This document shows, piece after piece, positions 1-64,000 of a stretch of DNA of 64,000 nt. A program made the position numbers and the translations under genes. Numbering within the stretch: position 1 is the stretch's first letter; each line of letters begins with the position of its first letter. Under the pieces are notes generated by a model. That model saw nothing but the letters and a program-made list of their open reading frames with translations, did no database searches and was not told where the DNA came from. Origin of the DNA: Watersipora subatra (lineage: Eukaryota > Bryozoa > Gymnolaemata > Cheilostomatida > Watersiporidae); assembly GCF_963576615.1 (NCBI RefSeq), contig NC_088717.1:54718526-54782525 (forward strand), written 5' to 3'.

Positions 1-414
1 GATGCCCAAACAAAAAGGATGATACACGATGAGTTCTGGGCGATGAGCAACAGCAGTCGGGTCGACTACTGCTGCCGAACGATAACAAAGAAAGTGGCCA
101 ACTTTAGAAGTAGGCCTGGATACAAGGGCAAGAAGCTGACTTCTCGGGCCTATAGTATCGTAGTAAATGGAGCATTTCAGCGTGTCTGCAAGGACTTTTA
201 TGCCAGTGTTCATGGCATCTCATGTTCACGAATTGAAGCCTTTTTAAATAGTGAAATTCGAGTTGGAGAGACAGTTTCTGCCACAAATAATCAAATGCAG
301 TTAACAGCAGAGAGTCCGGTCTTTCACATTGATGGAGATTATAACGGGGAACAGAAACCAGTCCGTGACCAGCCTTGTAGTGCCACATCTGCCAACAATC
401 AATATATAACATAA
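1..414 (+). CDS. Partial exon: N-terminal domain of a widespread uncharacterised, transposon-associated protein family
   Basis: The frame is open from base 1, so the exon begins outside the window; it runs to a TAA at 412-414. The product has the pattern I know from a large family of uncharacterised animal proteins: an I-x3-FW-x-M block (IHDEFWAM, residues about 8-15), a basic stretch, a Y-S-I-V segment, then VCKDFYASVHGIS, the usual VCK-x-F-F-x3-H/L-G-I motif. Longer members continue into a region that looks like a DDE-type transposase. Here the core is missing, so this is an N-terminal exon, a domesticated fragment or a relic. A second copy lies in the TIR-bounded element at 61620-63233, which links the family to a DNA transposon. 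No convincing donor site is visible before the stop. Family membership is fairly sure; function is not known. Confidence 0.6.
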   Translation, partial: DAQTKRMIHDEFWAMSNSSRVDYCCRTITKKVANFRSRPGYKGKKLTSRAYSIVVNGAFQRVCKDFYASVHGISCSRIEAFLNSEIRVGETVSATNNQMQLTAESPVFHIDGDYNGEQKPVRDQPCSATSANNQYIT

Positions 415-1306
415 TAGCTGCTATATGTTGCTTACTCTATTGAATTTGGATGTATTTATGTTACCAATGTTAAAAATGTTTCTCCAAATAGAAAGCCTTT
501 TTTAAAAACTGCATTTGCTATGTTTTTGTATTTGCTTATCACTGCTATTGTTTTATACAATCTTTAGAATGCTTGTAACATAATCGTCTTCTCCTGATTA
601 GGCATTCTCTTTCACATTCCGTGAGGATCATAACATTGCCTCTAAATGAATCAGTTACATATGTGGCCATATGTAGTAATATTACACCCTGGGACTTTGC
701 TCTGAATCATACTGTACTCTCATTTCCCTATCGACCAAAATACTAATGTGGTTTTTGTGCTTTTCAAATGCTTTCCATCGACATCTCTGCTATAAACAAA
801 CTACAAACAATTAAGGCATATTTATTATGTATGACGGTCTGTAAACTGGTACTCTCTTTATTTGTATTAACTATACTCTTACAAATCTCTCTGTTACTTC
901 TCAGGTGGCTGGTAGATGTCCGCAAACATAGATGTATTTTAGAGTAGTTCTATGTTCTGTAGCGCTGTATTTGTTTAGTTTTGAAATGTAAGATATACAC
1001 ACAAGCTGGTTCGAGTTTTGCATGAGAAGAGGGTGACTAAAAAATTGTCTTTGTATGTATTTTTATCATATTTGAGGTTGACATGTAGTGTCATCCGCTT
1101 TAGAATCCAATGAAAAGCTTGGTAGTTGAAAGGTTACTATGTAATATATGCCAATTCGTAATTGTTCTGCATTTTAGTGAAGACAGCAAACTCTTGGAAA
1201 TATTGTCAAGCAGTTCCTAATGCTAAAAAAATTAATAATTTTACTGTTTGTTTGTCTGACTTTGAGCAATTATAATTTCTGGACTGATGATATGCTTTTC
1301 TTACAG
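415..1306. other. Non-coding stretch between two exons
   Basis: AT-rich sequence without an ORF or repeat that I can support. It ends in a pyrimidine-rich acceptor (TTTTCTTACAG) that opens the exon at 1307. Confidence 0.5.
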
Positions 1307-1955
1307 GAGTTGTCTGTCATAGATGGACAAAAGCAGAGAATGACATCCTCAATGCCATTCATCCTCAACAGACAGAAATGCCATCTAGGGAGATTATGAA
1401 ACGACTCTGCGAAGCATTACCGGGTCGCAGTAAATGTGTGATTCGCGCTAAAGCTTCCAACAATCGGAAACTTTTGCTCAGAATCGGTCTAAACAGGCCT
1501 ATGAAGCACTCGCCAACTTCCCCGAATCTGGACCAGTCATTTATATCTCCTGATTTTAACTCTTCGCAATATCCTCTTGGAAACTCGATATCCGATGAAA
1601 TGTCTGCTGAGAATGTCTCAGATGATGCGGTTGGTGATAATGGTGCTGCTGATGGCTCGATAGCTGATGACTCAATCGCTGATGTTGCCGACAACTCAAG
1701 TGGTGAGGCCCCTAACAACTCAGTTGCTGATGCTCCTAACAAATCAATGGTTGATGTTTTTGACGAATCAATTGCTGATGCCCCTAACGACTCAGTCGCT
1801 GATGTTTTTGACGAATCAAGTGGTGATGCCCCTAACAACTCAGTCGCCGATGTTTCTGACGAATCAATTGCTGATGCTTCTGACGAATCAGTGGCTGATT
1901 TGTCAATTACTGCACATTCTGACAATGTAAATTTGGCTCCAACAGAAGAGCTGTA
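1307..1955 (+). CDS. Exon with SANT/Myb-like domain and acidic repeat tail
   Basis: The acceptor TTCTTACAG ends at 1306. The exon is read from the codon at 1309 (incoming phase 1) to TAA at 1953-1955. The start of the protein reads CHRWTKAENDIL, then PSREIMKRLCEALPGRS and VIRAKASNN. A tryptophan followed by T-x2-E-x2-I-L, then a second helix and an R-S-x3-I-R-x-K recognition-like helix, is the layout of a SANT/Myb-like DNA-binding domain. From about 1640 the rest is built of imperfect units of the form N-S-V-A-D-x-P-N/D-E-S, strongly acidic with no lysine cluster, and may act as a disordered or activation tail. It may be a last exon of the same locus as the exons downstream, but its incoming phase differs from their phase 0. 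An earlier exon is required and not identified. The reverse strand is also open here; the SANT pattern favours the + strand. Confidence 0.55.
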
Positions 1956-3678
1956 ACTGTCTAGAGATTATTATATGAAATACAAGTTCTGGTTATAGAT
2001 GTTGTATGTATATGCAAGTTTAATTGTTGGTAACGAAATGTAAATATTTAAACATTGTATTTTATATCAATGTTCTTCATATGTGTACATATATACATAC
2101 AGTATATACGAATAATAATGTACATATTTAGTGCTGCATACTATAACATTCAAAACATATATGCCTTAGTTTCGTATACGTGAAAGTAAACTATCAACTC
2201 ATAACATGCTTTTTCATTTGGATGCTTTAAACATGTGGATCCCACTACTTTTGAAATATATGTAGCCCACTATTTCTGTGTTTTATGGCCATTTTAACAT
2301 TCCATTGTTGTACTAATATACAATTTAAACCATGTCTTTAACAAAAAATAATTCATCACACTTGTATCTGTATCTACAGTGGCACATAATTGCTGAAGCT
2401 TAGAATTTCACTAATGGTTTAGGAATGTGTTAGGTAAACATGGCTGAATTGAAGCATAACAAATTTGCTAAAATTTGATGTTTTTGATTCGGCCAATATT
2501 CAATGTTTATAAACTCGCAGTAGCGTAATGTTGCTGCTGTTGTTATAACTTGTTACATATAGATAGTAATAAAATAAAAAAGTTCAAGCAGGAATATTTG
2601 ATAGGTGTCCAAACAAATAGGTTGACTTTGCTGAACCAAACACGTGTCCAGCAAAGGTCTTTTAGTACTAAAATGATTTATAACTACTTGAAGTACAATA
2701 AAAGTCACTTCGTGGGGTCAGTTTTCATAAAGCACAAGGATCTTTATCAGCAGCTAAACAAAAGCTGCCAACTTGGACGACTTCACATACATGTAATTGA
2801 GAGTTGTCCTCTCACATAATTTTCAATTTAGACTCGTTTAAGTTGACCTGCCGTAAAAACGTTCGTGCCAATTAGGGATATAACAAACGTCACACGACTG
2901 TCAAAAACGTCTTCATTTTTGTGGCCACTCTGGTTTCCTTTTGTTATGGCGGATTTGTTCGCATAGTTCTTTCATTAAACACAACAGCTTGAACACTTTT
3001 ATATTTAATACTTGCTGATGTTTGCGCTAAATTACTTTGCATAAAAGACATCGTAAGAAGGTATCAAGTAATTTTTTTGGAAAGTAGTGACATAGTTAAC
3101 TGATAATTTTCAAAATTTCCGTAATCTTGTATGAATTGATATTTTTCATGTTTGCATTTGAACCAATTTAGCGGAAGCGTATAATATAAAATCTTATTTA
3201 TAAAGTTTGAAACTTATATATTTAAAAGTATTTTTGAAACACTACAACGAGCACATCTGCAGTGTTCCTAGTATGCAGGCTTAGTAGCCGAAGAAACTAC
3301 AACGTATCAACTGTTTTAACGGACCGCAAGAAGCGATGTCGACATAATAACGTTTGGGTAGTATCAAGTATTACTATAAATATACTTATAGTAATATGTA
3401 ATAGTATAAGTACTTAATACTGTACTAATTACTATAAGCATTCTTTTTGTGTTTTTGCTATTATTTAGCTATTTATCTAAATATATTTATTTGAAGACGC
3501 GAACAGATATAAGACATGCATGCTCTCTACGGCGTTCTTCATTCAGAGTATATTGGGGTATAAGTGGACAGTAGTGATAGGAACCAAAGCGCTTTCAAGG
3601 TTGTGCGTGTCATGATTGCCTATAATGTAATTTTTTTATACATTCCCAATATTTGACACTATAAAAACGTCACGTAGT

Positions 3679-3705
3679 TATATATATATATATATATATA
3701 TATAT
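3679..3705. repeat. (TA)n microsatellite
   Basis: About 13 uninterrupted TA units. Confidence 0.9.
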
Positions 3706-5091
3706 CTGTTGGCACCAATTAACTATTGGTTAAGGAGAAAATATGGTGATCTTAATAAAATTATGCAGCAATTTATTCACACCACAGTTTTGAGATCGTT
3801 GAACTGTTAGCTATACAGTAGGAAAATTTCCTTGATTGGATTTTGTCATGCCAGATAAAAATGGTGATAAAATATTGCCCTGCAAGTTATTCTGCCAACT
3901 ACCAGAAGTTTGGTACTGCAATTTATTTGTATTTTTTAATGCTTTATTGAGAACATCAATTTGCTCCCTGATAACCTAGCCTAAATGTTGTGAATCTGCC
4001 ATTTCTACTCAAATTATTTGTCATCAGTCGTCTTCTTTTTTTATAAATATATACTTCCAAATTCATGGCCTTTGTTTGAATTCCATTCAACTGAGTGGAC
4101 CGTAAGATACAAAAATTCTTTGTATCATTTAGTACAACTGTTGTTCTCCACCTATTGTAATGTTGGTTATCGTTGTTTTAAATCAGTGGTCACCAAATCT
4201 ATTTTCTTGGAAAAACTGCTACATACAGGCTACCCAAAGATTCTAGTCAATACATAACACTTTGTGGACCGAGTGTTCATATAGGTAGCAATCTCATTTT
4301 TTACATGGAACTACAAAAATCACTGTTTCCGTAGCTGTCTTGCACATTTCCTCTGCTAGATTGTCATAATTTGACTAAATAAGCACTCAGATAAAACAAC
4401 ATTTAGTATTCTTCATCAAATTATTCTAATTAAAATATTTTAGCCACTTAACTGCATGATAGTTGCAACAGAAACATGGCTTATTGCATCGTGACCCAAA
4501 AATATGCAATGGCATCAGAGAAAATATGCTTTCTCCATAATGGAAGCTGCTGTGCTCGAATCACGATGCAACAGAAGTACTCATCTACGTAACGCTTGAC
4601 ATAGTACTGCCAAATCTAAGCACCTCCGTGATCGTGTCAATGTAATCAAAGTTGCTTTTATTTTTTCAGCAAATAACAATACCAACGAAAGAACAAGTGT
4701 CAGGCGGGAGTCTGATACCTGTCAGTAAATGTCAGATAGGGAAAGGCAGTGTCAGCCGGGAGTCACATGCCTGTCAGTAAGCGTTAAGCAGTGAGTTTCT
4801 TAATTGTCATCAAAGGCCATACAGCAAGTCTACTTGTAAGTGTTGGTCAGCAGAGCTGCATAGTTGTCAACTAGAAACAAGAATTACCTCCTAATCCCAG
4901 CATTTGGCCTTTTTGTCAAGAATTTCTCGCAGCCGTGTCATTTCATGACTACCAGCAGCAGTCTTACAACTAGCTATATACAATTTAAACCATTTTCTGT
5001 TGTGGAGGTTTGTGTTGAGAACATTCAGTCCATCTTCTCCATAGGTAGACTGGCAAAAGATCACATATATACTGATATATACAGTGAAACT

Positions 5092-5240
5092 CGGATAACT
5101 TCACGGGACCAAGCGAAAGTGTTATCAGAGCATTCAAGTTATCAGAGCACTGTCACAAGTGCATGTATTTATCAGTAGATACATGTACATATACAAACTA
5201 TATATTAATCAAGAGCATAGATTTCTTGTTGCTATATAGG
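5092..5240 (+). mobile_element. Truncated end of a pogo-like TIR element (same family as 11579-15281)
   Basis: The sequence starts CAGTGAAACTCGGATAACT after a TA. It stays similar to the left end of the element at 11579 through the 'cagtagatacatgtacatat' stretch, to about 5240. The other end was not found, so it is a relic. The same family recurs at 59767-60452. Confidence 0.65.
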
Positions 5241-6226
5241 AATTATGAGCTAAAACTCATAATTTCTATACAGCAAATATGTAAATGCTGTTTGCTTTTA
5301 TTTTCACGAGTCGTCAAATAGTGAGCTCGCTTGTTTTTCATTAACCAAAAGAGAGGTGCATTCCTGTCTTTTTGATAGGTTATAGGTTTGATAGGTTATA
5401 TGTTCCTGTCTTTGCTGATAGGTCTTTTTGATAGGATCGCTAGCTGTTTTCGCTGGCACGTTTTTGCTGGATGGGCTCCCATTTATTATCTGAAAGGGTT
5501 GCAAACAATCTGTATTCTGACAAAGTAATGGCACATCATCGAATAGAAACATCAATGAACTGGTGACTACAAGATTTGTGATATGAGAATTTTTTTGACA
5601 AACTCGAAACATATTTAGCAACACTCTGTTCAAGCATATCCCATCTTGTCATCTATCTAATATCACATGCCATCACACCTGAATTTCTTTCCAGTCTACT
5701 CATCAGCTCAGCCCTCTGTACATCCTATACAGACATTTTGAGGACTCGGTTACCATCAGCCAAGACTTTTACTATCACTAAACCACCTTCATTGTGTTTT
5801 AGCTGTGAGCCAAGAAACATATGAGAAGCAAAGCCCTATCAACACAAAATGGTTAGCTTTTTTTCTACCATATTTTCTCTTCGTTTATTTAGTATATTGA
5901 CTCTCTTTTTTGGAAGTTTTTTAGAATCTCACCATTCATTGCCTTTGGTTTCTTTTCTAATTAGCTTGGCAAAACGTATCTATGACCCATTTTATTAGGT
6001 TTTTAATTGTTGTGTATTTGCATGAAAAATAAAAATCCATACTACTGATGAGGAAATTCATCAAACTCTAGTCTCAAAGCAACTCGTGTTCAATACGAAC
6101 ATTGATGCTAATACTATCATTTTAGGTTCTATTAATCAGTATCGCATATGTTCACCAGACTATATTGTTCAGCGTTCTTTGATGGAGGGCCAGACTCACT
6201 CAACACTCTTGTTTTGTCACTTTTAG

Positions 6227-9200
6227 GACACTTCAGGTCAACACAACTTGTCTATTGCCTTGCGACACATTCTTCAGCAGTTTATGGACTCGAGTAACTC
6301 GGGAGGCGTGAGCAACACAGACATGACCTTGCCTCATGACGGTTACATACAGCGTCTTAGTTGGCATTTCGAATGTGACAGATGTTGCTATAAAACATTC
6401 TACTGTCCAGAGATGGAAAGTCATAAAAACACGTGTTATGCATATCTTGACAATAAATCAGCTGTTAAAAGAAGAAAGATGGGTGTTCCGCGGCGTACTA
6501 TAGCTACAGTCCCCCCTCCTCTCGAAGGTATGCTTTATTCCTTTAGGAATAGATACTCAACAGATCAACATGAAAGTTAATTACATTTTATCTACCAAAA
6601 AGTAATTTGTCTGTAGAGGGCAAGTTTTCACAAGTTTCACAATTCAAGTCTTTATTGAATTTCTTACAAATGGCATAAAATATAGTCTGAATGTCATAGG
6701 TATAGAAATACTAAGTGTATCATGCAAGGGTAATGTTTCTCTGTGGATGCAATAGTCACTTAGAATATAGCTTGAGTAACCAGTAGGGTTTTTATGCTCT
6801 GAAGATTCTCCTTACAGTCATAATGTGAAGAGTTTACACGTATTTTGAAAACATTTATTTACCAATAAAGTTTTGTCATAGTTGATTTTGCAGAAAATAA
6901 ATCTCGGGAGCTGACTAGGATTTGTTAAAAGCGTTACATATTTAATGCTTCTAAAAATTGGTTTCTTGTAATTCTGTGTGGTATATTGAAGATTAAAAGA
7001 AGCTTCTAGCTCTTATATAATGAATAATGTAGGTGGCAGCGTATGTGCATTCAATGCAATGGATATGAAAGATGTGGTGTTTTGTGAGCAAGTAAGGTGC
7101 TCCTCTAGCAGTTTCAATCCACAACTGTGGACCTCCATGAAAGAACTATCTACCATTTAGGTTTTCCAAAGTACTTTTAGGCTTATGAATATTGCATGCA
7201 TTAGAATCATTAGATCACCATTGCTAGTACGTTGATCAATGAAGTTATACATATACTTTCATTATCAGCAATCACTTTTTATTTTTACTCGTTGCCAGAT
7301 TAATGGGCATAATGACGGGCTGATTATTTCATTTTTCTAGCGACTTTCCAAAAGGGCGAAATGTGTTTTTGGCTGGATCAGCTAAAGAGCTCCGAAAAAA
7401 CACCACATGTTGACTGGGTCTTGTGTTGGCGCTGAATATCAACACATCGCAACATGTATCGGTGTAGAACATTGACTTGTTTAGTCATTATTTAACTGGT
7501 TTGTTCAACTCAATCACGGCTCATTCTCAGCTAGTGGGAACAAACTACTACTACAGCTAGTGGCCCAACCTACATTATCTCTTTATCTTGAGTAGTTTTG
7601 TTTATCCAGGACATCTTCAGTACCTTTTTAGTAACTCACATTGAGCACTCACTGATATCTTCTCATAAACGGATTGCTGTTTGCTAGGCATATGAGAATT
7701 CCTGTGAGCTTGCTCTAGGTTTCACTAGGTGCATTCTGTGTCTTCATTCAGACTCAGACCCAGACAACCACCTCTTTCCTAATTCCACTTCCCAACAGAC
7801 AGACTTCATGGCTAGCCCCTCTCCTAAATTAGAATATCCAACAAGTTCAGTTCCAATGGAAGCTCCATCTACCAGCAGTACTCCTGCTGCTCCGGTGAGC
7901 TTTTTATAATCCATCATGGTTGTGTTCTTCTGACTCGCTGGGGTACCGCGTGTCTGAATTGTCTAGAGAACTAGCATTAAACTGGTTATAACAGTTTTAA
8001 GTAGTTGTTTACCTCTCTTGGTATAGTGTATGCTATAATACGAAATATATTGTTGGAATCTGTACAAGTTGGTCATAATGAAACTAGAAAAAATTATCTG
8101 AAACGAATGTATTTGCTTGCGTTTACATTAGCATATGAAGTTTGCATCTGTTCATGTATGTTTTATCAGGGTTGGAAGGTTTCCCAAAAATATGGTTTGC
8201 ACCGTCTGCCCTAAATACACTGAGATAAGTGGGAGAAACCTGAGAATATATAACAAGTTGAAATAGAGCAACAAGTTCAAACGATTAGGCTTCTTGCTTT
8301 CGCTCTATGGTCTAAATAAACTATTTCCACTGAAACTAAGAGCACTGATAGCACTTTAGCCAGCCACAAAATTATAATTTTTATTATTTAATAGTTATTT
8401 GAAGTGATTGTCTGTTGTTAGCAAATGGTACCGTGAAAGTATTATCACTTTATAGTTCTCATGGATAGACATCCTGCGAATGTTAAATTGTAGCAGTCTC
8501 CTTTTGAGTAAATCTTTTTAACCAATAGTTTAATTCAATGAAATATTTTAGCAAAATACAGTCCAATTGTAACAATAAATCCAACCAATCCTTGTTATTT
8601 AGGTTGATAGGGTGAGCTAATCTTCCAAGTACAACCTTAGTTTAGGTCTTTTGGTTATTCTAAGTTGTCACGCCTATGTTAATTGGTGTGATAGAGCTGT
8701 CCAAAGTGCATGAACTGGTTCATTGTTTACAGTTTAAATTTCCAATGGGTGATAAACAACACAAAACCATATTTTTTCCTATAAAACTCTGAAATTTGAT
8801 ATGTTCTTATTAAAATACCATTTACCACTTTTTCCCATTTTCGCCCCGGTATTTACCGGTAAACACCATATTTTTCCAACTGTCCAAGATAAATTTAATA
8901 ATTGCTGGAAAAATCCGTTCCTGGTTTGTATGAGCTGGTGAGATTACGATAGCGTTACCGTCGCTTTGATATTGAGTTGTCGTCCCTGCCGAAGATTCAT
9001 GTTTATCGCGTTTAGGCACCTTGATTTACGATGGTCAAGAGAGTTGAACATTGTAGTACTATCAATTGATATGTTAAATATTACCTGAAACCCTTGATGT
9101 ATAAACATAGTCAAGTTTGTTGATAACCATTCTTTATTATACTGAAACATTTGAATAGCGCCGGTTCGAAATATATTCAACTCTCAATAATGTATTCCTT

Positions 9201-12200
9201 CATTTTACTCAAGTAGGAGTAAAAGTTAAATTGGTTAATAGTGTATTTTAAGGAAAGTTTTCAGTTTCTAAAAAACACTCCCTGTTACTGTAACAGAACA
9301 TTAGAACTGTTGAGATATGGATGCAAGTGTAGCGACGTTGGATATTTAGATTCTACTTGCAGGTGTCTCATTCAGTCGCCAGTCCTCTTTCTGTCGAGGC
9401 ACCTAGCATAGAGTTCGATGCACCAGTTGCCAGTCCTGACTATAACACACCTACTATACCTGAGATAGAAGATGGTAGTCACAAGGCACTCGATTTTGAC
9501 ACCATACCTTCTAAGGTCAGTACTTTCAACATGAGTTCCGCTCGAAGTTGCGGAGTGTTTTTGTTTGTCCAAACATTGGTTATAGATAGGATTGCTATAG
9601 CTAGGATTGCTCTAGCTAGGATTGCTCTAGCTAGGATTGGTTATAGCTAGAATTGATATAGCTAGGATTGCTCTAGCTAGGATTGCTCTAGCTAGGATTG
9701 GTTATAGCTAGGATTGCTATAGCTAGGATTGCTCCAGCTAGAATGAAAAGTTTTGTTCTGCTCAACTTGAATCAGCAGTCTTTCTCTAGTCTGCTTTTGC
9801 TTTTGTTTATCCGCATTACAGAATAAGTTCCCTCGCAGAATAAGACCAACAACTGCATGTAATAGTTCCTAGGTGCAAAGTCGCTGGGAGGTCAATCAAT
9901 AAACTACACAAAATACAATATATTCTTAAATGTTGACTTGCAACAAAATTCACATTACAGTTGCTTGGTATCAAAAGATTCACTATGTCTTACTCTGTTG
10001 TGTTGTAAGTGCAAAACATGTGGAAATGTGATTACAAGTTCTTAAAAGCTCAAAAACGAACAGTTAATCGCCGCCATCACGAAGCTGCCGTAGATTAGAA
10101 TCTCTTCTCAAAACAGCTTAAATGGGACGTAGCTGAACAAGATGGCTTCTGTTTACACGTTCATGCAACCTCATTCGTCAAAATATTCTCACAAATTTAA
10201 TAAAATCATGTCTATTGTCCTTATGCATCTATTTCATCATCACTGTAATGCTGTTACCTTGAGCACTGATATCTCAAAACCTTCCTTAAAAAGTTGTTTA
10301 ATTTTTAATCTTAGCTCGAAGAAGTGCATATCATCCTCTGATAAACATGACGAGCCTGTTGGTCACCTGTGATAGTCGAAAAATGCTGCAGAAATTATTT
10401 GCGCTGTTTGGCAAAAAGTATGGGTCGTCACATGATCAGCTTACGACTAAACGATTAGACCAAACCGAAACAAAACTGTAAAGTAGCGAGCATCTATATT
10501 TGATACAGGCTTTTTGATAAAACCCGAAGTGTTTGTCATAAACTAGTGCTACGAGAAGTTTTATATTGAGCCTTTTATTGGCCTTTCAATTCACATGATA
10601 ATATCACGTGTCAAACTGAAATAAACTGATACCAACCTACGGCGTTTTCATGATGGCAGCGATTAACTGTTCGTTTTTTGAGCTTTTAAGAGCTTGTAAT
10701 CACATTTCCACATATTTGACACCTACAACACAACTGAGTGAGACATGGTGAATCTTATGATACCAAATAACTGTAATGTGAATTTTGTTGCAAGTCAACT
10801 TTCAAGAACACGATGTGTTTTGGGTAATTTATTCGCTAAAAGATGTGATGATATTTCTTACACTACAATACATTTTTGAGGGGTAGAAATCTAAGACTGT
10901 TAAAAATATATTTTAAAACTATTAAAATAAGTGATATAATGACTTTTTAGACCACTTGTACGAAATCATATATGATAACTCCAAAATTGAATTTATTTTG
11001 TGAAGGATGTAAAACTTCCCTATTGCATTATATGATCATCTATTATAGAGCTATTGGGCTGCTTATGTTTAATTTAGATTTTTCTGCTCTCTCCCTCAAT
11101 GAACTTCATATTTAACTTCAGCGCACTTGAGGATCAGCAAGGTGGTAGGTATAAATATGAAGTACTCTTAACACGCACTGTTGCGTTATTGTTACTGTTA
11201 GCGTTAACATATGTGGATTTACAATATTTCTTCGGCGTGGTTTAGCTTAGACGCCTACTTATGGGAAAACTTTTGGCAGGCTCGTTGAAATTGCACAAAC
11301 CAGTTACCTTTGCAGGAGACCCCCTCTGTTACTGCCTCTGTACATGACCCGGGCACAGTTAGTCAATCCGAGGCTGCTGAGGCCTTTGATCCAGACATAC
11401 TAGAAATAAAAGTTGAGGTGGAACCGTCAGCCGAGGCAGAATCAGCTCCTCCTCCTCTATCAACAATCGATACACCTACGTGTTCTTCAGGTAGGTTCTG
11501 CTTCCTAGCTCTGCCTGGGTAAATATTCTCTTATTTTCAAGTCAAATTCTCCAATTTTTCATGTCACTTTTGCATATACAGTGAAGCACGGATAACTCAC
11601 ACTTCAAGGGACCGAGCAAAAGTGTTCGAGTTATTAGAGCGTTCAAGTTATCAGGACAGTCATAAGTGCACGTATTTATCAGTAGATACATGTACATATA
11701 CAAACTATATATCAATCAAAAGCATAGATTGCTTGTTGCAAGTTAAAGAATAGAGAAAGCATAATATTATTATGTTTTATTAGTTATCTTGAGGTGTTGA
11801 CTGATGTTCTAAAAAAAAATCAAGGAGATTGACCAACTAGAAGCGGAGATATAGCCAGCCAAACACAGGTCTACCTAATAAAGAATCAGAGGAAAACCCT
11901 TCGAAAATCCCGAAAACTGTGACGTATGAAATCGACTTAATGTTCATGTGCTGGAGTTGCGCACCCTTACCGCCGTTACGTATAATGATTGTTTTGGCTA
12001 CGAGATGTGAAACGCTTCTCGCGATAGTAAATAATTTACAGACTAGCTCTGGTTTCTCAGTAAAATCAAGCAAACATTGTGTGGTAAAGGTATTTGCCCA
12101 CAACCCCTCGCCATGATTTTTCAAAACAGAAGAGCAGATTTTGACTATTGTGCTTCAAATTTTAACTCGATCTCCACGGATATGCTTCGAAGATCCTCTG

Positions 12201-15200
12201 TCCAACAAATGGCGCATGTATAGTCTATATGCGACATCCGCGATTGCAGTTCGTTTAGGATAAGAAATAGGAATGGGAATTTTTGTTCATTCATCATTTT
12301 TCTACTGTGTATCTACTGCAGCATTCAGTTGATTTTCATGATTATCGTCACTATTAACAGACTGTAAGCTCACCACAGCCATAATCTTAAAAAGAATAAC
12401 TTGACTGTGCTGCTCTTGCTATAAGAAAAGAAAACGATAACTTTTGATTTGATTTTTCTATTGATCTATTATCTTATCTATGATTATTTTTTATGATTAA
12501 TATAATAATCATACCCTAGGACACTTATATTTCGCTAGTATTTAGTTTCGTTAGTAGCACACAGAGTAAAATTTCGCTGCAGCTTAATTTCGCGGCTCTG
12601 ATGAGTGCGAAAATATAGTGATGTGAAAATAAATACAGTGGAACAAACAAATTAGATTCGTCAGGTCCGGTCCTCTAGTAAAAAAAGTTGTTATATTTGC
12701 GACTAGTTCGTATTTGTAACCCGCAGGTATAAATGTATGGCAGAAATCGATAATTCAACGTGATCGCTTGCTGCCATTTGTTTCTTGGACTATTAATGAC
12801 GTCTCGGTCCTTTCCGTCGTGACCGATATGGTACCAATATTAGATTTCAAGTATTTATAGCAAGCGATGGCCATGGCACGTTTTGAGTTCACAATATTTC
12901 AAATTTAAAAAAAATCAAATACAGTAGTATACATGTCTCATAAAAAAGAAAATAGATAACAACCAACATCACAACCAGAACTGTATAACATGGTTGGACC
13001 TGGTGAGGGTTGTTATCGTTTTTGGTTGGCAGTAAAATTCATCACTACAATAAGTATTATTTAATTGTATGACTTCACCTACCAGACTTTCATCCTCATC
13101 AGTTACAAATTCGGTGACTAAACTGATATCATCATCTTCTTCGTTTGTCTTGGCTTTTCCAAAAAAACTTGTTATCTTAATTTGCTTTGCCATGCTGCTC
13201 ATTCGGTGTACTAACGAATTTACTAGAAATTTTCCAATGAGCTCAATCACACACAAAATTATCTGCATTTCTAATATCACGATTTTGTTGTGGATATCAA
13301 TGAACTACAGGGCCGTATTCCCTTGGACAGCTGGCCGGCTAAGACGCCCCAACTTTTTAGGAATTTCATAGTCCAACGGCTATAGAAAGGTTTTTATCGC
13401 TGTAGAATATCACTTTATTCGAAGCCATAGATACAAACATCAACTTTTAGTAGTTCTTAGGCGTCATTATTATCTTCATCAGCGGCAAAATATTCTTGTT
13501 AACGACTTTTATAAAGGTTTGCAAAATATGAAGTTTTAGCAAACATCTGCTTGCCCATATCCTACTTAATGAACTTGAAATAAAATCGACAAAAATGATC
13601 TTTGTTAAAACGCTTAAAAAAAAGATGTCTTCTTTCTGAGCTTTTTAACTGCATACAAGTTTTGCCTGTTTTAATTTTAAAACGTTTTGTCAGTCACATC
13701 AGCTAAAACAAAGCGAATCTCAAAAAATAGAAAAATGTTGATACTTGCCAATAAAATTTTTTAAAACTTCACGTGAGAGGCCCGGCTGAGGCCCTACATA
13801 AGAGAAACCTGTTGGGAGCTTACAGCACCCCCCTCCTTCTCCACACCCCAGATGTTCATAACTAGTCGTCTAACATTAGCCCCCAACTTGCAACCAGTGA
13901 ATACAGGCCTGCGTAGAACATAGCTATTTAATTTCGAATTTTCGCTAGTTCGTTATGATAGTTTAGTTTCGCGCATGAATTTTTCGCGTGATGATGATTC
14001 CGCGAAAACGTGAAAGTTAGATGCCGCGAATACTTAAGTGTCCTAGGGTAATGCATATTATACAAAATAATAATATAACTGCGTATAGAATAAATGATGT
14101 AACTAATATAATTTGTAAAAAAGATTGATGGTTGATTTAATTGATTCCATTTATTAGCTATAGTTAAAAAAATCTGAACAACGCTAAAGATGAGTCTGAA
14201 TAGAGAAGCTAAGTAGGGGAACAACAAAACTGAGCTGAACTAGCAAGATAGCGGAATGTTGCGAAATAATAGATGCGTGTAATTATTTTATGCTAAAACT
14301 AATCTACACGTCAGAGGGACTGGTTCAGAACTTTCAGAGCAATGATTGTTAGGCCCAATTTGATTGTTCTATACTTCCAGGGATTAAACCAATTAAAACG
14401 CCGTGATTGTTATAGGAGAGCCCATTAGTTGGCTTAATTGACCAATGGCACACAAGTCGATTTTATACGTCATATATTGATGATTTCCAAAACACTTGTT
14501 TTTTGGTAGACCCGTGTTTGGCTGGCTATATCTCAGCTTCTGGTTGGTCAATCTCCTTGATTCTTTTTTTAGAACATCAGTCAACACCTCAAGATAAATA
14601 ATAAAGCATAATAATATTATGCTTTCTCTATTCTTTAAAGGGTCTCTCGTGTGAAGTTTTAAATATTTTTAATCAGAAAGTATAGATATTTTTCTATCAC
14701 TTGAGATTTGTTTGTTGCTTTAGGTGATGTGACTGCCACGACGTTCTCAGATTAAAATTGGAAAAACTTGATCGCGGTTAAAACGCTAAAAAAAATACAT
14801 ACGTATTTTTCTACCGAGCGTTTTAACCAAGATCAATTTTGCAGTAAGTCAGTTATTACAAAACTGCTTTACTATTAAAAACCCATTATCAATTTTGCCG
14901 ATATTACTTTAAAGTTATCCAAATTTTACCTCGCCTTTCTTGCTTTCGGAGGGCTTATCGCTAAGCGGATGTTTGGTAAAATTTGATTTTTGCAAACCTT
15001 TAGAAAAGTCATTAATGAAAATATTTGCCGATGTTGGTAATAACGAGGCCTAAGAAATACTAAAAGTCGATGTTTATCTCTATGGCTTGGAATAAAGTGA
15101 TATTCTAAAGCGATAGTAACAACCGTCTCGGTAGCCGTTTGGCAAAAAACTATTCGAGTTAACGCAGTTTCGGTCGAGTTATCTAAAGCTATTTATCATT

Positions 15201-18200
15201 GCGTGGGAACGGACCAAGCAAATCCATTCAAGTTAACCATGTGTTCGATATATCCGAGGGCGATTTATCCGAGTTTCACTGTATTTGCTTCTCGCACATA
15301 CTGTAGTTTGTCTCCCGCACATACTGTAGTTTACTTGTCTCCCGCACATACTGTAGTTTACTTGTCTCTCGCATAAACTGTAGTTTATTTGCCTCTTTCA
15401 CATACTGTAGTTTATTTGTCTCTTTCACATACTGTAGTTTATTTGTCTCTTTCACATACTGTAGTTTATTTGTCTCTTTCACATACTGTAGTTTATTTGT
15501 CTCTTTCACATACTGTAGTTTATTTGTCTCTTTCACATACTGTAGTTTATTTGTCTCTTTCACATACTGTAGTTTATTTGTCCCTTTCACATACTGTAGT
15601 TTATTTGTCTCTTTCACATACTGTAGTTTATTTGTCTCTTTCACATACTGTAGTTTATTTGTCTCTTTCACATACTGTAGTTTATTTGTCTCTTTCACAT
15701 ACTGTAGTTTATTTGTCTCTTTCACATACTTTAGTTTATTTGTCTCTTGCACATACTGTAGTTTATTTGCCTCTTTCACATACTGTAGTTTATTTGTCTC
15801 TTTCACATACTGTAGTTTATTTGTCTCTTTCACATACTGTAGTTTATTTGTCTCTTTCACATACTGTAGTTTATTTGTCTCTTGCACATACTGTAGTTTA
15901 TTTGCCTCTTTCACATACTGTAGTTTATTTGTCTCTTTCACATACTGTAGTTTATTTGTCTCTTTCACATACTGTAGTTTATTTGTCTCTTTCACATACT
16001 GTAGTTTATTTGTCTCTTTCACATACTGTAGTTTATTTGTCTCTTTCACATACTGTAGTTTATTTGTCTTTTTCACATACTGTAGTTTATTTGTCTCTTT
16101 CACATACTGTAGTTTATTTGTCTTTTTCACATACTGTAGTTTATTTTTCTCTTTCACATACTGTAGTTTATTTGTCTCTTTCACATACTGTAGTTTATTT
16201 GTCTTTTTCACATACTGTAGTTTATTTGTCTCTTTCACATACTGTAGTTTATTTGTCTCGCATAAACTGTAGTTTATTTGTCTCGCATAAACTGTAGTTT
16301 ATTTGCCTCTTTCACATACTGTAGTTTATTTGTCTCTTTCACATACTGTAGTTTATTTGCCTCTTTCACATACTGTAGTTTATTTGTCTCTTTCACATAC
16401 TGTAGTTTATTTGTCTCTTTCACATACTGTAGTTTATTTGTCTCTCGCACATACTGTAGTTTATTTGTCTCTTTCACATACTGTAGTTTATTTGTCTCGC
16501 ATAAACTGTAGTTTATTTGTCTCGCATAAACTGTAGTTTATTTGCCTCTTTCACATACTGTAGTTTATTTGTCTCTTTCACATACTGTAGTTTATTTGTC
16601 TCTTTCACATACTGTAGTTTATTTGTCTTTTTCACATACTGTAGTTTATTTGTCTCTTTCACATACTGTAGTTTATTTGTCTCTTTCACATACTGTAGTT
16701 TATTTGTATTTTTCACATACTGTAGTTTATTTGCCTCTTTCACATACTGTAGTTTATTTGTCTCTTTCACATACTGTAGTTTATTTGTCTCTCGCACATA
16801 CTGTAGTTTATTTGTCTCTCGCACATACTGTAGTTTATTTGTCTCTTTCACATACTGTAGTTTATTTGTTTTTTTCACATACTGTAGTTTATTTGTCTCT
16901 TTCACATACTGTAGTTTAATTGTCTTTTTCACATACTGTAGTTTATTTGTCTCTTTCACATACTGTAGTTTATTTGTCTCTTTCACATACTGTAGTTTAT
17001 TTGTCTCTTTCACATACTGTAGTTTATTTGTCTCTTTCACATACTGTAGTTTATTTGTCTCTTTCACATACTGTAGTTTACTTGTCTCTTTCACATACTG
17101 TAGTTTATTTGTCCCTTTCACATATTTATACTGTAGTTGTCATTAAAGGAGCTGTAAGACAAGAGCTTTACAAACTTTATGTCGTAGTCAGTTTTGCATA
17201 TTTTGTTTTATAAAAAACAAAATCTAAATATATCTTCCTCAGGCTCCCTTTTTGAAGTCGCATTCAAACGCTGCCAGCTACATATTGTTTTGAAAGATTA
17301 TAGTTCCTATTGGGAAAAGTTCGTTTCCCGTTACAACGGTTCCTTAGTTTACTCGCTGCATCTTCCAGTTGTTGTAGATAACTATAAAGGTTATCACCGC
17401 GAAAAGCGAGCTGAATTAAAATTCACTGTTATTACTAATTTTTTCTTATGGTGTCAACTGATTGTTTTTTGTATAGCGGACACTTCTTTTTACAACAGCT
17501 TTTAATTTGAGAAAAATGTGTGCCTGGCTCCATGTACTGGGCTAAACGATAAGTTTAACAGGATTCTGAAAGTAAAGGAGCTCCCTTTGTTTTGCAACAC
17601 AAAACTACTATGTATGTGGTACTTATTGCAGTAGTTGGTAACTTAGTACTAAACAGTGGTAGGTGTAAAGCAATACAAAGTATGTGATAGCTATTCACAA
17701 TTTTGTTTCAACAAAATAATGGAACATTTTATAACAATTTTCCTAACCCTACCATTTTGTAATCCTACCATTTTTCTTTCCCACAAAAAGTCTATGCGAT
17801 ACTCATTAATAACAGTGTAAGTACAACAAAACACCGTACGTGATATATGTTCACTGTATGTGTACAACGCAAAGTAGGTGATACTTGTAACAGTTGGCAG
17901 TAGATCTAAAACACAGAGTATGTGATAACCATTTACAGTAGACATAGAACACAAAGAATCTTTATTTTCAGTTGGTATATAAGACATATTCTTGTAATCA
18001 TTTTCAACAAGAAGACCAGCATCAGAGTACAGATTAGAGATAACGACGAGAAATCTGTCCAATGAAATGAACACATCTCCTTCAAGCACCTGTCCTTGTC
18101 AACATGAGTTTTACAGAAATAATCATCAGTTAATTTGTTAGTAAAAATGTGATGATATGTTTTGTGTCAAGAGTTATACATCTCCGGTGGTACCATTTCT

Positions 18201-21200
18201 CGCCAGTACTGTACTGAACCATAGATATACTGTTCTACGATATTAATTCTCAAGCTGATGCTTGTTGTATGGTCAGTGATACACAGTAAACCTACAAACA
18301 AACCAAGCATAAAATCTGTGAACCACACCAAATAATCTCTCCATCCAGGTGTTTCCAAATTGATGTCATTGTGAGGCATACAACATGCACAAAATAAAAA
18401 AAAATGAGCAAAGGCAAACTTGTTAACAGAAATCTAGCCTCTCACATTAAAGAGGTAGTAAGGAAAAGTGACTGACTACGCTTTGGTCAGTGTGAGAAGT
18501 TGAGGCGTTACACTATCAAACTCGCAATGTAAGACTACAACATCCTTACCAAAATTAGACCAGTTTAGTAAACATAATGTAAGAAATTGTATTATCTTGA
18601 TACACGCAATCTACAATGGTATCACAGAACAAGATTAATAATACATTACTGGACATACTCTGAGCAGATGATGGCACATACGCATTAGTCGACATACAAT
18701 ATACATGTAGATATTCACGGCATTACACAAGTTTCTTACCGCTCTTTCAGTCTGGTATTTCATTTTCAGTTTTACATTCATATCTCTTCCATGCTTGCAT
18801 GTGGTATGTATTGGTGCCTATCACAGTTGTTGCCATTCGTTCCACAATTATTTTTCCCGTTCTTTTTATTCAAAGTAAGTCATGTTATTTAAGTCTTGAT
18901 GTGAGTAAGCAGATAATAGTACAACTCTGAGTAAGTGTAACAAGTTCCAGTACGTAAAAACAAAACCCATGCATATATTATTCAAGAACTTTAGTCATAA
19001 TTGTTTGCTCTGGCGATTACTCTCTTGCTCTGGAAGAAGCAAAACTGTACTGACTAATATAACACAATTTCTTCACTCACTCACCAAAATCCAGAGGTGT
19101 TGTAAATGATTTTTTTTACTAACGAGCACAAACTTCGCCGTGTGTTCATTCTCATTTGGAATTTGGAGTTCAACCAAGAGCTAAACAAGTTTGTTTACCC
19201 GGTTTGTGTATGCGCAGATTTTTAGACTTTTCTGGGTTTATAAACAATACTGTTCAGAAATTAAATGCCACCCCTTTTGACTTTCAAAAACGCTTCCTCT
19301 CTAGCTAAGAGAACCAACCGCTTATTTGGTATTCACTTGCCTATTATAGTGGAGCACGTGTCAAAGTTATGGAACTTTGATCTTAAATACTTGGTTAAAG
19401 TCCTAGAGAAAATTAATCACAAGGACTTTAGGTGAACATATATGGCTTTAGTAGTCTTAATAATATTTGCTTTAAAATAATAAAAAGTAGCAACTGGCAA
19501 TCCTTTGAACACAGATGAGGGCTGAAAGACTTGCGCTCCTACAGTAAAATCCAATGTCAAGATGTTGAAGTTAATATTCATCGGTTTACACAAACCAACT
19601 CTCAATATTTTACTAGATGCAACAACATATTGCATACTATAAATACTAACGCAATGAAAAATTAATTTTGAATCGAAGTATTAAAGTTTTACAATTTAAT
19701 TAACTTTTTTCCTTTATTTTCCTCGAATTGAACCATTTTATCTGCAAAAGATACCCTACAGAGATAGACAAATTTCTAGTATCTACAACACCATTTACTC
19801 ACCATCCCTTCTTATTGCTTTCTCCTTTGCCTACCAGACTTTCTCCATCATCACTTATTCTGGTTATGTTGAGAGATTATACCAGGTTTCTATTGCATAG
19901 TTTCCAGATACTTGAAAACGGTGACTTCGGTTCACTACGTAGACGAATGTCTTATACTTATACTGAAACAGCGAGTCAACTAAGGAACCATTGTTACGGG
20001 AAACAAACTTTTTTCAATAGGAACTTTTCCTATTGTTCCCTATGCCTTGCTATACTAGTTTATATAAGCATCCATAAAGAGAAATCTGCCTTTTTGCATA
20101 TTTATGGTGTAGTTAGACTCATGAGTTAGACTTTGAGAGACTTATTCGTATGCTTGTGTTCATATTGTAGACACACTATTTGGAGGTGCAGGCATTTCGG
20201 ATAATTCAGTGGAATGCATGATGAGCATGTTCACTTCTTCCTCTTCTCAGCCAGCCCCTGCTCCCCCACCCGCTCTTCACAGCATGTCCAATCCATCTTC
20301 TCATCGCTTCCCTAGCAATCCTCCATCTCTTCACGCTCCCCACACTCCTCCCCTTCTCCGTACACCTAATCAGCGACACGTCCTTTCGGCACCTACCCAC
20401 AAACCCCATCCTCACAGCTCTACCAGCCTACCTGTCTTCCATCCGCACAGTAACCCTTCACCACAGTTCTCTAGTCTGCATGGATCAGCAACCAAAGCGT
20501 ATCGTAAAGCCCATCCGTTACCGCAGCTGTCTATGGGACATCTCTCGCATATAAAAACCCCGGTCAGACCTCATCACACTACTTCAGCAACACCCGGTTC
20601 CTCACAACCTTCTGGCATCAAGGTTAGTTAGTCTATCAGAAGTATGTTTGTAAAGGGAAACCACCTTCACCAATCTTGTTGGTCAAGCTAGTTGAACAAA
20701 ACACTCATGTTCAAAACAGAACTGTGCTTTGAACATGGTTCTTAGTTTAAATAATTAGACTAGACATAATACAGTACAATGCAATATAATAAATTATAAC
20801 AAGATTCGATTATGAAAATTCTATTTAAAACTGGGATTCATTTTATGTCATCCAGAATCGTCGTATTCAAATCATTAAATATGTTCATGTCTGCTAGTAT
20901 TAAATTGTAAATAGTTCTTAATTATTTCTATATATATTATATATTCCTATTAATTATTCCTATACCGATAAAAAGCTTGACTATGTGTTAAAGTCTAAGT
21001 AAAACCCTGTTATAGTTTTGGAGTCAATTCTTGAAAAGCTTTCTGTCACCTGAGCATCATTTTATAAGTACTTGATTATCGGAAGAAGATGAGGCCATGA
21101 TACGACGCATTTTGCTGCCTGCTCAAATTTTGCGGTGGCTCGTCATAACTAGCTTCATGTAGTTTTAACAGCAATGCATATATTAATATTATATACATGT

Positions 21201-21965
21201 ATTAAATTTTGGCATCTTAACATAAGTTTGTCTTTTGATTAAAGAAATTATAGAAAGAAAAATAATCACGGAGTTGCCTGCTCGCTTTTTTTAAACTTCA
21301 TTTTTAGCACGTTTTTGTTCACATCTATATGTTAGTCGTGATAGCAAAACAGTCTGGTAACTAAGCTACTCAAAAGAGATTTAAAATGGATTTTAGAAAT
21401 AACTATTGTAAGATTTTTTATCACGTTCAGGCAGGTAGATAAATGATGTAGACAGTTGCTATTTATATGTTCATTCAAAATAATTCCAATTATTGAAACT
21501 ATAATTTTGTTGTTGAATAAGCTCTTGGCAGATTTTTCCTAGTGGCCGGATTTTTTAGTCGGTAACATCAGTGTAGATGGCATTTGTCAATTTTTGCTAA
21601 GAACATAATTTGTGTGTACGATACGTGCCACACAATACATATCGACAGTATTACGTCGTCAAAGCTAAGCTTATGGTGTTGGGATAGTTTCCTGACTCAT
21701 ATCACTCTAAGTTTTCGGTATCAATCGCCTGCGGGTATGACGCTCGAAATGAATGGTAAACGATAGACGTGAGAGGATAAAAATTAAAGGAAACATCAAG
21801 TAAGTCCTTATCCTTGTTATCTTTTGCAATGGTCTATTAAGCTATCATTTTCTACACTCCTATGATTGGTTTTAGTTGTACCAGCAGTAACTTGTATTCT
21901 GTGTCTCGTTGTAGGTTTCTGAGGCTATAGGTGGTAGAGGTATTCAAGACAACGGTCTAGCTTAA
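6227..21965 (+). CDS. Multi-exon zinc-finger, Pro/Ser-rich regulator-like protein (5' end not found)
   Basis: Exons are 6227-6527, 7752-7894, 9363-9515, 11316-11490, 20192-20622 and 21915-21965. All join in frame (1254 bases, 418 codons with stop) through ordinary acceptors and donors (GTATGC, GTGAGC, GTCAGT, GTAGGT, GTTAGT). Exon 1 holds a C-x2-C-x12-H-x3-C finger (FECDRC...MESHKNTC) followed by a basic KRRKMGVPRR stretch that could be a nuclear signal. The following exons are low-complexity, rich in Ser, Pro, Ala and Asp. The exon at 11316 carries ILEIKVEVEP, where IKVE fits the sumoylation consensus. The exon at 20192 is Pro/His/Ser rich. The last exon adds 16 residues (VSEAIGGRGIQDNGLA). 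Exon 6227 begins in phase 0 right after an in-frame TAG, so earlier exons, or a start at the internal ATG 6284, must be assumed. The exon ending at 20622 stops in phase 0, like the incoming phase of all terminal exons downstream. Exon 6227 could also be read through its donor to a TAA at 6578-6580. Gene structure is likely; function (transcriptional regulator) is inferred. Confidence 0.7.
9575..9743. repeat. 15-bp minisatellite in an intron
   Basis: About 11 units of the form gattgctctagctag with single-base variants, starting 60 bases after the donor of exon 9363-9515. Confidence 0.85.
9932..10799. mobile_element. 868-bp MITE with long terminal inverted repeats
   Basis: The ends are inverted copies starting GTTGACTTGCAACAAAATTC, similar over about 160 bases (9932-10090 against 10641-10799). 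No transposase is visible inside. A second copy begins at 63359 and runs off the window. TTAA or TTAA-like sequence abuts the ends (TTAA at 9926-9929; TTAAAG before the second copy), so a TTAA-target family such as Kolobok is possible, but no clean target duplication can be shown. Confidence 0.8.
12514..14048. mobile_element. TA-target TIR element, third level of the nest
   Basis: The termini read CCCTAGGACACTTA inwards on both sides (14 bases identical, similar beyond) and are flanked by TA (12512-12513 and 14049-14050), as for Tc1/mariner-type elements. It contains a fragment (about 13385-13775) of the same family as the outermost element, and a small minus-strand ORF. Confidence 0.75.
12969..13193 (-). 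pseudogene. Small acidic ORF with PIP-box-like N-terminus inside the nested element
   Basis: From the ATG at 13193 the product starts MAKQIKITSFFGK. QIKITSFF fits the PCNA-binding consensus Q-x2-[ILM]-x2-[FY]-[FY]. An acidic stretch (NEEDDD) follows. N-termini of this kind occur in hAT-type and related transposon proteins. No further domain follows, so I read it as a relic or first exon of a lost transposon protein. Confidence 0.3.
15290..17130. repeat. 27-bp tandem array, about 67 copies
   Basis: The unit is tgtagtttatttgtctcttt plus cacatac. Because 27 is a multiple of three and the unit lacks stops, both strands show long ORFs (KETNKLQYV repeated on the minus strand). Those are by-products. 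Shortened 24-bp units carrying 'cgcataaactgtag' occur singly at about 15370 and in pairs at about 16257 and 16495, and suggest block duplication. The array starts 8 bases after the right end of the pogo-like element. Confidence 0.95.
17131..20191. other. Intron sequence without a supported gene
   Basis: This is the rest of the intron before exon 20192. About 17590-17960 holds a very degenerate repeat around 'aaagtatgtgata'. ORFs at 17194-17505, 17691-18089 and 19728-20129 have no recognisable domain, and I do not support them. Confidence 0.5.
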
Positions 21966-22058
21966 ATATTTAATGCTTAGCTAAATTTGAATCCTGTCTA
22001 TTGCTTACTAGTGTCATAGTTTGTGTTGTTAGCTATAGTGTTTCTACTCGATTCACAG

Positions 22059-22064
22059 AATAAA
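22059..22064 (+). terminator. Poly(A) signal AATAAA
   Basis: AATAAA lies about 95 bases after the TAA of the short last exon at 21915-21965. Confidence 0.65.
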
Positions 22065-23394
22065 TAAACGCATTCTCATAAAAACATTTTGCCAAATTTT
22101 ACCTTTCATGTTGTAAGTATATAATCATAGGTATACACTTATGATAGCAATGTTGTTAGTATAGTTTTTATTTGTTGCCGAAATGTGTCTATAAATTTAT
22201 ACTCTTTGAAAATACTTTTCCGTCGGTGATGCCGTAATTGGTACAATTTAACAAATGTGTGGTTCCTATTATCTTGCGAGTGTTGGGTAGAAACCCAATT
22301 TGGGTTAGCTTCGAAATCTTCCTCATGATTTTTTTAAGCCATACCCTAATTTGCACGTCCCGAACATCGTTCGTAAGCTGTAGTAACAGTCACTTTCTAA
22401 TGACACCATTGAAAGATAACAGCTTCAAAATTTACCTTTTCCTTACACTCATTGAAATCACCTCGTAGATCTTGAAACCTCATGTTTTCATGTGTCTTCC
22501 TTTTAATTGCAACAATGCTCTTTTTTAATTGTTTTAGTCAACTATTAAATATTATTTATCATCTGTTTTGTTGTAATAGCATTGTTTTACAAAAATATGT
22601 TTTTTTCAATATTTGACTGTCCAATAAATTTAGACATTTATTCTGGCCTTGATTCTTGCATACATGGAAGATGCTAAGTCATGACAGTTTACAAACATGG
22701 CTAGACCTGCACCATTTAGTAAAAGGCTTCAAATGTGTTGTATATTCACCTCTGAGGCTGAACATGGCTCGCGTTCAAGATATTGTCCAGTACTGGTTTG
22801 AGTGTTGCTGCCACATACAGGTATATAGCATTCTATGAAAAAATGACAATTCTTTGAAATGGCAAAGACACAAAAGCAAAAATCATTCTAAAAAGGTGCT
22901 GTTGATCATTTGCAAGGTTTCTATTCGCTACAATAAACAATCAATAATTTTATCGGGAAATTCACATTAAAAAAAAAGTTTTACCAAAAAAATGTCAGTT
23001 TTACAAATTTATGGAGCATTTTTATATTTTTTGCGTGGTCAATTATGAGAGCCTTTAACTTTTGCGGTTTGGCTCACCTTTTTTTCTGTTTATATGATAC
23101 ACAGCGCTGTTAACAAAGAATCGATGTACAAGAAACTTAGCAAGTTCCAACTGCATTCATAATATTTTTGGAGATAGTGAAAGAGTTTAAAAGACAACGA
23201 ATGTGTAATAGTGTTAATGAGGAATGGAAACGAGCAAAAGTTTGCTTTCATAAAGTTAATTAATTGCAGTTATTGTTGCGATACACTCATCTCAATATAA
23301 TTCGTAAACCTAACTACTGGGCCAACCCATGATCATTCCAAGTTTTTCAAGTTTGCATTTATGACCTGTTTTTCGTGCCAGGTAGCTTTTAGAA
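22065..23394. other. Non-coding stretch
   Basis: AT-rich; no supported gene. A possible donor (CATACAG|GTATAT at about 22820) follows a short ORF, but no acceptor gives an open exon. Confidence 0.4.
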
Positions 23395-24075
23395 TAAATC
23401 AATTTAGCAACTATGGTCTCCTATAGCAGCTGGTAGGTCTCCTATAGCAACTATGGTCTCCTATGGTAACTGTAGGTCTCCTATAGCAACTGTGGTCTCC
23501 TATAGTAATTGTAGGTTCCCTTTAGCATTTGTAGGTCTCCTATAGCAACTATGGTCTATGGCGACTGTAGGTTTCCTATAGCAACTTAGATCTCCTATAG
23601 CAACTATGGTCTCCTATAGCAACTATGGTCTCCTATAGCAGCTGGTAGGTCACCTATAGCAACTATGGTCTTTTATGGCAATTGTAGGTCGCTGCTAGCA
23701 ACTGTAGGTTTCCGATAGCAACTGTAGGTCTCCTGTAGTAACTGTAGGTCTCCTTTAGCATTTGTAGGTTTCCTATAGCAATTTTGGTCTCCTATAGCAA
23801 TTTTGGTCTCCTATGGTAACTGGAGGTATCCCATGGTAACTGGAGGTCTCCTATATCAACTGTAGGTTTCCTATAGCAACTGTAGGTCTCTTATAGCAAC
23901 TGTAGGTCTCCTTTAGCATTTGTAGGTTTCCTATAGCAATTTTGGTCTCCTATGGTAACTGGAGGTATCCCATGGTAACTGGAGGTCTCCTATATCAACT
24001 GTAGGTTTCCTATAGCAACTGTAGGTCTCTTATAGCAACTGTAGGTCTTCTTTAGCATTTGTAGGTCTTCTATTC
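23395..24075. repeat. Degenerate 20-22-bp minisatellite
   Basis: About 30 units of the form ctcctatagcaactgtaggt with frequent changes (ttagcatttg, atggtaactg). Part of it is duplicated as a block: 23756-23920 resembles 23908-24050. Confidence 0.85.
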
Positions 24076-24141
24076 ATAAGACTCCTAGTCAATTTTGGCT
24101 AAGTGTCGGATGACTGGGCTGAATATAAATACTCCCAACTT

Positions 24142-24858
24142 GTTTTAGCACTACCGCTGTTACGTAGGCTGATAGGTTTTAGCACTACCGCTGTAGTAGG
24201 CTGATAGGTTTTAGCACTACCGCTGTTACGTAGGCTGATAGGTTTTAGCACTACCGCTGTTACGTAGGCTGATAGGTTTTAGCACTACCGCTGTTACGTA
24301 GGCTGATAGGTTTTAGCACTACCGCTGTTACGTAGGCTGATAGGTTTTAGCACTACCGCTGTTACGTAGGCTGATAGGTTTTAGCACTACCGCTGTTACG
24401 TAGGCTGATAGGTTTTAGCACTACCGCTGTTACGTAGGCTGATAGGTTTTAGCACTACCGCTGTTACGTAGGCTGATAGGTTTTAGCACTACCGCTGTTA
24501 CGTAGGCTGATAGGTTTTAGCACTACCGCTGTTACGTAGGCTGATAGGTTTTAGCACTACCGCTGTTACGTAGGCTGATAGGTTTTAGCACTACCGCTGT
24601 TACGTAGGCTGATAGGTTTTAGCACTACCGCTGTTACGTAGGCTGATAGGTTTTAGCACTACCGCTGTTACGTAGGCTGATAGGTTTTAGCACTACCGCT
24701 GTTACGTAGGCTGATAGGTTTTAGCACTACCGCTGTTACGTAGGCTGATAGGTTTTAGCACTACCGCTGTTACGTAGGCTGATAGGTTTTAGCACTACCG
24801 CTGTTACGTAGGCTGATAGGTTTTAGCACTACCGCTGTTACGTAGGCTGATAGGTTTT
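24142..24858. repeat. 34-bp tandem array, 21 near-identical copies
   Basis: The unit is gttttagcactaccgctgtt plus acgtaggctgatag. Copies are identical apart from a short deletion in the second (gctgtagtaggct), which indicates recent expansion or homogenisation. There are no spacers between units, so it is not a CRISPR array. Confidence 0.95.
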
Positions 24859-25006
24859 AAAAAAGGTGCTCAGCATTATCGTTATGAATTGAGTGTTTCG
24901 AATATGTGTCATTAAGTGCTTATCATTTCATTTGAGTTTTTTTAAATTTTCAACCATGAGCAATGATATCGACTTCGTACACCTTACTTATCTGCAATGT
25001 TTGTAG

Positions 25007-25168
25007 GGTGCTACTGTCAATTTTCATTTATTTTCTATTCGCGCGCGGTTTAAAAACTCGTCTTCCACTGCTACCGCGATCGATAAGCCTTTCACCTCTA
25101 AGTTCCTGGATGTCACTTATAATCATGTACCTAAGGATCCTGCAAGGATGATCCTGTTGTTTCGGTAA
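25007..25168 (+). CDS. Candidate short terminal exon of the array
   Basis: The acceptor TTTGTAG ends at 25006. Only one frame stays open: phase 0, 53 codons (GATVNFHLFSIRARF...), then TAA at 25166-25168. The end, KDPARMILLF, resembles the start of the domain in the exon at 29322 (TDARIARKIL). A good donor (CG|GTAAGT) at 25165 overlaps the stop, so it could instead be an internal exon ending in phase 2. Truncated copy or internal exon: not resolved. Confidence 0.4.
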   Translation, partial: GATVNFHLFSIRARFKNSSSTATAIDKPFTSKFLDVTYNHVPKDPARMILLFR

Positions 25169-26119
25169 GTAAGCATTGATAATTTTATTGCAATGGTGGT
25201 GTTGTCATATCCTAAAAAATTTATCAAGACTTGCATTAAAAGTTCTTGTTTTCTATATTAAAAAGTCTGATTGATAAACTGTTTTAACTGAGTTCTGAAA
25301 TTTATCACTCTTATTAGATTTGCTTAAACAGTAATCTATGTGATTTGGCGCTGCATAGATCTTCAAGCAGAAAACTTTTTGTCTTTGCACATTGCGCGTA
25401 TAGTTAGTTTTAATCACTTGTCACAAAGACTTGTTTCTGTTTTCATCTTACATACGCATTCAAAAATCTATTAAAATTCAGCGTTTCAAAAAACGATGTA
25501 TAAGCGAGCAGACAACTCCTATATTACACTCGGTAATTCAAGATTATTTTTACACAACATGTCCATGACCTTCAGTGTTTAGATTTTTGCCATGCAAACC
25601 TTGTTAAGCAATGACTCCTTTTACCAAATTAGATAGCATGCTGTTATTGTGACAAGCTTTGCAAACCATTATATAGCGTGCTATTATTTATAAATTTATT
25701 TGCGCGCTGTGCTTGGAAAATGTGAAATTATGCAATGTATGCTATACAGGCTCCATTTGAGAGCAAATTCATCTAATTAAATGAAGATGCTGCACCGCTA
25801 CCAATGACGGTAAAAATATTTCATTTCACAAACGGGCTGTTTGTTGTTTATCTGTAGATATAAAATTAAAGTGGTATTATTATTCATATCACCGTAGCAA
25901 CGCTGTTTAGAATTTTTAATTAATTCTTTCACAATATAAGTTGACAAAATCGTGTGCATTTCTTGAGTTGTCCTGTGCTCTGGTGTGATTATTGTCTATG
26001 TTGCTTGTACTTTTCTTTAGAAGAGTTGACAGTGTCACTCTAAAATGACTTTGTACAATTGCTCCATATCAGGTTGAGTCAAATTTAGTTCCTAGTGAAG
26101 GAAGTAAATTAGTCACTTG
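25169..26119. other. Non-coding stretch
   Basis: AT-rich sequence with no supported exon or repeat, between the candidate exon and the MITE. Confidence 0.4.
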
Positions 26120-26123
26120 TTAA

Positions 26124-26763
26124 CCCTTTGAACCCTAACTATCTTAGTCAATGCGTGTCAGTATCCCTGGGAAATTTGTCAAACGATAGGCGTTTTGAAA
26201 CTTATTAAATATATCTAAATATGCTCATAATCAAATGATATACAGTATGGTAAAACACTGGAAAACAAGTCTAACAATGCACAACAAATGACACTAAATA
26301 TGAAAAATCATTTCACAGTTCTTCGGGCTAAAATCGTATAAATTAGTACGATTTCAACAAATTCTAAAAATGCTTGCAGTATCAGCTTATTCATCTAGCA
26401 CACGTTTATCATTGTTTTATGATTTGAAATAATCAGCAAAATTCTAGTTAGTATCACATGATTCTTTGTCTGCATCACTTTCATGCATCACATACCAACA
26501 AATAAATGGTAGAAAATTTTTTCTCAATGTCATCTCCGTAAATTTTTTATAGCAATGAAGGAAGTTGATAAAGATATTTAAAAGCGGTGAAAAATGAACT
26601 AAAATTTCTAATCTAATGCGCTATGCAAGAATTAATTTAATTTTCGCTGTTTCTTAAAAACATTATTAGTAAACAGAACCAAATGGATACCACTATACTG
26701 GCTGTCAGGGTTTCTGACACGTGCTACACAATGCTGGAATACCGACTGTCAGGGTTCAAAGAG
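26124..26763. mobile_element. piggyBac-like MITE (TTAA target)
   Basis: The left end is CCCTTTGAACCCTAAC and the right end, inverted, is CTCTTTGAACCCTGAC. TTAA lies outside on both sides (26120-26123 and 26764-26767). This is the hallmark of piggyBac termini and target. There is no coding capacity. An inverted fragment of the same family lies at about 45660-45822. Confidence 0.8.
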
Positions 26764-26908
26764 TTAAAACTCAGCATTATTGCACAGAGAAAATGCTGCT
26801 AGAGTGGGTATAAGGGCGGTTGTGAAAACATCAATTTATCAAGATCTATGATTGCAATTTTAAACAACACTTTTGGCATCTATAAGTTTTAATGTATCTT
26901 GATTTTAG

Positions 26909-27205
26909 GGTCAGGATTTTATTGGTAAAACAGATGAAGAGTTGTTTCAATCATCTTATGTGAAAAGACTATTCAGGTGTGAAGAAGAATTAGTGACCAT
27001 GAGAAATCTGCAATGCAAGAAACTTTTTCCACCGCAAGTTGTGGGAGATTCGAAGAGTTACAATTCTGAGCAAGGAACATCGTATCTACAAAGACTCGCT
27101 GAAGCAGGATTAGGGTTTATAGAGTATCACGGTAGAGCAGTATCTTTTCGAAAAAGACAGTTATCAGAGCTTCCACATGCTTTTGTTGAAATTATCAAAC
27201 AGTAA
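26909..27205 (+). CDS. Alternative terminal exon 1 (array domain)
   Basis: The acceptor GATTTTAG ends at 26908. It is phase 0, 98 codons, with TAA at 27203-27205; AATAAA follows at 27254. The product starts GQDFIGKTDEEL. After a variable first half comes the signature shared with the other exons: YLQRLAEAGLGF...AVSFRKRQLSEL, that is an R/K-x2-A-x2-G-[LFY]-G helix-turn, a short strand, then S-F-R-K and a last helix. The fold may be winged-helix-like, judged by pattern only. No first exon or start codon belongs to it, which fits use as a 3' exon joined to an upstream exon ending in phase 0, such as 20192-20622. I do not recognise the family. Confidence 0.65.
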   Translation, partial: GQDFIGKTDEELFQSSYVKRLFRCEEELVTMRNLQCKKLFPPQVVGDSKSYNSEQGTSYLQRLAEAGLGFIEYHGRAVSFRKRQLSELPHAFVEIIKQ

Positions 27206-27253
27206 TGTGATCAAATCCTGTTTTTTTATTATTGCTTATTTGATATCTTACAC

Positions 27254-27259
27254 AATAAA
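27254..27259 (+). terminator. Poly(A) signal AATAAA
   Basis: It lies 49 bases after the stop of terminal exon 26909-27205. Confidence 0.65.
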
Positions 27260-27745
27260 TGAGCACAAGTCAATCTTCACTATTTCTTCAGTCATGATTG
27301 GTAGGCTGCTTTGGCAGTTTTCACTTTATTTACTTCTGTTTGTTTAGTGCTAAAAATTGTCCTATTGAAATGTTTCATACAATCAAATGCTTGCATGATA
27401 GGGGCTCAAGCCCCTATACTCGTTAATGCAGTCATATCTATGCCAAAATTCTATTTGTCAATATCATTTCTCACATTGTTTTACTGTATTTGCGTATTTT
27501 CATTCAGTTTGGATGAATTGACTTTACCTCGTAAGATCAGCTTTGGTCTTTCTAGACAGGTGATTCGGTTACATGACAGTTTTGCAATCAGTGTTTTTCG
27601 GATCACATGTATCACTTATTTGCGCATTGTAACAGCATAGTGGATATCATCCTCTAGATAGCAGAATATTGATCATTCTGCAAAACCATGATGAAGTAAA
27701 ATAATTTAGTAAGGAGTGTTGTTAACTCCAACACATTGGCTGTAG

Positions 27746-28542
27746 ACAAGGTTTGCAAGTGACGCAGGACAGGAAGGAATCCTGGCAGGCTATGGCTCCG
27801 ATACGCGAGATGATCAACCGCCATATCTTCACTATGATGCTGTGGCAAGCACTCCTGTAGAAACTAACGAAGAGTTTGTGAATTCTTCAGCTGCCGGGCC
27901 ATCTCATTGGTCTCCACACACTGCTAAATGGAAAAATATTCATACTAAGCCTGCTTCTAGTGCACTTACTCTGGAACACAAGTTTCAGTGTTGCCAACTG
28001 CATGATAGTGGTGTAGCCATCAGAAGTCTTTGTATGAAGTTCAATCAGAGTAAAGCTTCTATACAAAATGTTATACATAACAAGCAGAAGATAATGTCTG
28101 AATGGTTTCGATTCTCCAATCCATACCTTCAGAAGAAACATCGAGCGCTTAAATCTCCTGCTTACGCTGAAATAAACTCTGCTATTCTTGAGTGGTATTG
28201 GGCTTCTAAGGCAGCAGGCAAGTCTCTGACTGGAGTTGGAATTCAGTCAAAGGCCAAAGCTGTGGCGGAAGAGCTGGGGTATCACAGCTTCAAGGCTTCC
28301 AATGGTATGTTTTGATTGGCTTGTGTTTCTCATTTTATTACAATTGAAAAACACTTGTTTAATTCTTAAGCACTGGCTTATTTTCCACCTCTTTGATCTT
28401 TTTATGCTTTTTAATAATGATGAAATAGTTTTTAACATTGAAACTCAACAATAAAATTCATCGTATTATAGGGTGGTTAGAGTACTTTTGGAAAAGGGTA
28501 AGGCGACAAGAACAGTCGACAGCTGATGTGAATCCCCAGTAA
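27746..28542 (+). CDS. CENP-B/Tigger-type HTH encoded by a terminal exon pair
   Basis: Exon 27746-28304 follows the acceptor GGCTGTAG in phase 0. It ends at AATG|GTATGT and joins 28472-28542 (acceptor ATTATAG), ending in TAA; the total is 630 bases, 209 residues. After a free N-terminal segment the protein has the two-part CENP-B layout: a first HTH (SSALTLEHKFQCCQLHDSG ... FNQSKASIQNVI), then a CENPB-type HTH with a central W, G-K-S-L-T-G and the hallmark GYHSFKASN|GWLEYFW, where the G is made across the splice junction. That join confirms the intron. In CENP-B, jerky and Tigger proteins a DDE domain follows. Here the protein stops after 20 more residues, so only the DNA-binding part is kept. 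It sits inside the array of phase-0 terminal exons and probably is one of them. Confidence 0.75.
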
Positions 28543-28711
28543 TGGACCAGATAATCGGAATTATATCTTCATAAAAATAAGCAAGGTGATCCTACACTTT
28601 ATGCTACGTACGGAACCCAACTTGTGTATTTTTTACCTACTTGTGATACATGTGATCCGAACAACATTTTTTATATGATCTAGACAAATAATCTAGAATT
28701 TTTAATTTTAG

Positions 28712-29140
28712 TATCGGAAAACTGAAGCATTTACAAGCGTTGGTGGTTCATCTATGTCTCTCTCCGATTCGGAATTTGTCAAAGATCATGCTTATACAAT
28801 CAAAAGGCTACTGCTACTTGATGACAGATTATTAGACATAACTCATACGAGAGTTCAGCAGCTTCATCTCTGTCCATTTGATTTTAATGAAGAAAGAAAG
28901 AAAACGTACACTGCCAATACCGCTCGTCATTTTCTTTACCGAGTTGCTAGCATTGGTTTTGGCAACGTTCTTCAAGGTCGTACCAAGAAGATAACATTTA
29001 AGAGAAATATGTGGCAGGATTTAAATGCATTCTGTAGGCAAACCCTTGCGAAGCTTGGAATAACACAACAACTCTGGTCTAGACATGATCATCACGTAGT
29101 TGAAGAAATCGTGGACTCCCCAAAGCTTTTGTGCTTGTGA
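28712..29140 (+). CDS. Alternative terminal exon 2 (array domain)
   Basis: The acceptor TAATTTTAG ends at 28711. It is phase 0, 142 codons, with TGA at 29138-29140. The start is YRKTEAFTSVGGSSMSLSDS; the ATG inside could serve as a start if transcribed alone. The domain shows TRVQQ, then HFLYRVASIGFGNV...TKKITFKRNMWQDL, matching the shared signature (A-x2-G-F-G, K-K-I-T-F-K). The tail is longer than in the sister exons. A GATAAA variant lies about 15 bases after the stop; no AATAAA is close. Confidence 0.65.
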   Translation, partial: YRKTEAFTSVGGSSMSLSDSEFVKDHAYTIKRLLLLDDRLLDITHTRVQQLHLCPFDFNEERKKTYTANTARHFLYRVASIGFGNVLQGRTKKITFKRNMWQDLNAFCRQTLAKLGITQQLWSRHDHHVVEEIVDSPKLLCL

Positions 29141-29321
29141 TTGCCTATTACTTTTGATAAATGATTAATTTGTGATTCACAATAGTCATATTTTGGCTTC
29201 AGTTTCTTTTGTCATCATACTTAGATTTGTTTTTCAACACCTGTCTACAAAGACCAACTAAAAGCACCACTATCAATAATCATTAATTGAATTAATTAAT
29301 AAGTCCTTTATTGTCATTTAG

Positions 29322-29720
29322 AAATGGACTGATGCCCGGATTGCTCGTAAGATACTGATGAACCCTGGAATGTTTACCACACTCGTCCAGATAAAATATA
29401 GTATGCCTTGCACTTTGCGACCTTTGTTACATCACAAAATTCTTTCGATCATGACATCTCTGCAAGCAAAAGGGTATGGTGAAATGAGAAACACAGTATT
29501 TTATAAAAACCCAATATTATCTCAAACGATGCTTGAGGCATACATGATTGATCCCGCACTGTATCGATCTGTCCTTCAGTCTTCAGAACTGCGATATGGA
29601 ACTACACAGGCATCCAGTATGAGACACAATGCGGTTCACCGGTCTATATTCAATATTGAGCAAGACACTATTGGATTTATCTCTCCACATCCTATTAACA
29701 TCGATTATTCATTATCCTAA
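29322..29720 (+). CDS. Alternative terminal exon 3 (array domain)
   Basis: The acceptor TGTCATTTAG ends at 29321. It is phase 0, 132 codons, with TAA at 29718-29720; AATAAA is at 29873. The product starts KWTDARIARKILMNPGMFTT. The signature here is SIMTSLQAKGYGEM...FYKNPILS. It forms a subgroup with the exon at 30069, which shares GYG and [FY]-[FY/K]-K-N-P-x-L-S in place of S-F-R-K. A tail of about 60 residues follows. Confidence 0.65.
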   Translation, partial: KWTDARIARKILMNPGMFTTLVQIKYSMPCTLRPLLHHKILSIMTSLQAKGYGEMRNTVFYKNPILSQTMLEAYMIDPALYRSVLQSSELRYGTTQASSMRHNAVHRSIFNIEQDTIGFISPHPINIDYSLS

Positions 29721-29872
29721 CCTATGGTTGGAAGATGTATCTTTATTTATAGCCATGTTTGTAAACATGATGCTTCTTGCAAATTTGGTCTTTGATACTA
29801 GTTATCTTATTTTTGGCTGTTCATTTCGCATGTAATTTTGTATATACTAATGCTTTTACATATCTCTAGTTA

Positions 29873-29878
29873 AATAAA
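29873..29878 (+). terminator. Poly(A) signal AATAAA
   Basis: It lies about 150 bases after the stop of terminal exon 29322-29720. Confidence 0.55.
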
Positions 29879-30068
29879 TATGATTGTAATGATTTACAGC
29901 AAAACTGTCACGTGTTACCATTAACTGTTGAAATGTTTGCATTCAACCAATTTACAAGTAACAACTCCACTTAATGTCTACTACCATAAGCGCAACTTTA
30001 GACCATGCCCATCAAGGCTTATGCTATTATTAATTGTGGTACACTGGTATTCCTACATCTTGTTGTAG

Positions 30069-30407
30069 GAAAGCTTGAGCCAGCAAGCTCTAGTACAACG
30101 AATCCTATGTTCACACGGCAAAGTAGTGAATGTTAGTCAAGTTCGCTACTCTATCAATCGTAAGCATCATGAAAAAGATTTAGGTCTTCGTTTAGAGTCA
30201 GTCATGAAGACGCTCGCTCAAACTGGTTATGGTTACCTAATCAAAGGACGGTTCTTTAAGAATCCCAGGCTCAGTCATCTCCAGTTAGTCTTCTATGGAG
30301 TGTCTAGTGAAGAGTATTATCAAAAGCTTCTTTCTACCAAGGGAAACCACCAAGTTGCTCCAGATAAAATGAAAGAGCTTAACGACTTGCATCGTTCCCT
30401 CTTTTAA
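30069..30407 (+). CDS. Alternative terminal exon 4 (array domain)
   Basis: The acceptor TTGTTGTAG ends at 30068. It is phase 0, 112 codons, with TAA at 30405-30407; AATAAA is at 30795. It begins ESLSQQALVQRILCSHGKVV and has VMKTLAQTGYGYLIKG...FFKNPRLSHL, closest to the exon at 29322. The first helix, Q-R-I-L-x3-G-K, matches A-K-K-I-L-x3-G-K of the exon at 33111. Confidence 0.65.
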   Translation, partial: ESLSQQALVQRILCSHGKVVNVSQVRYSINRKHHEKDLGLRLESVMKTLAQTGYGYLIKGRFFKNPRLSHLQLVFYGVSSEEYYQKLLSTKGNHQVAPDKMKELNDLHRSLF

Positions 30408-30794
30408 ATGATCTTTGTGTTGTCCTTGCTTTGCGAAAGTCCTTAATCATCGTAAGGTCTCAATTAGCTAACTTGCTATGGACAACCAGTGTAAGAGAAT
30501 TTTATATCAGTCATACAATAACAGCTCGCAATTGTATGGCAAAGTTATCAGGTGTACAAATCTTTATATTATCAATCCATGCATAGGTCATAATTGACCA
30601 ATTAGTTGACAAAACAGTAAACCAAAATTCATCGCACTCGTATGGCTCATATTTGTAAAGGATCTATGCTAATTTTTATGGTAGCATAGCATTTACCATT
30701 TAGTTGCCTTATATTGCTGACTATAACTAAACTGTTAACTTTGCATTTACTCCAAAAATGCTGCATAGAATTCATATGCTTGTAATGATTTTAC

Positions 30795-30800
30795 AATAAA
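30795..30800 (+). terminator. Possible poly(A) signal AATAAA
   Basis: First AATAAA after the stop of exon 30069-30407, about 390 bases downstream. Confidence 0.4.
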
Positions 30801-33110
30801 CCAAGTTGTCTATCCATATTTCGTCAGTACTTGCTTAGGCAGTTTCTAAATATAGTAATTGATTTACAACCAACAATCATCATTTGTTCCATGTTGACAA
30901 AATGATGGTTTTTTGTTGTCGTTACTCTGTGTCAGATATCTTGTTATGAGATTATTACCAATTTGGCGTAATTGGCCCACATTTTATTATTTGTCATTTT
31001 TGTTGTATAAATTTGTGATTGCATAGTTTTTTTTTAAATATTTATATCATATTTTTAGAAGCTTCATTATTGTTGTTGCATCTAAATATGATTAGCAGTA
31101 CACATTTTATTTAGAGTGTTATATTTCATGAAATCAGTTGAAACCTTGAAAATATAGCCACATACTGGTATACCCTTTCAAATTACCGGTTTCCACCTCA
31201 ATTGTCAACAGCTACAAGTGCATTGCTTTATTCTCTTATTTACTTGAAAAAAAGTATGTCAGTTCTATAATTTATTTAGCCTTATTCAATTTATACTAAT
31301 TGTAATTACAAGAGCCTTAAAATAAAATTGATAGCATTGCTTCATTAGGGTTACTAATATTAGTTTGGCCTGCTCATCTGCTTTTCATTACTAGCATTTG
31401 TAATGTACTTCAGTTATTTCTCTGACAAGATTTTCCCCTATCAACAGCAAGTAATCAACAATGCAGTGTATATTTTATAGAGAATTAATATTAGTGAAAA
31501 AAGCCAACTGAATCTAGAGGAAGGAATACAAAATTATAAAAATCTACTTTAGTTTGCTTCTCTAATTTATTTTGGTATTAATTTTAAAGCAATTTCCTAT
31601 ATAGCAGGTGCAAACAAGACACCAATAAAAAGAACTTTGGAATTCAAAACTACTTATCGTTGAAAATCTTAGAATAACTTTTGATGATGTTGTAGCAGGT
31701 AGAGTGATAAAGATTCATGTCGCTCCATAAAATCTTGCCTAGATTGTCAATAGCCAAAGACCATTTGATCTTGATAAACTACGTTCTGCTAAAAAATTTA
31801 GTTATTGTTATGCAGTGACTTCTTATATTCCGCTAAAAACACTATTCTCAAGCCTGTATTGTAAAAAGTAGTGTCCTTGAAGCGAGCTATCTCGAAGGGT
31901 GAAAAATTATGCTTTCACAGAATGAAATCCTGTTTAAAGGGACTGTGGCTACATACAACATTGGAAAGAATTTTTATGTATTGGTTGACATATTCTTTTT
32001 GAACAAGTATGTCGGTCTACATTAGTAGCTATGACATATCTCTGATTAGTGTAAAGTTAAATCTTCTTAGAATCTAATGACAGCTGAAGTTTGCTTTCAA
32101 AAACAATGCCAGGTTTTCACCCAAAAACTGTTTCATGCATGGATGAAGATTTCTCACTGATAGCAGATTGTGGATGATCCAGGCGCAATTTAGAGAAGTT
32201 TCATAGCAACCAATCATTTTTAAAGAAGGCAAATAAAATGGTTGAAATCCAAGTCCTTCTCTAGTCTGATTCATGTCATTAATCCTAATTATTTTTGTAC
32301 TTGGCCGACTTCTATTGTCGTTGTAGAATGGGTTTTTTGAGGAAAAATAAATCAATGCAACAAGCTGCACAAGCCTTATTGTTATTGCATTCTTTGAGGG
32401 TTCATATTCGAGAATAAGTTGATGATACTTAATTATATGTATAAAAATCTAGCAAGGACATTTCAGCTGTAACACAGCGGAGGCCAATTTTTATTGGCCA
32501 ATCTATTTGTCGAAGCTTCGTTTTGTAGTGTCAGTTTGTGTGTGTAGCCACAACAGCTACCTATTCTGTACTTAAGCTATGTGCTTGATCAGTTTTTATA
32601 GCCAGGTCTCTAATTATTCACATGCGAAATGTCAGTTAATATTTTCTAGCTTGCTCTCTGCAATCCACTAACATTTTAGTAAACTCCAGCACACAAGCCT
32701 ATCATTTTAATTTCAACTGTATATAAATTTTTTAACGTCTTCGAGCGAGTCAATACCACCAATACTCATCTCATCCAATAAAACTGCCTTCAGCATCCGT
32801 TATTAAAGTTCCACATTTCCATATATAATGGAAAATCTTATGCTGTTCGGGTACTATATTTTCCATGGAATTGAGAAACGTTATATGTACTACTTTTGAG
32901 AAAGAGTTTAACGAGATGAAATTACAAGCAGAAATAGCTTTTGGTTTTTTATTGGGAGGTTTGCTTAGGAACAAGTGGTTTGTTTTTGATAATCTTTATC
33001 CCCGGTGATTGAACTAAGTGCCACCAATCTTAGTTGTTTCAAATAAGTTTCAAAAAACATCGACTGAAAAAGAACTGATTGTAACATCAGCATTTGGATG
33101 TTAATTTTAG
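30801..33110. other. Stretch without a supported gene
   Basis: AT-rich. A minus-strand ORF at 32074-32370 shows no known domain. No further phase-0 domain exon was found here. The acceptor at its right end (GTTAATTTTAG) opens exon 33111. Confidence 0.45.
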
Positions 33111-33494
33111 GCTGAGGGTTGCAAAGTTTCAAATGAAGAATTTCCAAAAACAATTCAGATTGCTAAGAAAATCCTCACATCCTCAGGAAAGTACACATCG
33201 TCTAGACAAGTTCGGATGTCATACTCTTACAGGCGACGACCTGACGCTCACTCCGTAGAAGAAGCATTTCTTGATTTAGAAAAGAATAGGTTGGGCAAAC
33301 TCTATGCAAATTTAGGCTTTGTGAAGAATGCCAATGCAAATGCTGAAAGCTTAGCAAAGTATGGCGTCCACTTGAACGTTTACTTGGAAAAGTACCACAC
33401 GCACTTTGACGCGAACAACAAAGTACCGTATGGTCTTACGGTTCGGGTTATAGAACAGCTAGATGCTTTAGCCAGTTCACGGCCAACCTGTTGA
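33111..33494 (+). CDS. Alternative terminal exon 5 (array domain, divergent)
   Basis: The acceptor GTTAATTTTAG ends at 33110. It is phase 0, 127 codons, with TGA at 33492-33494. The start is AEGCKVSNEEFPKTIQIAKK followed by ILTSSGKYTSSRQVR, aligned with the first half of the sister exons (I-L-x3-G-K-x-T/V-x3-Q-V-R). The second half has LEKNRLGKLYANLGFVKN, where the conserved glycines are shifted. It then has a tail of about 50 residues. This is the most divergent member. No AATAAA is close after the stop. Confidence 0.6.
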   Translation, partial: AEGCKVSNEEFPKTIQIAKKILTSSGKYTSSRQVRMSYSYRRRPDAHSVEEAFLDLEKNRLGKLYANLGFVKNANANAESLAKYGVHLNVYLEKYHTHFDANNKVPYGLTVRVIEQLDALASSRPTC

Positions 33495-34075
33495 AGCTAG
33501 TTTTCATTGGCAAATCCTCGAATTGTCGGGTTAGTAATTCCTGAATTTTTGAGTGATTCGATTTCTTACATTGCTTGCAAGATGCTCATTCAACTTCTTG
33601 ACAGTCTATAAAATATTTTTCTACTTATCTTGAGAATCGAACTGCTCAAACTTTGAGTTTAAGTAATTAGGTTTCTTTTACAAATTGTTAAAATAGGCAT
33701 TACTGTTTGCATGCATTTGAATGCAGGCGAACTGACAATACAGCTAAACTGGGTGAATTCTTCGGGTTCTCACAATGACTTATCCCTATTACCAATTTGT
33801 ATGCTAAATATAGTTTCTTGTCTACTTTCACTTCATGAGTCACACAAAAGTCATATGCAGCTTTCAGAGTGAAAGTCTTTCCCCTTTTTCCAGTGAATCA
33901 CCGCTCAGGGATATCTACAAGCATGCAAGCTTTGACTCTTAGCTGCTTGAAAATTAGCGAAACTTTACAGAAGTGGTCGAGGCTGGCAACTGAAGTTTTG
34001 CTGTAATTAAATAATAAATGTCCTACTTTCGTGCACCGATACAGTCATCTCACACCATCTCTGGTGTACTTGTAG

Positions 34076-34393
34076 AGCCAAATGGTCGTTTCTGCTTATG
34101 CGTTCACAGAGGGAAACAAGGAGTTCATCGAGAAATACAAAAGTGCAATCTGCAAGCTTTTGACTGTTGAAGGTGTACAAACTACAAGAGAAATGCTTCG
34201 TTATCGACGATATGATACATCTTACGGCGTTGGAGTAGAATATGTTAAACTTTTCATGATTCGAGTAGCCGAATGTGGTTTTGGAGTTTTGGAACCTGGT
34301 CATACAAAAAAAACTATTTCTTTTAGAAAGCGAGAATTGTCTCAGATGAATGAAATGTGTAAACAGTTTTGTATGGACAACTTGGTTGTCTGA
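34076..34393 (+). CDS. Alternative terminal exon 6 (array domain)
   Basis: The acceptor TACTTGTAG ends at 34075. It is phase 0, 105 codons, with TGA at 34391-34393, followed 2 bases later by AATAAA (34396-34401). The product has the full signature: ICKLLTVEGVQTTREMLRYR, then FMIRVAECGFGVLEPG and KKTISFRKRELSQM. It is closest to the exon at 26909 (S-F-R-K-R-x-L-S). An internal ATG at 34082 is the only start available if it is not spliced to an upstream exon. Confidence 0.65.
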   Translation, partial: SQMVVSAYAFTEGNKEFIEKYKSAICKLLTVEGVQTTREMLRYRRYDTSYGVGVEYVKLFMIRVAECGFGVLEPGHTKKTISFRKRELSQMNEMCKQFCMDNLVV

Positions 34394-34395
34394 GA

Positions 34396-34401
34396 AATAA
34401 A
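34396..34401 (+). terminator. Poly(A) signal AATAAA
   Basis: It follows the stop of exon 34076-34393 almost at once, giving a very short 3' UTR. Confidence 0.65.
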
Positions 34402-36328
34402 GCATACATTGATGCATTTTTTTACGGTCTAGTGAACAAGCTGTATATTATGGTTTAAGCAATCTAATATATTTTTAACTAAATATGATAATCAGTTTCA
34501 TAGAATTATTCAAATTATAAAAAAATAATTGTACAGTCCGTCTTGACTGGTTGTAAATGTAATTCAATGTACAGGTTATAAGACTAGAGCCAAATGGAAA
34601 AACAGATTGTGAACTACATGTATACCCGGTACACTTCTCTAGATAAGCTAAATACAGTATTTTATAACTAAGCTTTTGCTCGTGATCATGCATGTGTACT
34701 AATTCACCACTGACGTCAGAAATAACTTTAAAACCTAAGTTTAGCTCCATGACCGGTTGACTTGTCTGACTCAGCTCAATGGGTTTAGTAACATACATAA
34801 CACGTGTTTTAGTTAATCTATCAATCTGAGTAGACAATGACTGAAAAATGCAGTGTATGATATTAGTAAAATACAAAATACAGAACTGCTATGCCAGTTC
34901 AACAACTCAGCCTGAACTTATCGGAAATCTCAAACTTTGTGTTGCTCCCCTAATATTTAAACATTTCTAGCAACCATTAAAGTGGTTTGTTATAAGGTGA
35001 ATGTTCGGCTATCTTAAAATTCGAAAATTAAAGTAGTTGTCTGTCAACAATATAATTGAAGAGATAGCTACATTACCAAATACATCAATGACTGCATTAG
35101 ATCATGCATGTGAAACGCGCATCACCTGGTTTATTGACCAGTTTAGCATATTATTGCTGTGTAGCAGAAATGTATTATAAGTTCTTACAGGCGTTCACAA
35201 AAATCCCTGGTAAAGGTATTTGAAAGTTCCATAAAAGAAGTGTGACTCCTGTGCCATTGTATTTACGAAATGCTAAAAGAGCATCCATGGAAAGGTTACA
35301 AAACGGCATGAAAGTGATTAAATAGCCCTCTCCGGTGTAGGTTGCCCACCCATCATAAATAATGGCATCAAGATTCTCAGTTTAAGGCTCTTGGATTTCT
35401 GTCAAAAAATATCTTGCTTGCAATGAGGTATGCAATAAGCATCCGTTTAGCCCTACAAATATCTATTAACTTATTTGCATGCTGTTTGCCACGATATGCA
35501 GCGGACATGATGACATGATAGTTATTGACAATTAGTGAATAATTATTGACAATTACCGTACCAAAAAACCAGAGAATGAACCTGATAAAACATTTGTAGT
35601 TCAGCAAGTGCATTTGTTATCAGGCGAGCATTCGGTTATCGTAGCCAAAAACACGTTCATGCGCTTAGCCGCTGTCAACGTATCCTACCTGATATATTTA
35701 TTGTATACCGCAATCAAGCCAAAAACTACCATAACGTTCTGAAATTAAATGGGGTACACAATTGGAATTTAATTACCTCGTGTGTACCCAGTTGTGTACA
35801 CACAACCATCCCCACCTCTTCCCTCTTGTACGGAATTTGAAAGCATCCTTAGTCAAGTTGAAACACATTGAAGCCATGGACAGAGTTAACTATAATCCAC
35901 ATTCGTATGAATTACTAATTCAAACACCATGCTAGATGTATTGATACTTCATTGCAAATTTGCAACATGTTTGCTTTTTGCCATGTAGTTTTAGGGAGAA
36001 TTCCTCAAGAAAGCAAAAGTTTTGAAATATATTTTATTATATGTGATTCAAACAGCAATTTGCAATTTATTGAAGTCACCACCATTCTAGACTACACAAT
36101 TTTGATTTCAGCTCATAAGCACACAACATGATAAATCTGCTGCATAAATATTTCAGTTTTCCATGTTGGCTCTTGTTGCTGTAGATTGTGCTGATCATTT
36201 TCAGAAGCGCCAGTCATAAAGTGGATATTTTACTGCACCACTTGAGCCAACATTTATTCATTCTTGATCATCATGCGTCATGAACAAACGTTGTTCTTCA
36301 AAGAAAGAGGCTCAGAACACAGTTATGA
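34402..36328. other. Intergenic stretch between convergent genes
   Basis: It separates the + strand exon array from the - strand sulfotransferase. A minus-strand ORF at 34475-34876 has a possible acceptor (TTTTTCAG) but no recognisable domain. Confidence 0.45.
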
Positions 36329-39300
36329 TTAGCTTTTTCTCTTGAACAGCCATTTATCGTTGTTGAGCAATTTGGCTAATCGTTCATTATAAGGTTTGAA
36401 GAAGTTATCCAGCATATCGATCGTTTTATTCCAAACTGGCCTTTTACTCCCAATGTTCCTAACATGCTCTTGCAGATCGCTTTTGCTCTTTTGAAATGTT
36501 AATCCAAAAAATGACATCAAACTCTTAACTGTTCCAACCTACAAATTTACCATCAGGAATTGATCAGACGAAAAATGCGAACCTTGCCTTCCAAGGCAAT
36601 AAGTATTGCATAGTTGCTTAATGTATAGCTCACAATGAGTAGTGAATAAAGCAGAATACTAGGAAAGCTAGTTTAGCAGTCAATTGAATATTTCAAAAGG
36701 CTATTTAGATATACACTCAGGACATCGCTTGGAATGACCTTTGTCAACGACTTGATAGTAAACGATAGAGCACCAAACCAAAAAAATTGACTTCCCCCCT
36801 AGAGCCAAATCATATCTGCTAATTCTCAGAACACATGAGTCGCACCTGGTCCAAGCTGTACTCATCCATAGTCCTGAATTGAAACTGCCGCGCAGGTACA
36901 AACTTGAACGACTCTTCTAAATAAACTACATACAGACTGTGCCTCAACAAATTCTAAAAATAAATAAGAATATAGATTTGGTAGTTGTGATCTCATTTTT
37001 AGTTTTGCTCGTATGTGGATTCAAGGCTACTCTGTGCAAGCTGTTGGCAAAGCAAGCGCATTACAGACACCATGTGACCTGTATGTTCAAGTCCAATAAC
37101 TTCTCACATACATGGCCATTTTACATACAAAAACAAAAACGTTTTTGGTAAATGTCATACCTCTGGGACTCGGCTTTCAAACCTAGCACTTCCAGCATAT
37201 TTATAGACACATGCCAGTTCCCCTTCTTTTGCCACACACTCATGGAAACTAGATACGAGGGGCTCAAATAGATTGTGCACCATCGCCTCTGTCACATTTG
37301 TTAAGGGTATCTGTTTCCACATGTAACCCTTCTTGAGCCAGTGAAAGAGATAAGAAATTGTCCTGCAATTGTTGAAGTCATCAACCAAACCGGACTGAAT
37401 CTCGAAGACCAACAGGCCAAGGTTACACTGTATGACCACAGTATTTTGATGAGAATGCCTACAAACCTGGTTAGTATCTCCTTTAGGCACGGCAGTGTAT
37501 TTCAAGAATCAATTACAAAGGTTCAGTCATGTATCAGTGTGGCCGCTAGCCCAGTGCAGAAACGCTGATGTTTGTTGGTGTTAGATGGAAAAATGGCCAT
37601 ACGTTTAGCTTTAATGCTAACCAAGTCTCACCTCAGGCGGTTGGCTTCACGTACGTATATCAATTTGAAACATGCTTACAAAATATCAAGTACTAATTAT
37701 CTTTAGACAGCTTATATGAGTTTCTTGATTAGGTATAAGAAATGTCTACCTGTCAGATGGATTGCGTAGTTGCACATAGAACTTGGTATCTAGCGTTGCC
37801 ATGTAGCCAAGCAATTGTAAAGGGGTGACAACTTCCATGTGAGTATCATTGCTGTGCAAAATTTTTAGCTCCACCAGGATACCTGTAGTATTAAGTGTGG
37901 GTGTAAGCGCACTTTAGCAACTTTGTTTTATCACTATTAATATGATTTTTAAAGGATTTCAATTTTGATTATTTGAACACCTATCTACTCCTGTCATCTC
38001 AAAGACTCCACCTAGGTTTCAATGACAAGAAGTGTCTCTTTTTATTAAAATCAAGTTATAGATTTTTTGCTACACCGAGTTCTTGTGATCTGAGTTTTCA
38101 CAATGTTTTGACACAACTTTGCTGCTGCACAAATGTAAATGGCACAAGCTGGATACACTGGTATATTTTGTTTAAAACTTTCATTATAACTATATGGGTA
38201 TCACTCAACAATAATACCATTGGCTCTGACACAGATGTGATACAAAATGTTATTACTTTAAAAATATAGATGAAAGATTAAAGTGACTCACCCGATCCAT
38301 CATTGAAACCATGTTGATTCTTGTGAGGCCTAGGGTTCATCCTCGCAGCTAGATAATCAACAGGACAGTTGTCGCTTGGTGGGTAATCCTATAGAGGACA
38401 AGAACAAACAATGTGATGAATATTTTGTTGCTCAGTAAGCTGTACACAACACTATAACAAAAGAAAATAACTTCAAACAGGAAAATTAGATTTACTACCT
38501 GCAATGTATTAGAAACTGAGCCATGAGAAGTGAACCATTTGGTTAGATCCTGAGTTCCACATTTTCGTACTCCCACTAAATGTAGGTTAGGAAAGCAATG
38601 TCTTTTTGCCCTGTCAGTTAGGTAACCATAGTAACCATGGTCAAATGATTAAAGGTCAAAGTGAGCTGGTACCGGTTCAAAGTTTTATTGATAGAATTTA
38701 AACCCGTAGAGATGTATGTACATCCGCCAAGACAAGATGTATGTTACAGCCTTTATTGATTTATTACCATCTTAAAGCAAACAAAGCATGTTTATGTATA
38801 TGATAAATGTGCACGACAGTGTCTTGTACAATAAATATTCATCTTTAAAAAAAGTTTAAGACTTCTCACCTTCCTTTATTGAAGTCTGTGAACGTTGCAC
38901 TGCAATGCACTCCTGCTCTACAGGTTAACCAGCAATGAGCTTTGTACTCTTTTAAATAAGGAGGTCTTGGAGAGCAATGTAAAAAATCTTTGTATATCAC
39001 CTGTGTGTGAGAACCAAAAGTTAATATTTTATGAGTTTTAAGCCTTGTTTAACTTGTTTATGAGAGAATAACTCTCCATCTACTCTATATCTCTCTAACC
39101 AGTACACGAAAATAACTTTCCATCTACTTTATATCTCTCCAACCAGTACATGAGAATAACTCTCCATCTACTCTATATCTCTCTAACCAGTACACGAAAA
39201 TAACTTTCCATCTACTTTATATCTCTCCAACCAGTACATGAGAATAACTCTCCATCTACTCTATATCTCTTCAACCAGTACATGAGAATAACTCTCTATC

Positions 39301-40703
39301 TACTCTAGATCTCTTCAACCAGTACATGAGAATAACTCTTCATCTACTCAATATCTCTCCAACCAGTATATGAGAGTAACTCTTCATCTACTCAATATTT
39401 CTCTAACGAGTACATGATAGTAACCCTCTATCTACTCAATATATCTCTAACGAGTACATGAGAGTAAATCTCCTTCTACTCTATATCTCTCCAACCAGTA
39501 CATGAGAATAACTCTCCATCTACTCTATGACTCTTCAACCAGTACATGATAATAACTCTCCATCTACTCTATATCTCTTCAACCAGTACATGAGAATAAC
39601 TCTCCATCTACTCAATATCTCTCTAACTAGTACATGATAATAACTCTCCATCTACTCTATATCTCTCCAACCAGTACATGAGAATAATTCTCTATCTACT
39701 CTATATTTCTTCAACCAGTACATGAGAATAACTCCTCATCTACTCAATATCTCTTTAACGAGTACATGGGAATAATTCTCCATCTACTCAATATCTCTCT
39801 AACTAGTACACAAGTATAACTCCATCTAAATTGCTGAATATTGAGAAGGATATGTATTATGATCTAATAATAATCAAACACTTCAATTGACAATGAGCTA
39901 CTTCTTTAGCCTCATGTAGTATTGATTATCAACCCTACTGTTTACAGATTAAACTGGCCACTTCTGTCTATAAGTAGTCAGTATGAGAATGAGGACTGTA
40001 TGAAAGTTAAAAAGTTAATATGGCATATTCACAGCTGGTAGATTAACCTGTGAAGGCGCACAATTGAAGTTGCTTCTCATCAGATAACACTACTGTTGCT
40101 TCACGCTTTAATTCCTTTTCTTATGTTCAACCCATGAATGTCAAGGTCAAGATGCTAAGACAGCAAGACGAGGTGATTCGATTCAAAATATACCAACCCG
40201 TCTAACGACATCATTATTATAACTCTAGCGTAGGAACAAAAATTACTCCTCTTTTTAATGCTAACAAAGTTTTGATTTGTCTTCATGCATGGCTAGGTAT
40301 AGCACCAATACGGATTAAAGATATGAACCATTTTGGACCGTAACCATGCTCGACCAAAGTAAGGTTGGCACTCCATCGAATTAGCTTAGGTATTGCGTTT
40401 AACAACTGAGGATACATAGCAAGAATCGATTGGTTGATGTGCTATTGAGTAAACTATTAGATAAGAGATTTTTATCATGGTTTCTCTGATATCCGTACAT
40501 ACCTTCTTCGGTGCTTTAGGTATGATCACAGATCTTTGCTGGGCGTGAGAAATATCAGCTTCTTCAAGAGTGGATGGATGTTGAGCAGGGAATACTAGAT
40601 TAGGAAAGGACCTAATATATATAACTACCATTAAACTAGTTAGTAAGGCTAAAGCTACCAAATATCTGCTGCAGCATTTGGCCTTCAGCCATCTTGGATA
40701 CAT
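36329..40703 (-). CDS. CHST15-like: Carbohydrate sulfotransferase, CHST15-like (GalNAc4S-6ST family)
   Basis: Eight exons on the minus strand: 40503-40703, 38870-39000, 38499-38610, 38292-38388, 37750-37882, 37161-37362, 36846-36953 and 36329-36538. They sum to 1194 bases (397 residues plus TAA), and all junctions are in frame at GT-AG sites. The protein is a Golgi type II membrane enzyme: a short basic N-tail, a membrane anchor (about residues 14-30, YLVALALLTSLMVVIYI), then the lumenal domain. The 5' PAPS-binding loop is LVGVRKCGT (122-130) and the 3' PAPS motif is LRNPSDRTIS (219-228). The last exon, PVWNKTIDMLDNFFKPYNER...WLFKRK, matches the C-terminus typical of CHST15, as does the SSFHECVAKEGELACVYKY block. 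CHST15 moves sulfate from PAPS to C6 of GalNAc-4-sulfate in chondroitin/dermatan chains. The exact acceptor here is inferred. The spacing between the two PAPS motifs is shorter than I expect for the vertebrate enzyme. Intron 1 holds a 44-bp minisatellite. Confidence 0.87.
39061..39831. repeat. 44-bp minisatellite in sulfotransferase intron 1
   Basis: About 17 units built of gagaataactctccatctac plus tctatatctctccaaccagt plus acat, with scattered substitutions. Confidence 0.9.
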
Positions 40704-40985
40704 CCTGGAATTACAAAATTACCATAAACATTTAAAAAATCAAACATCCTGGAAACATAAGGACATTATAAACTTTTAAAAAACCAAAAGTCAGGAAATA
40801 GTCTAAGAATTTTCACTTGGAGTCGAAACACCTTAAAAATTTGCTAGCAGTCATATAAGCTGTTATATCTTCCTCTCTCTAGGCCAGCTTAAAATTAGGC
40901 GTGTTATTAAAATAACTTTTGCTCTTACCTTTCCGTTATGATCCTTGGCTGTCGCTCTTTTCCACATGTCTAGTAGTGCCAGTTG
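40704..40985 (-). promoter_or_regulatory. Probable 5' UTR exon and intron of the sulfotransferase
   Basis: A strong donor on the minus strand (GGAAAG|GTAAGA, exon edge at 40929) can join the acceptor ATTCCAG at 40705. That puts GGAAAGG directly before the ATG at 40703, a good start context. An upstream ATG (about 40967) opens a frame overlapping the main start and could act as a uORF. The transcription start is not visible. Confidence 0.45.
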
Positions 40986-41319
40986 TTGCTAGCATCAACT
41001 ATAAACTAGACACTAGCTTTACTTTCATTCATACTAAAGAATAGCTATTCACAATAACTGTTTGCTTATACATTATGCTCTGGTATTCATCAGAAACATC
41101 GGAGTCAAAGCTACATTGCTTCTCGAACAATAGCTTCACAATCCAATGAATAGATCGTGGTTTTACGCTGCATAGAGATAAACTATATTATAATTGACAA
41201 CTTTGATTCAAATTACTGTTGACCCAAAGGTTTTAGTAGTTCCAAGTCTACTGCAGTATCTTTTAGAAGTTGTTCATGGAATATTTTTATACTAATTACA
41301 TTAATATTCATATTATTAT

Positions 41320-43200
41320 TACCGTAAAACCTCTAACTGAACGCCATGGCACTCTATTTTTTAATCCTTGCTCTTTAGTGATGGTCAATGGGAGGTGGTG
41401 TCCAAATAGAGGCTGGCGTTGTATTTTTCAATTGGCTCATCAGAATTTTGGGAAGATAAATTTAGCCCTTTTACAAGTAAAGTGAATGTCACCTATATTT
41501 TGCCCTCTTTTTCCGGTGTAACAAGATTGAACCTTTTGGATGCAATAAATCTGCTAACTTACTTTCAACGTGTCAAAGATTTCTTAGTAAATATGCATTG
41601 AGAAACCGAGAAATATCTCTACTACTTCATATCTATCGCTTGCAATTAATCTGCAATGATATGATAGCCTGTGTTCTGGTTTGCAATTTGTCTGAGCTTT
41701 CAATTTTTATTTCATTCTAAATTTGAAGACATATTTTTATTTTATATCTATATTTACCAATGTTGCATAAGAGCTCATTGCACTCATTGATATGGTGGCT
41801 ACAGTTTGCATCCAAAACTAGCTTTTGATGTGCAATAGAAGAGGAGGTACCAGAGTTGATCAATTGTGAGATCAGATTATCGGAATGATGCTATCAAATA
41901 ATATGCTATAAATCTGCAAATTTATAAATTATATAAAGATAATCAGGGGCATATTTACTGTAGTGCATATGGTGCAAATATACCACCCTAAATATGGCAA
42001 AAACATTTAAAATCTATCAATAATTGAGTGAATTACAGTACATTTTACTGAGAACTTGCTTTGGGAGGAAATGTACAAAAATGGCCTAGTAGGGCTTGTT
42101 ATAACGATCAAGTTTTAATAACCTTGATCTGAATTTGTTTAGCTTATAAACAAATGAGGGTGGTCCCAATAGACATCCTCAATTGAGCCACAACTTTTTT
42201 GAAAGAAGTACTACAAGCAATTTTAAAAGCAAAATGTCTCAGAAGAAAGGCCAAAAACGAACTTTGGATCATTTCTTTCAACAACAAAACAACAATTCCA
42301 AAAGGTATGCCCTACTATGTCTGTTTTATAAAAGCATCGTTGTGTAGCTAATACTACAAAACATTTTTCATGGTAGTTTGCAGAAATGATGGCCTATTTC
42401 TGCAAAGCCAAACCTAATGGCTGTTGAGGTTTTGTGAGATATATTCCACAAATTTTGCACCACACACTTTTTTTCTAGATCTGCCCCTGATAATCAAATG
42501 CTATATGTGTATATTCATGAACAAATAACATAAACGAACCATACCTATACTACATGTACATGGAGCAATATTATTAACGATTTCAACACAGAAAATATTT
42601 ACATCGTTTGCTAGGACAGCTGCATTCCGATTGGTGCTTTCAATGGAACGAACATCTTCTGGTTGACCAATGCCTTCCACAATGTCATCTTACCTCAACT
42701 TTTCTTCTGCACTGCTCAACTAGTCGATATTAGCGGCCAAACAATTGTTGGCAGAGAAAAACTTTTACGCGGTGCATTTAGCACAAATACAACGCGTTAT
42801 GGTTTTGCTCGCCGAGCGTAGCCTTCGGCCCAAGAGTTGAAAACTATTTTTTATATAGGTACATGTACATCGAAGTATTAAAACCGTGTTAAACAAAGAA
42901 CTATGATTAGCCTGAGGCAGTTTTGAATTATTTCTATGGTGTTGCTTTCAAAGTTTTAACAAATTTGCGAAAAGCTTTAGAGTTGGACACTGAGAGAATT
43001 GATTGTTATTATCGTAATGTAAACGATTTATTAATACGATTTTGTGGACAATTTTTCATTGATCACTCAATATTATGGGTTCATAAAGATTAAAAATAGT
43101 CAAAGTGGTGGACAAATGGAGGTGATGTTCAAATAGAGGGTAGCGCTGTATTTGTCCAACTTTCTCTAATAGAGGCGGCATTCAAAATGGCTTCGTGGTA
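41320..43200. mobile_element. Probable degenerate transposon with a first coding exon
   Basis: The two ends share related short motifs in mixed orientation ('cctctaactgaacgcc' and 'caaatagaggctggcgttgt' near 41330-41430; 'caaatagagggtagcgctgt' and 'aatagaggcggcattc' near 43130-43190). This suggests terminal and subterminal repeats of one old element. Exact borders and target duplication are not clear. Confidence 0.4.
42234..42304 (+). CDS. First exon of a transposon protein (KRTLDHFF start)
   Basis: The ATG at 42234 is followed by MSQKKGQKRTLDHFFQQQNN and the donor AAAAG|GTATGC. N-termini of this type (K-R-T-L-x2-F-F) are common in hAT-like and zinc-finger MYM-like transposon proteins, and resemble a PCNA-interacting peptide with Q replaced. 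No downstream exon was recognised, so it is probably a relic. Confidence 0.4.
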
Positions 43201-43631
43201 GTGGCTGGACATATCTGAGTCCACAAGAAAGGGAACCTCGTAGACTGGTGACATGCCCAGTTGCACAGAAGAATTTAAGGTCAGATATCACTCCTGTCAC
43301 CACCAGTGACCTTGATAATTGAACCCTAACCTGTAGTTTGAAGGTCAGGCATTCTAGACCAGGAGGCCATGGCAGCGTCTGATTACCTATACAGTAATAC
43401 TTATTATATTGTTATCTAATAATATTGTTATATTACATTAAATGATAAACTCTCTGTGCTGCGTATAAACTATGACAATGATTCAGTGTCTGTCATTGTA
43501 TAACCTTCATGTGTAACCTCCTGGCATTGTTCTAAAATGTGAGTTGTCTTCTCAATGTGTTGATGAATCAAACAGAAAGTCACTTGTGGCCAACAGAGAA
43601 ATTGACTAGCTTCAAATGCTAATATCTAGTT

Positions 43632-46600
43632 TTATTTTGTACAGAGAAAATACAAGCCAAATTTTTCTCCAACTCTGGTGACCTTCGTGAAAGATCTTTT
43701 CAGCCTCCTCTCGTAGAGTTCTTTACCACCGCAGGCTCCGAGGCCTTCTCCCCCGGGGGTGTTGATACAGGTGGGCAGACAATACATCGTGCTTATTGTG
43801 TAGTACAGCGCGCTCACAATTCCTGTAAACATTGGAAAATAGAGCTGAGAGACAAAATTAGAATTAAGTTTAGTGTAATGCAAGATTAAAATTTATTTTC
43901 AAGTGTGTGTATAGGAAGCTAAATTTATTCAAGTTAAATTTAAAGTTTACGTTATGTTACATTGTGTCACAAAATTGTAGCATACAGAATGTATTGCCTT
44001 CAAGTCTCTCTCACCACTGTCTGTCTTCAAGGTAAAAATTCCATACACTACTGCATAATGTCCCTTTTTTATTGCAGCTCGTAACCACTATATAGGTATG
44101 TGATATATCAAGTGATTAGAACAATTTGAACATGCTTTTAAATTGCAATATTTGACTTTTAGGCTGTTGTTTTTTTACAAAAGGTAAGAAGGGATTAATT
44201 TGTATTTAGTGATTTTATATAAGGAAAGTTGATTTGAGATACAAGTGAATTAACATACAAGCTCAGTAAATTACCACCTTAAGCTGATATCTCAAGGCAT
44301 TACTCTCTATGAGTACATGTATTGACTGGCAGCAGCAAGTAATGTACCTAAAGTTATTAGCAGTGTGAGGTTTGACAATTTAGATGCAGTAACAAAACAC
44401 CCCTAACCAATCAAAATCTTTTGACAAGTTCTGGACCATTCTTAGCAACACAGAATATGAAGCCAGTAATACTGTGACGCGAAGAGCTTGAAGCTATTTT
44501 AGTTTGCTGAGAAGACAGTCAGCTATGTAATTATAATCTATATATATCTCAGTGTTTGTCTTTATGGGTTTTTGTCTTTCTGTTAAACATGTTCCCAGTG
44601 ATTACAATCTAGTTAAGAAAAATCTGTACAGCACTGGATTTGATCTCAGGACCTCTAGATCTAGAGGCGGTGAACCTAACGATTAAGCTACACAGAGTAC
44701 AACATATTTAATGGGTAAATAGTCATTACATTGGTTAAGATACTTACGCTTCAAGCGCTTGCTTGGTTTAATAACTAGCACTGCTGACCGTAACGATCGT
44801 TAACCTAGTCCAAAAGCTAAAAGCTTGTTTTAGTAAGGATTTTGGTGAAGATCTAGCTTTCCAGTGAAATTATTCAAATTCATTGGGTAATTATTGTGTT
44901 ACCCGAGCAACGCCGAGCATTCAACTAGTCTTTACTATAATAAGTGCCGTGTCTGTTCATCTGTCCGAAGCAATGGTTGATAATTAGAAAAAGATTGCAT
45001 TGTTTGAAATTCGAACTCATGACCTGCCGGATGGTAGCTCTACACTAACACTACCTTCTGATGTTTCCCAATAACTGTGTGCATAGTTATTACACATGAT
45101 GATCTCTTACGGCAGACCGGGCTGCCAGGGTACTAGTGACAATAATTCATGCAAAACATGAGGGAGAGGGAGGGGAGAACAAGACATTTACAATGCCATA
45201 CTACCTAAAGGCCATGCAGTCAAAATGAACAGTATGAAAGTACTAGGCAAATAGGCTTTACCAAGCATAAAACTCATTAAAAAGCTATTACCAATAAATT
45301 CATGGCAAGGTGGGTATGGCAAGGTAGTCACTGATGAAGCGGCAGCAAGTAACATATATTCGTGCATTGAGGGTTTGACCAGAAATTTTACTTCCAATTC
45401 TATCGTTTTCAAATCTCTTTCTCAACTTCCTTCGTTATTATAACAATTGTACTGGAACAAAAAAATAGATACGACTAATTTGTTGGTATGTGATGATTCT
45501 GATGCAGATAAAGAACCACGTTAGACTAACTATTTGCCGATCATTTTGAGTCAGAAAACAATGATGATACTGCAAAACATTTTCAGAATTTGGTAAAATT
45601 GTATGAATTTTTGTTGTTTCAACGCGAAGAACTGTGGAACAAGTTTTTTATACTTGGTGACATTTGCTGCGTGTTGCTGAACTTTTTTCACAAAATATCA
45701 TTTGATTATGAGCATAATTATTTAGAAATACTAACTAAAACTTTTAAAACGCTTTACTTTTTCACAAATTGCCTGCGATACTGACAAACGTTGACGAAGA
45801 CGGGCAGGGTTCAAAGGGTTATGTAGATGGAAAAGAAGTTGCGCAGATTGTAGAAGTCGTAAATGATAAAACTTTCTCCCTCCCTAAATGCAAGGAGTGA
45901 AAAGAGTTGTTACAGAAGTTGACTGGAGCCTGACAAGTAGAGGTTGCCTTCTCGGCTGACAGAGCATGTTCACTTAATGGTGAACTCAAATGGTAGTAAT
46001 GAGAAGGTTGTCAAAACTAGGCCGAATGTGTCTGTCAGAATGTGTCATAGCTATTTGACCTTGACTTTGGTGCATAAAATACGTTTGTACCTTTATTATT
46101 TTTGTTGTCTGTCAACCTTTCATGCACATCTATTTCATTCATAAAAAATTGACCTCCACTCTTTAATAGGTTGAGTGCACCATCTACGAGTGTCTGAGGC
46201 TGTGGAACATCATGGTAGACATCAAATAGCATGACAAGGTCGAATTGACCTGCCAAGTCTGCTGGTATATTGCAGGCATCCAGAGTTCGGCAGGTCACAT
46301 TGCTCAACCCTAAAAAGCATCGGGACTGTATTACTATTTAAACTGATCTAACAGCAGCATAAAGAGTTGGTTTATCAAGTATCAGAACTGTACACCGCTA
46401 AAGATTACAATTTTCGCCACGTACAGAATACGATAATATGACAGTCTCACTGACATTGTTGTCTCAATTATACAAAAACAGGCTACAGGAATCCCTTACT
46501 TTTGCAGTTGATGTGGACCGGCATCCCCGTGATAAGTTAAAATCAGTGAAAGGGATACTAATTTTTTAAAGTATATGTGTGAGCCAAAATTTTCACACCG

Positions 46601-49600
46601 GAACACGTGAACTGCTTTCTAAACTCATCGTATTTATTTCTTATATAAAAAGTAAGTAGTTAGAAGTTATCTTGACTTTTAGTTTATGTTTCAACTTCAG
46701 TCCCAGTATTTTAAGCCAGAGAATACACACAAGTAGTACAGGCTTAGTTTGGATTAATTGGGTTTGGTGTGAGAAGAAAGTCACATGTTTTTAATTAAGT
46801 AAGTCATGCGTGTTCATGTAATGATACGTTGTTTATTCGTACTTGTATTAATATTCGAATAACTACTGAATATTCCTACTTGTGATTAACTGGGTTTGTT
46901 GTGAGAAGAAAGTTGTGTGTATGTCAATTTACAGACACAGACCTGACAGCTAGTGACAGTGAAGTAAATTCTACTCGACAAGGATAGACAACTCTCAACT
47001 CAAGAGCGAGTTCACGCAAACTCGATGAGTTGATGAGCAGACTCGTGGGTGAGCTGACAAACAGACTCGAGGGCGAGCTGATAAACAGACTCGTGGGTGA
47101 GCCGATAAGCAGACTCGTGGGTGAGCCGATAAACAGACTCGATGGTGAGCCGATAAACAGACTCGTGGATGAGCCGATAAACAGACTCGTGGGTGAGCCG
47201 ATAAACAGACTCGATGGTGAGCCGATAAATAGACTCGATGGTGAGCCAATAAACAGACTCGAGAGTGAGCCGATAAACAGACTCGTGGGTGAGCCGATAA
47301 GCAGACTCGTGGGTGAGCCGATAAACAGACTCGATGGTGAGCCGATAAACAGACTCGAGGGTGAGCCGATAAACAGACTCGACGGTGTCTTTTCTCAACT
47401 ATTACACCCTAGCAAGCCAAGAGCAATAATTCTTGATGTTCGGTCAATAGCACTTATAGTGAATGCAGCTATGATACGCTGGCTAATATCACAATGCTAA
47501 AGTCAGAAACAGTGACAAGAATTTTATACCCTATTTGCTTTTGAAAATCAAGCAGAGCTTATTGTAAAGAATGCAGTATCTTTATTGGTGTTATATCTCT
47601 CAGTACCACGCAGTAACACACCAGCAATGATGAAGCTGACAGGTTATATAGCAATCCCAAGGACAAGTCTACAATTGATTGGCTGCACGGTAATTAGGTC
47701 AGCCAATTCCACAATAACATATTTCGAATACAAAAACGATAACATTTGTCACTAACTAATCACGCAATACGAGTATTAATAATTTTTTTAGTGTTTGTAT
47801 AGTAGCATGCAAATCTTAGAACAATATGGTAATAAATGGTTAAAATAAAAAAATTGCTAGTATAACCCATACATATACTTTACAGTGGACAAGTGTTAAG
47901 CGTGTGCCTTATAAATGACTATTCAAATTTGTCTGAATTGCGACGAACGTAATATAGATCCATTGAGTCAGCAATTTGAAGCTGCCGGATTATAAGCTTA
48001 GAAAAGACATCATCAAAACTCTTACACATGCTGACTGTCTATAAATACGGGTACACACTGATTGACAGTTCATTCGCTTTTACAAGCATGAAGCACTCGT
48101 GTACTTTTTGCGATTTTTCTTGCAACAAAGAGCGTGACCTAAAGAGGCACGCTCGTGTACACAGACACCGCTGCTCCTCCTGTGACGAGGTGTTCACCAC
48201 CCAGCCTCTCCTGCAAGTGCACGTCTCTGCTGAGCACCGAAGAACACAGTCTACCCAGACTGAACCCCAGAGACCGAGAGTGTGTTCACCCCGTCGCCAA
48301 CACCATCACCGAGGGCAACGCTACACGAGGCCACGGCAAGACTGACGGCCGTACTGGAGGCCAGCCCGTGACGCTTGCCCTACTCCACGGCATGAAGTGG
48401 AGTCCAAGATCGTTTGCCCATCGATAGACCCTATCGGGGATGACAGTGACCCTCTCGGGCTACTGGACTCACCAGTCAAAATCGATTTCTGAGTGCCAGT
48501 TGCCCCACCAACCACCTCGGCTCTTTTCAGGGCTATCATTTCCATTTTAAGTGTTTTGTTCTGCGACGACAATGGTGGAAACTCAGTGTCGTACTTATCA
48601 TCCACTTTTTTTATTACAACAGGTCTGCCAGCTCGTGACAAGTCTGACAACTAGTGACAGACTTGACAGGCCTGACAGCTAATAACAGGTTTAACAGCTA
48701 CATAGTAGGTATAACAGCTATGTAGTAGTGTCTAGTTGTACAATATAACAGCTGGTGTATAACAGCCAATCGTACTGACTGACAGCTAGGTACAGGTACA
48801 GCTATGAAAACAGATGTATACGGTATAGACACACTAATTTGTTTAGGTCTTTTTAAAATCACTGTTCAGGCAGGTTGACCACTCTGTACTGACACAACGC
48901 CAAGTCGAAGCTTCTACTCGCATGTCTCTGGCAGAAGTAACCATATTAACATTTTACAATTGACCATTACTTGATTAAATTAAACCATATGATTAGATGT
49001 TAATCATATCAATCGACGTTAACCATATGATTAGATGTTAACTATATCATTAGAAATTAACCATATGATTAGATGTTAACTATATCATTAGAAATTAACC
49101 ATATAATTAGATGTTAACCATATCAATATAAGTTGACTATATGACTAGCTGTTAATCATATCGATAGCAGTTAACCAGATGATTAGATGTTAACCATATC
49201 AATCGATGTTCACCATATGATTAGATGTTAACTATATCAATAAAAGTTAACTATATGACTAGATGTTAACCATATCAAGAGAAGTTAACCATATGATTAG
49301 ATATTAACCATATCAATAGAAGTTAACCATATGATTAGATGTTTACTATATCAATAGAAGTTAACCATATGATTAGATGTTAACCATGTCAATAGAAGTT
49401 AACCATATGATTAGATGTTAACCATGTCAATAGAAGTTAACCATATAATTAGATGTTGAAAATAAGTAGGTCCACTAAACTACATACAACTTAAATTAAA
49501 AATAATTTTTGCTACCTTCACAGTCAGCCTTGGCTCCCTCCAAAACTGATTCTGACAAATCTGAGGCTACAAAAGTGCTATTAGGAAATAAGGTAGCCAT

Positions 49601-49656
49601 AGCCTTTGTTGGGGCAGCAGCCCCGCATCCCAATTCCAGCACCTGCAGGCCAGCCT
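43632..49656 (-). CDS. SAM-dependent methyltransferase, Rv2258c-like, last three exons
   Basis: The minus-strand exons 49516-49656, 46091-46309 and 43632-43822 join in phase 1 at GT-AG sites and end in TAA. The first visible exon has the SAM-binding motif I, VLELGCGAAAP, and the acidic strand-2 end VASDLSES. The second continues with EGLSNVTCRTLDACNIP and FDLVMLFDVYHDVPQP (post-motif I, motif II region), then LLKSGGQFFMNEIDVHE. The third has LYYTISTMYCLPTCINTPGG, EGLGACGGKELYERRL and a final strand. This order is typical of the class I methyltransferases whose N-terminus is a winged helix (bacterial Rv2258c and animal relatives). The winged-helix exons should lie above 49656 but were not recognised, so the gene is partial here. 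Intron 49515-46310 is 3.2 kb and carries two minisatellites and a zinc-finger ORF. The substrate is unknown. Confidence 0.83.
44530..44700 (-). mobile_element. tRNA-derived SINE-like sequence
   Basis: Read on the minus strand, 44692-44623 gives TAGCTTAATCGTTAGG (box A-like) and TGAGATCAAATCC (box B-like) at tRNA spacing, followed by an unrelated AT-rich tail. It lies in the methyltransferase intron. Confidence 0.5.
44880..45150 (-). mobile_element. Second SINE-like sequence
   Basis: The minus strand has a good box B (GAGTTCGAATTTC, 45018-45006) and a weaker box A upstream. The adjacent 'acccgagcaacgccgagc' is a phrase I associate with SINE bodies. The family is not identified. Confidence 0.4.
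45660..45822 (-). mobile_element. Fragment of the piggyBac-like MITE
   Basis: Read inverted, it matches the left part of 26124-26763 (CCCTTTGAACCCTG end; 'atgctcataatcaaatgata' inside). The other end is lost. Confidence 0.6.
47025..47384. repeat. 24-bp minisatellite, about 15 copies
   Basis: The unit is gagccgataaacagactcga plus tggt. Being a multiple of three it is open in several frames on both strands; I do not read it as coding. It lies in a methyltransferase intron. Confidence 0.92.
48040..48047 (+). promoter_or_regulatory. TATA box upstream of the zinc-finger ORF
   Basis: TATAAATA lies 40 bases before the ATG at 48088, with a TCATTC initiator-like sequence between. The spacing fits a core promoter. 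Confidence 0.4.
48088..48492 (+). CDS. Two-finger C2H2 ORF interrupted by one in-frame TGA
   Basis: The ATG at 48088 starts MKHSCTFCDFSCNKERDLKR, giving finger 1 (C-x2-C-x12-H-x3-H). Finger 2 follows at once: C-S-S-C ... H-V-S-A-E-H (C-x2-C-x12-H-x4-H). A basic Arg/His-rich stretch then leads to TGA at 48343-48345. The same frame stays open for 48 more codons, ending DSPVKIDF and TGA at 48490-48492. The region is clearly more GC-rich than its surroundings and intronless. Paired N-terminal fingers before a basic region occur in some LINE ORFs (R2/NeSL type), so an incoming retroelement fragment is possible; no reverse transcriptase follows. The reverse strand (48321-48650) is open as well, but the fingers favour +. 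Pseudogene, transposon relic or readthrough gene: undecided. Confidence 0.5.
48983..49456. repeat. 38-bp minisatellite of two related half-units
   Basis: About 12 units of accatatgattagatgttaa plus ccatatcaatagaagtta. The two halves are alike, so the 38-bp unit arose from a 19-bp one. Confidence 0.88.
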
Positions 49657-50662
49657 CTACAAATCAGTGGATTAATGTAGGCCTACATATTCAGAGTATA
49701 AATATTACACATGTACGGCATTTCAGAATGGAGGTTTGACAACTCCACATAAAACTCAACAAACGCTCACGTATTCTACAGAATAGAGTGTCTATCCATT
49801 TACAAAAGAGATCGCAAAAGTTTGCTATTGTTAGTGAAGATTGAATTTGGAAACAAAGCACTGCTCTTTCTTCTCTAATTGTATCATTTTTGCATTACCA
49901 TAGTTACATTATTCAGTATTGCTATTGTTAATATTACTTCATGCAATGATTTGCCTGCATAAATCACTGCATGGAAACATAGCTGCGATATAAAATTTGA
50001 CAATAGTTGGTAAATTATGCTAGAAGATGAGTGGCTTCAAACCAGTATTTTCATTGGCTCTTTCGCAAACTAGCCGATAATTAACAGACAAAATACATAT
50101 CTATGTGATCTTGTTGCTGTCTGTCTAATTATCCATTATCACTTCCTTTGCAAAATTCTGAAGATCTCTTACGCTAGGTTTATATTACGCGATCATGAGA
50201 GATTATAAAACTATAATTATATAAAGTTATCTCTTGTGTAATCACAAGAGATAACTTTATAAGTCCCATTCTTTTATCATGCCCGATTCATCGGCCGGCT
50301 AACAAACAAGGAGTTAATGACTTTGTTGAAGAACTTAAAATCCTTTTCAGTGCAAACAGTTTTAAAATAATATAAATTAAAAAAATGGGTAATATTGGAA
50401 AACGTACTACGATCTTTGATTGACCAATTGCCTGCACAAAATACTTCTAGCAGTCGCTACAAATTTTAATTTAATTTTAATTGTATATAAAACATTTTAG
50501 ATCATTGTTTTCGGTAAATTATGTTTAAAATCCTATTTTAAACACCGTTGTTCAATTTATATCAGGAACTTGAAGCACTTCTGTACTAGATTTTCAACCA
50601 TATAAGCGTTTACGATACTTTCTTTGAGCAAAATATAAAAATACTAATAACAATTTACACTA
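49657..50662. other. Stretch without a supported gene
   Basis: AT-rich. The upstream exons of the methyltransferase should be in or beyond this stretch. A short inverted repeat around 'taaagttatctcttgtg' lies at 50222-50262. Confidence 0.4.
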
Positions 50663-50930
50663 CAAATAATACTGGTACCGCGATAGTAGTAATAATACTG
50701 GTACCGCGATAGTAGTAATAATACTGGTACCGCGATAGTAGTAATAATACTGGTACCGCGATAGTAGTAATAATACTGGTACCGCGATAGTAGTAATAAT
50801 ACTGGTACCGCGATAGTAGTAATAATACTGGTACCGCGATAGTAGTAATAATACTGGTACCGCGATAGTAGTAATAATACTGGTACCGCGATAGTAGTAA
50901 TAATACTGGTACCGCGATAGTAGTAATAAA
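50663..50930. repeat. 26-bp tandem array, 10 identical copies
   Basis: The unit is aataatactggtaccgcgat plus agtagt, each with a GGTACC palindrome. Copies show no differences, so the array is young. Long reverse ORFs here are artefacts. Confidence 0.95.
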
Positions 50931-51177
50931 AAATTCAGCAAGGAAATCATGACTCTCACTCGACATGGGCCAATTCTCATTGGTCAATATATTGTTCAAT
51001 ATGATGCACTGCACTGTTTAGTAGCTTTGTTGTGCACAGCCACAGAAGTTATCTCACTGGGAGCCGGTGATGCTTTTCTATATTAAGATATCAAGGCACC
51101 TAGATTTATGTAAAAGAACGTCGGAGAGGCAGCTAGATGTGCATAAGAGAATATCAAGGCATCTAGGTTTGTAAGTA

Positions 51178-53104
51178 CAGTGCACCCTCGAGATACGATT
51201 ACCCTGATATACGATTTTTTCACCTTACGAAGTCAAATATTGTGATATCTTCACCTCGCTATACGAGTTTTATTTCACCATACGAATTTAAAAAAAGTTT
51301 CGCCCGAGTTAGAATTTGGCCGTCGGTGTGCTCATAACACACGTCGAAATAAAAAAGACACCGAAATATAGTTTGCCGAAAACATTTTTAGAATGGTTAG
51401 AAGAGACACGATGATTGACTTCTCTCATGTCCGCGTGGAAAATTTCGTGTAAAATACACAAGCGAGAGCAAATATTCCTTTGTAGCGTTATTATAGCTTT
51501 TACTATAAACTTTTAAGTCAGCATACGTATATAACGACAACTATCTACATTTAATTCGTTATCTATGGAATCTGAGACCGATACAAACGTTACAAAACGA
51601 AGGAAAAATGATTTCTATGTCAACAAAGTTGGATGTCGTAAATAAGAAGAAGGCACCCGTATTATTAACATTGTCAAGGAATATGATTGCAACCAATCAG
51701 CATTTGCAATTATTATTAAAACAAGAACTCCATTAAACCACGCACAAGAAAGAGCTTCCGACTGAAGATTTGAATGAGCTAGGTCATGCACGCGATCAGC
51801 ATTCAAAAGGAGCAACCATTTTGTAAAGGCGAGGATGTAGAAGATACAGAAAATCCCACATTCGCAGAAATGTTTCAAGTGTTTAATTTACTGATGTGGA
51901 CTGGTACATCAAAACAATGCATGTATAATATATATTATTTATCTCTTGTGTGACATGTTTTTCATATTTTATTCATTTTATTTGTTTCCTTTTGATTTTA
52001 TGTTATATTTTCTTGTTTAATCATGTCTTTGCATATGGGCTTGTTATCTTCTACGATGAATACAATTCATCGTATGTATGTATGTAACTCATATAACTAG
52101 CAACTCAAGATAGTTGACGCATCCACATTACTTTCTGAAACTTGCTAAAGCCCTGTCCCCCCATAGGGTATAAATACGTACAAACTTTGTACATATGGTT
52201 ACATTGATTCTTGTGCACATTTCATACAAGACAAACTACTGTACCACATTCTCTGGATCCTTTTACAAGCGCTAGCGATTTTCTGCATTGCACCATCAAT
52301 TTTTTCGTAGAAAAATTGGACAGGAATGGACAACTTCTTTTAGCGTGCTAAAAAATTCCAATTCATTACGTTTTAAATTTATTTTCAAGTGTACAGCACC
52401 ATAATTAGCATTGATACGTTTTTGCCTCCTCTCTGCTTTACCCGCTACATGTACCAGCTAAAGCCACGTTACTCCAAAGGCATGTACGTCCAGTATAGAA
52501 AATATAATTTTTCTTTTCGGTAGCCATTAAATGGTCAAGTGTGCGAGAGGCCGCTTTCTATAACTGCATCGCTCGGCCTTATTGATTTAGGTCGAAAAAG
52601 GTTTCAACCAGATAGGCTAAAGTTTATAGTGAAAGTGAAGATAGGAACTGCTGAAAGATAAAATTTCGTAATAAAAAGTTGAAATTCAGTAAAATAGTTC
52701 AAAATACATACTAAAACTTAGTTTTAAGTGTAGGCTTAGCAAGCTAAACTTACTTGAAGTGAATTCAAAGTTTATGTTATGCGTACCTTTTGAAGGCAAG
52801 AACTCCTTACCGTACGTACTACATTTGGTACACACATTATAATTTTGCGTTTTATTGCAGATCATAACTATTAAAATACACTAAATACAATACAGTTACT
52901 GTAGGTAACTATAATTACTAAAGTTAACATACTATTTTGTTGCTAATTGTCAATATGTACACATTTTTATAAAAAAATTGACGATTTTTACCAGGGGTGT
53001 TTGCATTGTATAATTACAATGGTCTTTATACCCCGACATACGAGTTTTTCACCATACGATGCCAACCTTGGAACGAATTAACATCGTATCTCGAGGGTGC
53101 ACTG
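51178..53104. mobile_element. Tigger/pogo-like element, copy A, complete ends
   Basis: Both ends read CAGTGCACCCTCGAGATACG inwards without mismatch and are flanked by TA (51176-51177 and 53105-53106). From the ATG at 51565 a decayed frame gives MESETDTNVTKRRKND and, after stops and shifts, IVKEY...NQSAFA..IKTRTP, which resembles the first HTH of Tigger/CENP-B transposases. The catalytic region is absent. It sits within a 30-bp minisatellite: divergent units lie before it (51085-51177) and regular ones after it. Confidence 0.82.
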
Positions 53105-53110
53105 TAGTAA

Positions 53111-53672
53111 GATATCAAAACACCTAGCTTTGTGTAAGAAAATATCAAGGCACCTAGCTTTGTGTAAGAAAATATCAAGGCACCTAGCTTTGTGTAAGAA
53201 AATATCAAGGCGCCTAGCTTTGTGTAAGAAAATATCAAGGCACCTAGCTTTGTGTAAGAAAATATCAAGGCACCTAGCTTTGTGTAAGAAAATATCAAAA
53301 CACCTAGCTTTGTGTAAGAAAATATTAAGGCACCTAGCTTTGTGTAAGAAAATATCAAGGCACCTAGCTTTGTGTAAGAAAATATCAAGGCACCTAGCTT
53401 TGTGTAAGAAAATATCAAGGCACCTAGCTTTGTGTAAGAAAATATCAAGGCACCTAGCTTTGTGTAAGAAAATATCAAAACACCTAGCTTTGTGTAAGAA
53501 AATATCAAGGCACCTAGCTTTGTGTAAGAAAATATCAAGGCACCTAGCTTTGTGTAAGAAAATATCAAGGCACCTAGCTTTGTGTAAGAAAATATCAAGG
53601 CACCTAGCTTTGTGTAAGAAAATATCAAAACACCTAGCTTTGTGTAAGAAAATATCAAGGCACCTAGCTTTG
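53111..53672. repeat. 30-bp minisatellite, about 19 copies
   Basis: The unit is atatcaaggcacctagcttt plus gtgtaagaaa. A variant with 'caaaacacc' recurs at 53116, 53296, 53476 and 53626, spaced 180, 180 and 150 bases, which hints at a six-unit higher-order block. Long ORFs on both strands are artefacts of the 30-bp unit. Confidence 0.95.
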
Positions 53673-55641
53673 CAAGGAGGTGCTCGTCTTCTAGGATCAA
53701 TTTGCAATTCTCCGCCTTTTGCCATCTTACAGCTCTCTTTCGTAAGAATTCGTGAAGGTCATCATAGGCATCAACTTCTGTTCCTGAAGTACCAAAAGAA
53801 TTCGATGCTGAGCAATTTTAGTTAAAAAAACATAAGTAAAGCTTACAGTTAACCAGACAAATTTATAAATAAAAATCAAACCAACCAAAAGCATCAGTAA
53901 AACGTGGTGCACCCCAAAACAAAACAAACACAAAGCACAGTACAGTGTACCCTCAGGATACGATCAATATACGATTTTATACGATACCCTGATATACGAT
54001 TTTTTTCACTTTACGAAGTTGAACGTTGTGAGATCTTCACCTCACTATACGAATTTTATTTCACCGTACGATTTTGAGAAAAGTTTCAACCGAGTTAAAA
54101 TTTCGCGGTCGGTGTGCTCATAACGCACGTCGAAATAACAAAGACGCCGAAATACGGTTCGTCGAAAACATTTTAGAACGCTTAGAAGATACACGATGAC
54201 CGACTTCTCTCAGGTCAGCATTCCGCGTGAGAATTTCGTGTAAAATACACAAGCGGGAGGAAATATTCACTTTTAGCGTTATACTCTCTTTTACTATAAA
54301 CTTTTAATAAGCATACAAATATAACTATAGGTATCCATATTTAATTCGTTAGCTATGGAATCTGAGACCGATACTAATGTTACAAAACGAAGGAAAAATG
54401 ATTTCCATGTCAACATAGTTGGAGGTCATAAGAAGAAAGCGCCCGTATTGTTAATATTGTCAAGGAATATGGTCGCAACCAATCAACATTTGCAGTTATG
54501 ATTAAAACAAGAACTCCATTAAAGCAAGCACAAGGAGGAGCTTACGACTGACGATTTGAAGGAGTTGGAAGGCCATGCACGCGATCAGCATTCAAGACGA
54601 GCAACCTTTTAGTATGGGCGAGGGCCGAGAAAGTAGGAGATACAGAAAAAACCTATATCGGCAGAAATATTTCAAGAGTTTAATTTACTGATGTGGACTG
54701 GTACATAAAAACAATACGTGTGTAATGTGTATGATATCATTATTTATCTTCTTTGTGTGGCATGTTTTTCATGTTTTATTCATTTTATGTTTTATTTATT
54801 TCATTTTGATTTTATGTTTTATTTTCTTGTTTAACCATGTCTTTGCAGTCGGGCCTGTTCTCTACTACGTAAATACAATTCATTGTATGTATGTAACTCA
54901 TATATAACTAGCTACTCAAGATAGTTGACGCATCCACATTACTTTCTGTAATTTGTTAAAGCCCTGTCCTCTAGGGTATAAATACGTACAAACTTTGTAT
55001 GTATGGTTACATTGATTCTTGTGCACATGTCATACAAGACAAACTACTGTACCACCTTCTCTGGATCCTTTTACAAGCGTTAGCTAGCTAGAAATTTCTG
55101 CATTGCACCAGCAATTTTTTCTTTCAAACGAGTAGAAAAATTAGACAGGAATGGACAACTTCTTTTAGTCTGCTAAAAAAATTCCAGTTCATTACGTATT
55201 AAATTTATTTTCAAGTGTACAGCAACATAATTAGCATTGATACCTTTTTTCCTCTCTGCTTTGCTCGCTACATGTACCAGCTAAAGCCACGTTACTCCAA
55301 AGGTATGTACGTCCTGTATAGTAAATAAAATTTCATCTTTCTTTCCAGTAGCCATTAAGTGGTCAAGTGTGTGAGAGGCCGCTTTTGATAACTGCATCGC
55401 TCGGCCTTTCTTATTGAATTAGATTGAAAAAGGTTTCAACCAGACACGCTAAATTTTATAGTGAAAATGAAGATACGAACTGCTGAAGGATAAAATTTCG
55501 TGATAAAAAGAGGAAATTCAGTAAAATAGTTCAAAATACATTCTAAAACTTAGTTTTAAGTGTGGGTTTAGCAAGCTAAACTTACTTGAAGTGAAATCAA
55601 AGTTTATGTCATGCGTACCTTTTGAAGGTAATAACTCCTTA

Positions 55642-58600
55642 TAGTGGAAAAGCGGCCTACCATAAAGTGCTCAAAAAGGTGATTTATTTTATATTAGGAT
55701 GGACAATATGCTGAAATAATGTTATAGACCGGAATTTTATACTGATTCTGAATATCTAGTTTCTACACCTCTAAACTAGCCACCAAACTAATTATGATAT
55801 ATTACGTGATACAATAAATTAATAATATAATTTTTATAATTTACAAGTTCGACCAGTACAAAGTGGGACTGTGATACAACAAACTTAGATCAAAATTTGT
55901 AGCTGATTTCAAATATCATATAATGAGATTTCAAAAATGCATGAAGTTGAATTTATATTACATAATAACACTATTATGTAAGTTATATGCGTAACTTGAA
56001 GTATGTATTAAATATGATTGTGAATACCACCCAATTCCATTTGTTTTTGGACCAGACTTTGAAACTTGTTCTGAGTATATAATTGACAATTCTCTCAACT
56101 GGCCACAACATTTTTATAATGTATTTTGTAATGTAATACATGAATTTAATGATATAATTTCAAATTTTGCCAGTTTATCATTTGGGGAAAGCAAAGAGGT
56201 TGCAACTCATCAATAAAAATCAGAATTTGTAGTATATTTCAGATGTAATATCCATATCTTTCCAAGTTGCATAGATTTGAACTTAAGCGCGATATTATAT
56301 AATATAATGGATTACATAATTTGTATGTCTGTCGGTCTGATGTAGCACCGTGACTGTGTGTTATCTCCTACACATCTACAAGAAGGACAAATGAATCAAA
56401 AACTGTCACAGCTGTTTAAAGATTTGACTAAGATGTAGAATCTTTTTTTTTCTGTCTGGTATCAAAGAAAGGTATCATGGGTGGATTCTGCAAACTTTTC
56501 AAGACATAAAATGATACTTGATGTATAATAACCTACTTTCGCCAGCATTCTCATTAGAATCTGTATTCTCTTCTTCAGCACCAGTTTTGTTTCTACAGTC
56601 CTTGCACTGACACACATCTGCACATTTGAGTTCAGCCTTCTGGCACTGGCATCTATTGGATGAACATCCTGTCTTGCATCGACAAAACATGTCTTTCATC
56701 ACATCAGAAGGCGCTGGGTTCTTTGTGATCCATGTGATTTTGAGATTGCCATTAGACAAATTCCAGCCATTATTAGTGGGTAGGGGAGGATCAATTGTTG
56801 GCTGCGCAGCTCTACGCCATATGGCTGCTTGGTAACCAGCTCTCATTACATGCAGCCTCAGTTCATTTTGGGTTGAAGGAAGGTTAGCTTGAGAAATCCT
56901 TGAGGGAGAGCAATAAACCAAATATCTTGCTTTATTGGCCTTTTCAGTTGTGTCAATATTATAAAGCCTGCATATGAGTTTCTCTATAGAGTGCTGAGTA
57001 CCATCATCTATCTCAAACTCCAAGCCCAAAGAGCTTAATACATTGATGAACTCAGGGTTCTGCTTGAGCAAATTCCAAAAGAATTTCTGTCCCTTTGAAT
57101 GAAATGCGCTGATACTATCACAACCGCTGAGTGCATGTAGACCCAGAAGTGCTTGGCAGTAGGGCGGTGTTCGAATACCTGATACATTTCCAATGTGTAT
57201 GTATCGCATTCGTTCTTTCTTTCTACAGAAGTAGTATAATTGATCTGATGGAAGCTCATGTACCAAAGATATACAAATCATAAACACATCTGTATCTTGA
57301 CACTTTATCACCACCACACAGTCTGATCCTTTGTTTTTCTTGTTAGACTTTATATGCGCTATCATTCTTGTGTCAGCTTCCTCGTAATCTGATGCTACAC
57401 TCACTATATTTTTATTACTAGTTTTCCCATCAATTTGAAAACTGATCTTGTTGCACTTGGAAGAAAATGCTCTGTATACATCAAGATCTTGTTTGATCTG
57501 TGCACTGCTCCACTTATTACTCAAGAAAGCCACCAAAGCTTCTTTGTTAGCACCCTCTGCCAGGAAGTCTGACCATTTTGGTACCATTTGATTTGGTCCA
57601 AAAATTGCCAATTTTTGACTACTTTTCAAACCACGATGCATTCATTCTGTTGATTTGATGCTCGCTTCAGGATAGCTATCACAGACAAAATCTACCCGAG
57701 AAGAATCATATGATGTAGCGATATTGATGCTAGCCTTTTCAATAGGACACTAGCAACCATTCCAAATGTTGCTGAGGGCTTCAAAGCTTGAATCTCAGCC
57801 ATTCCATCAATGACCACAGCATCAAATTTTAGGTTTTCAAATTTTGTCTAACATGTTGGATGTGGCTCTAGCTTTTTCTCCAATGCTGTCATAAGGGTAG
57901 ACTTAATTGTCTTCATCCTCAATCCATCCGCATTTTCTAAGCTCCAGCTTACGCTGCCAAGGGAATGAGAAAGTACTTTTCTAAGATCTATGTTCCTCTG
58001 CTGGCTGATTACAAAAAGACAATCAAAGATCCGTCCTGCATACTGTAGACTTTTCTTACTAGAAGTTTTCTTAGCACTTTGACTCGAAGCAAAACCTTTC
58101 AGTTTGTTTGCCTTTATTGGCGCAATTATTTCTAGTTCTTGAGTTGTCATCCGTTTGGTGACAAAATAGTGAAACTGCTTTTCTCCGATCTGTCTTGCAT
58201 TTTGTAAATCATAGGCAATGTCAATTCAAGCCTCCACTGACAATAAAGACAAAGTTTTTACCTTTGTGTTTGAATAGGTTGATTCGAGCTGATATGATTT
58301 CTTTGATGAGACATATTGTGTCTTCATCAGCTTTCCATGCTGATTCTGACAAGCCATGCTTGTCTGAGCTAGTGGAGTCCAATTCTAGAAGCTTCTTTAT
58401 TTTTGTGTGCACAGCTGTCCTTTGTGGATGAGTGGATGAGCCATGGTCCATCTCTGTGAGGCAGATTGGGTTTTTGTGAATCCAATGAGACCTCCCTGCG
58501 ATTTAGAATCACGATTGACGGTCTGTTCCATTGCCATATCACAGGCAACGCTGGAGAATGGGTGGTGATGCTCATATTAAAAGGCAGAATAACCACGGTG

Positions 58601-59638
58601 ATCTGCCATTGCTTGGTAAATTAGGGTGTGAGTCTTTGCCAGCTGCCTCATCTCCATATAGTAAAGTGTGCCATACCTTGCATAGTTGGAGTGGTCGTAT
58701 GCAAAAAACCATGGCAAGAGTCGTTGTAGTTAGTTGACATGGAGGTTCCATTCAGATTTCCTTTGGCACGGGCAAAATTTAGCAGCTGTGTCACCATTTC
58801 AATATACTCTACCCAGAATCTAAATGTGGGGTTGCCTATTGAAGAGGTGACTATAATCTTAGAATGCCTGATTCATGTGGGCGAGTTCAGATTGATTACA
58901 TTTAGTGTGATTGAAAACAGCTCTACTAACGTCCAAACTAAGAGAGTCAAGGACCCTAGAGGATTCAAGACTTTCAGTGAATTCATCCAACAATAGGTCA
59001 TACAGCGCCTCCATGCAGAGTTTGTGTGCCATGAAGGACCTATTGTAACTATTACCATTGATCACCCCTTTCAGGCTTCCTTCAGCGATACATTACGATT
59101 CTGTGATTATTTTGGCACACCCAGCATCACCATACCTTTTGCCTATCACATCAAGGAAAACCATAACTGTGTGGAAATCTCTTAATCTAGGGACAAGTCT
59201 TGACATCGGAATGGGATTGAGGAAGCAAATAGTTTGTGCTTTACAATATATAGCTTGGTCAAACACTACTACTGCAGTTTCTATAGCAAACTTGTCAGCT
59301 TCATTTGATACTTTTTGAAGAACCCTAACCAAGGTTTCCCCACAATTTTCCACACAACAGAAGACACACTTCTCATCATCCAGCTTTTATAACTCTAAAA
59401 TGTGAAAACTTGACTCATAGCAGTAATTCTAAGCAGGAAAATGAGGATTTCCCGATATTTTAGGAGTTGTCCTCCTCAAAATAAAATCGTTTTAGAACTT
59501 CTAAATGTGACCAGTTATAGATGTAAAAACTATATCATTAAACTCAGCATAAAATTCTGGCCAAGAATCTGGTCTTACTTTATTCTCCATATTTATATAA
59601 ATAAGAGTGAAAGATAGCTCTGGGCTGCTTCTCCACTA
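55642..59638 (-). mobile_element. Academ-superfamily DNA transposon, 3997 bp, both ends present
   Basis: The left end is TAGTGGAAAAGCGGCC and the right end, inverted, is TAGTGGAGAAGCAGCC (14 of 16 identical). TTA flanks both sides (55639-55641 and 59639-59641). Copy A of the host element has ctccTTAccg with a single TTA at the same place (about 52809-52817), which proves the insertion and the 3-bp duplication. The minus strand carries the decayed transposase with XPG-like motifs and a Cys-rich CXC finger, the combination known for Academ (3-4 bp target duplications). The left 0.8 kb is non-coding and AT-rich. Confidence 0.88.
56499..59353 (-). pseudogene. Academ transposase, inactivated by stops and frameshifts
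   Basis: Reading from 59353 down: FAIETAVVVFDQAIYCKAQ and IPMSRLVPRLRDFHTVMVFL; MINGNSYNRSFMAHKLCMEA (58859-59065); a block with LLPWFFAYDHSNYARY (about 58690); DHGSSTHPQRTAVHTK (58221-58451); VLSHSLGSVSWSLENADG (57848-58150). Then come 380 uninterrupted residues (57641-56499) with EEADTR (87-92), CQDTDVF (114-120), GLHALSGCDSISAFHSKGQK (167-186), GYQAAIWRRAAQP (269-281) and a nine-cysteine CXC finger (320-349). DTD, EEAD and GCD-x10-GK recall the XPG/FEN nuclease core (inferred). Breaks: TGA at 57642-57644, where the family usually has Arg (CGA to TGA is likely); TAG at 57850-57848; a frameshift near 57740; a break near 58220; others above 58450. It cannot make an intact protein. Confidence 0.85.
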
Positions 59639-59766
59639 TTACCGTACGTACTGCATTTGGTACACACATTATAATTTTGCATTTTATTGCAGATCATAAC
59701 CATTAAAATACACTAAATACAATACAGTTACTGTAGGTAACTATAATTACTAAAGTAAACATACTA

Positions 59767-60452
59767 CAGCCAAACATGGATAACTCGCCCTTGGATAGCT
59801 CAAACACAAGGCTCACACAACACAACAGCTCGAACGGTTTTGTTTAATCCGTTCCCACGTGTTTCAAATAACTCGACCTCAACATCATTAACCCGAACAG
59901 TTTTTTGCCCAACGGCTACTGAGATATTTGCTATCGCTTAAGAATATCACTTTATTCCAAGCCATAGAGATAAACTCCAACTTTTAGTAGTTCGTAAGCG
60001 TCGTTAATACCATCATTGGCAAAATATTTTCATCAATGACTTTTCTGAAGGTTTGGTGAAATTTGATTTTTCCCAAACATCCACTTAGCGATGGCCATAC
60101 GAAGGCTAAGAAAAGAGAGGTAACCTTCACATAAACTTCAAGAAAAATCGGCAAAATTGATCTTGGTTAAAACGCTCAAAAGAAAACGATGTCTTTTCTT
60201 CTGAGCATTTCAACAGTGATCAAGCTTTGCCAATTTTAATCTGAAAACGTCCTGGCAGTCACATCACATAAAACAACAAACAAATCTCAAGTAATAGAAA
60301 AATCTCTATAGTTTCTGATAAAAAATTTTTAAACTTTACATTAGAAGCATTTAATTTGAAACGAGCCATCTTTGCTTTTGATTTATATTATAGTTTGTAT
60401 ATGTACATGTATCTACTAATAAATACATGGACTTATGACAGTGCTCTGATAA
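59767..60452 (-). mobile_element. pogo-like element copy, right end lost
   Basis: It begins CAGCCAAACATGGATAACTC at a TA inside Tigger-like copy B, and follows the inverted right half of 11579-15281 ('tggcttggaataaagtgat', 'gcggatgtttgg'). It fades out at 'gtgctctgataact' near 60452. Confidence 0.7.
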
Positions 60453-61401
60453 CTCCATAGATATATAAACCTAGATTGGCCAATAATAGCTATTCTCATC
60501 GGTTGCCTCATCAGACTTAAATAGCATGATGCAACGTCATTGTATTGTACCTCATGCTTGACTGCACTGTTGTTAACAATGAAGCTAATGAGGACTAGGT
60601 GACAAAATCACATTTATTTTCACATAAAAACCTTCTTGTATACATAATCCAGTAAACTAAAGCAATTCTGTGATAATATCTGATAACCACCATAGATTAA
60701 AACTATAAAAGCTATGAATTGTTGCACACAAATCATGAGCCGTAAGGGCTTTATTCGCCACCCTCTCCTATCCCCATTCTCTCTTTTCCCCTTCTCCAAA
60801 GAAAAAGTGAGAAGGAGAAAAGAGAGAAGGGAGAAAGGAGGGGGGGGGGGGGCAAATAGCCCACCCACTCAAAGAGCCAGACCCTGGCTAGGTAAATAGA
60901 CTAATATCATTCTGAACTAAACATGACTAAATATGATGAGTATGCAAGTATGTCTTAAGTCAAAAATGAGACAGAATGATTATTTCACAACTGGCTATGT
61001 AGCTGGCTAGGTCACCAAAGCTGAAGTGTAATGATTGTATCACTAGCATCGTGGATGTTACCAACTATGATGTAAACCAAGCAAGAGTTCCCTAATCACA
61101 GTTAAGAATTGTGGTGGCTTGACTTTGTCTTCGCCTGTGGTGATTGAGGTTTGCAACCACAGTGAGAAAGCATGAGAGTGTTGTTTAGCAGTGCTGGATT
61201 GGTGAAAAACTTTCCCAGGCTAGCACTAATTGCCACCATGGAGAAGTTGCTGAGGTTCAACATCATGCTATTGTTTAAGTGTAATCATCAAGCTAGTAGC
61301 CTAGCTCGTGAGATAGCAAAGAGATAATTTCGATTAGGCCGCATTATGAAGCTAAGAATAGAGCTGGCACGAGTAGCTCATCTGGTCTTGACCCACCGGG
61401 T
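60453..61401. other. Stretch without a gene; contains a purine/pyrimidine hairpin
   Basis: Nothing coding is supported. The only structure is the inverted repeat at 60769-60852. Confidence 0.45.
60769..60852. repeat. Polypyrimidine/polypurine inverted repeat ending in a G run
   Basis: ctctcttttccccttctcc (60779-60797) pairs with gagaaggagaaaagagag 11 bases later. The purine arm ends in a run of about a dozen G. It could form a hairpin, a triplex or a G-rich structure. Confidence 0.75.
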
Positions 61402-61619
61402 CAGAGGTGCTCGGGTCGGGCCACCCGACCCTCGGGTCTTCCTATACAAAGACACGGATAGGTTTATGGCTAAAAACAGCGGTTGTATATCGCTTTTCAA
61501 GTGTGATTGAAATGGAGTCGCATATAGTCCTAGCGCGGAAGGACCAGGTGAAATAAAACAAAGTGAGTCAAGACTATATTTTTAAGTCAATATATTTTTA
61601 CAATAGTCTTTGGACTATA

Positions 61620-63233
61620 CTGCCCTGATCTGGCAAAACCCAATAATTGACATTTTTTTCAAAATTGACTTTTCTCTTGATTTGACCTGTTTTCTGGTTG
61701 AAAATTCATGTCACAAAATTTTATATGTCAAATCCTACCAGAAGTGTGATTTTCTGGCATGGCATAACCCAATAACTCAATATCACCAATGGTATTCATC
61801 TGGCAAAACCCAACAATTGGGCTTGTTTGGTTATGATTGGATGACAGCATGCTGCCCATTGTAATTGTTGTGTTCTGCCACAGTATAAAGCAAAATGCTA
61901 GCTTCAAACTGAGCAGACAATACAAACAACTTACACTTGTGCACTTCTAATCTTGTTTATTCACATCAATTCAAGTTTATTCAGTAGATCAGATTATCAT
62001 ACATCTCATTGATTACCCAAGGATTAAAGTGGTTTATCAGATCAGTTACTATGGCTTTACGTACATCAAGCAGAGACAGTGAGTATCCTGTTTTATTTCT
62101 TAATGTTGTTTTCATTCATGCTTACCATTGGTATAAATATTTTAATATTACATCTTAATTGGTGCCAACGCAATGTCACACATACTCGTACGCAACGCAA
62201 TGTAGGATAACTAGCTAGTAGACCAACATTGTTTATCTAATACTGGTTGTCGGTGTGGGATTAACTGTATTTATTGGTCTCGGTGGCAATTCTATTTTCA
62301 CTCATGTCACCAAGAATGAACGCTCACATATTACTTTTTTATATCAGTTGTGATGTATTTAAATTTGCAAAAAGTAATTATGTTACCGACACCGTATCTT
62401 TTATATGCATCATTATTTGCAGACATTCTGGATGAATTCGTGACACCGCCTAAAAAACGCTGCCGCACCGATGAAGAAAAGCGGAAAAGAGATGTCGAAA
62501 AACACAAACTCAGACCTCCGTGCACACGCACAAAGCTAAACTGCCGTGATAAGATATCTCAAGAAACCTGAATCAACACATACTCAGCTTTTTGGCAGCT
62601 AACTAAGCAGCAGAGAGACATTCAGATGTTTAGCCTCCTAGATGTGACTGAACCAAAAACATTGAAGCGGGATGCTTCCTCTAACCGTGATCGAACCATC
62701 ACATACCACATTAAAGATCCTTCTGGTGCAAGGCAGAGAGTGTGTAAAACATTCTTTCTGAGCACACATGGATACCTGATTAACACATCGAGCATCATCA
62801 ACGATATGCATCAAATTTGGACTAATAAGTCACATTTGATGGGATTAGCAAGTTTAATCCCTTCAATTAGCAAAATGGGGGAATCGATTCATTGAATTGT
62901 TTGGTTATGCCTGCCTTTCAGGATGCTAACCACAAACAAGATAGTCATGCAAAACATAACAACTTCAATTGTTGGGTTTTGCCAGATCACTCTCACATGA
63001 AGCCAGTAGCATCAATGTTCTGTCAAAACAAAATAACTGACCCAAAATTCATTTTACTGAGCAAAAACAACTGTGATTTTTCAGTGGAGGTGAACAATGA
63101 TATGTTCAAATATTTGTACCAAATATGAAGTGTTAAGTGCAATATTTCCAGGTTGGCACCAATTTAAACTTTGAAAAGCTGTACTGAAAACTTTTTGTTT
63201 AGGCAATTATTGGGTTTTGCCAGATCAGGGCAG
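61620..63233 (+). mobile_element. 1614-bp TIR element with TATA duplication carrying a fragment of the uncharacterised family
   Basis: Both ends are identical over 30 bases (start CTGCCCTGATCTGGCAAAAC, last four ATTG). TATA lies outside on each side (61616-61619 and 63234-63237). The phrase tctggcaaaaccca recurs inside near both ends (61798; inverted near 62980), as subterminal repeats. It is internally shortened: only the N-terminal domain remains. The superfamily is not assigned; a 4-bp duplication would allow Sola, a 2-bp TA duplication Tc1/mariner-like groups. Confidence 0.8.
62051..62895 (+). pseudogene. Two-exon N-terminal fragment of the transposon-associated family, with one nonsense codon
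   Basis: Exon 62051-62078 (MALRTSSRD) ends at A|GTGAGT and joins 62423 (acceptor ATTTGCAG) in frame, giving NILDEFVTPPKKRCRTDEEK. Next comes the Cys motif PPCTRTKLNCRDKIS, then TGA at 62569-62571, then the same frame continues INTYSAFWQLTKQQRDIQMF and RQRVCKTFFLSTHGY. C-x6-C, FWxL and VCKTFFL-x-THG are the family hallmarks, and FWAM and VCKDFYASVHG at 1-414 match. The family usually has Arg where the TGA stands, so a CGA to TGA change is likely. The frame ends at 62893-62895, long before the size of full family proteins. Confidence 0.72.
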
Positions 63234-63271
63234 TATAGGTTTCACAAAGTTTTCGGCAAGAAATAATCAAC

Positions 63272-63358
63272 ATGTCGGTGGTCTGGGAGTTCATGAAGAA
63301 GCCAGTCACGAAAGGAAAATACCAAGTTATTTGTACAATATGCAAAAGCAAGTTAAAG
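63272..63358 (+). pseudogene. BED-type zinc finger start, cut by a MITE
   Basis: From the ATG: MSVVWEFMKKPVTKGKYQVI then CTICKSKLK. W-x-F and C-x2-C at the usual spacing mark a BED finger. The distal Cys/His pair is missing because the MITE begins at 63359; the frame closes at a TAA about 50 bases into it. Probably the first exon of the hAT transposase. Confidence 0.6.
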
Positions 63359-64000
63359 GTTGACTTGCAACAAAATTCACATTACAGTTATTTGGTATCA
63401 TAAGATTCACCATGTCTTACTCTGTCGTGTTGTAGGTGTGAAATATATGGGAATGTGATTACAAACTCTTAAAAGCCAAAAAACGAACAGTTAATCGCAG
63501 CCACACGAGACCGCAGTAGTTTGGATTCGCTTTCCAAAACGGCTCAAATGGGATGTAGTTGTTACAAAATGGTTTCTGTTTACACCTTCATGCAACCTCA
63601 TTCGTGAAAATATTTTCACAAATGTACTTCACGCATTCAATAAAACCATGTCTATTGTTCTTACTCGTCTGTTTTATCGTCATTGTAATGCTGTCACTTT
63701 TAGCACTGATATCTTATAACTTACCGTAAAAAATCGTTAAATGTTTTAACCTTAGCTCGAAGGAGTACCAATCATGACGAGCCTGTTGGTCACCTGTGAT
63801 AATCAAAAAGCGCTGCAAAAATTATTTTCGAAGTATTGGGTCACGTGATCAGATTATGACTTGACAATTGAATAATGCTGAAACAAAACTGTAAAGTAGA
63901 GAGCATCTATATTTGAGGCGGAGTATTCGGTAAAACCCGAAGTGTTTGTCATAAACTAGTGCTATGATAAGTTTTATATTGAGCTTTTTATTGGCTTTTC
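63359..64000. mobile_element. Second copy of the long-TIR MITE, runs off the window
   Basis: It starts GTTGACTTGCAACAAAATTC and follows 9932-10799 collinearly to base 64000. About 220 bases including the right TIR should lie outside. TTAA (63353-63356) precedes it. Confidence 0.82.

Follow-up and report, generated by a model that had tools for sequence, protein, structure and literature searches.

Does the window analyzed here, a stretch of 64,000 nucleotides from Watersipora subatra (Bryozoa), hold one gene whose common 5' exons can be joined to any of several 3' ends? Regulators whose DNA-binding end is exchanged through a bank of exons are best known from the fly genes lola and mod(mdg4), and a sequence-only reading had proposed the same layout for this locus. 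The analysis agrees with that proposal: the locus is very probably a single protein-coding gene in which common exons (6227 to 20622) are followed by a set of seven or more alternative 3' terminal units spanning 26.9-34.4 kb.

Shared exons and annotated isoforms

The shared chain was chosen by splice score and phase before the isoforms were seen, and it proved to be identical to the annotated exons, the start of the last exon excepted. This exon had been proposed at 20192-20622; its phase-0 end at 20622 was correct, whereas the annotated start is 20171. The shared exons are:

6227..6527, + strand: shared exon, predicted by splice score, then matched exactly by the annotated isoforms X5 and X7
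7752..7894, + strand: shared exon, among the splice-score candidates, exact in X5 and X7
9363..9515, + strand: shared exon, splice-score candidate, exact in X5 and X7
11316..11490, + strand: shared exon, acidic, splice-score candidate, exact in X5 and X7
20171..20622, + strand: last shared exon, Pro/Ser/His-rich, exact in X5 and X7

Letter for letter, X7 consists of Met, these five exons and bank exon 26909, and X5 of Met, the same five exons and bank exon 30069, the two isoforms having an identical N-terminus of 409 residues (Met included). The donor after 20622 (phase 0, score 3.06) is joined in this way to more than one acceptor, as had been expected, the junctions being those of the annotation and not of reads. 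Joins were seen for two of the seven bank units; among the four proteins found, none ends in 28712, 29322, 33111, 34076 or 27746, and these five units are assigned by homology or domain, phase and open frame.

Exon 6227..6527 codes for the residues directly after the initial Met, and the first exon supplying this Met should end in ATG, upstream of 6227. One finger-like motif (CxxC...HxxxxC) was recognized in it by eye and has no Pfam finger match. The ILEIKVEVEP segment of exon 11316..11490 resembles a SUMO site. A Pfam search of P0012 and P0013 (E values to 1) yielded nothing, and no BTB domain was found in the shared part.

Upstream of this front lies a second, paralogous shared front, and the window contains both of its alternative last exons:

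1..414, + strand: alternative terminal exon in the neighbouring upstream bank, truncated at the beginning of the window; its product equals the last 137 residues of P0015 exactly
1307..1956, + strand: another alternative terminal exon in that bank; its product equals the last 215 residues of annotated isoform X2 (P0014) exactly

By eye, the exon 1307..1956 is Myb/SANT-like; no Pfam match for it reached the cut-off, and the best sequence match of P0014 in the PDB had an E of 0.8. We tentatively consider a single gene with two nested choices, in which one first exon ending in ATG would be joined to one of two front cassettes, A (MDTTGLHNL..., with 1-414 and 1307-1956 as its ends) or B (MDTSGQHNL..., from exon 6227), each with its own bank. 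Both fronts open with Met-Asp, in B precisely at the exon junction. The proteins are named isoforms X2, X5 and X7 in the source, names that alone do not place X2 in the same gene. There may instead be two tandem genes, and the weak ATG|GT sites at 3743 (0.96) and 5849 (0.41) are candidate donors. Between bases 1 and 6226 no ATG|GT site scores above 0.96, the six inferred donors (five annotated) scoring 2.7-7.4; nine ATG|GC sites, with no score computed, are also present. If the two-level reading is true, the whole unit of shared front and exon bank was duplicated inside one gene, and its banks were filled with winged helices and transposase-type domains.

The bank of terminal units

Downstream of 20622, the following features were considered:

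26909..27205, + strand: bank exon 1, predicted winged-helix subfamily A, own stop, C-terminus of X7
27746..28304, + strand: first exon of bank unit 2, with a DNA-binding domain of CENP-B type (PF03221 and PDB 1hlv matches)
28472..28542, + strand: second exon of bank unit 2, ending at the stop; once it is joined, the PF03221 score goes up from 24.1 to 40.3 bits
28712..29140, + strand: bank exon 3, predicted winged-helix subfamily A, own stop (relatives, AlphaFold2 model)
29322..29720, + strand: bank exon 4, predicted winged-helix subfamily B, own stop (relatives)
30069..30407, + strand: bank exon 5, predicted winged-helix subfamily B, own stop, C-terminus of X5
33111..33494, + strand: bank exon 6, predicted winged-helix subfamily B, own stop (profile matches, one relative)
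34076..34393, + strand: bank exon 7, predicted winged-helix subfamily A, own stop (matches the 28712 profile at E 3.3e-6)
21915..21965, + strand: possible short alternative end of 16 residues, acceptor score 5.56, phase 0, AATAAA 94 nt past the stop
25007..25164, + strand: possible internal exon, TAG acceptor, donor at 25165 (score 5.0)

The sequence-only reading had listed seven or more exons opening in phase 0, and all nine of its starts (21915, 25007, 26909, 27746, 28712, 29322, 30069, 33111 and 34076) do lie behind a TAG, in this phase. Joined to the shared exons, the seven bank units and also 21915 each give one open frame that ends at its own stop. Bank membership was retained for the seven units and not for the other two starts: 21915 adds only 16 residues and has neither homology nor isoform, and 25007, with neither as well, is absent from X5 and X7. 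A consensus-like donor follows 25007, which resembles an internal exon, or noise, rather than a terminal exon. The scan of the window for structural RNAs and tRNAs (Rfam at gathering scores, ARAGORN) gave none.

The TAG acceptor and phase-0 opening of 7/7 bank units could reflect selection, since any ORF opening behind a TAG stop mimics a phase-0 exon. For this reason, exons chosen by homology were counted instead. A TAG opening was found in 6/6 winged-helix exons versus 287 of the 1,033 ORFs overall (chance about 5e-4); among ORFs of 95 aa or more, the proportion is 22/57 and the chance for 6/6 about 3e-3. No weight was placed on the comparison with the shared exons (TAG acceptors in 7/7 bank units versus 2/5, with the annotated start; Fisher 0.045).

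The frequent close AATAAA noted in the earlier reading was rejected as evidence for terminal exons, no excess over random places being demonstrated: the signal follows the bank stops within 200 nt in 3/7 cases (22.5% at random places), within 400 nt in 4/7 (42%) and within 600 nt in 5/7 (56%). The earlier reading had seen no convincing first exon in any of the units. In four of the seven, no Met precedes the domain (26909, 27746, 30069 and 33111, with the first Met at residues 31, 97, 46 and 36, respectively); in 28712, 34076 and 29322, a Met is found early, at residues 15, 3 and 13, respectively.

Nature of the C-terminal domains

A family profile, in which the six matched exons are themselves included, matched 6 of the 1,035 ORFs in the window with at least 30 aa, namely 26909, 28712, 29322, 30069, 33111 and 34076, the next ORF being at E 1. 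Inside the subfamilies, single-type profiles cross-match at E 5e-7 to 0.013; exon 26909 is matched to 34076 at 1.9e-4 and to 28712 at 0.013. The 33111 profile matches 29322 at 8e-5 and 30069 at 3.5e-4, whereas the reverse searches miss 33111 (E 3 with the 30069 profile, not listed with the 29322 profile). Subfamilies A and B align collinearly, with 0/300 column shuffles as good; their profile comparison is weak by HH-suite's own figures, and their kinship rests on the column shuffle, the like fold and the common position.

Pfam gave no match for the six exons at E up to 1, and the best E of the family against PDB sequences was only 0.63. AlphaFold2 models were obtained for exons 28712 (mean pLDDT 71) and 30069 (mean pLDDT 89.6). 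Both display helix-strand-helix-helix-strand-strand, then more helices, and the winged-helix order H1-S1-H2-H3-S2-S3 with a wing is found in these predicted structures. Their PDB fold matches are mostly winged-helix proteins; the matches are tied and single out no named winged-helix family, and the families missing from the fold lists carry no evidential weight. The six exons are predicted to be diverged copies of one winged-helix fold without a Pfam name.

Relatives in other assemblies were found for 4/6 winged-helix types, at 53-98% identity: four for 28712 (66-98%), three for 29322 (65-69%), two for 30069 (79-88% over 67 aa) and one for 33111 (53% over 102 aa); for exon 26909 none was found there. 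Between paralogues within the window, the identity is 19-29% in 15/15 pairs. Exon types kept across assemblies yet strongly different from each other make it testable that each end has separate targets. For each of P0003, P0005 and P0009, which represent three types, the one contig given is 11,971 bases long, so that the three probably lie on the same contig. A search of viral contigs with P0005 gave seven pattern matches and no relative, phage records queried with exon 28712 no match; in the viral fold library the best E was 0.035.

The remaining unit, 27746+28472, codes for 209 residues once spliced. It matches PF03221 (HTH_Tnp_Tc5) at E 3.1e-10 (40.3 bits, cut-off 22.2) and PDB 1hlv, the solved CENP-B chain, at E 1.1e-11 over residues 74-195, spanning both halves; CENP-B_N (PF04218) stays under its cut-off of 21.2 (12.2 bits, E 0.15). 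The CENP-B-type domain is linked to the pogo-Tigger transposase DNA-binding domain. In contrast to a pogo-Tigger element, the frame stops directly behind the HTH, no transposase catalytic part is present in the 209 residues, and the unit sits among winged-helix exons. Host genes can capture transposase domains, and this alternative end could have been acquired in that way; it would then be one member of the bank, whereas the other six ends are diverged copies of a domain that Pfam does not name.

Mode of expression and comparison with the fly loci

It is quite unlikely that only 26909 and 30069 are true terminal exons, the other five units being decaying duplicates or parts of other genes. These two are indeed the only bank ends among the four proteins found, which include no isoform with the CENP-B unit, and for exon 34076 the searches gave neither a relative in other assemblies nor an isoform. 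However, all five units are open over 105-209 codons, domains of the 28712, 29322 and 33111 types are present in other assemblies at 53-98% identity, and the CENP-B unit looks intact and spliceable because PF03221 reaches 40 bits after intron removal. Moreover, rarer isoforms could have gone undetected, since the genome-note RNA-seq came from one adult specimen (PMC12902671, which names BioProject PRJEB62167).

The bank exons could also have their own promoters, with trans-splicing onto the shared part. This would resemble mod(mdg4), a locus of the same layout in which trans-splicing makes all isoforms and part of the exons are encoded on the opposite strand (PMC12692577). We regard this as unlikely: cis splicing suffices for seven units that are all on the strand of the shared exons, and the gaps between a stop and the next acceptor (169 nt from 28542 to 28712, 181 nt from 29140 to 29322) leave scant space for a promoter and a first exon. 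A polycistron of separate small genes, each receiving a trans-spliced leader at its TAG acceptor, would account for the spacing, short in places, the same strand, the uniform phase, which a leader ending in ATG would likewise impose, and the four units without Met before the domain; it is highly improbable, as X5 and X7 attach two bank units to an identical N-terminus.

In the single-gene reading, splicing of the pre-mRNA would link the phase-0 donor at 20622 with any one of seven TAG acceptors, all in phase 0, and the 3' end would be formed behind the chosen bank exon; we infer the five joins to 28712, 29322, 33111, 34076 and 27746 and an ordinary cis choice of exon. Every mRNA would then code for the same N-terminus, largely of low complexity with one finger-like motif, and for a C-terminal domain drawn from seven, which is either one of the six diverged winged helices or the CENP-B-type HTH. 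The proposed regulators differing in their C-terminus are in line with ends that look DNA-binding, the winged helices by prediction and the CENP-B-type HTH by sequence. The proteins would most likely be DNA-binding regulators with common cofactor contacts and different target choice. To form the bank, a single winged-helix exon was probably duplicated in tandem and a transposase-type CENP-B domain captured, and the bank may record both routes of growth.

FLYWCH fingers count among the ends of the lola/mod(mdg4) family. For C2H2 and FLYWCH fingers, Pfam gave no match in the seven bank units (E up to 1) or in the spliced CENP-B unit (E up to 0.5), and neither a BTB domain in the shared part nor such ends, the marks of descent from this family, were found. 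In the open-licence PMC literature, no title or abstract start among the matches listed names this gene or any bryozoan exon bank. A bryozoan gene with the same plan, in which no BTB domain was found and the fold is another one, would show that independent origins of the plan are possible and that the variable part need not be a zinc finger.

In Drosophila lola, the shared N-terminal exons are combined with any one of 20 or more unique sets of C-terminal exons, the majority with zinc fingers (PMC1947980). The Watersipora gene likewise has shared exons and a choice of ends, probably seven, but the shared part of lola has a BTB domain and its ends are mostly zinc fingers, whereas the bryozoan ends are predicted winged helices and a CENP-B-type HTH. 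At mod(mdg4), four constitutive exons are combined with a 3' end chosen from over 30 alternatives (PMC12692577). Constitutive exons with one alternative 3' end are common to both genes; the joins of mod(mdg4) are all trans-spliced, with some exons on the opposite strand, whereas the seven bryozoan units are all on one strand. The locus is a variation on the lola/mod(mdg4) layout, with no BTB found, in another phylum and with another, predicted DNA-binding fold.

Shared exons and annotated isoforms

The shared part of the gene of Watersipora subatra, a cheilostome bryozoan, was assembled ahead of the annotated proteins by choosing, among candidate exons ranked by splice-site score, a chain of consistent phase: 6227-6527, 7752-7894, 9363-9515, 11316-11490 and 20192-20622. 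A protein search with the spliced query predicted from the window returned four proteins, P0012 (isoform X7), P0013 (X5), P0014 (X2) and P0015, and window exons reproduce X7 and X5 letter for letter. The exons of X5 and X7 are those of the predicted chain, save that the last one begins at 20171, a start already among the splice-score candidates; the sequence-only reading, which proposed 20192-20622, was right about this exon up to 20622 and wrong about its start. The Met before exon 6227 must be supplied by another exon, the position of which was not located. The best ATG/GT site in bases 1-6226 scores 0.96, against 2.7-7.4 for six inferred donors (five annotated); the scoring of these bases covered ATG/GT sites, and they contain nine ATG/GC sites as well.

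Two bank units out of seven occur in the four proteins. Although the query carried exon 28712, the search gave no isoform containing it, nor any with 29322, 33111, 34076 or the CENP-B-type unit (27746+28472). Scoring was limited to the 8,000 candidates that had most words in common with the query, among which isoforms having the shared part are expected. As records from the window's own genome may be left out of such searches, the missing isoforms constitute moderate evidence only. The genome note reports RNA-seq of one adult specimen and Ensembl annotation, and the gene is not mentioned in the part of its text consulted (PMC12902671).

Phase, family and relatives of the bank exons

The nine candidate terminal-exon starts listed earlier (seven of the bank, 21915 and 25007) were confirmed as all following TAG and all in phase 0. 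Because an ORF beginning after a TAG stop always mimics a phase-0 exon, exons chosen by another route were used for the phase test. A family profile picked 6 of the 1,035 window ORFs of at least 30 aa (26909, 28712, 29322, 30069, 33111 and 34076, predicted winged helices), with E values passing from 2.4e-22 for the last of them to 1 for the next ORF. All six open after TAG, versus 287 of 1,033 background ORFs. Since the six exons themselves sit in the profile, single-type searches serve as the independent test. Each of the seven units yields one open frame when joined to the shared exons. Their acceptors are TAG in 7/7 cases versus 2/5 for the shared exons (Fisher 0.045; numbers small), and weak acceptors could suit competing exons.

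Spliced together, 27746-28304 and 28472-28542 encode 209 residues with an HTH_Tnp_Tc5 match (E 3.1e-10), the splice raising the PF03221 score from 24.1 to 40.3 bits. Residues 74-195 align to 1hlv, a solved CENP-B chain (E 1.1e-11); CENP-B_N alone is under its cut-off in this product.

Two profile searches gave 10 distinct proteins from other assemblies, all assignable to a bank type; 26909 and 34076 found no relative in them. Paralogous window exons are 19-29% identical in 15/15 pairs.

Relatives by bank type
28712: P0001, P0002, P0004, P0005; 66-98% identity
29322: P0003, P0008, P0010; 65-69% identity
30069: P0006, P0007; 79-88% identity over 67 aa
33111: P0009; 53% identity

P0003, P0005 and P0009 each come from a contig of 11,971 bases, and this common size makes it probable that a relative has three bank types in linkage.

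Upstream bank and other features of the window

P0014 and P0015 have their first 240 residues in common, and 51 of 71 residues of P0014 are identical to the X7 front. Their front is absent from the window, where its sole match is one of 71% to exon 6227, and, given a collinear order, would lie upstream of it. The diverging ends are encoded in the window, as two alternative last exons of a paralogous neighbouring bank:

1-414, plus strand, end of P0015
1307-1956, plus strand, end of P0014

The junction is apparently in phase 1, residue 241 taking one base from the shared side, and the acceptor at 1307 is CAG. With two fronts each having alternative ends, the combination of a common front with a choice of last exons seems to be present in two tandem copies; one first exon feeding two cassettes is the boldest reading left by the data. 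The P0015 end is also weakly similar (E 0.0021) to ORF 62572-62892.

Elsewhere were observed:

15307-17124, 23405-24073, 24142-24859, long tandem repeat arrays in introns of the exon-bank gene
39064-39822, 47038-47387, 48983-49457, 50665-50929, 53112-53672, further tandem repeat arrays
46038-46337, minus strand, methyltransferase domain PF13847 (E 7.6e-8)
47980-48342, plus strand, C2H2 zinc fingers PF00096 (E 5e-7)
56502-57641, minus strand, 380-aa ORF, weak Tesmin/TSO1-like CXC match (E 0.0065, under cut-off), perhaps of mobile-element origin

Repeat units include one of 27 bp (~68 copies) and one of 34 bp (21 copies at 99% match), among others, and several arrays produce long spurious ORFs. 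On the minus strand at 36-41 kb, ORFs resemble exons of an oppositely directed gene; FPNLHLVGVRKCGTQDLTKWF, located there and presumably sulfotransferase-like as judged by eye, has no Pfam match at E 0.1.

Probable joining of the ends and comparison with lola and mod(mdg4)

Beside the exons, their phase, homology and predicted fold, two of the proposed joins from donor 20622 are established by annotation, to 26909 in X7 and to 30069 in X5; the other five we infer, as we do DNA binding, distinct targets and cis splicing. Ordinary alternative splicing is the most likely mechanism: donor 20622 would be joined to any one of the seven phase-0 acceptors, the 3' ends being alternative as well, and each product would combine the common front with a single member of a set of seven predicted DNA-binding ends. 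The seven units share a strand and, at two places, 169 and 181 nt separate a stop from the next acceptor, making an independent promoter for every exon look unlikely. Trans-splicing is a possible joining route, but the single strand and these short gaps count against it.

According to the sections consulted, the shared part of lola is joined to its ends by cis and trans splicing (PMC1947980) and that of mod(mdg4) by trans-splicing only (PMC12692577). The resemblance to these loci claimed by the sequence-only reading holds for the layout and not for gene-family membership: neither BTB nor finger ends were found in the W. subatra gene, which places it outside the lola/mod(mdg4) family on the features tested, whereas its working layout is the same.
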